A DNA stretch of 64,000 nucleotides from Liolophura sinensis (taxonomy: Eukaryota > Mollusca > Polyplacophora > Chitonida > Chitonidae). The notes under the pieces are model-generated. The model made no database searches, was not told where the DNA came from, and saw nothing but the letters and a program-made list of their open reading frames with translations. The DNA lies in the NCBI RefSeq assembly GCF_032854445.1, contig NC_088305.1, positions 1,493,001 to 1,557,000 of the forward strand. Reading direction: 5' to 3'. Of the stretch, positions 1 to 64,000 are shown one piece after another. The first letter of the stretch is position 1, and every line of letters begins with the position of its first letter. The position numbers and the translations under genes were made by a program.

Positions 1-57
1 AAGAAATTATCTATATGTATGTTGAACAAATGCTTCTTTTTTTTTATCTGAGGGTGA

Positions 58-331
58 GGGGCCTCAGTGGCTCAGTTGGTTAGCGCTCTAGCGCAGCATA
101 ATGACCAAGGAGCCTTTCACCAATGCGGTCACTGTGAGTTCAAGTCCAGCTCATGCTGGCCTCCTCTCTGGCCATAAGTGGGAAGGTCTGTCAGCAACCT
201 GTGGATGGTCGTGGGTTTCCCCCGGCCTCTGCCCGGTTTCATCCGACCATAATGCTGGCCGCCGTCATATAAGTAAAATATTCTTGAGTACGGCGTAAAA
301 CACCAATGAATTAAATAAATAAATAAATAAA
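58..331 (+). mobile_element. tRNA-headed SINE, family A, full length
   Basis: The head has box A-like TGGCTCAGTTGGTTAGCG and box B-like GAGTTCAAGTCC. The body contains ctctgcccggtttc and the tail is (TAAA)n. It is the best plus-strand reference copy in the window; fragments of the same family recur at least ten times. Confidence 0.85.
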
Positions 332-1387
332 TGTCTGAGACTGAGAAATCCATTAACTGTAGACAGGATTGTGTAACTCAGTTTCGCCTGATAAACAAAA
401 CTTTGGGGTCAGTGACGTGATGTATTGATCTCTGCCTTTTCGAGCTGGCCTGATTATTATTGAATGTTAGGCTTTGTGGCATGATACATACAAGGTAGAT
501 ATACTGTAATAGCAATGGATTATTAGTCAGTGGTTAAAAAAAAAAAAAAAGTGAACCAAAAAAATGCATGCTTTGAAGTATTAATGCAGGACTTTACAGA
601 TGGCAGACAAAATAAAACTTTGATTTAATAGTAATTAATAGTGGATAACTTTAGTTTTCATCAAGGTATTAAAATTAATGGTGTACAAGTTTGGTTTTGA
701 TGATGTCATTAACGGTACTCAGGTACTACACACGTGTGCGCATTTCCTTGTTGCTCCTCCCAATTTAGTAAGCATCAGCTAGAAACTGTATGAATTTACT
801 TACTTGATTACCTCCAAGACAGTGCAAATTAGAAAATGTGTATCACTTAATGTTTAATTATGCTCCACACTAGAAAGTAGTACATAAAAATCATCTGCAT
901 GTAGAGAATAAGTAAAAATCAGGGCCCATGTTTTGGAAATGATGTGCATTCAAAAACCCACCTTCATAGAAAATAATTCTTACTGTGCCTTTCCTCGGTA
1001 AGAAAAAACATGTAAAACAACATCTCTTGACAGATTAAATTTGAGGATCATTAGCTTACTATTTGGGCTAAACTGTGGACATGGTACGGAAAGTCCATTT
1101 TCAACAGAATTTTAACTTTTCAGAGGATTTAATACTGTTCAGAACTGTGCAGGTATTAAGTATAGTGTTCTTTGGTATGTCTGATGACAGTGAGCTCATG
1201 TATTTTATTTGTATCAGAAATTCTTCTCGTTTTAGAATTTCTTTCATCTTAGTCTCTTGATTTTGCATGTACATGAAGCTTAAATATGCCTAAAATTTAC
1301 CTCCATTTTTAGAGGCAAAAATCATAAACATTACTTTTGGTGCTGAAGCTGAAAACTCCACAAACCTCGAAACACCATAAAATATGC
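332..1387. other. No feature seen
   Basis: AT-rich unique sequence with short poly-A and poly-T runs. No coding exon, RNA gene or repeat could be supported on either strand. Confidence 0.5.
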
Positions 1388-1516
1388 TATAGCTGAACAC
1401 CCATCCTTTGACAGTTCAGCTATAGTTGAACACCTATCCTTTGACAGTTCAGTTATAGTTGAACACCCATCCTTTGACAGTTCAGCCATAACTGAACACC
1501 CATTCTTTGACAGTTC
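1388..1516. repeat. 36-bp minisatellite, about 3.5 copies
   Basis: Unit begins cccatcctttgacagttcag. The multiple-of-three unit gives a 92-residue minus-strand ORF with 12-residue repeats (AELSKDGCS). It is treated as repeat-borne, not a gene. Confidence 0.8.
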
Positions 1517-3191
1517 TTCTCTATAGTAGATATTTATAACTTTCTTTTGTACATATACAAATTTTATGATTTTGAAAATGATGAGATTACCCAGATTTTC
1601 TGTTACCATGTATTTTAATTATGATACTCATTTTATTATCACCTGTTTGGGTTTGAGGGTATTAAACATAGATGGAAATGTTATATAGCACACATATCAT
1701 GTTCATCAACCCACGGAAATATATATGCTGTTCGTATACACCCTCTTATTGAATAAGACTTCAGATGAGCCCAGTATGAGGATTACTGACACCATATATT
1801 TCTGTATCCTGCAATGAATCTAGCTTGCAAAAGAGCCATCAATTCAGAGCAGTAGCCTAGACCAATGTACATATACATGGTTGAATTGCTTCAGCAATGT
1901 GACCATCCATGGGTGGCTTGAACAAAACAAAGGGAGATAACCTAGTCGACACACATTTGACATCGGTTGCAGGATACAGAAATATACACTTCCCCATGTG
2001 ACGACTGCTGTCCAATGTCTGGTGCGACATAACATGAAATCGATGATCACATCACTGAAGCAGTTCACAGTCACACCACTGAAGCATTTCACCCATACAT
2101 CAGTATGCTGCTCGGAATTTATGGCTCTTTTTGTGGAATACACGTGTTACGTGGTTACTCTAAGTGACATGATACGGAAATATATGGTGTCACTAACCTT
2201 CATGTTGGACACGACGATTAATAACACCATACATATTATTTCAATGCCTTGTAAACAAGTATCTGTGTAACAAATAATGGTACATGTAGTTACTATGTAG
2301 TTACTAGATAAAACAATCTGTGTGTCTGTTTTTTGGGAGGGGGGGGGGTTTGTCTCTTTTAACATGATTCCTTATATGGAAGCCCTAAACCAACTGTTGT
2401 AATAATGCTATTCACAAGTAAGATATACATGTACTTAAGCATTTTAATTGTGAATGTATTCAATGTAAATATGGCACAAATTAATTGAATTTACTGACTT
2501 CATACACAATATCTTATTTTTTTCTTTTGTTTTTAGCCAAAAAATTGGAAAAGCTGGGTATATGTACGATCCATGTACAAAAACATATACATGAATATGC
2601 TGATGTGAGAGCTGATTTCCATATATTATATAATGTCTTTATTTTGTACTTAATAAACTAGGATTTGTAGCATTTTCAAATATTCATGGCAGGGGTTATC
2701 ATATTCAAACATTCCATATTCAGGTCATATATAAAATAGATCATGTTACCATGGTTATGAAAACTGAGACTTAAATCATTATATCATGTCCTTGACTCTC
2801 AGGCAGAATAAAACACATTTCCAGAACATACTTTGTACCAATAATTTGTTAGTCATGAAAATAAAGTATATTTAACTGCTTATCTCTGACATGCCTGAGT
2901 TTATTTTCATATAAATTTAGCCCACTGTTGGCCAAGTCTGCTAACGATTTGACCTTTTCTCTACAGACTCAACTCCATCTTTTATAGCTCCAGGCTGTAA
3001 GTCACCATAAAGAGGTTTGTCACGTGCTTGACAAAGGTCAGTAGTTTACATCAGGCACTTCCATCCATAAACCTTTGCACCCACATATATATGAAACATT
3101 CTTGAGTAATGCGTTGAACACTGATCATGCCAAATATAATTTGCAAGCAACTTACTGGGGCCTCTCTTAAACAAAGCTATTGTTATTTACC
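1517..3191. other. No gene seen; degenerate repeat remnant near 2,990-3,130
   Basis: Mostly unique AT-rich sequence. Around 3,080-3,125 the text aacattcttgagtaatgcg resembles the SINE family A tail. ORFs here are short and do not look coding. Confidence 0.45.
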
Positions 3192-6100
3192 ATGATCACA
3201 GACACATGGTACAGCAGATCTGTCAACACCTGTTTATCTATCACACCACACACCTGCTTCTGGGCTGTTCTGTGTTATCTGCCTCCTGCTGTGATCACAG
3301 ACACATGGTACAGCAGATCTGTCAACACCTGTTCATCTATCACACCACACACCTGCTTCTGGGCTGTTCTGTGTTATCTGCCTCCTGCTGTGATCACAGA
3401 CACATGGTGCAGCAGATCTGTCAACACCTGTTTATCTATCACACCACACACCTGCTTCTGGGCTGTTCTGTGTTATCTGCCTCCTGCAGTGATCTCAGAC
3501 ACATGGTACAGCAGATATGTCAACACCTGTTCATCTATCACACCACACACCTGCTTCTGGGCTGCTCTGTGTTATCTGCCCCCTGCTGTGATCACAGACA
3601 CATGGTGCAGCAGATCTGTCAACACCTGTTCATCTATCACACCACACACCTGCTTCTGGGCTGTTCTGTGTTATCTACCGCCTGCTGTGATCACAGACAC
3701 ATGGTACAGCAGATCTGTCAACACCTGTTCATCTATCACACCACACACCTGGTTCTGGGCTGCTCTGTGTTATCTGCCTCCTGCTGTGATCACAGACACA
3801 TGGTACAGCAGATCTGTCAACACCTGTTTATCTATCACACCACACACCTGCTTCTGGTCTGTTCTGTGTTATCTGCCTCCTGCGGTGATCACAGACACAT
3901 GGTACAGCAGATCTGTCAACACTTGTTCATCTATCACACCACACACCTGCTTCTGGTCTGTTCTGTGTTATCTGCCTCCTGCTGTGATCACAGACACATG
4001 GTACAGCAGATCTGTCAACACCTGTTCATCTATCACACCACACACCTGCTTCTGGGCTGTTCTGTGTTATCTGCCTCCTGCTGTGATCACAGACACATGG
4101 TGCAGCAGATCTGTCAACACCTGTTCATCTATCACACCACACACCTGCTTCTGGTCTGTTCTGTGTTATCTACCTCCTGCGGTGATCACAGACACATGGT
4201 ACAGCAGATCTGTCAACACCTGTTTATCTATCACACCACACACCTGCTTCTGGGCTGTTCTGTGTTATCTACCTCCTGCTGTGATCACAGACACATGGTA
4301 CAGCAGATCTGTCAACACCTGTTCATCTATCACACCACACACCTGCTTCTGGGCTGTTCTGTGTTATCTGCCTCCTGCTGTGATCACAGACACATGGTGC
4401 AGCAGATCTGTCAAGACCTGTTTATCTATCACACCACACACCTGCTTCTGGGCTGCTCTGTGTTATCTACCTCCTGCGGTGATCTCAGACACATGGTGCA
4501 GCAGATCTGTCAACACCTGTTTATCTATCACACCACACACCTGCTTCTGGGCTGTTCTGTGTTATCTGCCTCCCACCGTGATCACAGACACATGGTGCAG
4601 CAGATCTGTCAACACCTGTTTATCTATCACACCACACACCTGCTTCTGGGCTGCTCTGTGTTATCTACCTCCTGCGGTGATCTCAGACACATGGTGCAGC
4701 AGATCTGTCAACACCTGTTTATCTATCACACCACACACCTGCTTCTGGGCTGTTCTGTGTTATCTGCCTCCCACCGTGATCACAGACACATGGTACAGCA
4801 GATATGTCAACACCTGTTCATCTATCACACCACACACCTGCTTCTGGGCTGTTCTGTGTTATCTGCCTCCTGCTGTGATCACAGACACATGGTGCAGCAG
4901 ATCTGTCAACACCTGTTTATCTATCACACCACACACCTGCTTCTGGGCTGTTCTGTGTTATCTGCCTCCTGCAGTGATCTCAGACACATGGTACAGCAGA
5001 TATGTCAACACCTGTTCATCTATCACACCACACACCTGCTTCTGGTCTGTTCTGTGTTATCTACCTCCTGCTGTGATCACAGACACATGGTACAGCAGAT
5101 CTGTCAACACTTGTTCATCTATCACACCACACCTGCTTCTGGGCTGCTCTGTGTTATCTGCCCCCTGCTGTGATCACAGACACATGGTGCAGCAGATCTG
5201 TCAACACCTGTTCATCTATCACACCACACACCTGCTTCTGGGCTGTTCTGTGTTATCTGCCTCCTGCTGTGATCACAGACACATGGTGCAGCAGATCTGT
5301 CAACACTTGTTCATCTATCACACCACACACCTGCTTCTGGGCTGCTCTGTGTTATCTGCCTCCTGCTGTGATCACAGACACATGGTACAGCAGATCTGTC
5401 AACACTTGTTCATCTATCACACCACACACCTGCTTCTGGGCTGCTCTGTGTTATCTACCTCCTGCTGTGATCACAGACACATGGTACAGCAGATCTGTCA
5501 ACACTTGTTCATCTATCACACCACACACCTGCTTCTGGGCTGCTCTGTGTTATCTGCCTCCTGCTGTGATCACAGACACATGGTACAGCAGATCTGTCAA
5601 CACCTGTTCATCTATCACACCACACACCTGGTTCTGGGCTGCTCTGTGTTATCTGCCTCCTGCTGTGATCACAGACACATGGTACAGCAGATCTGTCAAC
5701 ACCTGTTTATCTATCACACCACACACCTGCTTCTGGTCTGTTCTGTGTTATCTGCCTCCTGCTGTGATCTCAGACACATGGTACAGCAGATCTGTCAACA
5801 CTTGTTCATCTATCACACCACACACCTGCTTCTGGGCTGTTCTGTGTTATCTACCTCCCACCGTGATCACAGACACATGGTACAGCAGATCTGTCAGCAC
5901 CTGTTCATCTATCACACCACACACCTGCTTCTGGGCTGTTCTGTGTTATCTGCCTCCCACCGTGATCACAGACACATGGTACAGCAGATCTGTCAACACC
6001 TGTTCATCTATCACACCACACACCTGCTTCTGGGCTGTTCTGTGTTATCTACCCCCTGCAGTGATCACAGACACATGGTACAGCAGATCTGTCAACACTT

Positions 6101-9100
6101 GTTTCATCTATCACACCACACACCTGCTTCTGGTCTGTTCTGTGTTATCTGCCTCCTGCTGTGATCACAGACACATGGTGCAGCAGATCTGTCAACACCT
6201 GTTTATCTATCACACCACACACCTGCTTCTGGGCTGTTCTGTGTTATCTACCTCCTGCTGTGATCTCAGACACACGGTGCAGCAGATATGTCAACACCTG
6301 TTCATCTATCACACCACACACCTGGTTCTGGGCTGCTCTGTGTTATCTGCCTCCTGCTGTGGTCACAGACACACGGTGCAGCAGATCTGTCAACACCTGC
6401 TCATCTATCACACCACACACCTGCTTCTGGGCTGCTCTGTGTTATCTGCCTCCTGCTGTGATCACAGACACATGGTACAGCAGATCTGTCAGCACCTGTT
6501 CATCTATCACACCACACACCTGCTTCTGGGCTGTTCTGTGTTATCTGCCTCCTGCTGTGATCACAGACACATGGTACAGCAGATCTGTCAACACCTGTTC
6601 ATCTATCACACCACACACCTGCTTCTGGGCTGCTCTGTGTTATCTACCTCCTGCGGTGATCACAGACACATGGTACAGCAGATCTGTCAGCACCTGTTCA
6701 TCTATCACACCACACACCTGCTTCTGGTCTGTTCTGTGTTATCTGCCTCCTGCTGTGATCACAGACACATGGTGCAGCAGATCTGTCAAAACCTGTTTAT
6801 CTATCACACCACACACCTGCTTCTGGGCTGTTCTGTGTTATCTACCTCCTGCTGTGATCTCAGACACATGGTACAGCAGATCTGTCAACACTTGTTCATC
6901 TATCACACCACACACCTGCTTCTGGGCTGCTCTGTGTTATCTGCCTCCTGCTGTGATCACAGACACATGGTGCAGCAGATCTGTCAACACCTGTTTATCT
7001 ATCACACCACACACCTGCTTCTGGGCTGTTCTGTGTTATCTACCTCCTGCTGTGATCTCAGACACATGGTACAGCAGATCTGTCAGCACCTGTTCATCTA
7101 TCACACCACACACCTGCTTCTGGGCTGTTCTGTGTTATCTGCCTCCTGCTGTGATCACAGACACATGGTACAGCAGATCTGTCAGCACCTGTTCATCTAT
7201 CACACCACACACCTGCTTCTGGGCTGTTCTGTGTTATCTACCTCCTGCTGTGATCACAGACACATGGTACAGCAGATCTGTCTACACCTGTTCATCTATC
7301 ACACCACACACCTGTTTCTGGTCTGTTCTGTGTTATCTGCCTCCTGCTGTGATCACAGACACATGGTACAGCAGATCTGTCAATACCTGTTCATCTATCA
7401 CACCACACACCTGCTTCTGGGCTGCTCTGTGTTATCTGCCTCCTGCTGTGATCACAGACACATGGTGCAGCAGATCTGTCAACACCTGTTTATCTATCAC
7501 ACCACACACCTGCTTCTGGGCTGTTCTGTGTTATCTACCTCCTGCGGTGATCACAGACACATGGTGCAGCAGATCTGTCAACACTTGTTCATCTATCACA
7601 CCACACACCTGCTTCTGGGCTGCTCTGTGTTATCTACCTCCTGCGGTGATCACAGACACATGGTGCAGCAGATCTGTCAACACCTGTTTATCTATCACAC
7701 CACACACCTGCTTCTGGGCTGCTCTGTGTTATCTGCCTCCTGCTGTGATCACAGACACATGGTACAGCAGATCTGTCAACACTTGTTCATCTATCACACC
7801 ACACACCTGCTTCTGGGCTGCTCTGTGTTATCTACCTCCTGCTGTGATCACAGACACATGGTACAGCAGATCTGTCAACACTTGTTCATCTATCACACCA
7901 CACACCTGCTTCTGGGCTGCTCTGTGTTATCTGCCTCCTGCTGTGATCACAGACACATGGTACAGCAGATCTGTCAACACCTGTTCATCTATCACACCAC
8001 ACACCTGCTTCTGGGCTGCTCTGTGTTATCTGCCTCCTGCTGTGATCTCAGACACACGGTACAGCAGATCTGTCAACACCTGTTTATCTATCACACCACA
8101 CACCTGCTTCTGGGCTGTTCTGTGTTATCTACCTCCTGCGGTGATCTCAGACACATGGTACAGCAGATTTGTCAACACTTGTTCATCTATCACACCACAC
8201 ACCTGCTTCTGGGCTGTTCTGTGTTATCTACCTCCTGCTGTGATCTCAGACACACGGTACAGCAGATCTGTCAACACCTGTTTATCTATCACACCACACA
8301 CCTGCTTCTGGGCTGTTCTGTGTTATCTACCTCCTGCAGTGATCACAGACACATGGTACAGCAGATTTGTCAACACTTGTTCATCTATCACACCACACAC
8401 CTGCTTCTGGGCTGCTCTGTGTTATCTGCCTCCTGCTGTGATCACAGACACATGGTACAGCAGATCTGTCAACACCTGTTCATCTATCACACCACACACC
8501 TGCTTCTGGGCTGTTCTGTGTTATCTACCTCCTGCTGTGATCTCAGACACACGGTACAGCAGATCTGTCAACACCTGTTTATCTATCACACCACACACCT
8601 GCTTCTGGGCTGTTCTGTGTTATCTACCTCCTGCGGTGATCTCAGACACATGGTACAGCAGATTTGTCAACACTTGTTCATCTATCACACCACACACCTG
8701 CTTCTGGGCTGCTCTGTGTTATCTGCCTCCTGCTGTGATCACAGACACATGGTGCAGCAGATCTGTCAACACCTGTTCATCTATCACACCACACACCTGC
8801 TTCTGGGCTGCTCTGTGTTATCTGCCTCCTGCTGTGATCACAGACACATGGTGCAGCAGATCTGTCAACACCTGTTTATCTATCACACCACACACCTGCT
8901 TCTGGGCTGTTCTGTGTTATCTACCTCCTGCGGTGATCTCAGACACATGGTGCAGCAGTTCTGTCAACACCTGTTTATCTATCACACCACACCTGCTTCT
9001 GGGCTGTTCTGTGTTATCTGCCTCCTGCTGTGATCACAGACACATGGTACAGCAGATCTGTCAATACCTGCTCATCTATCACACCACACACCTGCTTCTG

Positions 9101-9199
9101 GGCTGTTCTGTGTTATCTACCGCCTGCTGTGATCACAGACACATGGTACAGCAGATCTGTCAACACCTGTTCATCTATCACACCACACACCTGCTTCTG
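3192..9199. repeat. Satellite array, 99-bp unit, about 61 copies
   Basis: Unit starts tgatcacagacacatggtac and ends ctgttctgtgttatctgcct plus a short variable stretch. Each unit carries a BclI (tgatca) and usually a BglII (agatct) site. Copies differ at about ten recurrent positions, often the same two alternatives. Ninety-nine is divisible by three and two plus frames lack stops, so ORFs of 994, 655, 1,287 and 1,034 codons arise. They begin or end where units lose 2 bp (near 5125 and 8990) or gain 1 bp (near 6103). No start context, splice pattern or known domain supports coding. Confidence 0.97.
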
Positions 9200-10888
9200 C
9201 CAAAACAGAAAAACAACCCAGATTTACCTGTAAGCAGATATTGTCTAATTGATAAGCTCATCTAGTACATGTACACCATGTGCAGTTTTGGATTGCAGGA
9301 GCTCTAATATACTAATTGGCCAATTTAGTTTTTAAAAATAAATATATTTATAGCTTATTGAATGAATATGGTTTGATTGAGCAGAGAAGAGCTCCTGTGA
9401 TTTAGATCCAAGAATGTCAATTTTTGTTTTAGAAGACTTATATTAAGAAGAAGATTAACATCTAGGAGCCCACTGCATTTGATTTTTTAACGGTTCATCG
9501 CTTAAAAAAGGAGCAAAAATCAAAATTTTATGGCAGACTACAGAACTTCCTCAAACTTTCGGAACCAACAAGACTCTGTATCCAACCCTCCATACTCAGA
9601 TTATGTCAGCTACATGACATTTGTGGGTCAGGCAAACTTGGCAGAAAAAGGGGGATATAGACACCTCTTAAACAGGAGGTCAATCTGCCGATAAATGGCA
9701 ACGAGATAAATGGCAGCCAGATAAATGGACACAGTGCCATGTACGTGAATGAAGAAATGAAAGCTTGGTTATACACAATTTATACAATTCTCCAACTTTT
9801 CGATTACCTCAGGAAGCAATATTTTGAAACATATTGAGAGAACTATGACGTGTAGAGAAGTAAGTTGGATAGTTTTATAAAGCTCCATCTTTAGCGACAC
9901 CAACAAATCAATTTTCATAATAACTGTTGATAAATTTCACTGAAAAAACTGCTGTAGACGTCGAAAAGGTTGAAGGTTTCAAGTGCATGTATACAATTCC
10001 ATTTTTTAAAAATGTAAAAACAGTCAATAATACATCACTACATACATCCGCTGAAATCATGAAGACATGTTCCCATTTACAGGTGAAATATTTCTTCACG
10101 TAGCATAAGATAACACTTAAAAACATAAAATGATGGTGATGTTTTGATTTGGCATTCTAAACTGTTCCATGTCCACCACTGTAAAACTTTATATAATAGT
10201 TAGAGTTGTGCTTATCAGTATGAAGGTGGTAAACAGTTGATCTAAGAATCACAAACTGACATTCACAGTCTACTTCTAATAATTTCAGCTGCTCTTTTTT
10301 TTAAAGCTTACATAATCTGCCTGTTGAATAAGCCTATTCTTTACTTAGGCCATACAATTAAAACTGTTGTTTCATGGGTGAAAAAAATAGAAGATATTGC
10401 ACAGTGAAGGTTGAATATCATAAATATTTTTTTAGTGAGAAATGAAATGATAACCCGAGAAGCGTCAAGTGTATTATCATTTCAAATTTCATGAGGTGGC
10501 ATGTATTGTTGTGTCCTCCAGAAGTGCAGTGACCACTAAAATGTGCCACCAGAGGCTGTCAGCTTGACGAATGGAACACACCCCAAATGTTGTGACAAGA
10601 ATTTTTCGTGTATATGTTTGTTGTAAGTGATATATATGAGTGGAAGAAACTAAAGTGGTTGGAGTAAACCCGCAACCGTCAGCAAGGTACTGACAAACTT
10701 TCCAATGCATGCCACAATGATGGAGGACAAGTTGTCTTCACAGAGAAGCGACCGTGCCAACAGCCTTACAGCACCCGCTCCACTACAGTGATGTAATACA
10801 CGCAAACGGTTTTAAACTGGGCTCGAGATCAACACACCTGGATATGACTGGATGCTTAAAGTCGCAGAAAGGTAAACTCTGCTCAGAA
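9200..10888. other. TEX10 downstream flank, no gene seen
   Basis: Unique AT-rich DNA. Around 10,440-10,740 is a dispersed repeat containing gtaaacccgcaaccgtcagc, related to sequence near 18,150, 25,690 and 58,060. No coding exon is supported. Confidence 0.5.
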
Positions 10889-10972
10889 TCAGCTTTCACT
10901 TACTTCTCGATGCTGCAAGACACTTGAGTTGCCAAAAATGCTCCGAGACCCATTGTCGACCAGGCCTCCAAT
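10889..10972 (-). CDS. TEX10: TEX10 terminal coding exon 15
   Basis: The acceptor is CATTCTCCAG. The exon encodes IGGLVDNGSRSIFGNSSVLQ then HREVSES and stops at TGA (10891-10889). The 48-bp intron before it is very short, and an alternative donor (GTAAGT after 10904) could extend the gene to an unseen exon. The total length of 909 residues fits the family, which favours this end. Confidence 0.6.
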   Translation of the reverse strand: MGGLVDNGSRSIFGNSSVLQHREVSES

Positions 10973-13900
10973 CTGGAGAATGGAGTTACACGTTAAACAG
11001 CAGCAGTGATGAAGAGTTACCTGAATGGTGTCTGTGATAGTCTGTAATTTCTGAAGGTCAACTTGTAAGTTGATCATCAGGTCTGGCGTCTTCACAATGT
11101 GGGTCAGCATCATGACAGCAGTATGAGCACCTGAACAGGAACCATGAATCAATCACACAAGTTGACATTTATTTCTCATACATGTGTATGCATATACAGG
11201 CCACACAATAATACACTGTTTGAATGAAGCCATTCCAAATAACTGATGATATATTACAATGTAAAAAAAATTGCATCGATTCAATAAAATTCACCAAATT
11301 TTGGCCAAGTAAAGTAACAGCGCTATCTCCCCTGAGTGTGCCTCCCGGTTTAAAGTTATCTCCCCTGATACTTTAAGGTAAACAATACTTTCACTGATTT
11401 ATTAAGTTTTTAGCGAAATTAAAAGGATTCAGATATTTTGATTTCTATTCTAAGGCCATACTCATAGTACTGTGTGCTGCCAACATCACTAAAGCTTCTC
11501 TTTCTTTGGCTTCAAACAAGATGTGGGTGAAATATTCTTTAGCAGGGCATAAATACCCATCAAATAAATAAATATTTATTTGATTGATCTTTTACGCCGT
11601 ACTCAAGAATATTTCACTTAGAGGACGGCGGCCAGCATTATGGTGGTCAGATACCGGGCAGAGCCCGGGGGAAACCCATGACCATCCGCAGGTTGCTGAT
11701 AGACCTTCCCACTTGGGCGCGCTAACCAACTGAGCCACGGAGGCCCCTAATAAATAAATAAATAAATATTTTGCTAACATAAGGAAAATATCAAGGCCAG
11801 AAGTCTTTCTAACATAACACCAAATCTAAATAGGGTCTATTCCATTCTAAGAAAATTTTATTATTATCGTTTTATTTCATGTTTTTAATATTTCCTTCGA
11901 AAGTTATATTACCTGGGCAGTTTGGAGAAAGAACACTTTCCTGAAATTTATCCAGAAAGGTGACTAATTTTGGGTCTAGAATGGCCAAGCAGCCAATCAC
12001 AGCCTTCCATACACTATCACGGTAAGTTAACCAATCCACTTCTTCCTCTGATTTGGAGTCATCAACTGTCATGGCAACCACAGAATGTATCAATGACAGG
12101 CTTAGTTTGATGACACAGTTTCTAAGGCTGTCTCCTATTGGACATCCAGAAGTGTATAGCCTATTAATGATCACAATCACTGACCAGCACGTCATGTAGC
12201 TCAAGGTCGTGTGATGAGTCTGGAAAGGTCAAGCAGATCAGAATCTCTGTCAGTATAAAGCAAACAAATTTCAATGAGCAAAAATTGCAAATACTGTTTA
12301 TCTTTTTACTGTTAACATCAAATACATCAACAAATGGTAGTGCTGACAAATCAGTTTCAGTCCTAAAGAATTAGTTCTATAAAATATATCTACCATTTAT
12401 GTACATGTATTTGACTGGTCTTTAAGGAAGTACTCAAGACATGGGAGGAAACTGACACACATTCCCATGCAGTAGAGCAGAGGAAGCCAGCATGAGCTGG
12501 ACTTGAACTCACAACTGCATTGGTGGGAGGCTGCTGAAGATTTCTATATGTTTATTATTTTCGTGAAGCACATACAAATGTATGGATGAACTTTTTTTCG
12601 TGTAAATATGCTAAAATCAGCATAATCATATACACAGCAATATTAAACTAATACGCCAAAACACACTTTCATTAAAAAGGCAAAAACATGATAAAATCAA
12701 AAACGAAAACAGAAAGGGGCTTACCAATAAATGATCCAAGAATGAAGACACTGCTAGCCATAAACATTGATCCTGAGAGAGTTGTGACATCAGACACACA
12801 GTCACCTGTAAGTAAGTAAACAATCCATCAAAGGTTATAAATATCAAAGTGAGCTGTCCCACACCAAACACCCACCCACCTGCACCCACACACACACACG
12901 CACACACACACACACACACAGGCACGCACGTGCGTACTAAGCTAAGGAAATGAGTTCTCATGATATATTATTAATTTCAGTAGCCACATTGTACAACAAT
13001 GATGCACTGCCACAGAAAATTGCCTCTGTTTATGACCCGGGAAGGCTTATTCACAAAGACCATGTATTTATCCATTTATTGATTTATTTGATTGATTGGT
13101 GTTTTACACCATACTCAAGAATATTACACTTCTACAACAGCAGCCAGCATTGTGGTGGGAGGAAACCAGGCATAGCCCTACGAAAACCCCCTTACCATCT
13201 GTAGATTGCTGGCAGAGACGATGTTTTAAAACTCAGGCTGGAATTGGTCTGTATGATCTATTTGGCTTACGCGTAATACTTGACAATTTTTCAGTCAGAT
13301 GACGACGAGGAGTCATTAGGCGTATGTACATATACTGTGTGCTCTTGTGGCAGGGCATGCTCATGCTGCCAAAGTGCTACCACCACTGAAGACACCAGAC
13401 ATGACACCCCACACAGTCACATTATACTGACACTGGGTTAAACCAGTCCTGTTTCCTTGCTCTAACCTCTCAATGCTGAGCACCAAGCGAGGCCACAAAA
13501 AGTCTTTGATATCAGGTGGATTTTATCTCAGGTCTCCTGCCTTTGTGGCAGACACTTTAATCATTATGACACCAAAGGAGTTACCTATTTGCGTGAAATG
13601 TGAGCTTCCCATGATCTAGCTAGGTATTTCATAGGTATGTTTAGTGTGCTTACCTCAGTGACAGCTTTATGGCGGTTCCATGTTGGCGAATCATCAGCTG
13701 TTCTCAAGGGGAGGTAACCCCCCACATAGGGACCGGGCTCATGTGTCGAGATGGACGACAACTCTGCTTGATTTATTCCTACGCAACAAAAAAAAACACA
13801 AGAGCAGTTGCAAAGGCCTACTTCCTTGACCAGTATTGTTATTCTCTCTCTACTGTATTAGCCGGCTGAGAATTGTTTAAGAATTTGCTGTATTTAGGCC

Positions 13901-16900
13901 TTACAAATTTTAATTACTGGGCGGAATAAATCCCTTTTCAACGTTGGAGGAAAGTATGAAAGTAGAAATAAAACTCAAAAATCATGTACCAGCCATGAGG
14001 AAACTGAGAAATGTGTCCAGTGTGCACACTTACCCAATGCCACAGTCATGAGGAAACTGAGAAATGTGTCCAGTGTGCACACTTACCCAATGCCACAGTC
14101 ATGAGGAAACTGAGAAATGTGTCCAGTGTGCACACTTACCCAATGCCACAGTCATGAGGAAACTGAGAAATGTGTCCAATGTGCAGAAAGTTTTCCCAGA
14201 TGGCTTTGTGTCACAGCTGACAAACCTGTCAGGACATATCAAATGACATATGAAGAGAAATACATGTACAAGTAACAAATTCATTAAACACTTCATCAAA
14301 CCAAATATTATATTTGACCATAGTATGTATTTGATCCACAAGAAACATATTATTCCAGGTTTCTAGAGTTCTATCGATGTTAGAAAAGAGGTCTTGAAAG
14401 TTAAGAAGATACATGTAGTATAATAGTCTATTGGAACAGTAATCTTTTATCTCCTCCGTTTGCCTTTAATAATGCAATTTTTCGGCCGTATTTAAGGTGG
14501 AATACAGTGTCAATCTGTTTATCCTCTCCCTGAATTTAGTGGTAGATTTGTCAACTTTCTACCCAGAAATATACATGAATATACATGTGTAATTCTAAGT
14601 TGTTTAACTTACACCATGCCCCTGAAGTTCAAATACATGTAACAATGTCAAACTTACAGCACTAGTCAGGCAAACCTGATTTATTCACCTTAAGTTTAGA
14701 ATATTTCAAATGACACATTTTGCTTGATTCGGATTGATTCATCCACCTTGTGAGGCCACCTAAGAGTCTGGTCAGAGGTTAGATTAATTTCTTATCTGAA
14801 AAACTCAGGTGTTAGCATCAAAAGTCTCATTTCTTATCTGAAAACTTAGGTGTTAGCATCAAAAGCCTCATTTCTTATCTGAAAAATTCTGGTGTTAGCT
14901 TCAAAAGTCTCATTTCTTATCTGAAAAACTCAGGTGTTAGCATCAAAAGCCTCATTTCTTATCTGAAAAACTCAGGTGTTAGCATCAAAAGCCTCATTTC
15001 TTATCTGAAAAACTGAAGTGTTAGCATCAAAAGTCTCATTTCTTATCTGAAAAACTCTGGTGTTAGCTTCAAAAGCCTCATTTCTTATCTGAAAAACTGA
15101 AGTGTTAGCATCAAAAGTCTCATTTCTTATCTGAAAAACTCAGGTGTTATCATCAAAAGTCTCATTTCTTATCTGAAAAACTCAGGTGTTAGCATCAAAA
15201 GTCTCATTTCTTATCTGAAAAACTCTGGTGTTAGCTTCAAAAGTCTCATTTCTTATCTAAAAAAACTCAGGTGTTAGCATCAAATGCCTCATTTCTTATT
15301 TCAAAACCTCAGGTGTTAGCATCAAAAGCCAAATTTATCTCAAAAACTCAGGTGTTAGCATCAAAAGTCATTTTAAGGCCTTCATGTACTGCTGATAGTT
15401 CATGTTTACATACAAATTTTTAGGTGAAGAATGGTATTTTTTTGTGAAGCATGGCATTTATTTGTGAAATATGGTATTTATTTGTGAAGTATGGTACTTA
15501 TTTGTGAAGTATTGTAGATATTTGTGAAGTACAGTATTTATTTATTTGATTGTCACTTAATGCCATACTCATGAATGGTTCACTTTATGCCATGACGGTC
15601 AGATGCAATGACGGACAGATGCCATGACGGTCAGATGCCATGACGGTCAGATGCAATGACGGTCAGATGCAATGACGGTCAGATGCAATGACGGTCAGAT
15701 GCGATGACAGTCAGATGCCATGACGGTCAGATGCCATGACGGTCAGATGCGATGGCGGTCAGATGCAATGACAGTCAGATGCCATGACAGTCAGATGCGA
15801 TGATGGTCAGATGCCATGACAGTCAGATGCGATGGCGGTCAGATGCAATGACAGTCAGATGCCATGACCCGTCAGATGCCATGACAGTCAGATGCGATGA
15901 CGGTCAGATGCCATGACAGTCAGATGCCATGACAGTCAGATGCGATGATGGTCAGATGCCATGAGAGTCAGATGCGATGATGGTCAGATGCCATGACAGT
16001 CAGATGCGATGATGGTCAGATGCCATGACAGTCAGATGCGATGATGGTCAGATGCCATGACAGTCAGATGCGATGATGGTCAGATGCCATGACAGTCAGA
16101 TGCCATGACGGTCAGATGCCATGACTGTCAGATGCGATGGCGGTCAGATGCAATGACAGTCAGATGCCATGACAGTCAGATGCGATGATGGTCAGATGCC
16201 ATGACAGTCAGATGCGATGGCGGTCAGATGCAATGACAGTCAGATGCCATGACCCGTCAGATGCCATGACAGTCAGATGCGATGACGGTCAGATGCCATG
16301 ACAGTCAGATGCGATAACAGTCAGATGGGATGACGGTCAGATGCGATGACAGTCAGATGCGATGAGGGTCAGATGCGATGACAGATGTCAGTTTTATGGA
16401 TGGTGGAACAATGATGATTTATACAGTAGTTATATGTAACTGGATATAAACATACACACTTTTGACATGTCTTTCTTATAGGGGAAATCTCAAAACTGCA
16501 CAAAGTAACATACCTGTTAAAGAGCACCTCCACAAAATAGCAGGATAGCTCTTCTGTGATGGAGGAAGACTTGATGATTTTGGCAATGTTCCTGAAATGA
16601 TCCTTGTCAAGGGTATGGACATAAAACATCATATCCACGATCAACCTCTGGTTACTGCAGGACAATGACACAAAGATGCCCTCATTCGCAGCTGTGCAAG
16701 ACAAGATTCACATTATAAATTCACTCAATTTAAATCAGCTCTTGGATGATTACAATGAAAATAAGCATTCAAGGACTCATTTGCTTGAAAAGAAAATACT
16801 GAAAAAGTCACTCTTAACCTAGACCATACTTTTTTAACTAGGATATTGTCTTATAGAATGAAATGCTTCTTCTGATAGTAAATGCAATATATACAATGGT

Positions 16901-19900
16901 CTTTGAACATAAACAAGTAGGTAAGAAAAAGGACTATCACATATGCTCTTTTCTTAACTAAAAATTCTGTTTTCCTCATGGAACATTTGAAAAAAAGTTG
17001 TTTGTTTCCGTTATCAGTTAGACATTTACAAGGGTACACACTCCAGACAGGCAGTATAAAAGTATGAAAGAGAAATTACAAAAGACAAAAGCTACAAGAA
17101 ACAGCTTGTGACCATGATAAAGGTTCCAAACCTAAAATATCTTCCAAGTGAGCAGAAGACAGAGAAAGTTTATTCTGTATCAGTCCTGCTTTCATGACAG
17201 CCAGTACCAGTGCTGCCATCTGGGAGTGAGTGGAAGCAACTTCCTTCAGCAAGGCAGGTAACTCTTGGTGGAAATCCCTAAAGATGTGGCTGGAGAAAAT
17301 AAATCCAATAAACATTGCCCATAACCTCATTTAAAGCTTAACGGGTACACATATACGTAAAAATGTCTGCAAGAAACAAGTGAAACCAGACACTCAAAAC
17401 CAATTCAAAACTCATTTATTTATTGCCTTTGCTCAACTGTTGCTAAATATCATACTTTTCACTTACACAACAGCAGCCAGTTTACAAGTCTTGCAAATTA
17501 GCCTGCTGCAAACATATTTTCAGCCTACAGTACAGTGTGTACGTTGTCTAGAAACTTGCAATGTGAATGTGAATGGCAAGGTACAAGGCATGCATGCTCT
17601 GAGTTTTGTTTCCTGGACATTAGTAGCCGGTCTTTTTGAGCCGAAAAATACAAAACAAAATGACTGATCGACTGACAGACTGACTGGTGTTAAACAACGT
17701 GTTCAAGAACTTTATTCATTTATTTCATTGGGTGTTTTATGTCGTACTGATGAATATTTATCCGATGACGGACAGCATTATGGTGGGAGGAAACCGAGCA
17801 GAGCCCAGGGGAAACCCATCAAGAACTTTAAACTCTTATCTGACAGTGGTCAGAATTATGGTGGGAGGAAACCGAGCAGAGCCCAGGGGAAACCCATCAA
17901 TAACTTCAAACTCTTATCTGACAGTGGTCAGCATTATGGTGGAAGGAAACCGAGCAGAGCCCAGGGGAAACCCATCAAGAACTTCAAACTCTTATCTGAC
18001 AGTGGTCAGCATTATGGTGGGAGGAAACCGAGCAGAGCCCAGGGGAAACCCATCACGAACTTCAAACTCTTATCTGACAGTGGTCAGCTTTATGGTGGGA
18101 GGAAACCCAGCAGAGCCCAGGGGAAACTCATCAAGAATACCTGAATAACCAGAGTAAACCACTGACCCTTGTCAGGTAACTGGCCAGCCTCTTGACGTAC
18201 AAGCGCAGACAAGTAAGTGAGAGCTGGATTTAAACATGTGACCTCATTGGTTAATAGACTGTAGTACAAAACAATACGAAGACAAAAGTCTTCATTATAC
18301 TCACATCGGGCCAACCAGTTCAGATTCCTTGCTCTAACCTCTCAGTGCTGAATGCCAAGAGAGGCAGCAAATAAGTACCACTTCTAAATTCGCTGGTATG
18401 ACCCAATCCGTGTGCATGCAACTTCTACAGTCGATTACATGTACCTTTGAACTCTGAAGTACCCACCTGTGACATGTCACACCTGACCACCAGGGTCTCT
18501 GTGACAGATCTGAGAAGAAGTCCAACAGGATACGTTTTACATAGGATAGCGTGTGAGCCTGGGTGTAGAGCTGATAGCACGCCTCCAGCATCTGCTCGAC
18601 TGTACCTGTGCATGAGGGAAAAACGTGAAAGAATTGAGACACTTTCTCATATGGCAGGGGTAATTAGACTCTTTGTACCTTTAGTGATAAAAAGAGTTTG
18701 ATTACAAGAGACCTGTATACCTACCCTAACTGCATACTGTACAGACGGAACTAATAATATTAAAAACTAAGTATCAATAAGCAGACAGATTCTATTATTA
18801 CATGTAGGTCTATTATTTACACACCAATTCACCACTATGCTTTGCCTATTTCATAACACAACAGTTCTCACCTTTGCCTATGTTAGACCTCAAGATTTGT
18901 CTGATAACACTGATCAGGCATCTTAGGTCTTCTTGGGAAAGTCTTTCAGCCTGAAGGGCTGACAGAACATACTTTGTGACTGGTGAAAACAGGTGCTTGT
19001 GTGCTTCCTTCTCATTGGTCAGATCAGACAGGAAGTAACACATGATGTCACACACTGACAAGTTCAAAGACAATCCAGATGTCTACAATGGAAAAAAAAA
19101 AAGATTTTTTATTGTACTTTATTTTTAATTTTGTTATAAAATACTCAAGAATTTTTCACTTATGCAGCAAAAATCAACCATCCTTTGACAATGCCATCTG
19201 AAAATCCAGATTGTAGTGATACTATCCTGTACCAGGATAAAAACTACACAGAATCAAACCTTTCTTAGAAAATAGAATGTTACGTACTGCATTCACAAAG
19301 ACATGTACACTGCTCTATCACCTCATCTAATTTGATCAAACGAAAACAGAGCCAGCTGGATTTCCAAAGCGATTGTTATGAAAAAAACTGTTCTAGTTTT
19401 ATTAATTTGAATTCAATGAGTCAATATAACAAATAGCAATGTGTGAATGTGGCTCATGCTATAAGAACTCTTGGATGAAAGCATCCAGTTCTATGTAGGG
19501 CAATGTGGCAATTCACCAGTAACAAGGCTTTCCTCTACAAAGACACAGTCTGAAGCTGATCTGTGGAAGACAAGTAGGCTTTCTGTGGATGACAAGCAGG
19601 CGTTCTCCAGACACAGTCTGGAGCTGTCCTGCGGACGACAAGCAGGCTTTCTCCAGACGCAGTCTGGACCCGTTCTGTGAACGACAAGCAGGCTTTCTCC
19701 AGACGCAGCCTGGAGCCGTTCTGCAGAAGACAAGCAGGCTTTCCCCAGATGCAGTCTGGTGCCGTTCTGTGGACAACAAGCAGGCTTTCTCCAGACGCAG
19801 CCTGGAGCCGTTCTGCAGACGACAAGCAGGTTTTCCCCAGACGCAGTCTGGTGCCGTTCTGCGGACGACAATCTGGCTTTCTCCAGACGCAGCTTGGAGC

Positions 19901-22900
19901 CATTCTGCGGACGACAAGCAGGCTTTCTCCAGACGCAGCTTGGAGTCATTCTGCGGACGACAAGCAGGCTTTCTTCAGACAAAGCTTGGAGCCGTTCTGC
20001 GGACGACAAGCAGGCTTTCTCCAGATGCAGCATGGAGCCGTTCTGCGGACGACAAGCAGGCTTTCTTCAGACGCGGTCTAGAGCTTTTCTGCGGACGACA
20101 AGCAGGCTTTCTCCAGACACAGTCTGGAGCCGTTCCGTGGATGACATACAGGCTTTCTCCAGACACAGTCTGGAGCCGTTCTGCGGACGACAAGCAGGCT
20201 TTCTCCAGACGCAGTCTGGAGCCGTTCTGCAGAAGACAACCAGGCTTTCTCCAGACACAGTCTGGAACCGTTCTGTAGACGACAAGCAGGCTTTCTCCAG
20301 ACGCAGTCTGGACCCGTTCTGCAGAAGACAAGCAGGCTTTATCCAGACGCAGTCTGGAGCTGTTCTGCAGATGACAAGCAGGCTTTCTCCAGATGCAGCC
20401 TGGAGCCGTTCTGTGGACGATAAGCAGGCTTTCCCCAGACGCAGCCTGGAGCCATTCTGCGGACGACAAGCAGGCTTTCCCCAGACGCGGTCTGGAGCCG
20501 TTCTGTGGACGACAAGCAGGCTTTCTCCAGATGCAGTCTGGTGCTGTTCTGTGGACGACAAGCAGGCTTTCCCCAGACACAGCCTTGAGCCGTTCTGAGG
20601 ACGACAAGCAGGCTTTCTCCAGACGCAGTCTGGAGCCGTTCTGTGGGCGACAAGCAGGCTTTCTCCAGACTTGTCCTTCTTGCATCTCATTTCAATGACA
20701 GTAATGTGTACATGTTATAAATGTCGATGTCTCTTGTCTGTCATCACAATGTGATGTGTTACATGTTTATTGACAGTTGTGTGTACATGTTATAAATGTT
20801 GATGTCTCCTGTCCGTCATCACCAAACGATGTGTTACATGTTTATTGCCAGTTGTGTGTACATGTTATAAATGTTGATGTCTCCTGTCTGTCATCACGAT
20901 GTGATATGTTACATGTTTGTTGACAGTTGTGTGTCCTGTCTGTCATCATGAAATGTTGTTACATGTTTATTGACAGTTGTGTGTACATGTTATAAATGCC
21001 GATGTCTCCTGTCCGTCATCACCAAGTGATGTGTTACATGTTTATTGACAGTTGTGTGTACATGTTATAAATGTTGATGTCTCCTGTCCGTCATCACCAA
21101 GTGATGTGTTACATGTTTATTGACAGTTGTGTGTACATGTTATAAATGTTGATGTCTCCTGTCCGTCATCACGATGTGATGTGTTACATGTTTATTGACA
21201 GTTGTGTGTACATGTTATAAATGTCGATGTCTCCTGTCCGTCATCACGATGTGATGTGTTACATGTTTATTGACAGTTGTGTGTACATGTTATAAATGCC
21301 GATGTCTCCTGTCCGTCATCATGATGTGATATGTTACATGTTTGTTGACAGTTGTGTGTCCTGTCCGTCATCACGATGTGATGTGCTACATGTTTGTTGA
21401 CAGTTGTGTGTACATGTTATAAATGTTGATGTCTCCTGTCCGTCATCACCAAGTGATGTGTTACATGTTTATTGACAGTTGTGTGTACATGTTATAAATG
21501 TTGATGTCTCTTGTCTGTCATCACGATGTCATGTGTTACATGTTTATTGACAGTTGTGTGTACACGTTATAAATGTTGATGTCTCCTGTCTGTCATCACG
21601 ATGCGATGTGTTACATGTTTGTTGACAGTTGTGTGTACATGTTATAAGTGTTGATGTCTCCTGTCCGTCATCACCAAGTGATGTGTTACATGTTTATTGA
21701 CAGTTGTGTGTACATGTTATAAATGTCGATGTCTCCTGTCCGTCATCACCAAGTGATATGTTACATGTTTGTTGACAGTTGTGTGTACATGTTATAAATG
21801 TTGATGTCTCCTGTCCGTCATCACCAAGTGATGTGTTACATGTTTATTGACAGTTGTGTGTACATGTTATAAATGTTGATGTCTCCTGTCCGTCATCACG
21901 ATGTGATGTGTTACATGTTTATTGACAGTTGTGTGTACATGTTATAAACGTCGATGTCTCCTGTCCGTCATCACGATGTGATGTGTTACATGTTTATTGA
22001 CAGTTGTGTGTACATGTTATAAATGCCGATGTCTCCTGTCAGTCATCATGATGTGATATGTTACATGTTTGTTGACAGTTGTGTGTCCTGTCCGTCATCA
22101 CGATGTGATGTGTTCCATGTTTATTGACAGTTGTGTGTACATGTTATAAATGTTGATGTCTCCTGTCTGTCATCACCAAGTGATGTGTTACATGTTTATT
22201 GACAGTTGTGTGTACATGTTATAAATGTTGATGTCTCTTGTCTGTCATCACGATGTCATGTGTTACATGTTTATTGACAGTTGTGTGTACACGTTATAAA
22301 TGTTGATGTCTCCTGTCTGTCATCACGATGCGATGTGTTACATGTTTGTTGACAGTTGTGTGTACATGTTATAAATGTCGATGTCTCCTGTCCGTCATCA
22401 CCAAGTGATGTGTTACATGTTTATTGACAGTTGTGTGTACATGTTATAAATGTCGATGTCTCCTGTCCGTCATCACCAAGTGATATGTTACATGTTTGTT
22501 GACAGTTGTGTGTACATGTTATAAATGTCGATGTCTCCTGTCCGTCATCACCAAGTGATGTGTTACATGTTTATTGACAGTTGTGTGTACATGTTATAAA
22601 TGTTGATGTCTCCTGTCCGTCATCACGATGTGATGTGTTACATGTTTATTGACAGTTGTGTGTACATGTTATAAATGTCGATGTCTCCTGTCCGTCATCA
22701 CGATGTGATGTGTTACATGTTTATTGACAGTTGTGTGTACATGTTATAAATGCCGATGTCTCCTGTCCGTCATCATGATGTGATATGTTACATGTTTGTT
22801 GACAGTTGTGTGTCCTGTCCGTCATCACGATGTGATGTGTTACATGTTTATTGACAGTTGTGTGTACATGTTATAAATGTTGATGTCTCTTGTCTGTCAT

Positions 22901-25900
22901 CACGATGTCATGTGTTACATGTTTATTGACAGTTGTGTGTACACATTATAAATGTTGATGTCTCCTGTCTGTCATCACGATGCGATGTGTTACTTGTTTA
23001 TTGACAGTTGTGTGTACACGTTATAAATGTCGATGTCTCCTGTCCGTCATCACCAAGTGATGTGTTACATGTTTATTGACAGTTGTGTGTACATGTTATA
23101 AATGTCGATGTCTCCTGTCCGTCATCACAATGTGATGTGTTACATGTTTGTTGACAGTTGTGTGTACATGTTATAAATGTTGATGTCTCCTGTCTGTCAT
23201 CACCAAGTGATGTGTTACATGTTTATTGACAGTTGTGTGTACGTCATCAATGTCGATGTCTCCTGTCCGTCATCACCAAGTGATGTGTTACTTGTTTATT
23301 GACAGTTGTGTGTACACGTTATAAATGTTGATGTCTCCTGTCTGTCATCACGATGCGATGTGTTACATGTTTATTGACAGTTGTGTGTACATGTTATAAG
23401 TGTCGATGTCTCCTGTCCGTCATCACGATGTGATGTGTTACATGTTTGTTGACAGTTGTGTGTACATGTTATAAATGTTGATGTCTCCTGTCTGTCATCA
23501 CCAAGTGATATGTTACATGTTTATTGACAGTTGTGTGTACATGTTATAAATGCCGATGTCTCCTGTCTGTCATCACCAAATGATGTGTTACTTGTTTATT
23601 GACAGTTGTGTGTACATGTTATAAGTGTTGATGTCTCCTGTCCGTCATCACCAAGTGATGTGTTACATGTTTATTGACAGTTGTGTGTACATGTTATAAA
23701 TGTCGATGTCTCTTGTCTGTCATCACGATGTGATATGTTACATGTTTATTGACAGTTGTGTGTACATGTTATAAATGTTGATGTCTCCTGTCCGTCATCA
23801 CCAAGTGATATGTTACATGTTTATTGACAGTTGTGTGTACATGTTATAAATGTTGATGTCTCCTGTCCGTCATCACCAAGTGATATGTTACATGTTTATT
23901 GACAGTTGTGTGTACATGTTATAAATGTTGATGTCTCCTGTCCGTCATCATCAAGTGATATGTTACATGTTTATTGACAGTTGTGTGTACATGTTATAAA
24001 TGTTGATGTCTCCTGTCCGTCATCACCAAGTGATGTGTTACATGTTTATTGACAGTTGTGTGTACATGTTATAAATGTTGATGTCTCCTGTCCGTCATCA
24101 CCAAGTGATATGTTACATGTTTATTGACAGTTGTGTGTACATGTTATAAATGTTGATGTCTCCTGTCCGTCATCACCAAGTCATGTGTTACTTGTTTATT
24201 GACAGTTGTGTGTACATGTTATAAGTGTTGATGTCTCCTGTCCGTCATCACCAAGTGATGTGTTACATGTTTATTGACAGTTGTGTGTACATGTTATAAA
24301 TGTTGATGTCTCCTGTCCGTCATCACCAAGTGATATGTTACATGTTTATTGACAGTTGTGTGTACATGTTATAAGTGTTGATGTCTCCTGTCCGTCATCA
24401 CCAAGTGATGTGTTACATGTTTATTGACAGTTGTGTACGTCATCAATGTCGATGTCTCCTGTCCGTCATTACCAAGTGATGTGTTACATGTTTATTGACA
24501 GTTGTGTGTACATGTTATAAATGCCGATGTCTCCTGTCTGTCATCACCAAGTGATGTGTTACATGTTTGTTGACAGTTGTGTGTACATGTTATAAATGTT
24601 GATGTCTCCTGTCATCACCAAGTGATGTGTTACTTGTTTATTGACAGTTGTGTGTACATGTTATAAATGTTGATGTCTCCTGTCAGTCATCATGATGTGA
24701 TATGTTACATGTTTATTGACAGTTGTGTGTACATGTTATAAATGTTGATGTCTCCTGTCTGTCATCACCAAATGATGTGTTACATGTTTATTGACAGTTG
24801 TGTGTACATGTTATAAATGTTGATGTCTCCTGTCCGTCATCACAATGTGATGTGTTACATGTTTATTGACAGTTGTGTGTACATGTTATAAATGTTGATG
24901 TCTCCTGTCAGTCATCATGATGTGATATGTTACATGTTTATTGACAGTTGTGTGTACATGTTATAAATGTTGATGTCTCCTGTCAGTCATCACAATGTGA
25001 TATGTTACATGTTTATTGACAGTTGTGTGTACATGGTATAAATGTTGATGTCTCCTGTCTGTCATCACCAAGTGATGTGTTACTTGTTTGTTGATAGTTG
25101 TGTGTACATGTTATAAATGTCGATGTCTCCTGTCCGTCACCAACAAGTGATTACATGTTTGTACGTTCATGAGCCATGGATTAAATGCAATAATAAACTA
25201 TTAGATACATATTTTGGGAAATCAGTATACATATATTATGTTGTAATTAGTAAAAGACATATTTTATCTGGAAATCCACTCCGCGGCTCCCAATAGGTAC
25301 ATGTAGTGTGTGAAATTCCTTCCTCTTAATGTACAGTACTCACCACGCTTTTGTCAGAAGGTATCAATTTCTTGTCTTTCCGTCTAGGGGCTTCATGCAC
25401 AGAATAAGGGAAATAACTCATGACGTGTTTGATAAAATCTTTCCTGTATTCACTGGGTACCCAGTCTGACTGTATAAGGTGCGGGAGATGAAACATAAAA
25501 ACACAGATTTTATAAGCAGATATTTTATCATTATATTCTGTTTTAAAATCTGTTTGCATGTCTGATTAATTTCAGAAGCCAGACTACAATGAAAACAATA
25601 AAATATATCTGATTTTATGAATTGCTGACACTTATTTGGTGCTAAGCAGTAATCCCATATATAAGACTGCCTGGAATAAACCACTGACCTTCAGCAGGTA
25701 TCTGACAAACCTCCTGACATAGGTCTGCAAGAGCTGGACAATTCCATTAGTCAGAAATTGATCGGCATCAGTGAGTACAACATCAGCAGTCTGAGCAAGA
25801 CAGGATGCTCGTGTTCCGACTAATATCGTATTGCTTCACTATAAACAACTTTCAATATTAATAATGCACAGGGCAGTGTGATGTTTGAACAGATACACAA

Positions 25901-28900
25901 TTCATACTGATTGACTGACAGTGGAGATAGGATTTCTTGGGTTAAATCCTGCAGCCTTAGTCGTGCATGAACGAATGTACCATACCCACCGTTCAGCTTA
26001 GGCTCGGCATAGCACAGACTTTGCCCCTCACACTAGCCAATCAGTGAAGATTCTTCATCCCTTTAATCACTTAAAGTTACCCTACATTCTTGGCACAGTA
26101 AAGTATAACTTTAGAGACATTTTGAAAACAAAATTCATCACATTTTGAGGCGTAAAATATGATGTTTGGGTAGAGACACATATAAGTATGAACACATCAT
26201 AAGTTATAAACTTGGCCGTCCAGAGCAGGTAACATTCCCCTAATATGCCAACCCTGTGTGTGATCGAATTTGCTGTGGATTCAGGGTACATGTAAATAAA
26301 GCCTAACAATGTACTGCAGTAACACATATCTGGATTGATGTTAAAAACTGCTGGTACATGATGACCACTGACATCAACAACAAAGTTGTAAAAAAAATAC
26401 GTCCATCGCACTTCCTTTTTGCTACCTTAAACAATATTTACCATTAAAATTTGAAACAAAAAACAAAAAACTTACATTTCCTTCCTCTGATGAAATGCTC
26501 CTGACATATCTCCATAGCAACTTAATCACGTTGACAACGTTCACCATGACAACCAGAGAGTCGGGTGAGACAAGCCCATCTAAAAACAAGCTGTTCAAAT
26601 GTAAATTTCATAATCATGGGGAACCTGGTAAGCTATGTCCAAAAACGATGGCACCCGATAAAAAACTTTAGCATTTGGAAAACTACTGCTTTCACACTGC
26701 TTTTGCATGTCCCCTTAACATGGCTTGAGCAATCAGAATAATAGCTACATCAAGGCCTTCATCAAACATAACAAAAACAGCCATATTATTCATGTCAAAA
26801 AGGCATAAAACAGCTCATAACTCGGTGATCAGTGACTTGTCTTGGTGAATTAAATTCCGAATTGTTTTGGGGAAAAAAGTCTGTTAAACTGATTCAAGAT
26901 TGACTGGCGGACAGATGGACGAACGAACGAACTATGGAACAGACACACACGTTGCAAACCTATATTCTAATTGGCCAGTGTGCTGGCTGCTGAACAAACA
27001 AGTGTGTAAAGACAAATCCCTCAAGAAATAAGCTCTGACCTTGATCGCGATTAACTACAATAGAGTGTAAGAATAGGACTGTTATAAACTCCATTTACAA
27101 TGTACAAACAGACCAGGCTCCTAGGGTTTAATAATGGAATAAACGTCTAACCCGACCTACGCAAACAGATAACTTCCCACGAGCTCACAATACCTCGGCT
27201 TACTTGCAACATTGAGCTAACACTGGGTATGTTACAATTACAAACAGTACAAATGCAAATGTTTATGATGTTATTTGAGCAAGTCTATGTGCCAATTTGC
27301 AATAGATAAGACATCTTGCAAAAAGGCGAATACATAGGGCTTTCTTCTTACCTTGCTCTCAGGCCACTCGCCTAGTAATATGCCAGTGTTAGGAGGTACA
27401 AAATACTTTAGCCAGTAGACAGAGCCAATTTAATCTAGTGCTGCTTGTTGCAGCAAACAGACAGCATATCCAACTTCACCAGGTCAAAACAAGAAACAGT
27501 GGTTGTTGTGAAATGACAAATGTCTTTACCAACTGAAGATGATTTCTTCTTGTCAATGGCTGTAGCCTCTACCCAGCATTCCAAGAGGAGAGGAAGTAAG
27601 CTTTTGACGAACATCTCACAGCTGACATCGGAACGATCCAATCTTGGCTTGTTGTCAGTGTTCACTAGTGACTTGGCCCTGTTTAGGTAGCAACAAATAC
27701 TGGTGAGTAGCAGCAAATACTGATGAACAGCAGCAAATACTGATGAATAGCAGCAAATACAGGTGAGTAGCAACAAATACTGGTGAGCAGCAACAAATAC
27801 TAATGAATAGCAGCAAATACAGGTGAGTAGCAGCAAATACAGGTTAGTAGCAGCAAATATTGGTGAGTAGCAGCACTTACTGTCAGTAGCAACAAATACA
27901 GGTGAGTACCAGCAAACACTGCTGAGTACCAGCAAATACTGGTGAGTAGCACCAAACACAGGTGAGTAGCAACAAATACTAGTGAGTAGAAACAAATACT
28001 GGTGAGTAGCAGCACATATTGTGAGTAGCAACAAATACTGGTGAGTAGCAGCTAATACAGGTGAGTAGCAGCACATACTGTGAGTAGCAACAAATACAGG
28101 TGTGTAGCAGCAAACACTGCTGAGTAGCAGCAAATACTAGTGAGTAGCAACAAATACTGGCGAGTAGCAGCAAATACTGGTGAGTAGCAGTAAATACTGG
28201 TGAGTAGCAACAAATACAGAGGAGTAGCAGCAAATACTGGTGAGGAGCAGCAGCAAATACTGGTGAGTAGCAACATATACTGGTGAGTAGCAGCAAATAC
28301 TGGTGAGTAGCAGCAAATACAGGTGAGCAGCAACACATACTGGTGATGTAGTAACATATACTGATGTGTAGCAGCAAATGCTTGTGTGTAGCAACAAATA
28401 GCAACAAACACTTGTGAGCAGAAACAAACACTAGTCAAGTACTGCATATAAGTAACCAAGTGCATGTACTTGACAAACCTCCTTGCTTACATTATAGTAC
28501 AGAAAATCACCTGTCAGTAACCGTCAGTGTAAAGACTACATTTACGAAGGCATATTTAGAATTGAATAAATCTGAAAAATCTGGAATTTAGGTACTACAT
28601 GTACATTTGGTGCCAATGATGCCCAATTTTTTTCTCCATCTCAAACACTGTATTAAGGGAAAGTATTGGAGTTTTTTCTATGTACATAAATACGATCATG
28701 CAAACATCAGACATACTACAGAGCATGTTTTTTACGGGACGCATGAAGGTAGTGTGTTATACGAGCTAACAGTTTCTCTACAGCAGACAGCTATAATGTA
28801 AAGCACTATCCTACTTTGTCATGCCTGTCACATGGTGATCCAATATATTACAGCAAATCAACATGCCAGGTTGCAACAGATTTACTTATTTAAATATCTG

Positions 28901-30666
28901 ATTGGTGTTTTTCCCCGTACTCAAGAATATTTCAATTATACCACGCGGCCATCATTATGGTGGGAGGAACCGGGCCAACCCCCTGGGAAACGGGGTTGGC
29001 CTCTACAGCAGGAGAGGAAGCATGGGCTGGACTTTAACTCAATCGTGTGCCTACCTACAAAATCCACAAATTCTCTGCCCATGGCCGGATTTGAAGGTGA
29101 CATTTGTATTTTCGTAAATAACAGATTTATCACAGAATTTAAACAAACTACAGATCACCCAAAAAGTGCTTTATATATATATAAGAATAACAGAAGCCTC
29201 TCACCCCAGAATATAGCTGTAACTAGTCCACATTCGTTTGCACACAGGGGCAAACTCTTGAGCATGTGCTGCCATCTGGTGAAAGGAAATGACATTTTCT
29301 TCAGGATTTGATGAATCTGACTGATTAGTGCAGCTAGATGTATGCTCTCTGGAGGAATTCTGTGTCAATGCAGTGAGGAATTTTTGCAGTCTCTCCAGAA
29401 CTTTCACTCTCCACTTGAGCGTAGATAGTCTGCTGGTGGGGTTGACACTAAGAGATTGCTCTGCTTGAGAGCGACCTGATGCTGCAATGCGCGTCGAAAT
29501 CTGCTCGACAAAATTCAGCAGTATCTGCGTAGAATTGTTGGTGACAAGGCCGGGAAAGCTGTCCAAGAAAACATCCATGACAAAGAGCGAGTCCATGCGG
29601 ATTTCTTCATAGATATGAGTCATGGCACAGCATAGGTGAGCACTCACCATTGGGAAGAATGGCCCGATCTGATTGGCTGAAAGCTGAGGCAGGACTACCC
29701 TCATTAGACGAATCACAGCCTGTCTTACAACCGGGTCCTTGTCTGTGAAGAGCTCTGAAGTTCTTCCCACAATCATGGGCAAATGAGAATAAAGCAGCGC
29801 TGAGTCTCGCCCGATCAGCTCCCGCAGTCCCGTAACAGCTGAACATCGCACAGAGACGTTATAATGCTGAAGTTGAGACAGAAGTTCCTAAGAAAAAAAA
29901 AACATATTACATGTAGTTTAACTGATCAGTCACTTCACCTTTTGGTACTGGGTATGTAAATTTCCCAGGAATGTACCTAGCACTAATTGCTGAAGGGTTT
30001 AGGCCAGTCGTTTGGTCACACCTCTCAAAAATTAACAAGTAAGACTAGCGCATCATGATGGCTTTTCACAAAAAATGTGAAAGCCTTTAAAAGATTTTTT
30101 TTTAATCACACGAATCACATAATTCTTCCTCAAAAGTTATCTCACCAGAATTTTGATTGACAAAGGTATACGATGCTTTAATCCTTTTAATGCAAACAAA
30201 AAAAATTACTGTCCAAGAACAGGACTGAACTTCTTTTTTATAGGGCAACCCAATGACTGAATGGCAAGCGTTTCGATCATTCGACCTTGAGGCAAGTGTT
30301 ACTCCCTATACATATCCTATTAAAAAAGAGAATTTTGACAAAAGTGTCTTCTTCATTTGCGTAAATTCATTAAAATCCCTACCTCTTTCATTAGAGAGAA
30401 GAAAAAATTATGGCTTGAGAAACTGTTAATATCTGTAACAAGTGTTTACATACCGTGAGGCTGAGCTTCCTGTGAGTGGTGGGTTCTCCACCCTCAGTCC
30501 TTCCTCTAAGCTGCTCAGGCACCTGGATTGTACGAGCTTTGAAGCTGGTCCTTGTCTCATTGTCAGCTTTCGGTAGACGTTTCCCAACCTTCAACTTCAC
30601 CTTTTGAAAATCCTTGTTTTTCTTCTTCTTACCTTTTGGCATTTTCGAAAGGAAGACCTGAAAATC
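10889..30666 (-). CDS. TEX10: TEX10 homologue (Rix1/5FMC complex subunit, Ipi1-type), complete gene with introns
   Basis: Fifteen coding exons join in phase without a stop to give 909 residues (human TEX10 has 929). In gene order: 30642-30454, 29887-29205, 27678-27530, 26579-26476, 25469-25344, 19082-18872, 18605-18467, 17289-17132, 16691-16514, 14225-14140, 13778-13654, 12805-12725, 12219-11913, 11130-11021, 10972-10889. Every intron begins GT and ends AG, and the phases were checked at each junction. The first exon carries the basic start KKKKNKDFQKVKLKVGKRLP, close to human KRKRQHDFQKVKLKVGKKKP. The second has the Ipi1/HEAT-like region with FFPMVSAHLCCAMTHIYEEI. TEX10 family proteins act in the nucleolus and nucleoplasm with PELP1 and WDR18 in 60S ribosome maturation. 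A 5' UTR exon with donor at 31463 probably precedes the start. About 85 per cent of the span is intron, much of it tandem array. The identification is firm; the last exon is the least certain part. Confidence 0.93.
11021..11130 (-). CDS. TEX10: TEX10 coding exon 14
   Basis: Acceptor TCCTGTTCAG, donor GTAACT. It encodes GAHTAVMMLTHIVKTPDLMI, then NLQVDLQKLQTITDTIQ. Human has LRTHMLTNAILVQQIIKNIT. Splicing at the donor leaves phase 0 for the last exon. Reading through the donor also stays open to the same stop, so retention of the 48-bp intron would add 16 residues in frame. Confidence 0.85.
11570..11752 (-). mobile_element. SINE family A, internally deleted copy
   Basis: The tail, body and box A head (gctaaccaactgagccacgg) are present but the box B region is missing. 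It lies in the TEX10 intron between exons 13 and 14. Confidence 0.8.
11913..12219 (-). CDS. TEX10: TEX10 coding exon 13
   Basis: Acceptor CTTTCCAG, donor GTAATA. It encodes THHTTLSYMTCWSVIVIINR, then RLYTSGCPIGDSLRNCVIKL, and later DSVWKAVIGCLAILDPKLVT. Human has [20 protein letters not shown] and later DKLWGVCVSILALLPRVLRL. The ORF start at 12204 is a TTG inside the exon, not an initiator. Confidence 0.9.
12425..12535 (-). mobile_element. SINE family A fragment (box B region)
   Basis: Contains gaagccagcatgagctggac and the reverse of box B. Lies in a TEX10 intron. Confidence 0.6.
12725..12805 (-). CDS. TEX10: TEX10 coding exon 12
   Basis: Twenty-seven codons, phase 0 at both ends, acceptor TTACTTACAG, donor GTAAGC. 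It encodes VTVCLMSQLSQDQCLWLAVS then SFLDHLL. Human has AVFHSLLVIPARSQNFDILQ then SAISKHL. A CA-repeat lies about 75 bp upstream of the acceptor. Confidence 0.85.
12878..12924. repeat. CA-dinucleotide microsatellite
   Basis: Runs of (CA) interrupted by CG; just upstream of the TEX10 exon 12 acceptor. Confidence 0.85.
13078..13235 (-). mobile_element. SINE family A fragment (tail and body)
   Basis: gattggtgttttacaccata then catactcaagaatattacac and the body; diverged, no head. Confidence 0.7.
13654..13778 (-). CDS. TEX10: TEX10 coding exon 11
   Basis: No long ORF marks this exon; it was found by phase and similarity. The acceptor is TTTGTTGCGTAG and the donor GTAAGC. With the carried G it reads GINQAELSSISTHEPGPYVG, then GYLPLRTADDSPTWNRHKAV and TE. 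Human has [20 protein letters not shown] here and later HHWDVTE. It fills the otherwise missing segment between exons 10 and 12. Confidence 0.82.
13994..14186. repeat. 53-bp tandem repeat spanning the TEX10 exon 10 donor, 3.6 copies
   Basis: Copies begin at 13994, 14047, 14100 and 14153 with catgaggaaactgagaaatg. Copies one to three are essentially identical and each contains cttaccc, the reverse of a GTAAG donor. The fourth copy is partial and lies inside the coding exon. Confidence 0.95.
14140..14225 (-). CDS. TEX10: TEX10 coding exon 10, tail and donor present in tandem copies
   Basis: The acceptor is TGTCCTGACAG. The exon encodes RFVSCDTKPSGKTFCTLDTF, then LSFLMTVALG. Human has RSSFSGWKYSAKDWLMSDVD then YFSFLFSTLTG. 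The last 32 or so bases of the exon plus the GTAAGT donor sit at the start of a 53-bp tandem repeat. Identical candidate donors therefore follow at exon ends 14140, 14087 and 14034. Only the first keeps the frame. Use of the second adds 53 bases and gives a stop soon afterwards (in the sequence ending HFSVSS). Confidence 0.87.
14786..15372. repeat. 42-bp minisatellite, about 14 copies (TEX10 intron)
   Basis: Unit contains tcatttcttatctgaaaaac and aggtgttagcatcaaaag. Copies alternate between a few variants (caggtgttagcatc and ctggtgttagcttc), suggesting block-wise expansion. Confidence 0.95.
15423..15545. repeat. About 20-bp degenerate minisatellite, 5-6 copies
   Basis: Unit tatggtatttatttgtgaag with substitutions. 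It bridges the 42-bp array and the SINE tail that precedes the 16-bp array. Confidence 0.8.
15586..16384. repeat. 16-bp array, about 50 copies, inside a SINE remnant
   Basis: Unit gatgccatgacggtca with c/g/a changes. Each unit carries the near-palindrome TGACNGTCA. The left flank (15540-15590) is a SINE family A tail (tatttatttgatt, then catactcatgaatggttcac), so the array appears to have grown inside a SINE. It lies in the intron after TEX10 exon 9. Confidence 0.95.
16514..16691 (-). CDS. TEX10: TEX10 coding exon 9
   Basis: Acceptor TTGCACAG, donor GTATGT. It encodes AANEGIFVSLSCSNQRLIVD, then MMFYVHTLDKDHFRNIAKII. Human TEX10 has VVVLPADSQQRLVQLVYFLP here. The exon ends YFVEVLFN plus AG. 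A 16-bp tandem array begins about 130 bp downstream of the donor. Confidence 0.9.
17132..17289 (-). CDS. TEX10: TEX10 coding exon 8
   Basis: Acceptor TTTTCTCCAG, donor GTTTGG (a weak but GT donor). It encodes SHIFRDFHQELPALLKEVAS, then HSQMAALVLAVMKAGLIQNK and HLEDIL. It falls in the poorly conserved helical middle of TEX10, and the phase matches both neighbours. Confidence 0.85.
17712..18134. repeat. 78-bp tandem array derived from SINE family A, about 4.7 copies
   Basis: Unit includes attatggtgggaggaaaccg and agcagagcccaggggaaacc, which are SINE body sequence, plus a non-SINE spacer (aacttcaaactcttatctga). The left edge is an ordinary SINE tail. Because 78 is a multiple of three, 138- and 153-codon ORFs appear; they are not genes. 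Confidence 0.93.
18140..18400. repeat. Dispersed repeat remnants
   Basis: Contains agagtaaaccactgaccc and attccttgctctaacctctc. The latter recurs at 13,450-13,480 (tttccttgctctaacctctc). The family is not identified. Confidence 0.5.
18467..18605 (-). CDS. TEX10: TEX10 coding exon 7
   Basis: Acceptor GCACAG, donor GTGGGT. With the carried base it reads GTVEQMLEACYQLYTQAHTL, then SYVKRILLDFFSDLSQRPWW. Human has TLIKAVYTLYQQRGLILPVR followed by TLLLKFFSKIY. The competing longer ORFs in other frames do not fit the phase. Confidence 0.88.
18872..19082 (-). CDS. TEX10: TEX10 coding exon 6
   Basis: The acceptor is CATTGTAG after a T-run and the donor GTGAGA. It encodes TSGLSLNLSVCDIMCYFLSD, then a helical region ending VIRQILRSNIGK plus one base. 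Human TEX10 has LLLNLTLSDIMVSLANAST at the same place. It is the first exon after the large repeat-filled intron. Confidence 0.92.
19556..20672. repeat. 46-bp hairpin minisatellite, about 24 copies (TEX10 intron)
   Basis: Unit gacgacaagcaggctttctc followed by cagacgcagtctggagccgt and tctgcg. Each unit contains the inverted repeat tccagac-gca-gtctgga. The unit is GC-rich compared with its surroundings and is open in several frames on both strands. Confidence 0.96.
20709..25165. repeat. 75-bp tandem array, about 60 copies, with higher-order blocks
   Basis: Unit runs gatgtctcctgtccgtcatc, accaagtgatgtgttacatg, tttattgacagttgtgtgta, catgttataaatgtt. Shortened units (gttgtgtgtcctgtc) recur near 20,930, 21,350, 22,085 and 22,810. 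The last three are about 730 bp apart and flanked by matching variants, showing a multi-unit repeat. The array fills most of the TEX10 intron between exons 5 and 6. Confidence 0.97.
25344..25469 (-). CDS. TEX10: TEX10 coding exon 5
   Basis: Exactly 42 codons, phase 0 at both ends, acceptor TATACAG, donor GTGAGT. It encodes SDWVPSEYRKDFIKHVMSYF then PYSVHEAPRRKDKKLIP. The human counterpart is [20 protein letters not shown]. The following intron is 6.3 kb and almost wholly tandem repeat. Confidence 0.92.
25925..26095. repeat. Dispersed repeat, copy 1
   Basis: gggttaaatcctgcagcctt, then tgaacgaatgtaccatac and a cagcttaggctcggcata stretch. A second copy lies at about 42,960-43,140. Family unknown. 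Confidence 0.6.
26476..26579 (-). CDS. TEX10: TEX10 coding exon 4
   Basis: The acceptor is TTTTTAG and the donor GTAAGT. It encodes DGLVSPDSLVVMVNVVNVIK then LLWRYVRSISSEEGN. The human counterpart reads LQVMQQVLNIISLLWKLSKQ. Entry phase 2, exit phase 0. Confidence 0.9.
27530..27678 (-). CDS. TEX10: TEX10 coding exon 3
   Basis: The exon enters with one base completing a glycine codon. It encodes AKSLVNTDNKPRLDRSDVSC, then MFVKSLLPLLLECWVEATAI. The latter matches human FIEIIIPLLIECWVEAVPPQ. The donor is GTAAAG. The acceptor ACCTAAACAG is fused directly to a 20-bp minisatellite (see findings). Confidence 0.95.
27683..28425. repeat. 20-bp minisatellite, about 36 copies, fused to TEX10 exon 3 acceptor
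   Basis: Unit on the plus strand is gtgagtagcagcaaatactg. Read in gene orientation it is CAGTATTTGCTGCTACTCAC, so each junction offers a CTACTCACCAG sequence like a 3' splice site. The last unit runs into the genuine acceptor (TTTGTTGCTACCTAAACAG). Confidence 0.95.
28885..29095 (-). mobile_element. SINE family A, diverged copy
   Basis: Tail and body (ccgtactcaagaatatttca, attatggtgggaggaaccgg) followed by degenerated box B region. Lies just downstream of TEX10 exon 2 in gene order. Confidence 0.7.
29205..29887 (-). CDS. TEX10: TEX10 coding exon 2 (Ipi1/HEAT-like core)
   Basis: The acceptor is CTTAG after a T-rich tract and the donor is GTGAGA. The exon opens ELLSQLQHYNVSVRCSAVTG, which continues exon 1 and mirrors human DLLSQMHHYNAGVKQGALLG. 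It contains FFPMVSAHLCCAMTHIYEEI and SVNPTSRLSTLKWRVKVLER, both strongly like human TEX10. It ends in SYSYILG with two bases left over. Confidence 0.95.
30454..30642 (-). CDS. TEX10: TEX10 coding exon 1 (start codon)
   Basis: The ATG lies at 30642-30640. The exon itself probably opens at 30666 after a TTTTTCTTGTAG acceptor. It encodes 63 residues, beginning with a lysine-rich stretch and FQKVKLKVGKR and ending RKLSLT, which matches human RKLNIK. The donor is GTATGT and the phase is 0. The downstream residues that read through the donor (VCKHLLQ) are intron. Confidence 0.93.
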
Positions 30667-30774
30667 CTACAAGAAAAAGGTCAAATACAATTTGAATAAG
30701 CACACTGAAATTAGTCTGAGTATTCGCGATTGCTCAGATATTGGGCTAAGTAAGATTTTGTTCTGCATCGATCT

Positions 30775-30895
30775 GCATTGCTGGCAGACCTTCCCGCTCA
30801 TGACCAGAGAGGGAGCCTGCATAAGCTGAACTCTGTGAGTTGGGTCATTGGGTCATTGTGCTGTGCTAGCACACTAAATCACCAAGTCACAGAGG
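30775..30895 (-). mobile_element. SINE family A head fragment
   Basis: ttgctggcagaccttcccgc, then aagctgaactctgtgagttg and caccaagtcacagagg, a degraded reverse box A. Lies in the 5' UTR intron of TEX10. Confidence 0.6.
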
Positions 30896-31463
30896 AGACA
30901 AGAAAAGGTAAGGAACATCTTTGTCCAACTAGATGGACTCAGTGTGCTATTTTAAAATTGTGACATTCATCGTAAACACGAGTCTATCTCTGCCTCTGAA
31001 AAAAATCGGCACATGTTTCCAAATTCCAACAGGTGTCCAACACGATGGATCCGATTTCAATGAAGTCCGTGCTGACGACACCCAAACTTACCTGCACTAA
31101 TAGTACAAGTCCTTTTTTAGGCCTTTCTGGGTTGAACTAAGAAGATTAAAGTTGTTCTTACAATGAAAATTATTTACATAGGCCTAATAGTTCTTTGGAG
31201 AATTTCAGTGCCAGTGATCAGTTACATTTCAAACCCAGAAGTAGGTCATGTGATCCTTCAAAATGGCTGTCGACAGAGACATACTTGCAGAAAGGATTTG
31301 GTACCGTCCATGCTATAGCAGTCAATGTGACCACAAGGCAGAGAGTCAATTAGTTTCATTAGTCTTCGACAGTTGTTCGAGGAAAACAAAACCGATGTCA
31401 ACAACAACCGCACTCGAGCTAACTGACTAGACTGGCATAAAGACAAACACAAAATTATTTACC

Positions 31464-31930
31464 TTGAAAACGTAGTGCCTTCCTCGACCTCAACTATGCT
31501 TGACACAGTTGCAAGTGTTTGAGATATTTTAAAGAAAAGTTGTCATTATTTGTTACAATCTTATAATGTTCACACGTTTGTCACATGGGCGCCGCCATAT
31601 CATAAATACAAAGTGTGGCTAAATGTACAACTAAAGAAGAAAACGAAGAAGGTTACTGCCTCAAATTGATTTATTACGTACAATAAATTTATTCTCATCA
31701 CACCAGTTTTATTTTGCTATGTTTTCTGGATATATGAACTCATGTACGATGAACTGAGGCAAGTCTTTCCTTTCGAAGCTGTCTTATTTTTTAGGTGACT
31801 TTCCGGAACATTAATTTTTACAATTACCCAGTTCGAGATCTCGCGTTATCAAAACGTCGTACACGTGTCTCTGGAAAGCGTAAGTGTTGACGTTTAAAGC
31901 AGAAGTAGCACGAACAGCTGTTGGATCATC
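31464..31930. promoter_or_regulatory. Divergent TEX10/SWEET promoter region
   Basis: TEX10 (minus) and SWEET (plus) point away from this interval. On the minus side a likely 5' UTR exon ends at 31463 with donor GTAAAT. On the plus side a likely 5' UTR exon ends at 31938 with donor GTAAGT. A GCCGCCAT motif at 31591-31598 matches the YY1 core often found near starts of housekeeping genes. No TATA box is evident. The exact transcription starts cannot be read from sequence. Confidence 0.5.
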
Positions 31931-32389
31931 AATTCCGGGTAAGTTGTGTAAACGTGTGTCTGTCATATGTTTTACTCTGTGGGTTGTAAATAAACCTTAG
32001 ATGGTGTAGTCCTCAGTTTAGGTGGGTAATACGTGTTAGATTTTCTCTGGAATTTGAAAAAATCACTGGCCTAATCACAGCTTTACATACATGTATCACT
32101 CACTATCTGTTGCCTTTTTTTTATTTCTGGTGTCAAATTAAACCTTATGCCACTCAGCATGACTATAATGTTTGGCTGGTAAGAAGAGAACTGAACTATG
32201 GGGTTGAATGAATTGAAATGTGGATGTATTTTTTTTTTAATGTACACAACAGTTGACAAAGTAACTTATCACAGGTCTGTGGTTTATCCCAGACACTGAG
32301 TTTCCAGGCACTGAGTTTCCATCACGTGTAAAACATGAATTGCTCACATTCGTGTGATAAAGTGAAAAAGTAGGGTGGTAAGCAACACA

Positions 32390-32435
32390 GTGAATGAATG
32401 AATGAATGAATGAATAAATAAATAAGTATAAAAGA
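32390..32435. repeat. GAAT/AAAT tetranucleotide microsatellite
   Basis: (tgaa)n followed by (taaa)n; upstream intron of SWEET. Confidence 0.8.
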
Positions 32436-32494
32436 AATGAATAAATATACTGTCCATTAATCTTCAAATGAAGGTTTTTACTTCAATTGAATGG

Positions 32495-33105
32495 TCCTTC
32501 ACGTTGTTGGAAAAACTTTGGATATTATATCCTGGACATTGTTGGAAAAACGTAGGAAATTAGTTCGTTGACAGTGCAGGAAAAACATAGGAGATTAGGT
32601 CCTTGACAGTGCTGGAAAAATGTAGGGAATTAGAACCTTGTCAGTTCTGGAAAAACTTAGGATATTAGGCCCTCAACGATGCTGGAAAAACATAGGATCT
32701 TAGATCCTTGTCAGTGATGGAAAAACTTAGGATATTAGGTCCTTTGTGGTGTTGAAAATACTAAGGATATTCGGTCCTTGTCGGTACTGAAAAAAGAACT
32801 TAGGAAATTTTATTGTTGACGGTGCTGAAAAAACTTAGGAGATTAGGACCTTGACAGTGCTGGAAAAGAGTCCTAGGGAATTAGGACCTTGTCGGTGCTA
32901 GAAAAACTTAGAAAATTAGGTGCTCTGTCGGTGCTGCAAAAAGAACTTAGGAAATTTGATCCTTGACGGTGCTGGAAAAAATTAGGATATTAGGTCCTTG
33001 ACAGTGCTGCAAAAACTTAGGATATTAGGTCCTTGATGGTGCTGGAAAAACTTAGGAAATTAGGTCCTTGACGGTGCTGCAAACCTTAGGATATTAAGTC
33101 CTTGA
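32495..33105. repeat. 35-bp minisatellite, about 17 copies (SWEET 5' intron)
   Basis: Unit includes ggtccttgacagtgctgg and aaaaacttaggatatta, with many indels and substitutions, so it looks older than the other arrays. Confidence 0.92.
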
Positions 33106-33417
33106 AAGCGGTGGGAGAACTTGTTGTATTAGGGTTTTCACAGATGATGGGAACCATGTATTTGTTAGAAAGAATGGTTGTATAATTACTTTACCTTGGC
33201 TAATTACTGTGTTTATGTAATATAATGAGGTTACATGGAGTTTTTTTGTTTTTTTTAGGCAGTCCTTTAAAAAGCACCAGACTTGGTCGAGAGGTGCCCA
33301 ATAAACATAAATGCATTTTTGATGATTACCTTTTATGTATTGGGATATGTCACAAGATATGCGCTGTTCACATATTTCTTGTATTTTACCCTAAATTAAT
33401 CTGTCATTAATGGGCAG

Positions 33418-36400
33418 GTTCTTACGCGACAGTAGGCAGATTGTGAACTGATTCGAACGGATGAGGGAAGCTCTAATTTGAACGGATGGGGGATGCTCTG
33501 ATTTGAACGGATGGGGGATGCAAAGTTCATGTTGTCATGGATCACAGCCATTACATCGGTGGTGGTCCAAATGGTGGGAATGTAAGTAGAAATCTTAACA
33601 TCCAGGAAAACAATCAAAAACCAGCTCTGGATGATAAGGCTCTGTGAAAACTGAATATTAATGAATGTTAATTCAATAGATCAAAAGATTTATTTATTTA
33701 TTTAGTTGATTGGTGTTTTACGCCATACTCAAGAATATTTCACTTATACGACTGCGGCCAGCATTATGATGGGTGGAAATCCAGCACAGCCCAGGGGAAA
33801 CCCCCGACCATCCGCAGGCTGCTGGCAGACCTTTCCACTTACGGCCGGAGAGGAAGCCAGCATGAGCTGGACTTGAACTCACAGCGACGACATTCGTGAG
33901 AGGCTCCTGGGTCATTAGGCTGCACTTGCACCCTAACCAACTAAGCCACGGAGGCCCCTAGGTCTAAGGAAAAAATTATATCAGTTGTACTATTGTTCAA
34001 GCAACAAAACTTAAATTTTCATCTCCCTCCAGCATGGTACATGATGTATACTCATCTGTCCGACACGCCTGGGGAAAGTTGATCAGTCAAGTGTTGTGTT
34101 TTACCCTAACTTTGTTTTACCCCTCCTAAAAAATGTCTGCTAGAGTACATGTTTGTAAATCCCAAATCCTCCACAAATTCAACCACAGACGTGGTGAAGT
34201 CCACATGTCAGCACCTAAACAACAGTTTAGTCTTTAAAATCTTATGAGTTGTCTTCAAATTGCATCTTAATTTATTTAAGTTTGGCATGCTGTTGTAATG
34301 AGAGTTATGAGAGGCATATGGATTTATGTGCCCTTCCCCAACCCTGCCACACACCACACACACACCACACACACACCACACACACACCACACACACACCC
34401 AGCCACGTCCTGGGGCAACCTCATGATATGTCGGGCAACAAAAACACCTTGTATGTGTATATGTGTAATTCCAGGCTGTCTATCGGTCTTGTGCTCAATT
34501 ACTAAACTTATGGCAATCATTTACATGTAAACATATCACGACTAAATTTCAGTCTCTAAAATAATGAATAGTATTGTGTATTTTATGGTTTACTAGACAC
34601 ATACTTTGAAAAAAATCTTGTGAACGCATATTAAAGCATTGCCCTACCTACCTGAGTTTTCTGGTCATGCCCTGCCTACCTGAGTTTTCTGGTCACGACC
34701 TGCCTACCTGAGTTTTCTGGTCATGCCCTGCCTACCTGAGTTTTCTGGTCATGCCCTGCTTACCTGAGTTTTTCTGGTCACGACCTGCCTACCTGAGTTT
34801 TCTGGTCACGCCCTGCCTACCTGAGTTTTCTGGTCACGACCTGCCTACCTGAGTTTTCTGGTCATGCCCTGCCTACCTGAGTTTACTGGTCACGCCCTGC
34901 CTACCTGAGTTTTCTGGTCATGCCCTGCCTACCTGAGTTTACTGGTCACGCCCTGCCTACCTGAGTTTACTGGTCATGCCCTGCCTACCTGAGTTTACTG
35001 GTTATGCCCTGTCTACCTGAGTTTACTGGTCATGCCCTGCCTACCTGAGTTTACTGGTCATGCCCTGCCTACCTGAGTTTTCTGGTCATGCCCTGCCTAC
35101 CTGAGTTTACTGGTCACGCCCTGCCTACCTGAGTTTCCTGGTCACGCCCTGTCTACCTGAGTTTTCTGGTCATGCCCTGCCTACCTGAGTTTTCTGGTCA
35201 CGACCTGCCTATCTGAGTTTTCTGGTCACGACCTGCCTACCTGAGTTTACTGGTCACGCCCTGCCTACCTGAGTTTTCTGGTCACGCCCTGCCTACCTGA
35301 GTTTTCTGGTCACGACCTGCCTACCTGAGTTTTCTGGTCACGACCTGCCTACCTGAGTTTTCTGGTCACGCCCTGCCTACCTGAGTTTTCTGGTCATGCC
35401 CTGCCTACCTGAGTTTTCTGGTCAAGCCCTGCCTACCTGAGTTTTCTGGTCACGCCCTGCCTACCTGAGTTTTCTGAACATGCCCTGCCTACCTGAGTTT
35501 TCTGGTCATGCCCTGCCTACCTGAGTTTTCTGGTCACGACTCCATAGAGGCATGAGAGGAATAAGTCTATCATAATATTGTAATTGTAATTTTTCTTGCA
35601 GGCAGATATGTTTCAGAATTGTAAGGAAGGGCAGCACAGGTGACATGTCCAACATTCCCTTCCTCTCCTACTTCATCTGGTATGTATGCACTGGCATTAA
35701 TTATAAATGTGAAAGGCCAAAGCAGATGATTTTCAAAATTACAAGAAATATTGACTACAAATCTGAAGTTTCATTTGAGGAAAGTTTTGATGCTTTTTTA
35801 TAGAGGTGCCATAATGATGAAACATTAAAATTATGGTATGGCATTGTGTGTTCATCTTCTGTGACAGTTCTCGTGTCATTAGCACTTGGATATTGTCCTG
35901 TTTAAAGTTTGATTTAAGGATTCATGAGATGAATTGTTTGCATTTTGTAACATGCACTGTTTGTCAACATGTCTGACATGTCAAAGATTTCTCAGTCTTC
36001 CTCAGGAAGAGGGGGATAGGGTGCTAAGCTTGTCCTGCTAGACGTCATCAATGACGTCATTTCTAAAAATTTCCAACAATTGACAAGAAAATATTTTTCA
36101 CAAATTCATTTATTAAGATTCTCTGATGTTCTTAGTTTCCATGTCAACAGGTTTTGCTGAGACGCCTTGTTGTCTCTAAGTGCTGTTTTGCCTGTCCTCC
36201 ATACAGTTTACTGTTAACCTAAATTCTCAGCGTTTTCGCATATGACAAAGCAACTTTCAGTGCAATTTATGCACATTATTAATTTGATTTTGGAGGCAAA
36301 ACTACATTGGTTGGGTTGGCCAAATTCAGGGCTTCACAAAGAGTATAATTTGATCAGTCTACATAAAATAATGCCTTCAGAATATGCTTGAATGAACACC

Positions 36401-39400
36401 TTTGCAAACATGCTAAAAGATTGAGGAATTACAGTACTCTTCATCTTGCTTACAGTGCATGTATCTGGCTACGGTATGGCCTCCTCACCCACATCCCGGC
36501 CGTGGTCCTGGTCAACCTTACTGCCGCCCTCCTACAGTTCTCCTACATGACAGTCTTCTATCTCTACTGTCTACAGAGAGTGAGTTGCATAACATCATTC
36601 CTAGGGACCAGAATCTGACAGGATCTTATTTGATTAGTTGCTTTGATTAATTGGCAATGAAAAGAAAAGAAAAACGCAGAAATTCCAGAAGCAGTGGCAA
36701 CTTTTTCTGACTTTGATATGCCTCTAAAAATACCAGTACTATTTTGGGTGTGAAATTTCAGGTATTTGACAGTAGTGCACAAATAATGCTGGGGAGGTGT
36801 TACAGGCAGTGGTGCGCTTAAATCAGAACTGTTTTCTTATACTTTATTGGTTCAGGCAGTAAGACAACCTTACTTGTTTGAGAACATTTTTCTCATCCTT
36901 TTTTTTTTATTATTTTTTCTTGAGTCAGAGAATAGTTGTTTTCTGACTCCCAAGAAAAAGTGAGAAATTTTAAGAAATAAGAGAGGTTTTTTTTCCTTAA
37001 ATAAGGAAGTTTTTTTACTGTGTGTTATCTCAGACATGTACAATGTATAAGCTATGCTGATAATTTGCTAAGATTACCGTTCGAAGGCTGCCATGATATC
37101 CCTGACTTTCACTATCTGTGTGGACTTGGTGACATCTACCTTTACCTGTAGCCGCCGACAATGCTCGTGTGGCTGTCAATTTATTGGGACTTCTAGTCCT
37201 CCACCAGTATGGTGTGCATATCTGTCCAACACATGTTTGAAAGATTTTCTGTAACTTGCCAGAGTTTGGTGGTTTACGCCAGGCGCAACATGGTTGCCAT
37301 CACGTCAGTGAAAAATGCTGTTAAAAACAACAGTTTTAGCAGTTGCGGGCCATGTGCATATATACACACTAAATAGGCATGACCTTTCAAACAACATCGA
37401 TTGTGCCTCGCAACACACTGGCCGGAATGTTTACCTCCTTGTATAATATCAGATTATGCTGCTCATTTCTACAAACAAAAGAATTTGAGTTCGTTTTCTT
37501 TTAGATTTGCTTTTGTGATTGATATAAAGATGAACTGTCAGAATTTCCTTCAGTGATAAAAGTGTTATTTCACACTTTATAGATAGTTTATAGATATCGC
37601 TTTGGTTTATACATTTTCATGTTTTACCCCCACGCCATGATGTTGAAAAAGAAACGTGTCAAGACATTCCAATCTGAGCTCAGCGGTATGATGTCATAAT
37701 ACATGTGAACTTTTACATTTCTACGTAACGCAACAATAAGACCCGACGTAATATATGGGCAACTTTGACGTATCTAGGCCAACTGCTATGGCTTAAACCT
37801 GTGGCTGATTGGTCTAAAATGCTTGAGGGAGTGAAAGAGAATAGCTACAAGAAATATGCAGTTTTGGCCCATTTTCTTCATTTTTTGGGGTAGAACGCTT
37901 TCATCTTGTCTTGTTTTTGTTGTTTGTTGTGTCACCTGATACCGCTGAACCTTGTTTTTGTGTCTCGTTAAATCCTTGCATGCTTGGGATTTGACTCAGT
38001 ACGAAGAAAGGTTCAGGGGTACCGGGTGACACAACAAACACCAAGAGGATAGGGTTTATACCCTTAATCAAAATAATCAAATAAAGGATGCCATCATTAA
38101 AAGTGTTTACATTGGTCATCAGTCAACTGACCGTCTTGTTTTCAGACACATCTCTATCGCCAGTACATGATTGGCTGCTCTACGCTGTTTGGAATATTAG
38201 CATATATCAAGTATTTTGTGCCGGATGAAGCCACGGCAAAGGATCACTTGGGTTTACTAGGCTGCCTATTTACTGTCATTGGCTACGGTGCACCCCTAGC
38301 CACCCTGGTAAGTTATCTCCCCTAGTGTTGTTCTTTAGACTGTTGTATCTGATGGGAACATTGCATCTTGGGATGTCTACTGGAGTAAGATGCCAAGGTC
38401 AGATAAAAGCCGAAGCGGCATTTCAGGAGTCTTGAAAGTTCATGGAGGTCTAGACGAGATAAGGCCAGGGCTCTCGCAAACAAACAGGTGATTTTGCAGT
38501 AGCTTTTAACAACACCCTTGAGGTAACTGACCAGACCATGTGAGATATGTACCGTTTAGCAGTTACCCTAAAATCACGCATTTTTAGCTGTGTTAGTTGA
38601 CGAGAGTCCCAGAACCTGCATGAACTGGCGAGACACCTGAAATGCTGATTTGGCCTATTACATAGAGTTGAATGACACTGTGCATGTAGTATTTATGTGT
38701 GTATAGACATTAATACTGGTTGCATGACACTGTGCATGTAGTATGTATCAGCATATAGACATTGATACCAGTTGAATGACACTGTGCATGTAGTATTTAT
38801 GTGTGTATAGACATTAATACTGGTTGCATGACACTGTGCATGTAGTATTTATCTGTGTATAGTCATTGATACTAGTTGAATGACACTGTGCATGTAGTAT
38901 TTGTCTGTGTATAGACATTAATACTGGTTGCATGACACTGTGCATGTAGTATTTGTCTATGTATAGACATTGATACTAGTTGAATGACACTGTGCATGTA
39001 GTATTTGTCTGTTTATAGACATTGATACTAGTTGAATGACACTGTGCATGTAGTATTTAGGTGTGTATAGACATTAATACTGGTTGCATGACACTGTGCA
39101 TGTAGTATTTGTCTGTGTATAGACATTGATACTAGTTGAATGACACTGTGCATGTAGTATTTGTCTGTGTATAGACATTGATACTAGTTGAATGACCCTG
39201 TGCATGTAGTATTTGTCTGTGTGTAGACATTGATACTAGTTGCATGACACTGTGCATGTAGTATTTGTCTGTGTATAGACATTGATACTAGTTGAATGAC
39301 ACTGTGCATGTAGTATTTGTCTGTGTATAGACATTGATACTAGTTGAATGACACTGTGCATGTAGTATTTAGGTGTGTATAGACATTAATACTGGTTGCA

Positions 39401-41021
39401 TGACACTGTGCATGTAGTATTTGTCTGTGTATAGACATTGATACTAGTTGCATGACACTGTGCATGTAGTATTTGTCTGTGTATAGACATTGATACTAGT
39501 TGAATGACCCTGTGCATGTAGTATTTGTCTGTGTATAGACATTGATACTAGTTGAATGACACTGTGCATGTAGTATTTGTCTGTGTATAGACATTGATAC
39601 TGGGAACAAAAACTCATTAGTTATTTTTGTTTCATCTTTTTGTACTGATCATGTCACATATGGCAACATGAAAAACCCAGAAATCATCACTTCCAAAAAA
39701 ATTATGAGCCAGTGGAGTTTCAAATTCTGTCTTGTGAAAGTATTTGGTGAATGTTTGTCAATTTTTTCATCAAGCAGGAATTCCACCGTTATGTCAGACA
39801 GCAATTTACAGATATGTTCTGTGTTGTATTTGGGGCAGTGCTGTGTATGCAATTTCATAATTATTGTGATGCTTACTTTGTCTCACCCCCAGTAAAATAT
39901 GGACCTTCAGTTTGATACAAAGATATACTATCATTATTATTATTATTATTTCATTATCATTATGATTACATTATCATTATTATCACATCGTCATTATTAT
40001 TACATTATCATTATTACTATCGCTATCCTCATGATCACTGTTATTATGTTTGTGACAGGCTGATGTTTTGCAAACAAAGAGCACAGAGTCTATGTCTTTC
40101 CTGATGTGCTTTGCCAATCTGGTTGTTGCCTTTGAATGGGGGTGGTATGGATATCTACTTAAAGACGCTTACATTGGAGTAAGTTGCATTTGTTGTCTTC
40201 ATATTTTCATTTCAATTCTTTGATTTCAAGCTCTACGCCATACTCAAGAATATTTCACTTAAACGATGGAGTCCAGCATTATGGTGGGAGGAAACTCACG
40301 ACCATCCGCCAGTTGCTTTCTAGACATGCTACAGCCCAGTTATAAGCTGCTTGGCGTTAAACTACAATGCGGTAGCTTTGAGTTCAAGTCCAGCTCATGT
40401 TGGCTTTCTCTTCAGCCATAAGTGGGATGGTTGTGGATTTTGCCCGGGCTCTGCCCAGTTTCCTCCCAAAATAATGCTGGCTGCCGTTGTATAAGTGAAA
40501 TATTCTTGAGTTCACTGTAGAACACCAATCACATAAATAAATCCAAACTACAAAGTTCAGGTTCGAATTTGTAAGTCCCCACTCTAACATCGTACTAAGG
40601 AATTTTTCACTTATACCAAGGCAAATAATGTCTCTGTGGTAAACTCTGCAATTTTACCCATGTACACATATGAGGTAAGGGTTCAACCCTGGCTGTGGAC
40701 AGCAAATTTGTAGATTTCTGAGTTCTTTTGTCATGGAGTTTTTGTGATAATAATATCAGTGATCCAGTCTTACATTTCTTGAAGACTGTTTGTTTTCCAT
40801 CACATAAGGACAATATCAAGTCGATCAGTAACTTGTCCAAGCTTTCGGGTTTAATTTGCTGCTTTCTGATGAAGAAAAAAGGAAATATGAATGTTTTTTT
40901 TGTTTTTTTTTTGCAGGTACCAAACATCTTTGGTATTATACTGGGAGCGTTACAAATGTACCTGTTTATCAAATTCCCATCATCCAAAACTCGGTCTACT
41001 TCTAAGGCGCTTTTGGCATGA
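33418..41021 (+). CDS. SWEET1: SWEET1-type sugar transporter (SLC50 family), complete coding gene
   Basis: Six coding exons (33511-33581, 35602-35679, 36456-36579, 38146-38307, 40059-40178, 40917-41021) join in phase to 660 bases, giving 219 residues; human SWEET1 has 221. All introns are GT-AG. The protein shows two MtN3/saliva repeats. The first contains QICFRIVRKGSTGDMSNIPF and WLRYGLL. The second contains VLQTKSTESMSF and WGWYGYL. It ends in a short charged tail. SWEETs are seven-helix facilitators that move mono- or disaccharides down their gradient across plasma or Golgi membranes. The first coding exon is preceded in the same exon by two six-codon uORFs. Introns hold a 28-bp and a 52-bp tandem array, a foldback element and an inverted SINE pair. 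The family call is secure; SWEET1 rather than another paralogue is inference. Confidence 0.92.
33457..33523 (+). repeat. 25-bp triplication at the SWEET start codon
   Basis: Unit gaacggatgggggatgctct plus gattt; copies start about 33457, 33481 and 33506. The third carries the start of the coding sequence. Confidence 0.9.
33461..33506 (+). promoter_or_regulatory. Two tandem six-codon uORFs before the SWEET start
   Basis: ATG at 33461 opens MREALI then TGA; ATG at 33486 opens MGDALI then TGA. The main ATG at 33511 opens MGDAKF. All three ATGs lie in copies of one 25-bp unit and share the upstream context gaacgg, so scanning ribosomes meet two starts of nearly equal strength first. Repression or conditional control of SWEET translation follows as inference. 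Confidence 0.6.
33511..33581 (+). CDS. SWEET1: SWEET coding exon 1 (start codon, first helix)
   Basis: It encodes MGDAKFMLSWITAITSVVVQ then MVG and two bases of a methionine codon completed by the next exon (MQIC). This is the usual short N-terminus plus first helix. The donor is GTAAGT. The exon probably opens at 33418 after a TTAATGGGCAG acceptor. The start is the third copy of a 25-bp repeat. The in-frame ATG at residue 7 is an alternative start. Confidence 0.85.
33689..33958 (-). mobile_element. SINE family A, full length
   Basis: Complete reverse copy from the tatttatttatttagttgat tail to the gccacggaggcccc head. Lies in SWEET intron 1. Confidence 0.88.
34346..34403. repeat. CA-rich microsatellite (CACACACCA units)
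   Basis: Repeated cacaccacacacacac. Plus-strand intron of SWEET. Confidence 0.85.
34642..35540. repeat. 28-bp minisatellite, about 32 copies (SWEET intron)
   Basis: Unit ctacctgagttttctggtca then tgccctgc; substitutions cycle between a/t and c/t at two or three sites. It ends about 60 bp before SWEET exon 2. Confidence 0.96.
35602..35679 (+). CDS. SWEET1: SWEET coding exon 2
   Basis: The acceptor is TTTTTCTTGCAG and the donor GTATGT. It encodes MQICFRIVRKGSTGDMSNIP then FLSYFI, the conserved loop and second helix of the first MtN3 repeat. The 28-bp array ends about 60 bp upstream of this exon. Confidence 0.93.
36456..36579 (+). CDS. SWEET1: SWEET coding exon 3
   Basis: Acceptor TTGCTTACAG, donor GTGAGT. 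With the carried bases it reads CACIWLRYGLLTHIPAVVLV then NLTAALLQFSYMTVFYLYCL. It includes the WLRYG motif and the asparagine-containing third helix typical of SWEETs. Confidence 0.93.
37921..38040. repeat. Foldback (inverted-repeat) element in SWEET intron
   Basis: Arms 37921-37953 and 38008-38040 are inverted copies; I count 30 of 33 matching (start tgtttgttgtgtcacc). A shorter inner pairing (aaatcc/ggattt) lies near the centre. It sits about 105 bp upstream of SWEET exon 4. It could be a small MITE or a structured RNA. Confidence 0.75.
38146..38307 (+). CDS. SWEET1: SWEET coding exon 4
   Basis: Fifty-four codons, phase 0 at both ends, acceptor TTGTTTTCAG, donor GTAAGT. It encodes THLYRQYMIGCSTLFGILAY, then the linker IKYFVPDEATAKDHLGL and the start of the second repeat, ending GYGAPLATL. 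Confidence 0.93.
38666..39602. repeat. 52-bp minisatellite, 18 copies (SWEET intron)
   Basis: Unit gaatgacactgtgcatgtag, tatttgtctgtgtatagaca, ttgatactagtt. Variants gaatgac/gcatgac and ttgatactag/ttaatactgg co-vary, indicating multi-unit blocks. Confidence 0.96.
39930..40045. repeat. ATT/ATC trinucleotide low-complexity tract
   Basis: Repeated attattatcattatt; ends just before SWEET exon 5. Confidence 0.8.
40059..40178 (+). CDS. SWEET1: SWEET coding exon 5
   Basis: Forty codons, phase 0, acceptor TTTGTGACAG, donor GTAAGT. It encodes ADVLQTKSTESMSFLMCFAN then LVVAFEWGWYGYLLKDAYIG, the hallmark of the second MtN3 repeat. Confidence 0.95.
40225..40545. mobile_element. Inverted pair of SINE family A fragments
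   Basis: 40225-40325 is a reverse body/tail fragment (catactcaagaatatttcac). 40371-40545 is a forward fragment ending aagtgaaatattcttgagtt. Together they could form a hairpin just after the donor of SWEET exon 5. Confidence 0.7.
40917..41021 (+). CDS. SWEET1: SWEET terminal coding exon 6
   Basis: The acceptor is a long T-run then GCAG. It encodes VPNIFGIILGALQMYLFIKF then PSSKTRSTSKALLA and TGA. This is the seventh helix (PNIFG motif) and a short cytosolic tail. No clear polyadenylation signal was seen before the tandem array that starts near 41618. Confidence 0.93.
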   Translation, partial: VPNIFGIILGALQMYLFIKFPSSKTRSTSKALLA

Positions 41022-41617
41022 TGGACAGTTATATCTCCACGTTGCCTTAACTGTAAATTTATTCTCCCGAAAATTTTATTTTTTAAGACGGAGTAAAAAT
41101 ATTTTCATTAGTGCGATGATGTTCAAGACATTAATGGATGTCTTCAGAAACACGGGCCATTGCATGTACGTGCAGATGACAAAAATGTCATTCTCACCTA
41201 TATGGTTAATACGATTTAGTTATATTCAGGGACCACTTTCAGAAAACTTCATTAGTGATATTTCTCCTACCTTTTTTCCTGTTTAGGTTATATTGCCATA
41301 AGGCGACATCATTCTCGCGAACAGGGACGAAAAATTGATGTATGTGAAGTTGTGTGAAAGAAGCACCAGATTACTGAGAGTACAGATGTTATGAAAATGT
41401 TGTTCATTGATTTTATCTCGACATTCCTATGATACTAGATACAAAGGACACATCTTGGATAATCAAACAATAATTATATCAAGTGCTGTTCTCATTTGTC
41501 ATTCTGTATTAATACGTGCATTATGTTCACATAGCTCTTCCATAACTCCATCAACACTCATTTGATTCATCCTAAACCATTTTCTCACCTTCCATATCGT
41601 TGCTGCAATAATGTCAT

Positions 41618-42722
41618 GTGTTGTTCTGTCACGCAGTAATTATACTGATGTGTGTTGTTCTGTCACGCAGTAATCATACTGATATTGGGATTATCGCTGC
41701 GTGAGATTGTGTTTGTGTGCTGTTCCATCACTAAGTAATCATACTGATGTGTGTTGTTCCGTCACGCAGTAATCATACTGATGTGTGTTGTTCCGTCACG
41801 CAGTAATCATACTGATATTGGGATTATGACTGCGTGAGATTGTGTTCGTGTGTTGTTCTGTCACGCAGTAATCATACTGATATTGGGATTATGACTGCGT
41901 GAGATTGTGTTTGTGTGTTGTTCTGTCACGCAGTAATCATACTGATATTGGGATTATGACTGTGTGAGATTGTGTTTGTGTGTTGTTCTGTCACGCAGTA
42001 ATCATACTGATATTGGGATTATGACTGCGTGAGATTGTGTTTGTGTGTTGTTCTGTCACGCAGTAATCATACTGATATTGGGATTATGACTGTGTGAGAT
42101 TGTGTTTGTGTGTTGTTCTGTCACGTAGTAATCATACTGATATTGGGATTATGACTGTGTGAGATTGTGTTTGTGTGTTGTTCTGTCACGCAGTAATCAT
42201 ACTGATATTGGGATTATGACTGTGTGAGATTGTGTTTGTGTGTTGTTCCGTCACGCAGTAATCATACTGATATTGGGATAATGACTGCGTGAGATTGTGT
42301 TTGTGTGTTGTTCTGTCACGCAGTAATCATACTGATATTGGGATTATGAGTGCGTGAGATTGTGTTTGTGTGTTGTTCAGTAATCATACTGATGTGTGTT
42401 GTTCCGTCACACAGTAATCATACTGATGTGTGTTGTTCCGTCACGCAGTAATCATACTGATGTGTGTTGTTCCGTCACGCAGTAATCATACTGATATTAG
42501 GATTATGACTGCGTGAGATTGTGTTCGTGTGTTGTTCCGTCACGCAGTAATCATACTGATGTGTGTTGTTCCGTCACGCAGTAATCATACTGATATTGGG
42601 ATTATGACTGCGTGAGATTGGGTTTGTGTGTTGTTCCATCACGCAGTAATCATACTGATGTGTGTTGTTCCGTCACGCAGTAATCATACTGATATTGGGA
42701 TTATGGCTGCGCGAGATAGTGT
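41618..42722. repeat. 65-bp/34-bp mixed tandem array downstream of SWEET
   Basis: The long unit has cacgcagtaatcatactgat and attatgactgcgtgagattg. The two halves are near-inverted copies (cacgcagt/actgcgtg), so a unit can fold. Short units (gttgttccgtcacgcagtaa plus tcatactgatgtgt) lack the second half. Confidence 0.95.
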
Positions 42723-42954
42723 TTATACGCTCTAACATCTATTGTAATACTGAGAGAATTTACATATGTACATCAATTTCTGTACAATTGTGGTGATCAT
42801 ATTTTTGAACTTTTTCTTTTTAACTAAAGTTTAGGCCTGTGTGTGTGTGCATTGAAGGGGATAAATGTGCAAGTATTTTATGACCTCTTCACCAATATTT
42901 CCCTGAGATTTTAATTTACATCCAAAATCTGTTATGAAAGTTACCAGGTATAAA

Positions 42955-43145
42955 ATCCACCAACTTAGAGGGATACAGAATCAAGGCTGATTGTTTTATC
43001 TGGGTTAAATCTTGCAGCCTTTGTCATGCTTGAATAAATGTACCATACATGTATCTAAAAATTCAGTTTAGTCAAGGCACAGCCTGGACTTGCCATGTCT
43101 GTTATCATAACCCATTCAGAATCAATTCTGTATCCCTCTAATAGT
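42955..43145. repeat. Dispersed repeat, copy 2
   Basis: Shares gggttaaatcttgcagcctt, aataaatgtaccatac and the cacagcctggact stretch with the copy near 25,925. Confidence 0.6.
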
Positions 43146-43197
43146 TTTTTACATTTTCCATTCATATTATTGCTAGGAGATTATGGTATGTTTTCAT

Positions 43198-44225
43198 TCT
43201 TAGCATTCGGCAGATCACAACAGCTATGTAGTCATTACCAGATGCATTCGGCAGATCACAATGGCTGCAGTGTCATTACCAGATGCATTCAGCAGATCAC
43301 AGTGGCTGCAGTGTCATTACCGGATGCATTTGGCAGATCACAATGGCTGCATTGTCATTACCGGATGCATTGGGCAGATCACAATGGCTGCGGTGTCATT
43401 ACCAGATGCATTGGGCAGATCACAATGGCTGCGGTGTCATTACCAGATGCATTCAGCAGATCACAGTGGCTGCAGTGTCATTACCAGATGCATTCAGCAG
43501 ATCACAGTGGCTGCAGTGTCATTACCGGATGCATTTGGCAGATCACAATGGCTGCATTGTCATTACCGGATGCATTCGGCAGATCACAATGGCTGCGGTG
43601 TCATTACCAGATGCATTGGGCAGATCACAATGGCTGCGGTGTCATTACCAGATGCATTCGGCAGATCACAGTGGCTGCAGTGTCATTACCAGATGCATTC
43701 AGCAGATCACAGTGGCTGCAGTGTCATTACCGGATGCATTTGGCAGATCACAATGGCTGCATTGTCATTACCGGATGCATTGGGCAGATCACAATGGCTG
43801 CGGTGTCATTACCAGATGCATTCGGCAGATCACAATGGCTGCGGTGTCATTACCGGATGCATTGGGCAGATCACAGTGGCTGCGGTGTCATTACCGGATG
43901 CATTGGGCAGATCACAATGGCTGCATTGTCATTACCGGATGCATTGGGCAGATCACAATGGCTGCGGTGTCATCACCGGATGCATTGGGCAGATCACAGT
44001 GGCTGCGGTGTCATCACCGGATGCATTGGGCAGATCACAATGGCTGCGGTGTCATCACCGGATGCATTGGGCAGATCACAGTGGCTGCAGTGTCATTACC
44101 AGATGCATTCGGCAGACCACCATAGCTGCAGTGTCATTACCGGATGCATTCGGCAGACCACCATAGCTGCAGTGTCATTACCGGATGCATTCGGCAGACC
44201 ACCATAGCTGCAGTGTCATTACCAG
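43198..44225. repeat. 41-bp tandem array, about 25 copies
   Basis: Unit gcattcggcagatcacaatg then gctgcagtgtcattaccagat. No stop occurs in any plus frame of the unit and 41 is not a multiple of three. ORFs of 370, 301 and 280 codons therefore run through all three frames with the same 41-residue cycle. Not a gene. Confidence 0.96.
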
Positions 44226-46990
44226 ATAAAAATGTTATTAAAGCAAACTTGTTTGTAATCTACCCTAATTTTTCTAAGTTTTGGGACAGAAAGCAGAATA
44301 TTACATATCTTTTCCAGCTTTTTGAAAAAGTAAGGATGCGAGTATGTTGTACATTAGATGGTCAAACCATGCGAGAAAAAAGAAACTCAATATTCCTGCT
44401 ACAAACACATGTATACTGGCTTAAAAGAGCAGACCAAGTGTCCCAAAAATTAGAAGAAATAAGATAGTTTACAATATGCTATTAGTCTTGTATAACATGT
44501 GAAAGAGGTGAAAATGTTTGTATCAGTCTTAGTGTAAAGTTTTTTCCAGTAAGTTCTTTAGACGGAGATCTCAGATATTAAAAGATTTTGCTCGAGTGTT
44601 TATCTTCTTTGTAAAAGGTATATAGCAAATTGCAGTTTCCTCTCAACTGAAAATTCCTGTACTTGTTGAGGAATCGTTGAATTTTTCTGATTTTTCGTGG
44701 AATCTTCTCACATCTACGTATACAGGTACATAAAATAGCTTGAAAAATGTTAAAAGTGGAAATCTGTATAGGTAATAAACATTATCTGTAAGCATATGCT
44801 TTAATTCCTCAGTGAGCTGTGTGGACCATTTGGTAATGCTGAAAGATATCCTTGCAAATTTTGACATGTACATGAAATTGTGTTCACACAGGTTAGGTAT
44901 TCTAACATTGGATATGACGTTTGGGAAGAAAACAAATGTGCAACATCAGTGAGTCATGCTAGTGGTCCACTAAAGTCATATTTAGGATTGAAACATTTGA
45001 CTGTATCCAATTCAGTTCAAAGGAATCTGGAAAGATAATTAAAGATTTTGGATAGAGGATACCTATTATTGGTGTTTCTCATCGTCATGTGACTGAAAAA
45101 TTGTTGAGTACGAGGTTAAACCCCAAGCACTCACTCACTCATTGGTGCTTCTATTGTTGTTTACTAATTTCCTATCAATGTCCTGTTTAAATCTGTAATT
45201 TATTGGAAATGACACATGTAATTGCTAATTGTATTCACTCTAAAAGAGACTAGGTCTCAATTGTGTTTTATTGTGCTTTTTTGTTTTCGTTTGAACTGAT
45301 AATTTATGTTCATTATTTTTCATGTTTTTTTTTTTAAATTTTGAGGTTATAAATCTAGTCATTGGTTTTGTCATGATGAAAAATGTGGTAGTAATGCAAT
45401 ATTTTTTGTCTGTTCTCTTATGCCTGATCTCCAGTCAACAGGGCAAAGAATGTGTATGTTCAAATTCTAGCTTTTTTGGTCCAGTTCAGATTTATTTATC
45501 TCTTTTTTTTTTACCCAGCCTGAAACGCTACACAGTATTTCAGATAATCTCTCATAATTTGTGGAAAATGTGGATTATCTAGGCAGTTTTTCCTGTTGAA
45601 GACATATTTACATAATCCAAAATCCAAGAAACTTGAGGATTAGACAAGATAAAAGGGTGAATTATTCCATTTTTTGGTTTTTAAGAGTTAGCTCACCCGT
45701 GAAGCACACAGTAAATGTGATGTCGTCGAAACTGCTGTTTGAGAAACTACATTAGCCATAGTAAAAACTAATTGTAAGCTAAGTTTGCGAACATGAGGTT
45801 AACGCGTATTTCAAGGAATCAGTTGAGTTTTATTGATGAACGTGTATATGGAGTGGACATTGCTGACACTGGATTGACTAGAATTTGAAAAAAACTTTTA
45901 ACTGGGTTTAGTATCAGGTGAAGTAAAGTTTCCAAATGGGAGTGGCTCATTTGTTGACTCGCAAAGACAGGTGACATTTTACTTTCCAGTCTCGTCCGAA
46001 ATCGATCTTCTCTGTAGTTAGGACAATTATTTGTAGTGTGTGATCACAAGTGCTGGTTCAGTTGGATACTTGTAGGTTAAGGCTGATCTTCATCAGTACT
46101 GTATTTCACTTAAAATTTTCCTAGATTCTGATCGATTCATGCGTCCATTTAGGAGATTTTTGTGTATAGAATGATTAATGCCTGGTCACAAAAAAGCTGT
46201 GTTTTATCATCAGAAGCATCATTTTAAGGTTGTTGTGTGATTGTGAAGGTGCATTTGTATACACCAAACTTTAGGTTAAGGGCAGTGAGTATTTTTAATC
46301 CCTCTCCAACGTAGTTGCTGTGATTTAAAATGCAGTGAATACCAAATTACATGGTTGTGTATTTTTGGTAGAATTCCGAAGTGTTGTACAGATTTGCCTG
46401 TGGCGGAAACACACTGCCCTGCAGCATGGAGGCACATGCTGGCTGCTATGGTGATAAAATGTGTTGTGTTGTTGTTGAAATTTTTAAAAAAGAAACAACC
46501 TTATGAAGAGTGAAACCAGAGCATTGTGACATTAGACAAGTGGTCACAGGTAACCCGTTAAATCCATCCTCATACCTGTAAGACTTACTTCAGATCTGTT
46601 TATTCAGATTTCACCTGTAACCACAGGTATATGTAAATTGTTGCATAGCTTTTTTTTTTTGCACCCCTTAAATAAGATTATGCAAAACTTGTTATACTTA
46701 GTTTTGTCATTAATTCCATGTAACTGTGTCAGACTTGTTTTCAGATAATTTACTTCTTCTTAACTTCATTTTGGTCAAATTATTTGGTATCGCTTGAGAT
46801 CAGTGAGATATTACTGAAGGATAATTTACTTTAATTAATTTACCATTTGCTACTTATTTGTTAGTTACTTAAAGTAAAAGAAAGCCAAAATGTGAACTAA
46901 GGTTTATCACATTGACAACTGAAAATTATGCGTAAAAGTACTTTCATTTTTTTTTTCAAATTTTTTAAGAGTGTTGAAAGGCATTCAAAT
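44226..46990. other. No gene seen; SINE-B tail at 45066-45152
   Basis: Unique AT-rich sequence. The stretch after the array stays open for 80 codons (ends DQVSQKLEEIR) but nothing recognisable is encoded. 45066-45152 matches the SINE family B tail (actgaaaaattgttgagtac then cactcactcactc). Confidence 0.45.
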
Positions 46991-46994
46991 ATTT

Positions 46995-47440
46995 GAATAG
47001 TAAGGTGGGCTTTATGAGCCATATTGATGGTATCTAGGAACTCTGACATCACATCAGCTCTATGATGGGCTTTATGAGCCATATTGACAGTATCTAGGAA
47101 CTCTGACATCACATCAGCTCTATGGTGGGCTTTATGAGCCATATTGACAGTATCTAGGAACTCTGACATCACATCAGCTCTATGGTGGGCTTTATGAGCC
47201 ATATTGACAGTATCTAGGAACTCTGACATCACATCAGCTCTATGGTGGGCTTTATGAGCCATATTGACAGTATCTAGGAACTCTGACATCACATCAGCTC
47301 TATGGTGGACTTTATGAGCCATATTGACAGTATCTAGGAACTCTGACATCATATCACCTCTATGGTGGGCTTTATGAGCCATATTGACAGTATCTAGGAA
47401 CTCTTCCGTCACATCCCCTTTTATCATGATGTTGGCCATA
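46995..47440. repeat. 60-bp tandem array, about 7.4 copies, with a 180-codon minus ORF
   Basis: Unit gggctttatgagccatattg, acagtatctaggaactctga, catcacatcagctctatggt. The minus ORF 47439-46897 starts with ATG and carries 20-residue repeats EFLDTVNMAHKAHHRADVMS. Most copies are identical and the few differences change residues, so coding is not supported; it cannot be excluded. Confidence 0.9.
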
Positions 47441-47499
47441 AGGAAGGAGTTCTTGGGAATCTTTTATCGGTAATCTTGTATTCATTCATGGGAAGATCT

Positions 47500-47576
47500 G
47501 CAAGGTTTCCTCCCACCTTAATGCTGTCTGACATCGTATAATTGAAACATTTTCAGCACCAATCAAATAAATAAAT
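47500..47576 (+). mobile_element. SINE family A tail fragment
   Basis: tttcctcccaccttaatgct, then gcaccaatcaaataaataaa. Confidence 0.6.
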
Positions 47577-47769
47577 TTGAGAACAATTTGGTTTGTTATA
47601 CCATTCGTGTATGTTTGGCGCGTAAAATCAACTGAGAGTTGTCAGCTTTTTAGGTAGATGACGGCACCTCACAAAGCATTAGACAACACAGTCTATTATA
47701 AAATTGTATTCGACAACACTATCTGTTATAAAACTGCAGCTAACCCATTGGAAACTAATTAAAATTTAA

Positions 47770-48235
47770 TACCAGATCAGCGGACGAACGATGATAGATA
47801 GCCCTTGTAGATGTATGAGACCCGATTGGCTAGTTGTAATCTAATGCAAGACAGTACGGAAGATTCAACCAATGAGTGCCCAGGTAGATATGGACTCATG
47901 GCACGCGATTGGCTAGTTATAATCTAATGCAAGGCAGTACGGAAGATTCAACCAGTGAGTGCCCAGGTAGATATGGACTCATGGCACCTGATTGGCTAGT
48001 TGTAATCTAATGCAAGACAGTACGGAAGATTCAACCAATGAGTGGCCAGATAGATATGGACTCGTGACACCTGATTGGCTAGTTGTAATCTGATCTCAGC
48101 AGCCTAGATGATTCAACCAATGAGGGGCCCCTGTAGATGCACGGGACCTGATTGGTCAATTGTTATCTGATTCAATGCAGTCAAGAAGATTTAGATTCAT
48201 GAGATCTGATTGGCCAGTTGTCATTTTATATTAAT
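47770..48235. repeat. 83-bp tandem array rich in CCAAT/ATTGG, about 6 copies
   Basis: gattggctagttgtaatcta recurs at 47824, 47907, 47990 and 48073, then in shorter copies at 48150 and 48208. Most units also hold caaccaatgag, so both orientations of the CCAAT motif repeat. Confidence 0.93.
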
Positions 48236-49200
48236 AAAATGACGTATGAAATTCATTTTGGTTGTGGAAATAACATACTTCACTAATATAAGGTGTAGTG
48301 ATATTGTTGTACTGGAAGCTTACTGGACTGGACATTGTTTTTAAAGGAACAGGCTGAGACATTAAGAAGTAGTCTGTATTCACGTAGTTACCAAGCTTGC
48401 TGACCATTGTTACTGGAATGTTCTCCACATGAATATTTGTAATACGTAAGTACAAAGGAAACCTGCAGAAATCCTTTTTTTTTTTAAATGCTCATACATA
48501 AAGTAGTTACAAATGAAAATATCAGACATTTATGAAATGTTTTATTTATAGATATCATGACTTGACGTAGTTACGAAGGAAACTAGCAGAAACATTTATG
48601 AAATGTTCTATGCATATGTGTAGTTAAATAGTTAATCTAGAGAAACATTTATGAAATATTTTTTTCATAAATTAGGTACAAATGAGACCTGCAGAGACAT
48701 TTATTACGTATTCATACACATAGTCAGCCTAGGGAAACATTATTAAAATATTTTATACATGACGATGATAAAACTGGCGGAGACATTCATGAAATGTTCC
48801 ATTCATACATGTGGTTACAAAGTCAATCCAGTGAATTAATTATGAAACAGTTCATAAAGTAGTTACAATGAAAACTGGCAGAAAAGTTGTATTATATATG
48901 TGCAGTTAAAATAAAAACTTTGTTTTATTCGATTTTTATGAAATTTTCTATATGTACATGCACTTACAGTTATTTGTTTGTCAGTTTCCATGCATCACTG
49001 TTTTACGGCTGTTGTAACGTTCAAAATATTGTTGCCTATATAGTACCAAAGTGGACATTATAAGGTACTATTATGGAGAAGCTGTGATAGTTTTTCTACA
49101 TGTACCCTGTGAGATGTTGATATAAGTATATTGTGTTACTCTCATGTGGAATCGGTGGTAATGTGATGGCACTGCCTTGTCCTGTTTTTTTTAACTGTAA
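48236..49200. repeat. Degenerate repeats around aaatgttttatacat; no gene
   Basis: Loose recurrence of agtagttacaaatgaaa and catttatgaaatgtt at irregular 60-90 bp spacing from 48,490 to 48,900. An old decayed array is likely. Confidence 0.5.
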
Positions 49201-49620
49201 GGGATGTCATGGTACTATGTGGAATATGGTACCGTATGGCCTTTCATGGTACAATATGGCCTTTTATGGAACAAAATGGCTTGTTATGGTACAATTTTGG
49301 CTCTGCCAAGTAGATTCTGTGGAGATTGTTCTATATGGCCTCTTATGGTACAACTTTACCTTTAACGGTACTGTATGGCCTCTTGTGGTACAACTTTACC
49401 TTTAATGGTACTGTATGGCCTCGTATGGTACAACTTTACATTTAACGGTACTGTATGGCGTCTTATGGTACTGCTTGGCGTCTTATGGTACTGCTTGGCC
49501 TATTATGTTACTGTCTGGCGTGTTATTGTGCATATACGAAGGTTATGGTACATATATGAAGGTTATGGTACATATATGAAGGTTATGGTACATATACTAA
49601 TGTTATGGCACTGTTAAGTA
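49200..49620. repeat. Degenerate minisatellite, about 40-bp unit
   Basis: Recurring tatggtacaactttacc, ctgtatggcctcttatgg and short aggttatggtacatatatga units. The weak ORFs here are repeat products. Confidence 0.75.
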
Positions 49621-49724
49621 CTTCCTATGGAAATTATTAAACTGTACGTATATGGGATGTTATAGAGCTGAATATGAGCTGTCATGATGTAATACATTTG
49701 ATGGTACTATTTCTGATGTAAACT

Positions 49725-50010
49725 GTAATATAACATCATAGGGTACTATCTTAGATGTTATGGTGTAATATATCATATGATACTATCTTGGATGTTATGG
49801 TGTAATATGATATGCTATCTTGGATGTTATGGCGGCGTAATATAATATCATATGATGCTATCTTGGATGTTATGGCGGCGTAATATAATATCATATGATG
49901 CTGTCTTGGATGTTATGGCGGCGTAATATAATATCATATGATGTTATCTTGGATGTTATGGTGTAATACACATATGATGCTATCTTGGATGTTATGGTGT
50001 AATATGATAT
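49725..50010. repeat. About 43-bp minisatellite, 6-7 copies
   Basis: Unit atgatgctatcttggatgtt then atggcggcgtaatataatat; the copies with gcggcg are near identical. Confidence 0.88.
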
Positions 50011-50277
50011 TTGAAGGTGCTACATATGTATATATGTGGAATATGATGGTACAGTATGGCATGGTATGGTGCGGTGTGACAAGGTATGATGCGGTGTGAC
50101 AGTGTACAAACATGGTACCAGAAGGTGCCACTACATGTAAATAGCAGATGTTATAGTGTACTTAGGATCGATGACGATTAAAATGGCATCATACGTGATA
50201 TATTCTGTTATAACGTCACAGTAAAAAATCCATAGTTCGAATTTGCTTCCTTTTTTGTTGTTGCTGGGTTTTCATTA

Positions 50278-50279
50278 GA

Positions 50280-50312
<33 letters not shown>
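50278..50312. repeat. ATT trinucleotide microsatellite
   Basis: About ten attatt repeats; no gene around. Confidence 0.85.
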
Positions 50313-50611
50313 TTTTCTGTCGTTTTCTTGTTGCTGATCGTCTTTGTGGAGAATTGTCAACTTCACGAGAAAAGATTTGAAAATATTGTAACACTTTGTC
50401 CGAATCAAAATAACGTCCCTCATCAAATTAAACAGCATTCTTCTCCATATCTCAGAGAATGCTCAGATCGTTTTCTGTGCGACAACATCTAGTTAATTTA
50501 ATGGGTACTTGTTTGTACGTACGCCACATTGCTAACTGAGGACTTTTCAGCTGTCCTCTAATATTCCATTGGCTGTGGTACTAAGAAAGCGGGATTGTCG
50601 AGTACCTCAGC

Positions 50612-50875
50612 TAAAGGGCTCTCCGTGGCCAAAGGGACTAGTACGCCACCACAGCGCAATTCCCCGGGAGCCTCGCACCAATGCGGTTGCTGTAAGTTCA
50701 AGTCCAGGTCATGCTTGCTTCCTCTCCGGCTGTAAGTGGGATGGTCTTCCAACAACCTGTTGATATTCGTAGGTTTCGACGGGCCTGTGCTCGATTTTCT
50801 CCCACCATAATGCTGGTCGCCGTCGTATGAGTAAAACATTCGTAAGTACGGTCTAAAACACCAATCAGAAAAATA
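50612..50875 (+). mobile_element. SINE family A, near full length
   Basis: Head ggctctccgtggccaaaggg, box B gtaagttcaagtccagg, body gctcgattttctcccaccat, tail caatcagaaaaataaat. More diverged in the head than the copy at 58-331. Confidence 0.8.
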
Positions 50876-51256
50876 AATATTGAAGTGAAAGTGAATGAAT
50901 GAATGAATGATTATGGCTTAGCGCCACATCGGCAGTAATTGGAAAAAGCTGCAATGAGCATAAAACAAACATGTTAAAATATACAAAAACCTTTGGTAAC
51001 TAATCCAATTGAAGAATTCTTGAACTGAGGCAGTCAGTGACTGCGAGGGTGATTTTATCCTAGAAACATCTCTGTGGGTAAAGGAGTTTCATGAATTTGT
51101 TATATCAGTGCCCCAAAACGTATTTCTAAAAAACAGTTCAACATAAACTTTTAGCTTTTCTTGAAAAATTTATTCCACTGATGTGATAATTTCACACATG
51201 CCCAACTTCCGTGTCTCATTACGTACATGTACATATATAGCTGCAAGATGTGTCCG

Positions 51257-51816
51257 TTATTGCTGTTCTTCGTTTTCTCCAATCACCTCAATTTCTTCGC
51301 TTTCCGAAGCGTGTATTGACGATTCGTTTTCACCATTTTCAGACTCTTCCAGAGCTTCTTCCACCAATTCGCCTTCACGGTTAGTTCCCTGTAAAAGATA
51401 CCCACATTCAAAAAATTAATCTGTTAATTTTAAAAGGAAGTCTGGTGTCTTAGTGATGCTAGAATGTATTCTGCTACCGCAGCAGATTGCTCTGTTAAAT
51501 ATAACGCATATTCTATTAATTTAACATTAATGGGGTAATGTATCCAGATCTATTGATCGACATGTGAACGCAAGCAGACATAAATTCGGGAGCCGGTTTT
51601 AAGTCCTTTTTCAGTCCGGTTAATCTACGCTAGTGTAAACTCGGCGTTTTCCGTTGACGAACATTCGGTACTCACAGGTACAATCTGGACTGGGTAAGAT
51701 GTCTGCTGAACACCGATGAGAAAGGCGTGGGCCTCTGTCTTGTTAAGGATGACGGGCAGATCCTCTAGGCACAAGGCGAGTGCCAGGAGGAGAAGAACAA
51801 AGACGAGGCATCTCAT
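51257..51816 (-). CDS. Small secreted Glu-rich peptide, two exons, possible gamma-carboxylation propeptide
   Basis: Exon 1 (51816-51676) encodes 47 residues: a signal peptide MRCLVFVLLLLALALC, then LEDLPVILNKTEAHAFLIGV and QQTSYPVQIVP. The donor is GTGAGT in phase 0. Exon 2 (51388-51257) follows a TTTTACAG acceptor and encodes 43 residues, 16 of them Glu: GTNREGELVEEALEESENGE, then NESSIHASESEEIEVIGENE and EQQ stop. The total is 90 residues with no cysteine after the signal. The segment PVILNKTEAHAFL resembles the vitamin K-dependent propeptide pattern (hydrophobic at -16, Ala at -10, Leu at -6, as in factor IX VFLDHENANKIL). No basic cleavage site is visible. The alternative is an acidic matrix or calcium-binding peptide. 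Gene structure is likely; function is inference. Confidence 0.6.
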
Positions 51817-52244
51817 CCTGTCACGACGAACAGTTCCTCATCTCCAAAATATACAGACGGAATTACAACTGTAGCACAGTACTTATGTTGATGGTTATTG
51901 CTAACACAGAACGTTATAGCCCTAGACAAGTCGCCAGTGAAAAGTCTACTGGTGAAAACTCGTTCTCATAAAAAACACGAATTAATTTGTGTAACTGTGG
52001 GAACGAGAAGTCAGAGCAGTAAACAGCTGACCTGTTGACAAAGGCCGATTCTTCTGAGTTGTCAACATAATGACGTAACAATGAGTTTTCGTCAACCTAT
52101 TGATATTACGTACTTCTGACGTCACGATGTGTTTTCCGTAAAGCCGGGCTATCCCCTTGACGAGACTCTGTACGTTATGAGCACGTGACTGCCATTGCGA
52201 CGTAATGACGTAAGAAGCTTCGTTTCAAACTTGTTCTGTATCGA

Positions 52245-52670
52245 ACCGGTTCAGTAGAACCTCCGCTTCTGGGGCGGTAGATCCAGGCTCAATCCTGGGT
52301 CTGGTCACACCTAAGACCCTTCGTCGTCATATGACTGAAAAATTGTTGAGTACGACGCTAAACCCCAAGCACTCACTCACTCACCCTAAGACCCTAAAAG
52401 AGGAAGTTGTGGCTTCCTTGCTCGGGGTTCAGCATTAAGGGCAAGTGCAACGACCGGTTGACTGGTATTAGTGTAATGGCTCGGGTGGGGCGACTCGCTC
52501 TCCTTCGGTAAGTCGCCTCAGTAAAGCAGCAGCACCACTAAATAAAAGAGAGGTGGAAATCCGTCCTGTGACAAGGAGGCACATTTACATGCACTCTTTC
52601 GTCATCATACATGACTGAAAATTCTTAAGTACGACGTTAAACCCAGAGCACTCACTCACTCACTCTTCTG
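52245..52670 (+). mobile_element. SINE family B, two adjoining copies
   Basis: Copy 1 has a tRNA-like head (gcggtagatccaggctcaat) and ends in cactcactcactc near 52383. It is followed by copy 2 body (gaaatccgtcctgtgacaag) ending in a second CACT tail near 52664. Confidence 0.75.
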
Positions 52671-55030
52671 TATCGTAAAATAAGGGCTAATTCTCTGCAC
52701 AAAGCTAGTTTATAACTGTCAGATTGTAATATGTGATTCAAACGCTCATTTTCAGACCACATGAGGAGTTAGGGCAGGTATTTTACGAACTCTTATTATA
52801 AAGTCCTGTTAACTTGATAAACAGCACTGGTGCTAATTCCACAGGAGAATTATGGTATACCGGTAAGTCAGATCTTGAAACTTTGATATAATACGCAGTT
52901 TGTAGCAAGAGGGATTAACATCTGGATGCATATGTCTCAACAGAGCACTGGTTATGTCTTTCGAATGTAAGTCTCGAGATTCACCTGCCTTTATAGTGTT
53001 CTGCAGGTCTTGGTTTCAATCACCGTTTGTGTGGTCTTACATGAAGTCTCTTCTGTCCTAACGCTATGACATACTCGTACACACTGATCTCGCTCTGCAC
53101 GTTCGTCAGTTTACTTGCCAAAAGCCGACGATTTTTTCCGGTTTCTTCCATACATAAATTTTTTGCCGTTAGCTGCGGAGGAATTAGCCTCAGATATGCC
53201 TAGATCCTAGACCTAAAAAATTGTCTTCAGGATTTAGCCAACATGAGGTCGCGAGGCTAATGCATTGTCACAGAAACACCATCGCAGCGCTCGCCTAAAA
53301 CCAGTGACTTTTTCAAGACGTAAGAGATCGTCCGCGCTCTGGACGTCCATGGGTAACGACGCCTGGGCAAGATCAGTGGATTTGTGGTCCAAAAAAACCG
53401 TAGAAACCGCTCGAATTCCAGACCATCGTTGCATGGGTCGCGCGCACGTTGTTCTCGATACGTTTGTCGTTGATGCCACGAGGTCTAGTCCAGTGCCTGG
53501 ACCAGTATTACCTCCCCTGATCTGACAACATAAGGTTCAGTACTGACCACCTGCATTGCTTAACTTGCCACTGTTTCAATGGCTGAGATATTCTCAGGGC
53601 AGTGGCGCAGAATTCAGTAGTTTGAACGTCTAACTGGGGAGAGTATGATCGCTAGAAAATTTCTCCTGTCAGTAGCCTTGCTGTGTTATGACAGGACCTG
53701 TGCTCGGAGAGTGCGGCTCACTTTCTCACTGAGGGAACTCCTTTAAGGTTTGACACGCGACGGATATGTATGCGAACATGATGGGTAGCACAACCATGAC
53801 ATCCTTACGAAATGTAATTGTGGCAATTTTCCCTTCTTCAGGTGGGGAATAATTCCGAAAAAGAGAGATTTTCCATATCGCGTAGGCAAATTAATACAGC
53901 AATGTTATCCGAATACACCTTCAAACAATAAGCCCGTTTGGACTGAAAGAAATTAAATTCTGCCTTTCTTACTTTATTGCATAGATATGCACAGACTTAT
54001 TTTAGCTTTAAGGAGAGATTTTAGGTCACGGAGGATGAGTCTGATAATGAAGATAGATCCTTGATAGAGCTTTACGCTGTACGGCCATACATAGCCGCAA
54101 ATAGCGGACCTGAAACGAGGCTGTCATGATTTAAAGAGTGATTTGCCAACAGCCAATCAGAAGGCTACCTCGGAAGCAATGGCGGTCGTGTGTCCTTCAC
54201 CCTACATGTCAGTCGGATCAAGCGTATGAACTACCACGACGTCATCAAGCATGGTTACAGAGGTGCAGACAGCATGTCCGCACTGCTGGCAAAATGTACT
54301 TTTTACGAACGAATCACGTTTCCACCCTTCCTGGACTTTGTACAAAGACCAAGACGGTTCCTGTCACGTTGACTTTACGGCAAGACATATGGCTGCAATT
54401 TTGACATTGTAAATTTATACTAACTTCGATAGCAAGAAACCAGAGGGTCCTGTGTGTTGAGTGACGATTTCAATCAACGTCACAAGTGAATAACATAGAA
54501 ACTGGTGTGTCGTGCTTGTTACACCAAGCCCTTTCACTCCAAGTTTGTTAAGTTTTTCAATGAATATGATTCTCTTATAGGTAAATATGGGCACAGCTCC
54601 CAGATTCTCTGGCACTCTTATTTCATAATTGTGTCTAATTCCGCTTAACCTGAATTTATTCATCGCGTTGAATCAGTTCGCCACGTGGATATATGAACAA
54701 TTGCAATCAAAGCGCGCGGTCACATATTTGGATTATCGACAAGTTAGATACTAGCATGCCATACGATTTGAACATTTTACTCAGTTGCCTAGAACATTCC
54801 TTGCGTCTTTCCATCATTGCTGAAACTGCTTCTTTTTGCATGATTCCGTCCAAGTTTCGTATTTTATATACTTTTTTATTTTTTTTTTTCAGTTCTTTTG
54901 TGGTTTGATTTAAACGCCGTTTTGAGAATCGAACTTGCGATTATGGATCCGGAACCTTCATAGACGGCGGGTATACTGGAATGTCGGTTTCGATTCATAA
55001 ATTAAGATTAGAACTCCTTGTTCTGGTACT
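52671..55030. other. Unique sequence, no recognised gene
   Basis: The most complex sequence in the window. Open stretches at 53265-53525 (plus, GC-rich, 86 codons; also 81 codons on the minus strand) and 54138-54404 (plus) were translated but match no family I recognise and have no clear splice partners. The missing last peroxidase exon was looked for here and not found. Confidence 0.4.
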
Positions 55031-55036
55031 CAGACC

Positions 55037-55395
55037 GACCCCAATAGGACAGTTAGTAGAGCGTCCGCTTCCGGAGTGGTAGATCTAGGGTCAATGCCGG
55101 GTCGAGTGACACCTAAGATTTTACAAGAGAGAAAGTTGTAACTTCCTGGCTTGGCGTTCAGCATAAAGGGGATAGTGCAACAACTGATTGACCTGTATCA
55201 GCATCATGGCTCGGGCTGAGCGGCTTACTTGCCTTCGGTAAGTCGTCTCAGTGAAGCAGCACTAGATAAAAGAGCGGTGGAAATCCGTCCTGCAAAATGG
55301 AGGCACATTACATGCACTCTAAGGATTCTTTCGTTGTCATATGACTGAAAATTTTTTAAGTATGACGTCCCAAGCACTTACTCACTCACTCTGGT
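55037..55395 (+). mobile_element. SINE family B, full length
   Basis: tRNA-like head with gtagagcgtccgcttccgg and gatctagggtcaatgcc, then body ggtggaaatccgtcctgc and an actgaaaattttttaag stretch, ending in cttactcactcactc. Confidence 0.8.
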
Positions 55396-55704
55396 ACTCA
55401 GCCATCCCACTTTATGTACCCAGTTCACTAAGCCAGAACAAATAAAATTAGTATACCATAAAAGATAAAACTCAGTTAGCTCAAGCCTATTTTTATGAGC
55501 CATTTTATTATCCTACAATAAACGTACACAGAAAACTACCATCGTCTGAAATCTTGACAATGGCATATCCACAATATATAATTCGGTTCGATACTTATGT
55601 GTAGATGCCACATGCCAGTTTAGGACTATAGACAGGTATGACTAAATATAATTAACTCCATTAAGGCTGATATTTTACATTTAGTACCTCATCATACCAA
55701 AAAA

Positions 55705-56885
55705 TACTTTCACATGTATTACCTCATGTGGCACATCTAAAACTGAATATTTCACATGTATTACCTCATGTGGCACATCTAAAACTGAATATTTCACATG
55801 TATTACCTCATGTGGCACAACTAAGGCTGAATATTTCACATGTATTACCTCATGGGGCACATCTAAGACTGAATATTTCACATGTATTACCTCATGTGGC
55901 ACATCTAAGACTGAATATTTCACATGTATTACCTCATGTGGCACATCTAAAACTGAATATTTCACATGTATTACCTCATGTGGCACAACTAAGGCTGAAT
56001 ATTTCATATGTATTACCTCATGTGGCACAACTAAGGCTGAATATTTCACATGTACTACCTCATGTGGCACATCTAAGGCTGAATATTTCACATGTATTAC
56101 CTCATGTGGCACATCTAAGGCTGAATATTTCACATGTATTACCTCATGTGGCACATCTAAAACTGAATATTTCACATGTATTACGTCATGGGGCACATCT
56201 AAAACTGAATATTTCACATGTATTACCTCGTGGCACATCTAAGGGTGAGTATTTCACATGTATTACCTCATGTGGCACATCTAAGACTGAATATTTCACA
56301 TGTATTACGTCATGGGGCACATCTAAAACTGAATATTTCACATGTATTACGTCATGTAGCACATCTAAAACTGAATATTTCACATGTATTACCTCATGTG
56401 GCACATCTAAAACTGAATATTTCACATGTATTACCTCATGTGGCACAACTAAGGCTGAATATTTCATATGTATTACCTCATGTGGCACAACTAAGGCTGA
56501 ATATTTCACATGTATTACCTCGTGGCACATCTAAGGGTGAGTATTTCACATGTATTACCTCATGTGGCACATCTAAGGCTGAATATTTCACATGTACTAC
56601 CTCACGTGGCACATCTAAGGCTGAATATTTCACATGTATTACGTCATGTGGCACAACTAAGGCTGAATATTTCACATGTATTACCTCATGTGGCACAACT
56701 AAGGCTGAATATTTCACATGTATTACCTCATGTGGCACATCTAAGGCTGAATATTTCACATGTATTACCTCATGTGGCACAACTAAGGCTGAATATTTCA
56801 CATGTATTACCTCATGTGGCACATCTAAAACTGAATATTTCACATGTATTACCTCATGTGGCACAAATTAGACTGGATATTTCAC
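55705..56885. repeat. 42-bp tandem array, about 28 copies, open on both strands
   Basis: Unit acatctaaaactgaatattt then cacatgtattacctcatgtg and gc. Two plus frames and one minus frame are open (ORFs of 114-268 codons, with 14-residue repeats such as VIHVKYSVLDVPHE). Differences are concentrated at aaa/agg and tct/act. Not a gene. Confidence 0.96.
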
Positions 56886-57357
56886 AAAAACCTTTTCACG
56901 TAACTCCATAAAGACTGAATATTTTAATTTGGTGTCATGTCAAGCACCGTTACAAGATGTTTGCAGTGACTAGTATCGTTAAGTTCTCCATTTTGAAATG
57001 TCGATTTCCACCAACTGAGAACAGTTAACTCGGCTATTTCTGAAATAAGATGCAAAATAGATAAATTCAATAAAATTTTAAATAATACGATATATCCGTT
57101 GATGCTAATTTATTTTTATTTTCTTCATTTCAAATATAAAATAAACTTGCTGTTCAAACTGGCCACTAGAATATTAAATTAATTTTGTTTATAAGTACCG
57201 TATTATTATATACCAGGGATTTCCACTTTCCTAAATTCCATGTTGCTAGCTGAGCCTTGAAGCGGATGATGCCAGTTGCAACACTGCTCTTTTGGTTTAG
57301 CCTATGTAGTTATGTATACAAAGTAATGGTGACTTATCGCTTTTCTTTAATATTTTA
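56886..57357. other. No feature seen
   Basis: AT-rich unique sequence, with one degenerate outer unit of the 42-bp array at its left edge. Confidence 0.4.
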
Positions 57358-57540
57358 TGCAAGTCCAGCGCATGCTGGCTTCCTCTCCTGCCGTAAGTGG
57401 GAAGGTCTACCAGCAACCTGAGGATGGTCGTGGGTTTCCGCCGGGCTCTGTCCAGTTTCCTCCCACCATAACGCTGGCCGCCGTCGTGTAAGTGAAATAT
57501 TCTTGAGTACGGCTTAAAACACAAATCAAATAAATAAATT
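57358..57540 (+). mobile_element. SINE family A, 3' two-thirds
   Basis: gcaagtccagcgcatgctgg through cagtttcctcccaccataac to the (aaat)n tail; head missing. Confidence 0.85.
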
Positions 57541-57802
57541 TTATATTTTATGAAAACTGTATGTTGCTTAACATCTCTTAATTCTTAAAAAAATAATGCT
57601 GTAAAACTTTCTTTTGTTTCCAGACAATCGCAATTCGGACACTTCGTGACACTCGATATATAGAACACTGGCCAATGTTCCATAAAGACTGAGATACATA
57701 AAATGCATGTATCAGAAGGACATTGGTTTTTGCTGATAGTTCCGATTGTGACGTTCGCACACAATGGTAAACACGAATGTGATCACAACCGCTTATACTT
57801 AC

Positions 57803-57908
57803 CCAGGGGCTGTGTGTTTCTCGAACACACGGGGTTGGATAGTGTCCAGCTCCAGATTCCGGCAGAGTAAATGTGCGAGCGTGGCGTTCCTGATTTCAGA
57901 GAGTTGTT
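57803..57908 (-). CDS. Haem peroxidase C-terminal exon
   Basis: Acceptor CTGTTTCAG, donor GTAAGT. It encodes EQLSEIRNATLAHLLCRNLE then LDTIQPRVFEKHTAPG. It matches the family pattern QLxxIRxxxLAxxxCxNxDxxxxIQPxVF. One last exon should follow. A weak in-phase candidate (57651-57585, ending SFTALFF) has a poor acceptor. Confidence 0.9.
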
Positions 57909-60900
57909 CTGAAACAGTCCGACAGATCGCGACGGTTAGTCAGAGAACATACACCATAAATGGATATGGCCTTCGTGTTGGCAACAAAAGCAATTTTTCA
58001 CTGACGGCTGTCAATGTCTTGGGTGGAGGAAATCGGAGCGCACTGGGTAAACCACACCGACCTTTGGCGAGTTACTGACGAATTTCCCATGTGTGATGTA
58101 AAGATATGCACAGCGGTGGAAAAGAAGTGATTCGAAGAAATGAACAGTCATACGTGCGTCGTCGTTGACCTCTTATTGTCACCAAGGCTCTGCAAGCAAT
58201 GAAAGCTGGAGAAGCTACAAAATTCCCCGCATGCAAATTCCGGGTTTGAACCAGCAACTCGTCTGTTCTAGACATTTAAAGGCAAGCACCTATAAGCACT
58301 AGACCACGGCCTGCCCCTGCTCACTATGAAAAAGAGAACTTGTTTATTTTGCAGTTATAAAACATTTTCTGTTGGCCAATAAATATACTTGATCATCTTG
58401 TCTTTTCTGTCTTGCTAAGTTGTGCCTTACAATCTATTGGTACCGTTAATCTGAGAGATGCAGTGGCTTTCATCAGTTTCTCCAATCATAATCCTAGCCA
58501 GTTCGGTAGGAATAAATAAAGAAATTCCTATTAAAATGATAGGTGTGTTCTTCGAAGAAACGGAAGGAAATCTCATTATAGATCAAAGCATTTATATCGG
58601 GTGAGCATAAAAAATGGGCCGTAATTTGACACTCAATATCTCCGAAACCCTCTTATGTCAGCTTCTAAAAATTTACACACTCAAAAGCCATTATGTCCTA
58701 AGTATACAGACCACATTTCACGGGACCAAATTCAAAATATAGTCAAAAACGCATGTTCCGGACATTTCAAAATGATATTCTACCTTGTTTTACTTGAAAA
58801 GGTGATCAATTCCTTGTCTGCGACAGAGAAAACCATTCAGCAAAACTTGTGCCTATCTGACAGAACGATTTCTCTGACACTAGAGCCGGACAATTTTTCC
58901 AGACGACACTAGATTGACGTGTGTCACTCTGGTGCAGCACGCGCTCTACTCATGACACCTGACAGGTGATGCAATGTGGGTCACCGGAACGTGTGTTTTT
59001 GAGGCTATGTTTTCATTTTAACCCTGTTTACCGACTACTCAAGCTATGACCTTGAAAATTGGTCAGTATATTAACAAAGTCATGACATTTAAATGTCTAA
59101 AGTTTGAAAAGGTTTGAACAAAGGATAATGGAGCAATGCAGCATCAAAGTATGGCCCATTTTTTTAATGCCCACCCGATATACCATCCACGTGCTTACAC
59201 AACATTAACCAATGGATTTGATGGTCAATTAGATAGGCTTCTTTTACAATAGCCACTAATCTGTTCTGAAGGAATTTGTTCAAAATAATCTAGACATGGA
59301 AAGGGACATTCGTATACCAGTCGTCAACAGTAAAACTCCTTCCCGCCTATAGCAAGACGGTCCAAAACTGTGAACTCATTTGTTTTTTCCATTATTGCGT
59401 CACAATTTATCAGTGTGCGTGTGTTCATAAAAAGTATATGAAGTACACTGTAACGTCAGAGAAGAAAACGATGCGTTTTACTGTCATTTGGGCCGTCTGT
59501 GTAGCTCGTCCTCGAGTCTCCCATTAGCGTTACAAATTTACCACACATCGCTGTTTCTACGTTTTTATTCCTTAATATGGAGTTTAGGGTTTGGGCTAAC
59601 ATACGTAACATATAAGCTTCTCCGCTTATTTTTTTATTCGGGTGTAACAAAGGCTTTAAACTGCAGCTTTCCCTGTTCCCAGTAGTCAGTCCAGGCATTA
59701 AGTAGCCTGCTGTGTTGACGTCAACGATGATAGCTTTTTGTTGATGGTAGAGCGGAAATTAGGAGCACCAATTAGGAGGTCCTGCGTTTCAAGTATGTTC
59801 ATCGATGGCGTCATTTCCGAATATTTTCCGAACATTGATGGAAACTGTGCATACAATAGAGGGCTTGTTAGAAAATATATACGCCAAAAAAAAATTGAAA
59901 TTTTTTTCCCATTTTTTTGGTCATATCTATATTTTCCTTCAAACCATACTCTTCATTTTGCATTACTTATTTATGTATCCTTTGAAGGAAAGTGCTTTGA
60001 ATTCATTCATAACTCTCAAAGGGTACTAGCATTACCTAAAGTGAAGGCCTGTGGTGTGGCATTCGTCTCATACCAAAACCTGTCTCCATATCGATATTTA
60101 AAAAACTGCCATCCCAGCATATTGGCGAAAAGAGGACCAACTGCCGCACCAGGTAGAGGGCGCTCCGATACGCCACCTGTCCAAACGTCCACGTCATCTG
60201 GATCACTGGATGTGGTTTTGAGAAATCATCAGAAAAAAATTAAAAAGAAAAACAGTGAAATAAATTTTCACAAATAATGTTTCAGTATTTCCCTGTGTAT
60301 TTTTAGTAACATCGCCCAAGTGACCTATCAGACAAGAGGGAGTGCAAACATGCCAACTACGTATCATGTCATATAATTAAAGACGCAGAGCAGAGAGTAA
60401 AATCTGTACTTCTGCTGCCATGATGTTGTACACTCGAATTATAGTTTTGCTGGTTTTGTTTTGGCTGTAATAGCTTGTAAGTGTCGTGATTTGTCATGTG
60501 GGCCTAAATGGAGAAGTGTGGTGGTTTGTCATGTGGCCCTGTATGGAGAAGCGTGGTGGTTTGTCATGTGCGTCTGTCTAGAAGCGTGGTGGTTTGTCAT
60601 GTGGGCCTGTATGGAGAAGTGTGGTGGTTTGTCATGTGGGCCTGTATGGAGTCGTGTGGTGGTTTGTCATGTGGCCCTGTATGGAGAAGTGTGGTGGTTT
60701 GTCAAGTGGGCCTGTATGGAGAAGTGTGGTGGTTTGTCATGTGGCCCTGTATGGAGAAGTGTGGTGGTTTGTCATGTGGGCCTGTATGGAGAAGCGTGGT
60801 GGTTTGTCATGTGGCCCTGTATTGAGAAGCGTGGTTGTTTGTCATGTGGGTCTGTCTAGAAGCGTGGTGGTTTGTCATGTGGGTCTGTCTAGAAGCGTGG

Positions 60901-63739
60901 TGGTTTGTCATGTGGGCCTGTATGGAGAAGCGTGGTGGTTTGTCATGTGGGTCTGTCTAGAAGCGTGGTGGTTTGTCATGTGGGCCTGTATGGAGAAGTG
61001 TGGTGGTTTGTCATGTGGGCCTGTATGGAGAAGTGTGGTGGTTTGTCATGTGGCCCTGTATGGAGAAGCGTGGTGGTTTGTCATGTGGGCCTGTATGGAG
61101 AAGTGTGGTGGTTTGTCATGTGGCCCTGTATGAAGAAGCGTGGTGGTTTGTCATGTGGGCCTGTATGGAGAAGTGTGGTGGTTTGTCATGTGGGCCTGTA
61201 TGGAGAAGCGTGGTGGTTTGTCATGTGGCCCTGTATGGAGAAGCGTGGTGGTTTGTCATGTGGGCCTGTATGGAGAAGTGTGGTGGTTTGTCATGTGGCC
61301 CTGTATGGAGAAGTGTGGTGGTTTGTCATGTGGGCCTGTATGGAGAAGTGTGGTGGTTTGTCATGTGGGCCTGTATGGAGAAGCGTGGTGGTTTGTCATG
61401 TGAGCCTGTATGGAGAAGTGTGGTGGTTTGTCAAGTGGGCCTGTATGGAGAAGTGTGGTGGTTTGTCATGTGAGCCTGTATGGAGAAGTGTGGTGGTTTG
61501 TCATGTGAGCCCGTATGAAGAAGTGAGGTGGTTGGCGCGGGTTTTTTTCTACCGATAAAACAGAGCACAACCGGGTATATCATTAAACAGCATATAAAGA
61601 AATATAGGTTAGGCCAAAATGAAACCATAAATGACGTTTTTTTTTTTGCTTAAAATACGGAAGCATGATATTCTATGCGTCAAAACAGACATTCGTATAC
61701 GCGCCGTCAATCAAAATGGACCTTCCGTGTCAATAATCGTAAGACCAATTCCCAAAACAAGGTTTAACAAACCATCAAAGAACTAAGAAAGTACATAAAG
61801 TACGAAATGAGGACTGAATCATGCAAAGTGAAGCAGTGTTCAATGATGATGGAGAGAAGCAAGAAATGTTCTGGGCTAATGGGGGGAATCAATATTCAGA
61901 TCGTGTATCATGCTAGTATATAAGTTGTTGATGACAAAATATGTCTCAACTGCGCTTTGATTGCAGCAGTTCATATATCCAACATGGCGATCTAATTCAA
62001 CACGATGAATAAACTGTCCCATTAAACAGATGTTTAATATTATTCTGGATATAGTGACGAAAGTCGTATTAACACAAAATGAATTATTGTCTTTTTGCCC
62101 GAGAAAAAGTTTGCTAAGTTTTAAAGAATGGCGAGAGGTAATGTACTTCTCCCTAAGCTCCATTGTCCTACACACAAGTCTGCACTTTCGCACACATAGC
62201 TGTATCCCTCATAAATTCTTACCCAGTCATATGTTTTAACAATAATGCTTGGCAACGATACAAATTAGCTCCTCATCGTAGCCAATGTACATGCTTTAAT
62301 ATACTTACGAGTAAATTTGCTGTAGTATTTCCACCGTGTGTGGAGACATATCTGAAAAACCACTAGACGAATTCGTGGAGAATTCTGATGCCACGGTCAG
62401 TCCGAATAAATCTCTAAAATCATTGTAAGGTGACAGCCCATGGTCTCTTCCCCGCTGAATGTTGAATGCGGGCAGATCGAATCCGTTTCCGTATCTGGTC
62501 TGGTAGAGGTTGTTGACAAGAGCGTTCGTCACAATACGACTCACATCCTTACTGGCATCAACAAGTGTTCCCCGCATAAACTGTTGTTCATGCATCAGAT
62601 AGATGTTGGACTTGAAGAACATATCCTCCAACCGAAGTGGCGGTCCGTCCGCTGGCTGGTAGAGTTTGTCAACCAGGTTAAAGTTTGATCGCATGAGCGA
62701 GTGTCCGAAACGAAAAGCAGCCGTGGCCACTTCGTTAGTTGTGGACGGATCGACGGAAGGGTCATACCCGGTGAAGTAGCCTTCGTCCGATAGGTGGAGC
62801 TGATACTGGTTCATAACATCGGAGCCTAGCGATAGAGGGAGCCACTCGCTGTATGTCACGTGTTGGATCAGGGCTATGACTAGCCTCCGAGCCTCCTGGT
62901 ACAACGTCTCGTCGTCCCATTTAGGATTTTCCTCAGCGAGAAGACGGGCTAAACGATTGTGCTCCCGAAACCAGAGCGTCTCCATCCCTGTCAAACCGGC
63001 ATAGACAGTCACGCGGTCGTCCCCTGAACGCAGAAAGAGCATAGAATTGAACAATTTTGCAGGCCAGATCTGATAATCATGTAATTTCGATGCAAGTCAC
63101 ACCCTATCGTGAATTGTAGGCCCCCAAATGCGTTTTTGTATTAAGATGACAGATCTACAATTTTTCCCTGTACTAGTCCACGTTCGTGCGGAGTAACCAT
63201 GAGCTTGGCAGGAACAAACCCTTACGGTTCCTGACCCCATATGGTCTCCACTCAGCCGGGTACCTGGCAATGTATGGTTATGTGTTTTTCTCCAAGTTGT
63301 GTCTGAACCGGCATTTATCTCCATTCAGAAATTTTCTTTAGACAACTGAAATGTTTTCAGGTACAAATCGATATAACACAACAATCAAATATAGGAATTA
63401 GATAATACATCCATGTATGGTACCTACTGTGTACAGATAGCTTGATATCATATTGTTTAGCAGAAAAGAGTACGTCCTTTTTTATGTAGATGCATGGAAG
63501 TGTAGAAACATATAGCCGGGCAAATAACAAACAGCAGAAAACTATTGGCTCTACGTAATCGACAGGTGTGGTAAAATCATAGCCCATCGTGTACTTCTTT
63601 AGATTAATAAGGCTACTGGTTGTCGTTTGACATTTAATCACGTTACCTGACTGCATGGTTGTATATCCCTGTTTTTCTCCCATAAAGTTTGGGTGGGACC
63701 GGAAGGGCAAGTGGTCTGGCTCAGACATAGTAAGTTCTC
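57803..63739 (-). CDS. Animal haem peroxidase (peroxidasin/peroxinectin-like), partial gene
   Basis: Four exons join in phase: 63739-63647, 63023-62309, 60205-60036, 57908-57803. Together they encode the C-terminal two-thirds of an An_peroxidase domain. Hallmarks are GLTGMETLWFREHNRLARLL, YQEARRLVIALIQHVTYSEW, AFRFGHSLM with the proximal haem histidine, and FDLPAFNIQRGRDHGLSPYN. These are followed by DDVDVWTGGVSERPLPGAAV, YRYGDRFWYE, and EQLSEIRNATLAHLLCRNLE. The upstream part with the distal histidine lies beyond the right edge. The last exon was not confirmed. These enzymes use hydrogen peroxide to oxidise halides or tyrosine and are usually secreted. One intron holds a 35-bp array and a downstream intron a MITE. 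Confidence 0.92.
57945..58318 (-). mobile_element. SINE family C (third tRNA-headed family)
   Basis: On the minus strand it starts GGGGCAGGCCGTGGTCTAGT (box A-like), with box B-like GGTTCAAACCC about 60 bases later. The body contains gtaaaccacaccgacctttg, related to fragments near 10,660, 18,150 and 25,690. It lies in the peroxidase intron upstream of the 57.8-kb exon. Confidence 0.65.
58595..59180. mobile_element. TA-flanked inverted-repeat MITE, about 586 bp (Tc1/mariner-like)
   Basis: The left end reads tatcgggtgagcataaaaaa tgggcc. The right end, reverse complemented, reads tatcgggtgggcattaaaaa aatgggcc. Both ends are bordered by TA, as expected for a TA target duplication. The inside has no transposase ORF (the longest is 85 codons), so it is non-autonomous. 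It lies in a peroxidase intron. Confidence 0.8.
59183..60035. other. Peroxidase intron, no further feature
   Basis: Unique AT-rich sequence; the 179-codon plus ORF 59738-60277 is the antisense shadow of the 60036-60205 exon plus flank. Confidence 0.5.
60036..60205 (-). CDS. Haem peroxidase exon (DDVDxWxGG block)
   Basis: Acceptor CACATCCAG, donor GTAATG. It reads SDPDDVDVWTGGVSERPLPG, then AAVGPLFANMLGWQFFKYRY and GDRFWYETNATPQAFTL. This is the conserved segment following the catalytic core in An_peroxidase proteins. It is open on the minus strand but was hidden by an unrelated plus-strand ORF. Confidence 0.93.
60475..61530. repeat. 35-bp tandem array, about 30 copies (peroxidase intron)
   Basis: Unit gtggtttgtcatgtgggcct then gtatggagaagtgtg, with 33-bp variants carrying gtctgtctagaagcg. 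Stop-free in all three plus frames except in the tag-bearing variants, giving ORFs up to 217 codons. Confidence 0.96.
61531..62308. other. Peroxidase intron, no further feature
   Basis: Unique AT-rich sequence between the 35-bp array and the catalytic-core exon. Confidence 0.5.
62309..63023 (-). CDS. Haem peroxidase catalytic-core exon
   Basis: This 715-bp exon starts after TGCGTTCAG and ends at donor GTAAGT. It encodes GDDRVTVYAGLTGMETLWFR through EHNRLARLL, the proximal-histidine motif TAAFRFGHSLMRSNFNLVDK, and DLPAFNIQRGRDHGLSPYND, ending ILQQIYS. All blocks are intact with no stop or frameshift. Confidence 0.96.
63647..63739 (-). CDS. Haem peroxidase exon upstream of the catalytic core
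   Basis: The acceptor is ATTCAAAG and the donor GTAACG. It reads GELTMSEPDHLPFRSHPNFM then GEKQGYTTMQS, with one base completing the glycine of SGDDRV in the next exon. The phase fit and the position just before the GDxRV motif support it; the sequence itself is weakly conserved. Confidence 0.7.
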
Positions 63740-64000
63740 CTTTGAATTACAAAAGAAACATCCCCAGTCAAACGTCAGAAATTGTTATAACGACGTGTCT
63801 TCAAAGTATACAATAACGAACGGTGAACAAAACCATGTGATATGCCTCACCAGAATTCCCACATTAAAGATGAACCATAAATGGGTTCAGGAAACATATA
63901 CGTAAAAAGTTTAATGTACTCTTGTTTCCAAATCATAGACCAATCTTTTGATTTTCTAAGAAAAGCGTAAAACATTTTTTCACAAAGTTGTGACTCGAGG
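63740..64000. other. Peroxidase upstream intron, window edge
   Basis: No further exon is recognisable before the window ends; the N-terminal exons must lie beyond. Confidence 0.5.

Follow-up and report, generated by a model that had tools for sequence, protein, structure and literature searches.

The start codon of a SWEET (SLC50-type) predicted sugar transporter gene of Liolophura sinensis lies in the last of three tandem copies of a 25-bp unit, and the same array contains three very small upstream open reading frames (uORFs), which are most simply read as the product of the start region having been duplicated in tandem. We put at roughly 0.55 the probability that these three uORFs, together with leaky scanning past weak starts, bring about a modest and constant drop in SWEET synthesis. 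The gene was analysed within a stretch of 64,000 nucleotides, the whole of which is called the window here.

The SWEET gene

Six coding exons on the plus strand are spliced into a product of 219 aa:

33511-33581, + strand: SWEET coding exon 1, from the start codon to the donor gtaagt, with a second in-frame ATG at 33529 (M7)
35602-35679, + strand: SWEET coding exon 2
36456-36579, + strand: SWEET coding exon 3
38146-38307, + strand: SWEET coding exon 4
40059-40178, + strand: SWEET coding exon 5
40917-41021, + strand: SWEET coding exon 6, with the stop TGA at 41019-41021

The protein matches the Pfam family MtN3_slv (PF03083) in two stretches (6.5e-42, 141.9 bits against a cut-off of 23.7), and two MtN3_slv repeats in one protein are what defines membership of the SWEET / SLC50 family. 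The solved SWEETs 5xpd (1.4e-19, query residues 11-210) and 5ctg (7.2e-14) are matched as well, and on these sequence matches the gene is a SWEET (SLC50-type) predicted sugar transporter. When relatives of the protein were sought in viral contigs, one pattern match was obtained and none was confirmed.

A TGA at 33499-33501 is in frame with the coding sequence and no AG lies in the 9 nt that separate it from the ATG at 33511, so translation of SWEET must start within coding exon 1: the predicted start is M1 (33511) or an in-frame ATG farther on, for example M7 (33529), and the 5xpd alignment, which runs from residue 11 on, is compatible with either. The same TGA, with no AG between it and 33511, also rules out that a coding exon farther upstream is joined to the SWEET frame.

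Coding intron 1 contains, at 33700-33960, an interspersed element that we take to be SINE-like, other pieces of which are found at 57-316 (85%), 57360-57535 (86%), 50652-50867 (80%) and 40366-40538 (72%), among others. Part of this element is also included in the unit of a 78-bp tandem array at 17773-18137, which suggests that a fragment of the element turned into a minisatellite. Elsewhere in the introns of the gene, the segment at 37901-38064 has the strongest predicted fold (-82.6 kcal/mol over 164 nt) of 120 windows in 30-42 kb, and by eye is an inverted repeat.

The probable leader upstream of the gene

The mRNA probably includes the 25-bp copies, as suggested by an upstream candidate promoter, a strong donor, and candidate acceptors that come before the first ATG of the array (33461):

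31661-31999, no strand assigned: candidate promoter and non-coding first exon, from CpG o/e (putative role)
31938-31944, + strand: candidate donor of the non-coding exon (TTCCGG/GTAAGT), the best in 31600-33455
33259, + strand: strong candidate acceptor (first exonic base), in the top 0.12% of 3,439 AG sites
33418, + strand: weak candidate acceptor (first exonic base), in the top 12.6% of AG sites

CpG o/e in 200-nt windows within 31661-31999 is 1.5-1.6 (up to 1.62), compared with 0.48 for the whole window; the stretch is not unique in this, since 45 of the 3,190 200-nt windows across the 64 kb reach at least 1.4. It lies between the SWEET gene and a TEX10-like/Ipi1-like gene on the minus strand (29201-30642) that is arranged head to head with it, and the CpG-rich sequence may serve both. 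The minus-strand gene matches human TEX10 in two segments, one with 46.6% in 178 columns of the alignment (E 1.5e-48) and one with 57.7% in 52 (E 1.5e-12), and Pfam Ipi1_N at 2.6e-19. An Rfam search over 31500-36000 gave no match at the gathering threshold.

Splice sites were scored with an approximate metazoan consensus matrix, which ranks sites fairly and is not a trained predictor; by this score the donor at 31938 is in the top 0.21% of 4,727 plus-strand GT sites. The ranks of the five SWEET coding donors run from the top 0.5% to the top 3.1%, and all five coding acceptors are within the top 2.1% of plus-strand AG sites. Further acceptor-like sites, with scores between those of 33259 and 33418, are all located farther upstream. 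Either of the two listed acceptors would keep the array in the mRNA, and they differ in what precedes it: via 33418 the array ATGs are the sole ATGs before the main start in that exon, and via 33259 six more come ahead of the array (33311, 33322, 33335, 33347, 33359 and 33410), such that the array uORFs may see few ribosomes if this acceptor is in use. No ATG occurs in 31750-31938 and four occur in 31640-31749, and hence the outcome would also hinge on the position of the transcription start.

Were transcription to start within or just 5' of the array (about 33440-33510), most mRNAs would be without some or all of the uORFs. The CpG o/e of 0.89 in 33300-33499 is above average and agrees with such a start, but a stronger CpG-rich stretch is found at 31.7-31.94 kb together with an excellent donor, and a canonical core promoter was not seen by eye near 33.4 kb; we consider a start at the array unlikely.

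The 25-bp array and its reading frames

The array consists of three adjoining copies:

33448-33472, + strand: copy 1 of the 25-bp unit, with CGA where copies 2 and 3 show TGA
33473-33497, + strand: copy 2 of the 25-bp unit
33498-33522, + strand: copy 3 of the 25-bp unit, containing the main start codon

A threefold 25-bp unit had been reported in the preliminary description, with 33457 as its first base; the triplication is borne out and its start is corrected to 33448 (by Tandem Repeats Finder the last base is 33521, base 33522 being different). In pairwise comparison there are 4 differences in 25 bases between copies 1 and 2, again 4 between copies 1 and 3, and 2 between copies 2 and 3. At a lag of 25 the array matches itself at 44 of 50 bases, whereas the maximum under a first-order Markov null model (500 simulations of 1 kb, lags 15-40) was 30 and the mean 25.0; with up to 3 mismatches allowed, the unit occurs three times in the 64,000-base window and not once in 100 shuffles. 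Chance does not account for the triplication. Mis-assembly is a known hazard with short tandem arrays, and as an artefact of this kind one or two of the copies would be absent in the animal, but the copies are distinguishable (2-4 differences in 25 bases) and the 75-bp array is shorter than an ordinary read; we regard the artefact as highly improbable.

Tandem arrays fill 23,169 of the 64,000 bases of the window (36%; 34 arrays, hand-merged from 74 Tandem Repeats Finder rows), so that an array at the SWEET start is unremarkable in itself. Among the others, the array at 3193-9199 repeats a 99-bp unit some 61 times with 95% matches, and the long open frames that overlap within it (677 to 1318 codons) are expected from the periodicity, as 99 is a multiple of 3. 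Nine coding stretches were tested for overlap with an array (the six SWEET exons, two TEX10-like stretches and one peroxidase stretch), and SWEET exon 1 alone overlaps one. The peroxidase stretch, at 62305-63096 on the minus strand, encodes part of an animal haem peroxidase (Pfam An_peroxidase, 3.7e-77).

Three ATG-to-stop frames are contained in the array, and we infer that they are located in the mRNA leader:

33461-33481, + strand: uORF1, MREALI-TGA, its stop 4 nt ahead of the ATG of copy 2
33486-33506, + strand: uORF2, MGDALI-TGA, its stop 4 nt ahead of the main ATG
33493-33501, + strand: uORF3, the start-stop frame ATG-CTC-TGA, its ATG in copy 2 and its TGA in copy 3, with G at -3

The translations previously given for the ATGs of copies 1 and 2 were both recovered, and copy 3 does hold what had been called the true start (MGDAKF), its ATG opening MGDAKFMLSW... 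and splicing into the 219-aa protein; two uORFs, however, was an undercount, the start-stop frame having been missed. The near-identical context claimed for the ATGs is confirmed by the six preceding bases (gaacgg), which are the same at 33461, 33486 and 33511. The base at -3 is thus C at these three ATGs, and G at 33493. As a rule G at -3 makes a better start context than C, and the context common to the hexacodon and main ATGs is not strong. Copy 3 carries an extra out-of-frame ATG at 33518, which opens 28 codons in the spliced model.

Because the period of 25 is a multiple of 3 plus 1, the ATG of each copy falls in a new frame. Each hexacodon uORF has for its stop the TGA that TTTGAACGG of the following copy supplies, and this TGA is the sole stop in the frame of each as far as the exon end at 33581. 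Copy 1 carries TTCGAACGG in place of TTTGAACGG, one CpG/TpG change apart (CGA vs TGA). If the C is ancestral, the uORF produced by the first duplicate would have extended past the main start, and a change from CpG to TpG that was passed on to copies 2 and 3 would then have closed it. The TGA of uORF3 (33499-33501) doubles as the in-frame stop just 5' of the main ORF, with 9 nt between them.

Proposed effect on translation and known parallels

According to the reading we favour, a 25-bp segment reaching from the last bases of the 5' leader into the first SWEET codons would have been duplicated twice in tandem (the number and order of these events being presumed), such that the ATG of each copy came to be out of frame with the next and the TGA of the following copy ended the uORF after six codons. 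An mRNA begun farther upstream, at a non-coding exon with its 3' end at 31938, would then carry three tiny uORFs directly before the main start. Ribosomes initiating at the uORFs would mostly be lost to the main start, which would be reached chiefly through leaky scanning past weak ATGs (C at -3); the net outcome, in presumed sign and size, would be a SWEET synthesis that is modestly and constantly lowered, with some initiation possibly moved to the in-frame M7.

The spacers measure 4 nt from each hexacodon stop to the ATG of the next copy, and 9 nt after the start-stop uORF. In excerpts of a review (PMC5972666), reinitiation after a short uORF is said to require a minimum spacer, and DENR-MCT-1 to be able to support reinitiation regardless of spacing. 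With 4-nt spacers classical reinitiation would be disfavoured, and in combination with the weak start context this points to leaky scanning as the most likely route to the main start; DENR-MCT-1 reinitiation, if acting, would make the array uORFs less costly. If small subunits resume once uORF1 or uORF2 has been translated, they might use M7, which lies 47 and 22 nt past the respective stops, yielding a protein six residues shorter.

It had been proposed that the duplication created paired uORFs as a way to gain translational control of the transporter. The creation of the uORFs by duplication stands, as the simplest reading of the sequence, but dedicated control is unsupported in view of the 4-nt gaps, the peptides that differ at 2 of 6 residues and the weak context, and sugar-responsive control via the array uORFs is unsupported too. 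More likely than dedicated control is a modest, constant repression through leaky scanning, or no measurable effect at all.

A lack of measurable effect would be expected if the array is a neutral minisatellite, one more short array in a window already rich in them, that leaves SWEET output as it was because few ribosomes initiate at its ATGs or because other ATGs dominate. The weak C at -3 of two of the three upstream array ATGs is consistent with this, as is the strong acceptor at 33259, which would place six other ATGs first; but this is the sole array to touch any of the nine coding stretches, and upstream ATGs very near a main start usually cost some output. We regard neutrality as possible, if somewhat unlikely.

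Effects of RNA structure must be weighed as well, given that partly self-complementary copies could form a hairpin over the starts and slow scanning, in which case the structure and not the uORFs would matter. The segment 33418-33581 has a predicted fold of -50 kcal/mol, with a z of -2.58 and a stability matched by 3 of 200 shuffles, and the ATGs at 33461, 33486 and 33511 are predicted to be only about 0.3 unpaired, compared with 0.97 for 33493. Folds at least equally strong are nevertheless predicted for 8 of 120 overlapping 164-nt windows in 30-42 kb, and we judge the hairpin a very unlikely explanation.

The uORF of AMD1 (SAMDC), as far as is known, needs the exact peptide MAGDIS. It has six codons, as do uORF1 and uORF2 (excerpts of PMC11900008), and the SWEET array differs from it in having other peptides (MREALI and MGDALI), three uORFs and a 4-nt gap to the main start. 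The two hexapeptides, each followed by an immediate stop, might arrest the ribosome upon a metabolite in the manner of AMD1, but they differ from each other at positions 2 and 3 and neither is MAGDIS, the peptide of AMD1-type arrest; to peptide-specific stalling we attach next to no weight.

Short uORFs are common, and those of the SWEET array are ordinary in kind and neat in origin. A tandem-repeat 5'-UTR tied to protein level is already known from TYMS. To our knowledge, the 28-bp unit of TYMS is without a duplicated start codon, unlike the unit of the SWEET array. The human TYMS 5'-UTR repeat (2R/3R) resembles the SWEET array in its similar unit length and its two or three copies, and more TS protein is reported for the 3R allele in excerpts of PMC2528158, the reference list of which includes a title linking the repeat variant to USF-1 binding and transcription. 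Leaders of the GCN4/ATF4 type also have several short uORFs ahead of one ORF; GCN4-type reinitiation rises with spacer length (excerpts of PMC5972666), and the spacer it uses for ternary complex reacquisition has no counterpart in the SWEET array (4 nt; 9 nt after the start-stop uORF). The human insulin uORF INSU was likewise created by a small leader indel, a 16-bp deletion in that case (excerpts of PMC13314798) and presumably a tandem duplication of the start in this one.

Among the matches listed in a limited search of the open literature, which does not imply absence from print, none dealt with uORFs arising from tandem duplication of a start codon. For SWEET in molluscs or oysters no paper was found in an open-literature search, and the matches listed for uORFs of SWEET or sugar transporters appeared, by title or start of abstract, to be on plant topics.

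The 25-bp unit brings with it an ATG as well as a stop for the ATG frame of the preceding copy, and so an added copy would be an added closed uORF that leaves the protein untouched. It is conceivable, though doubtful, that the array is a copy-number-variable dial, with the copy numbers of individuals stepping SWEET translation down by a fixed factor, and that a uORF which overlapped the start and blocked it strongly was converted to a closed and tolerable form by the CpG-to-TpG change, which the second duplication then spread. If the leader is as proposed, the array would be a clear sequence record of the birth of uORFs through tandem duplication of a start codon, in which the period sets each copy in a new frame and the stop of the next copy closes the uORF, and it suggests that further cases, in which protein output depends on how many times a start codon has been duplicated, may be found in genomes.
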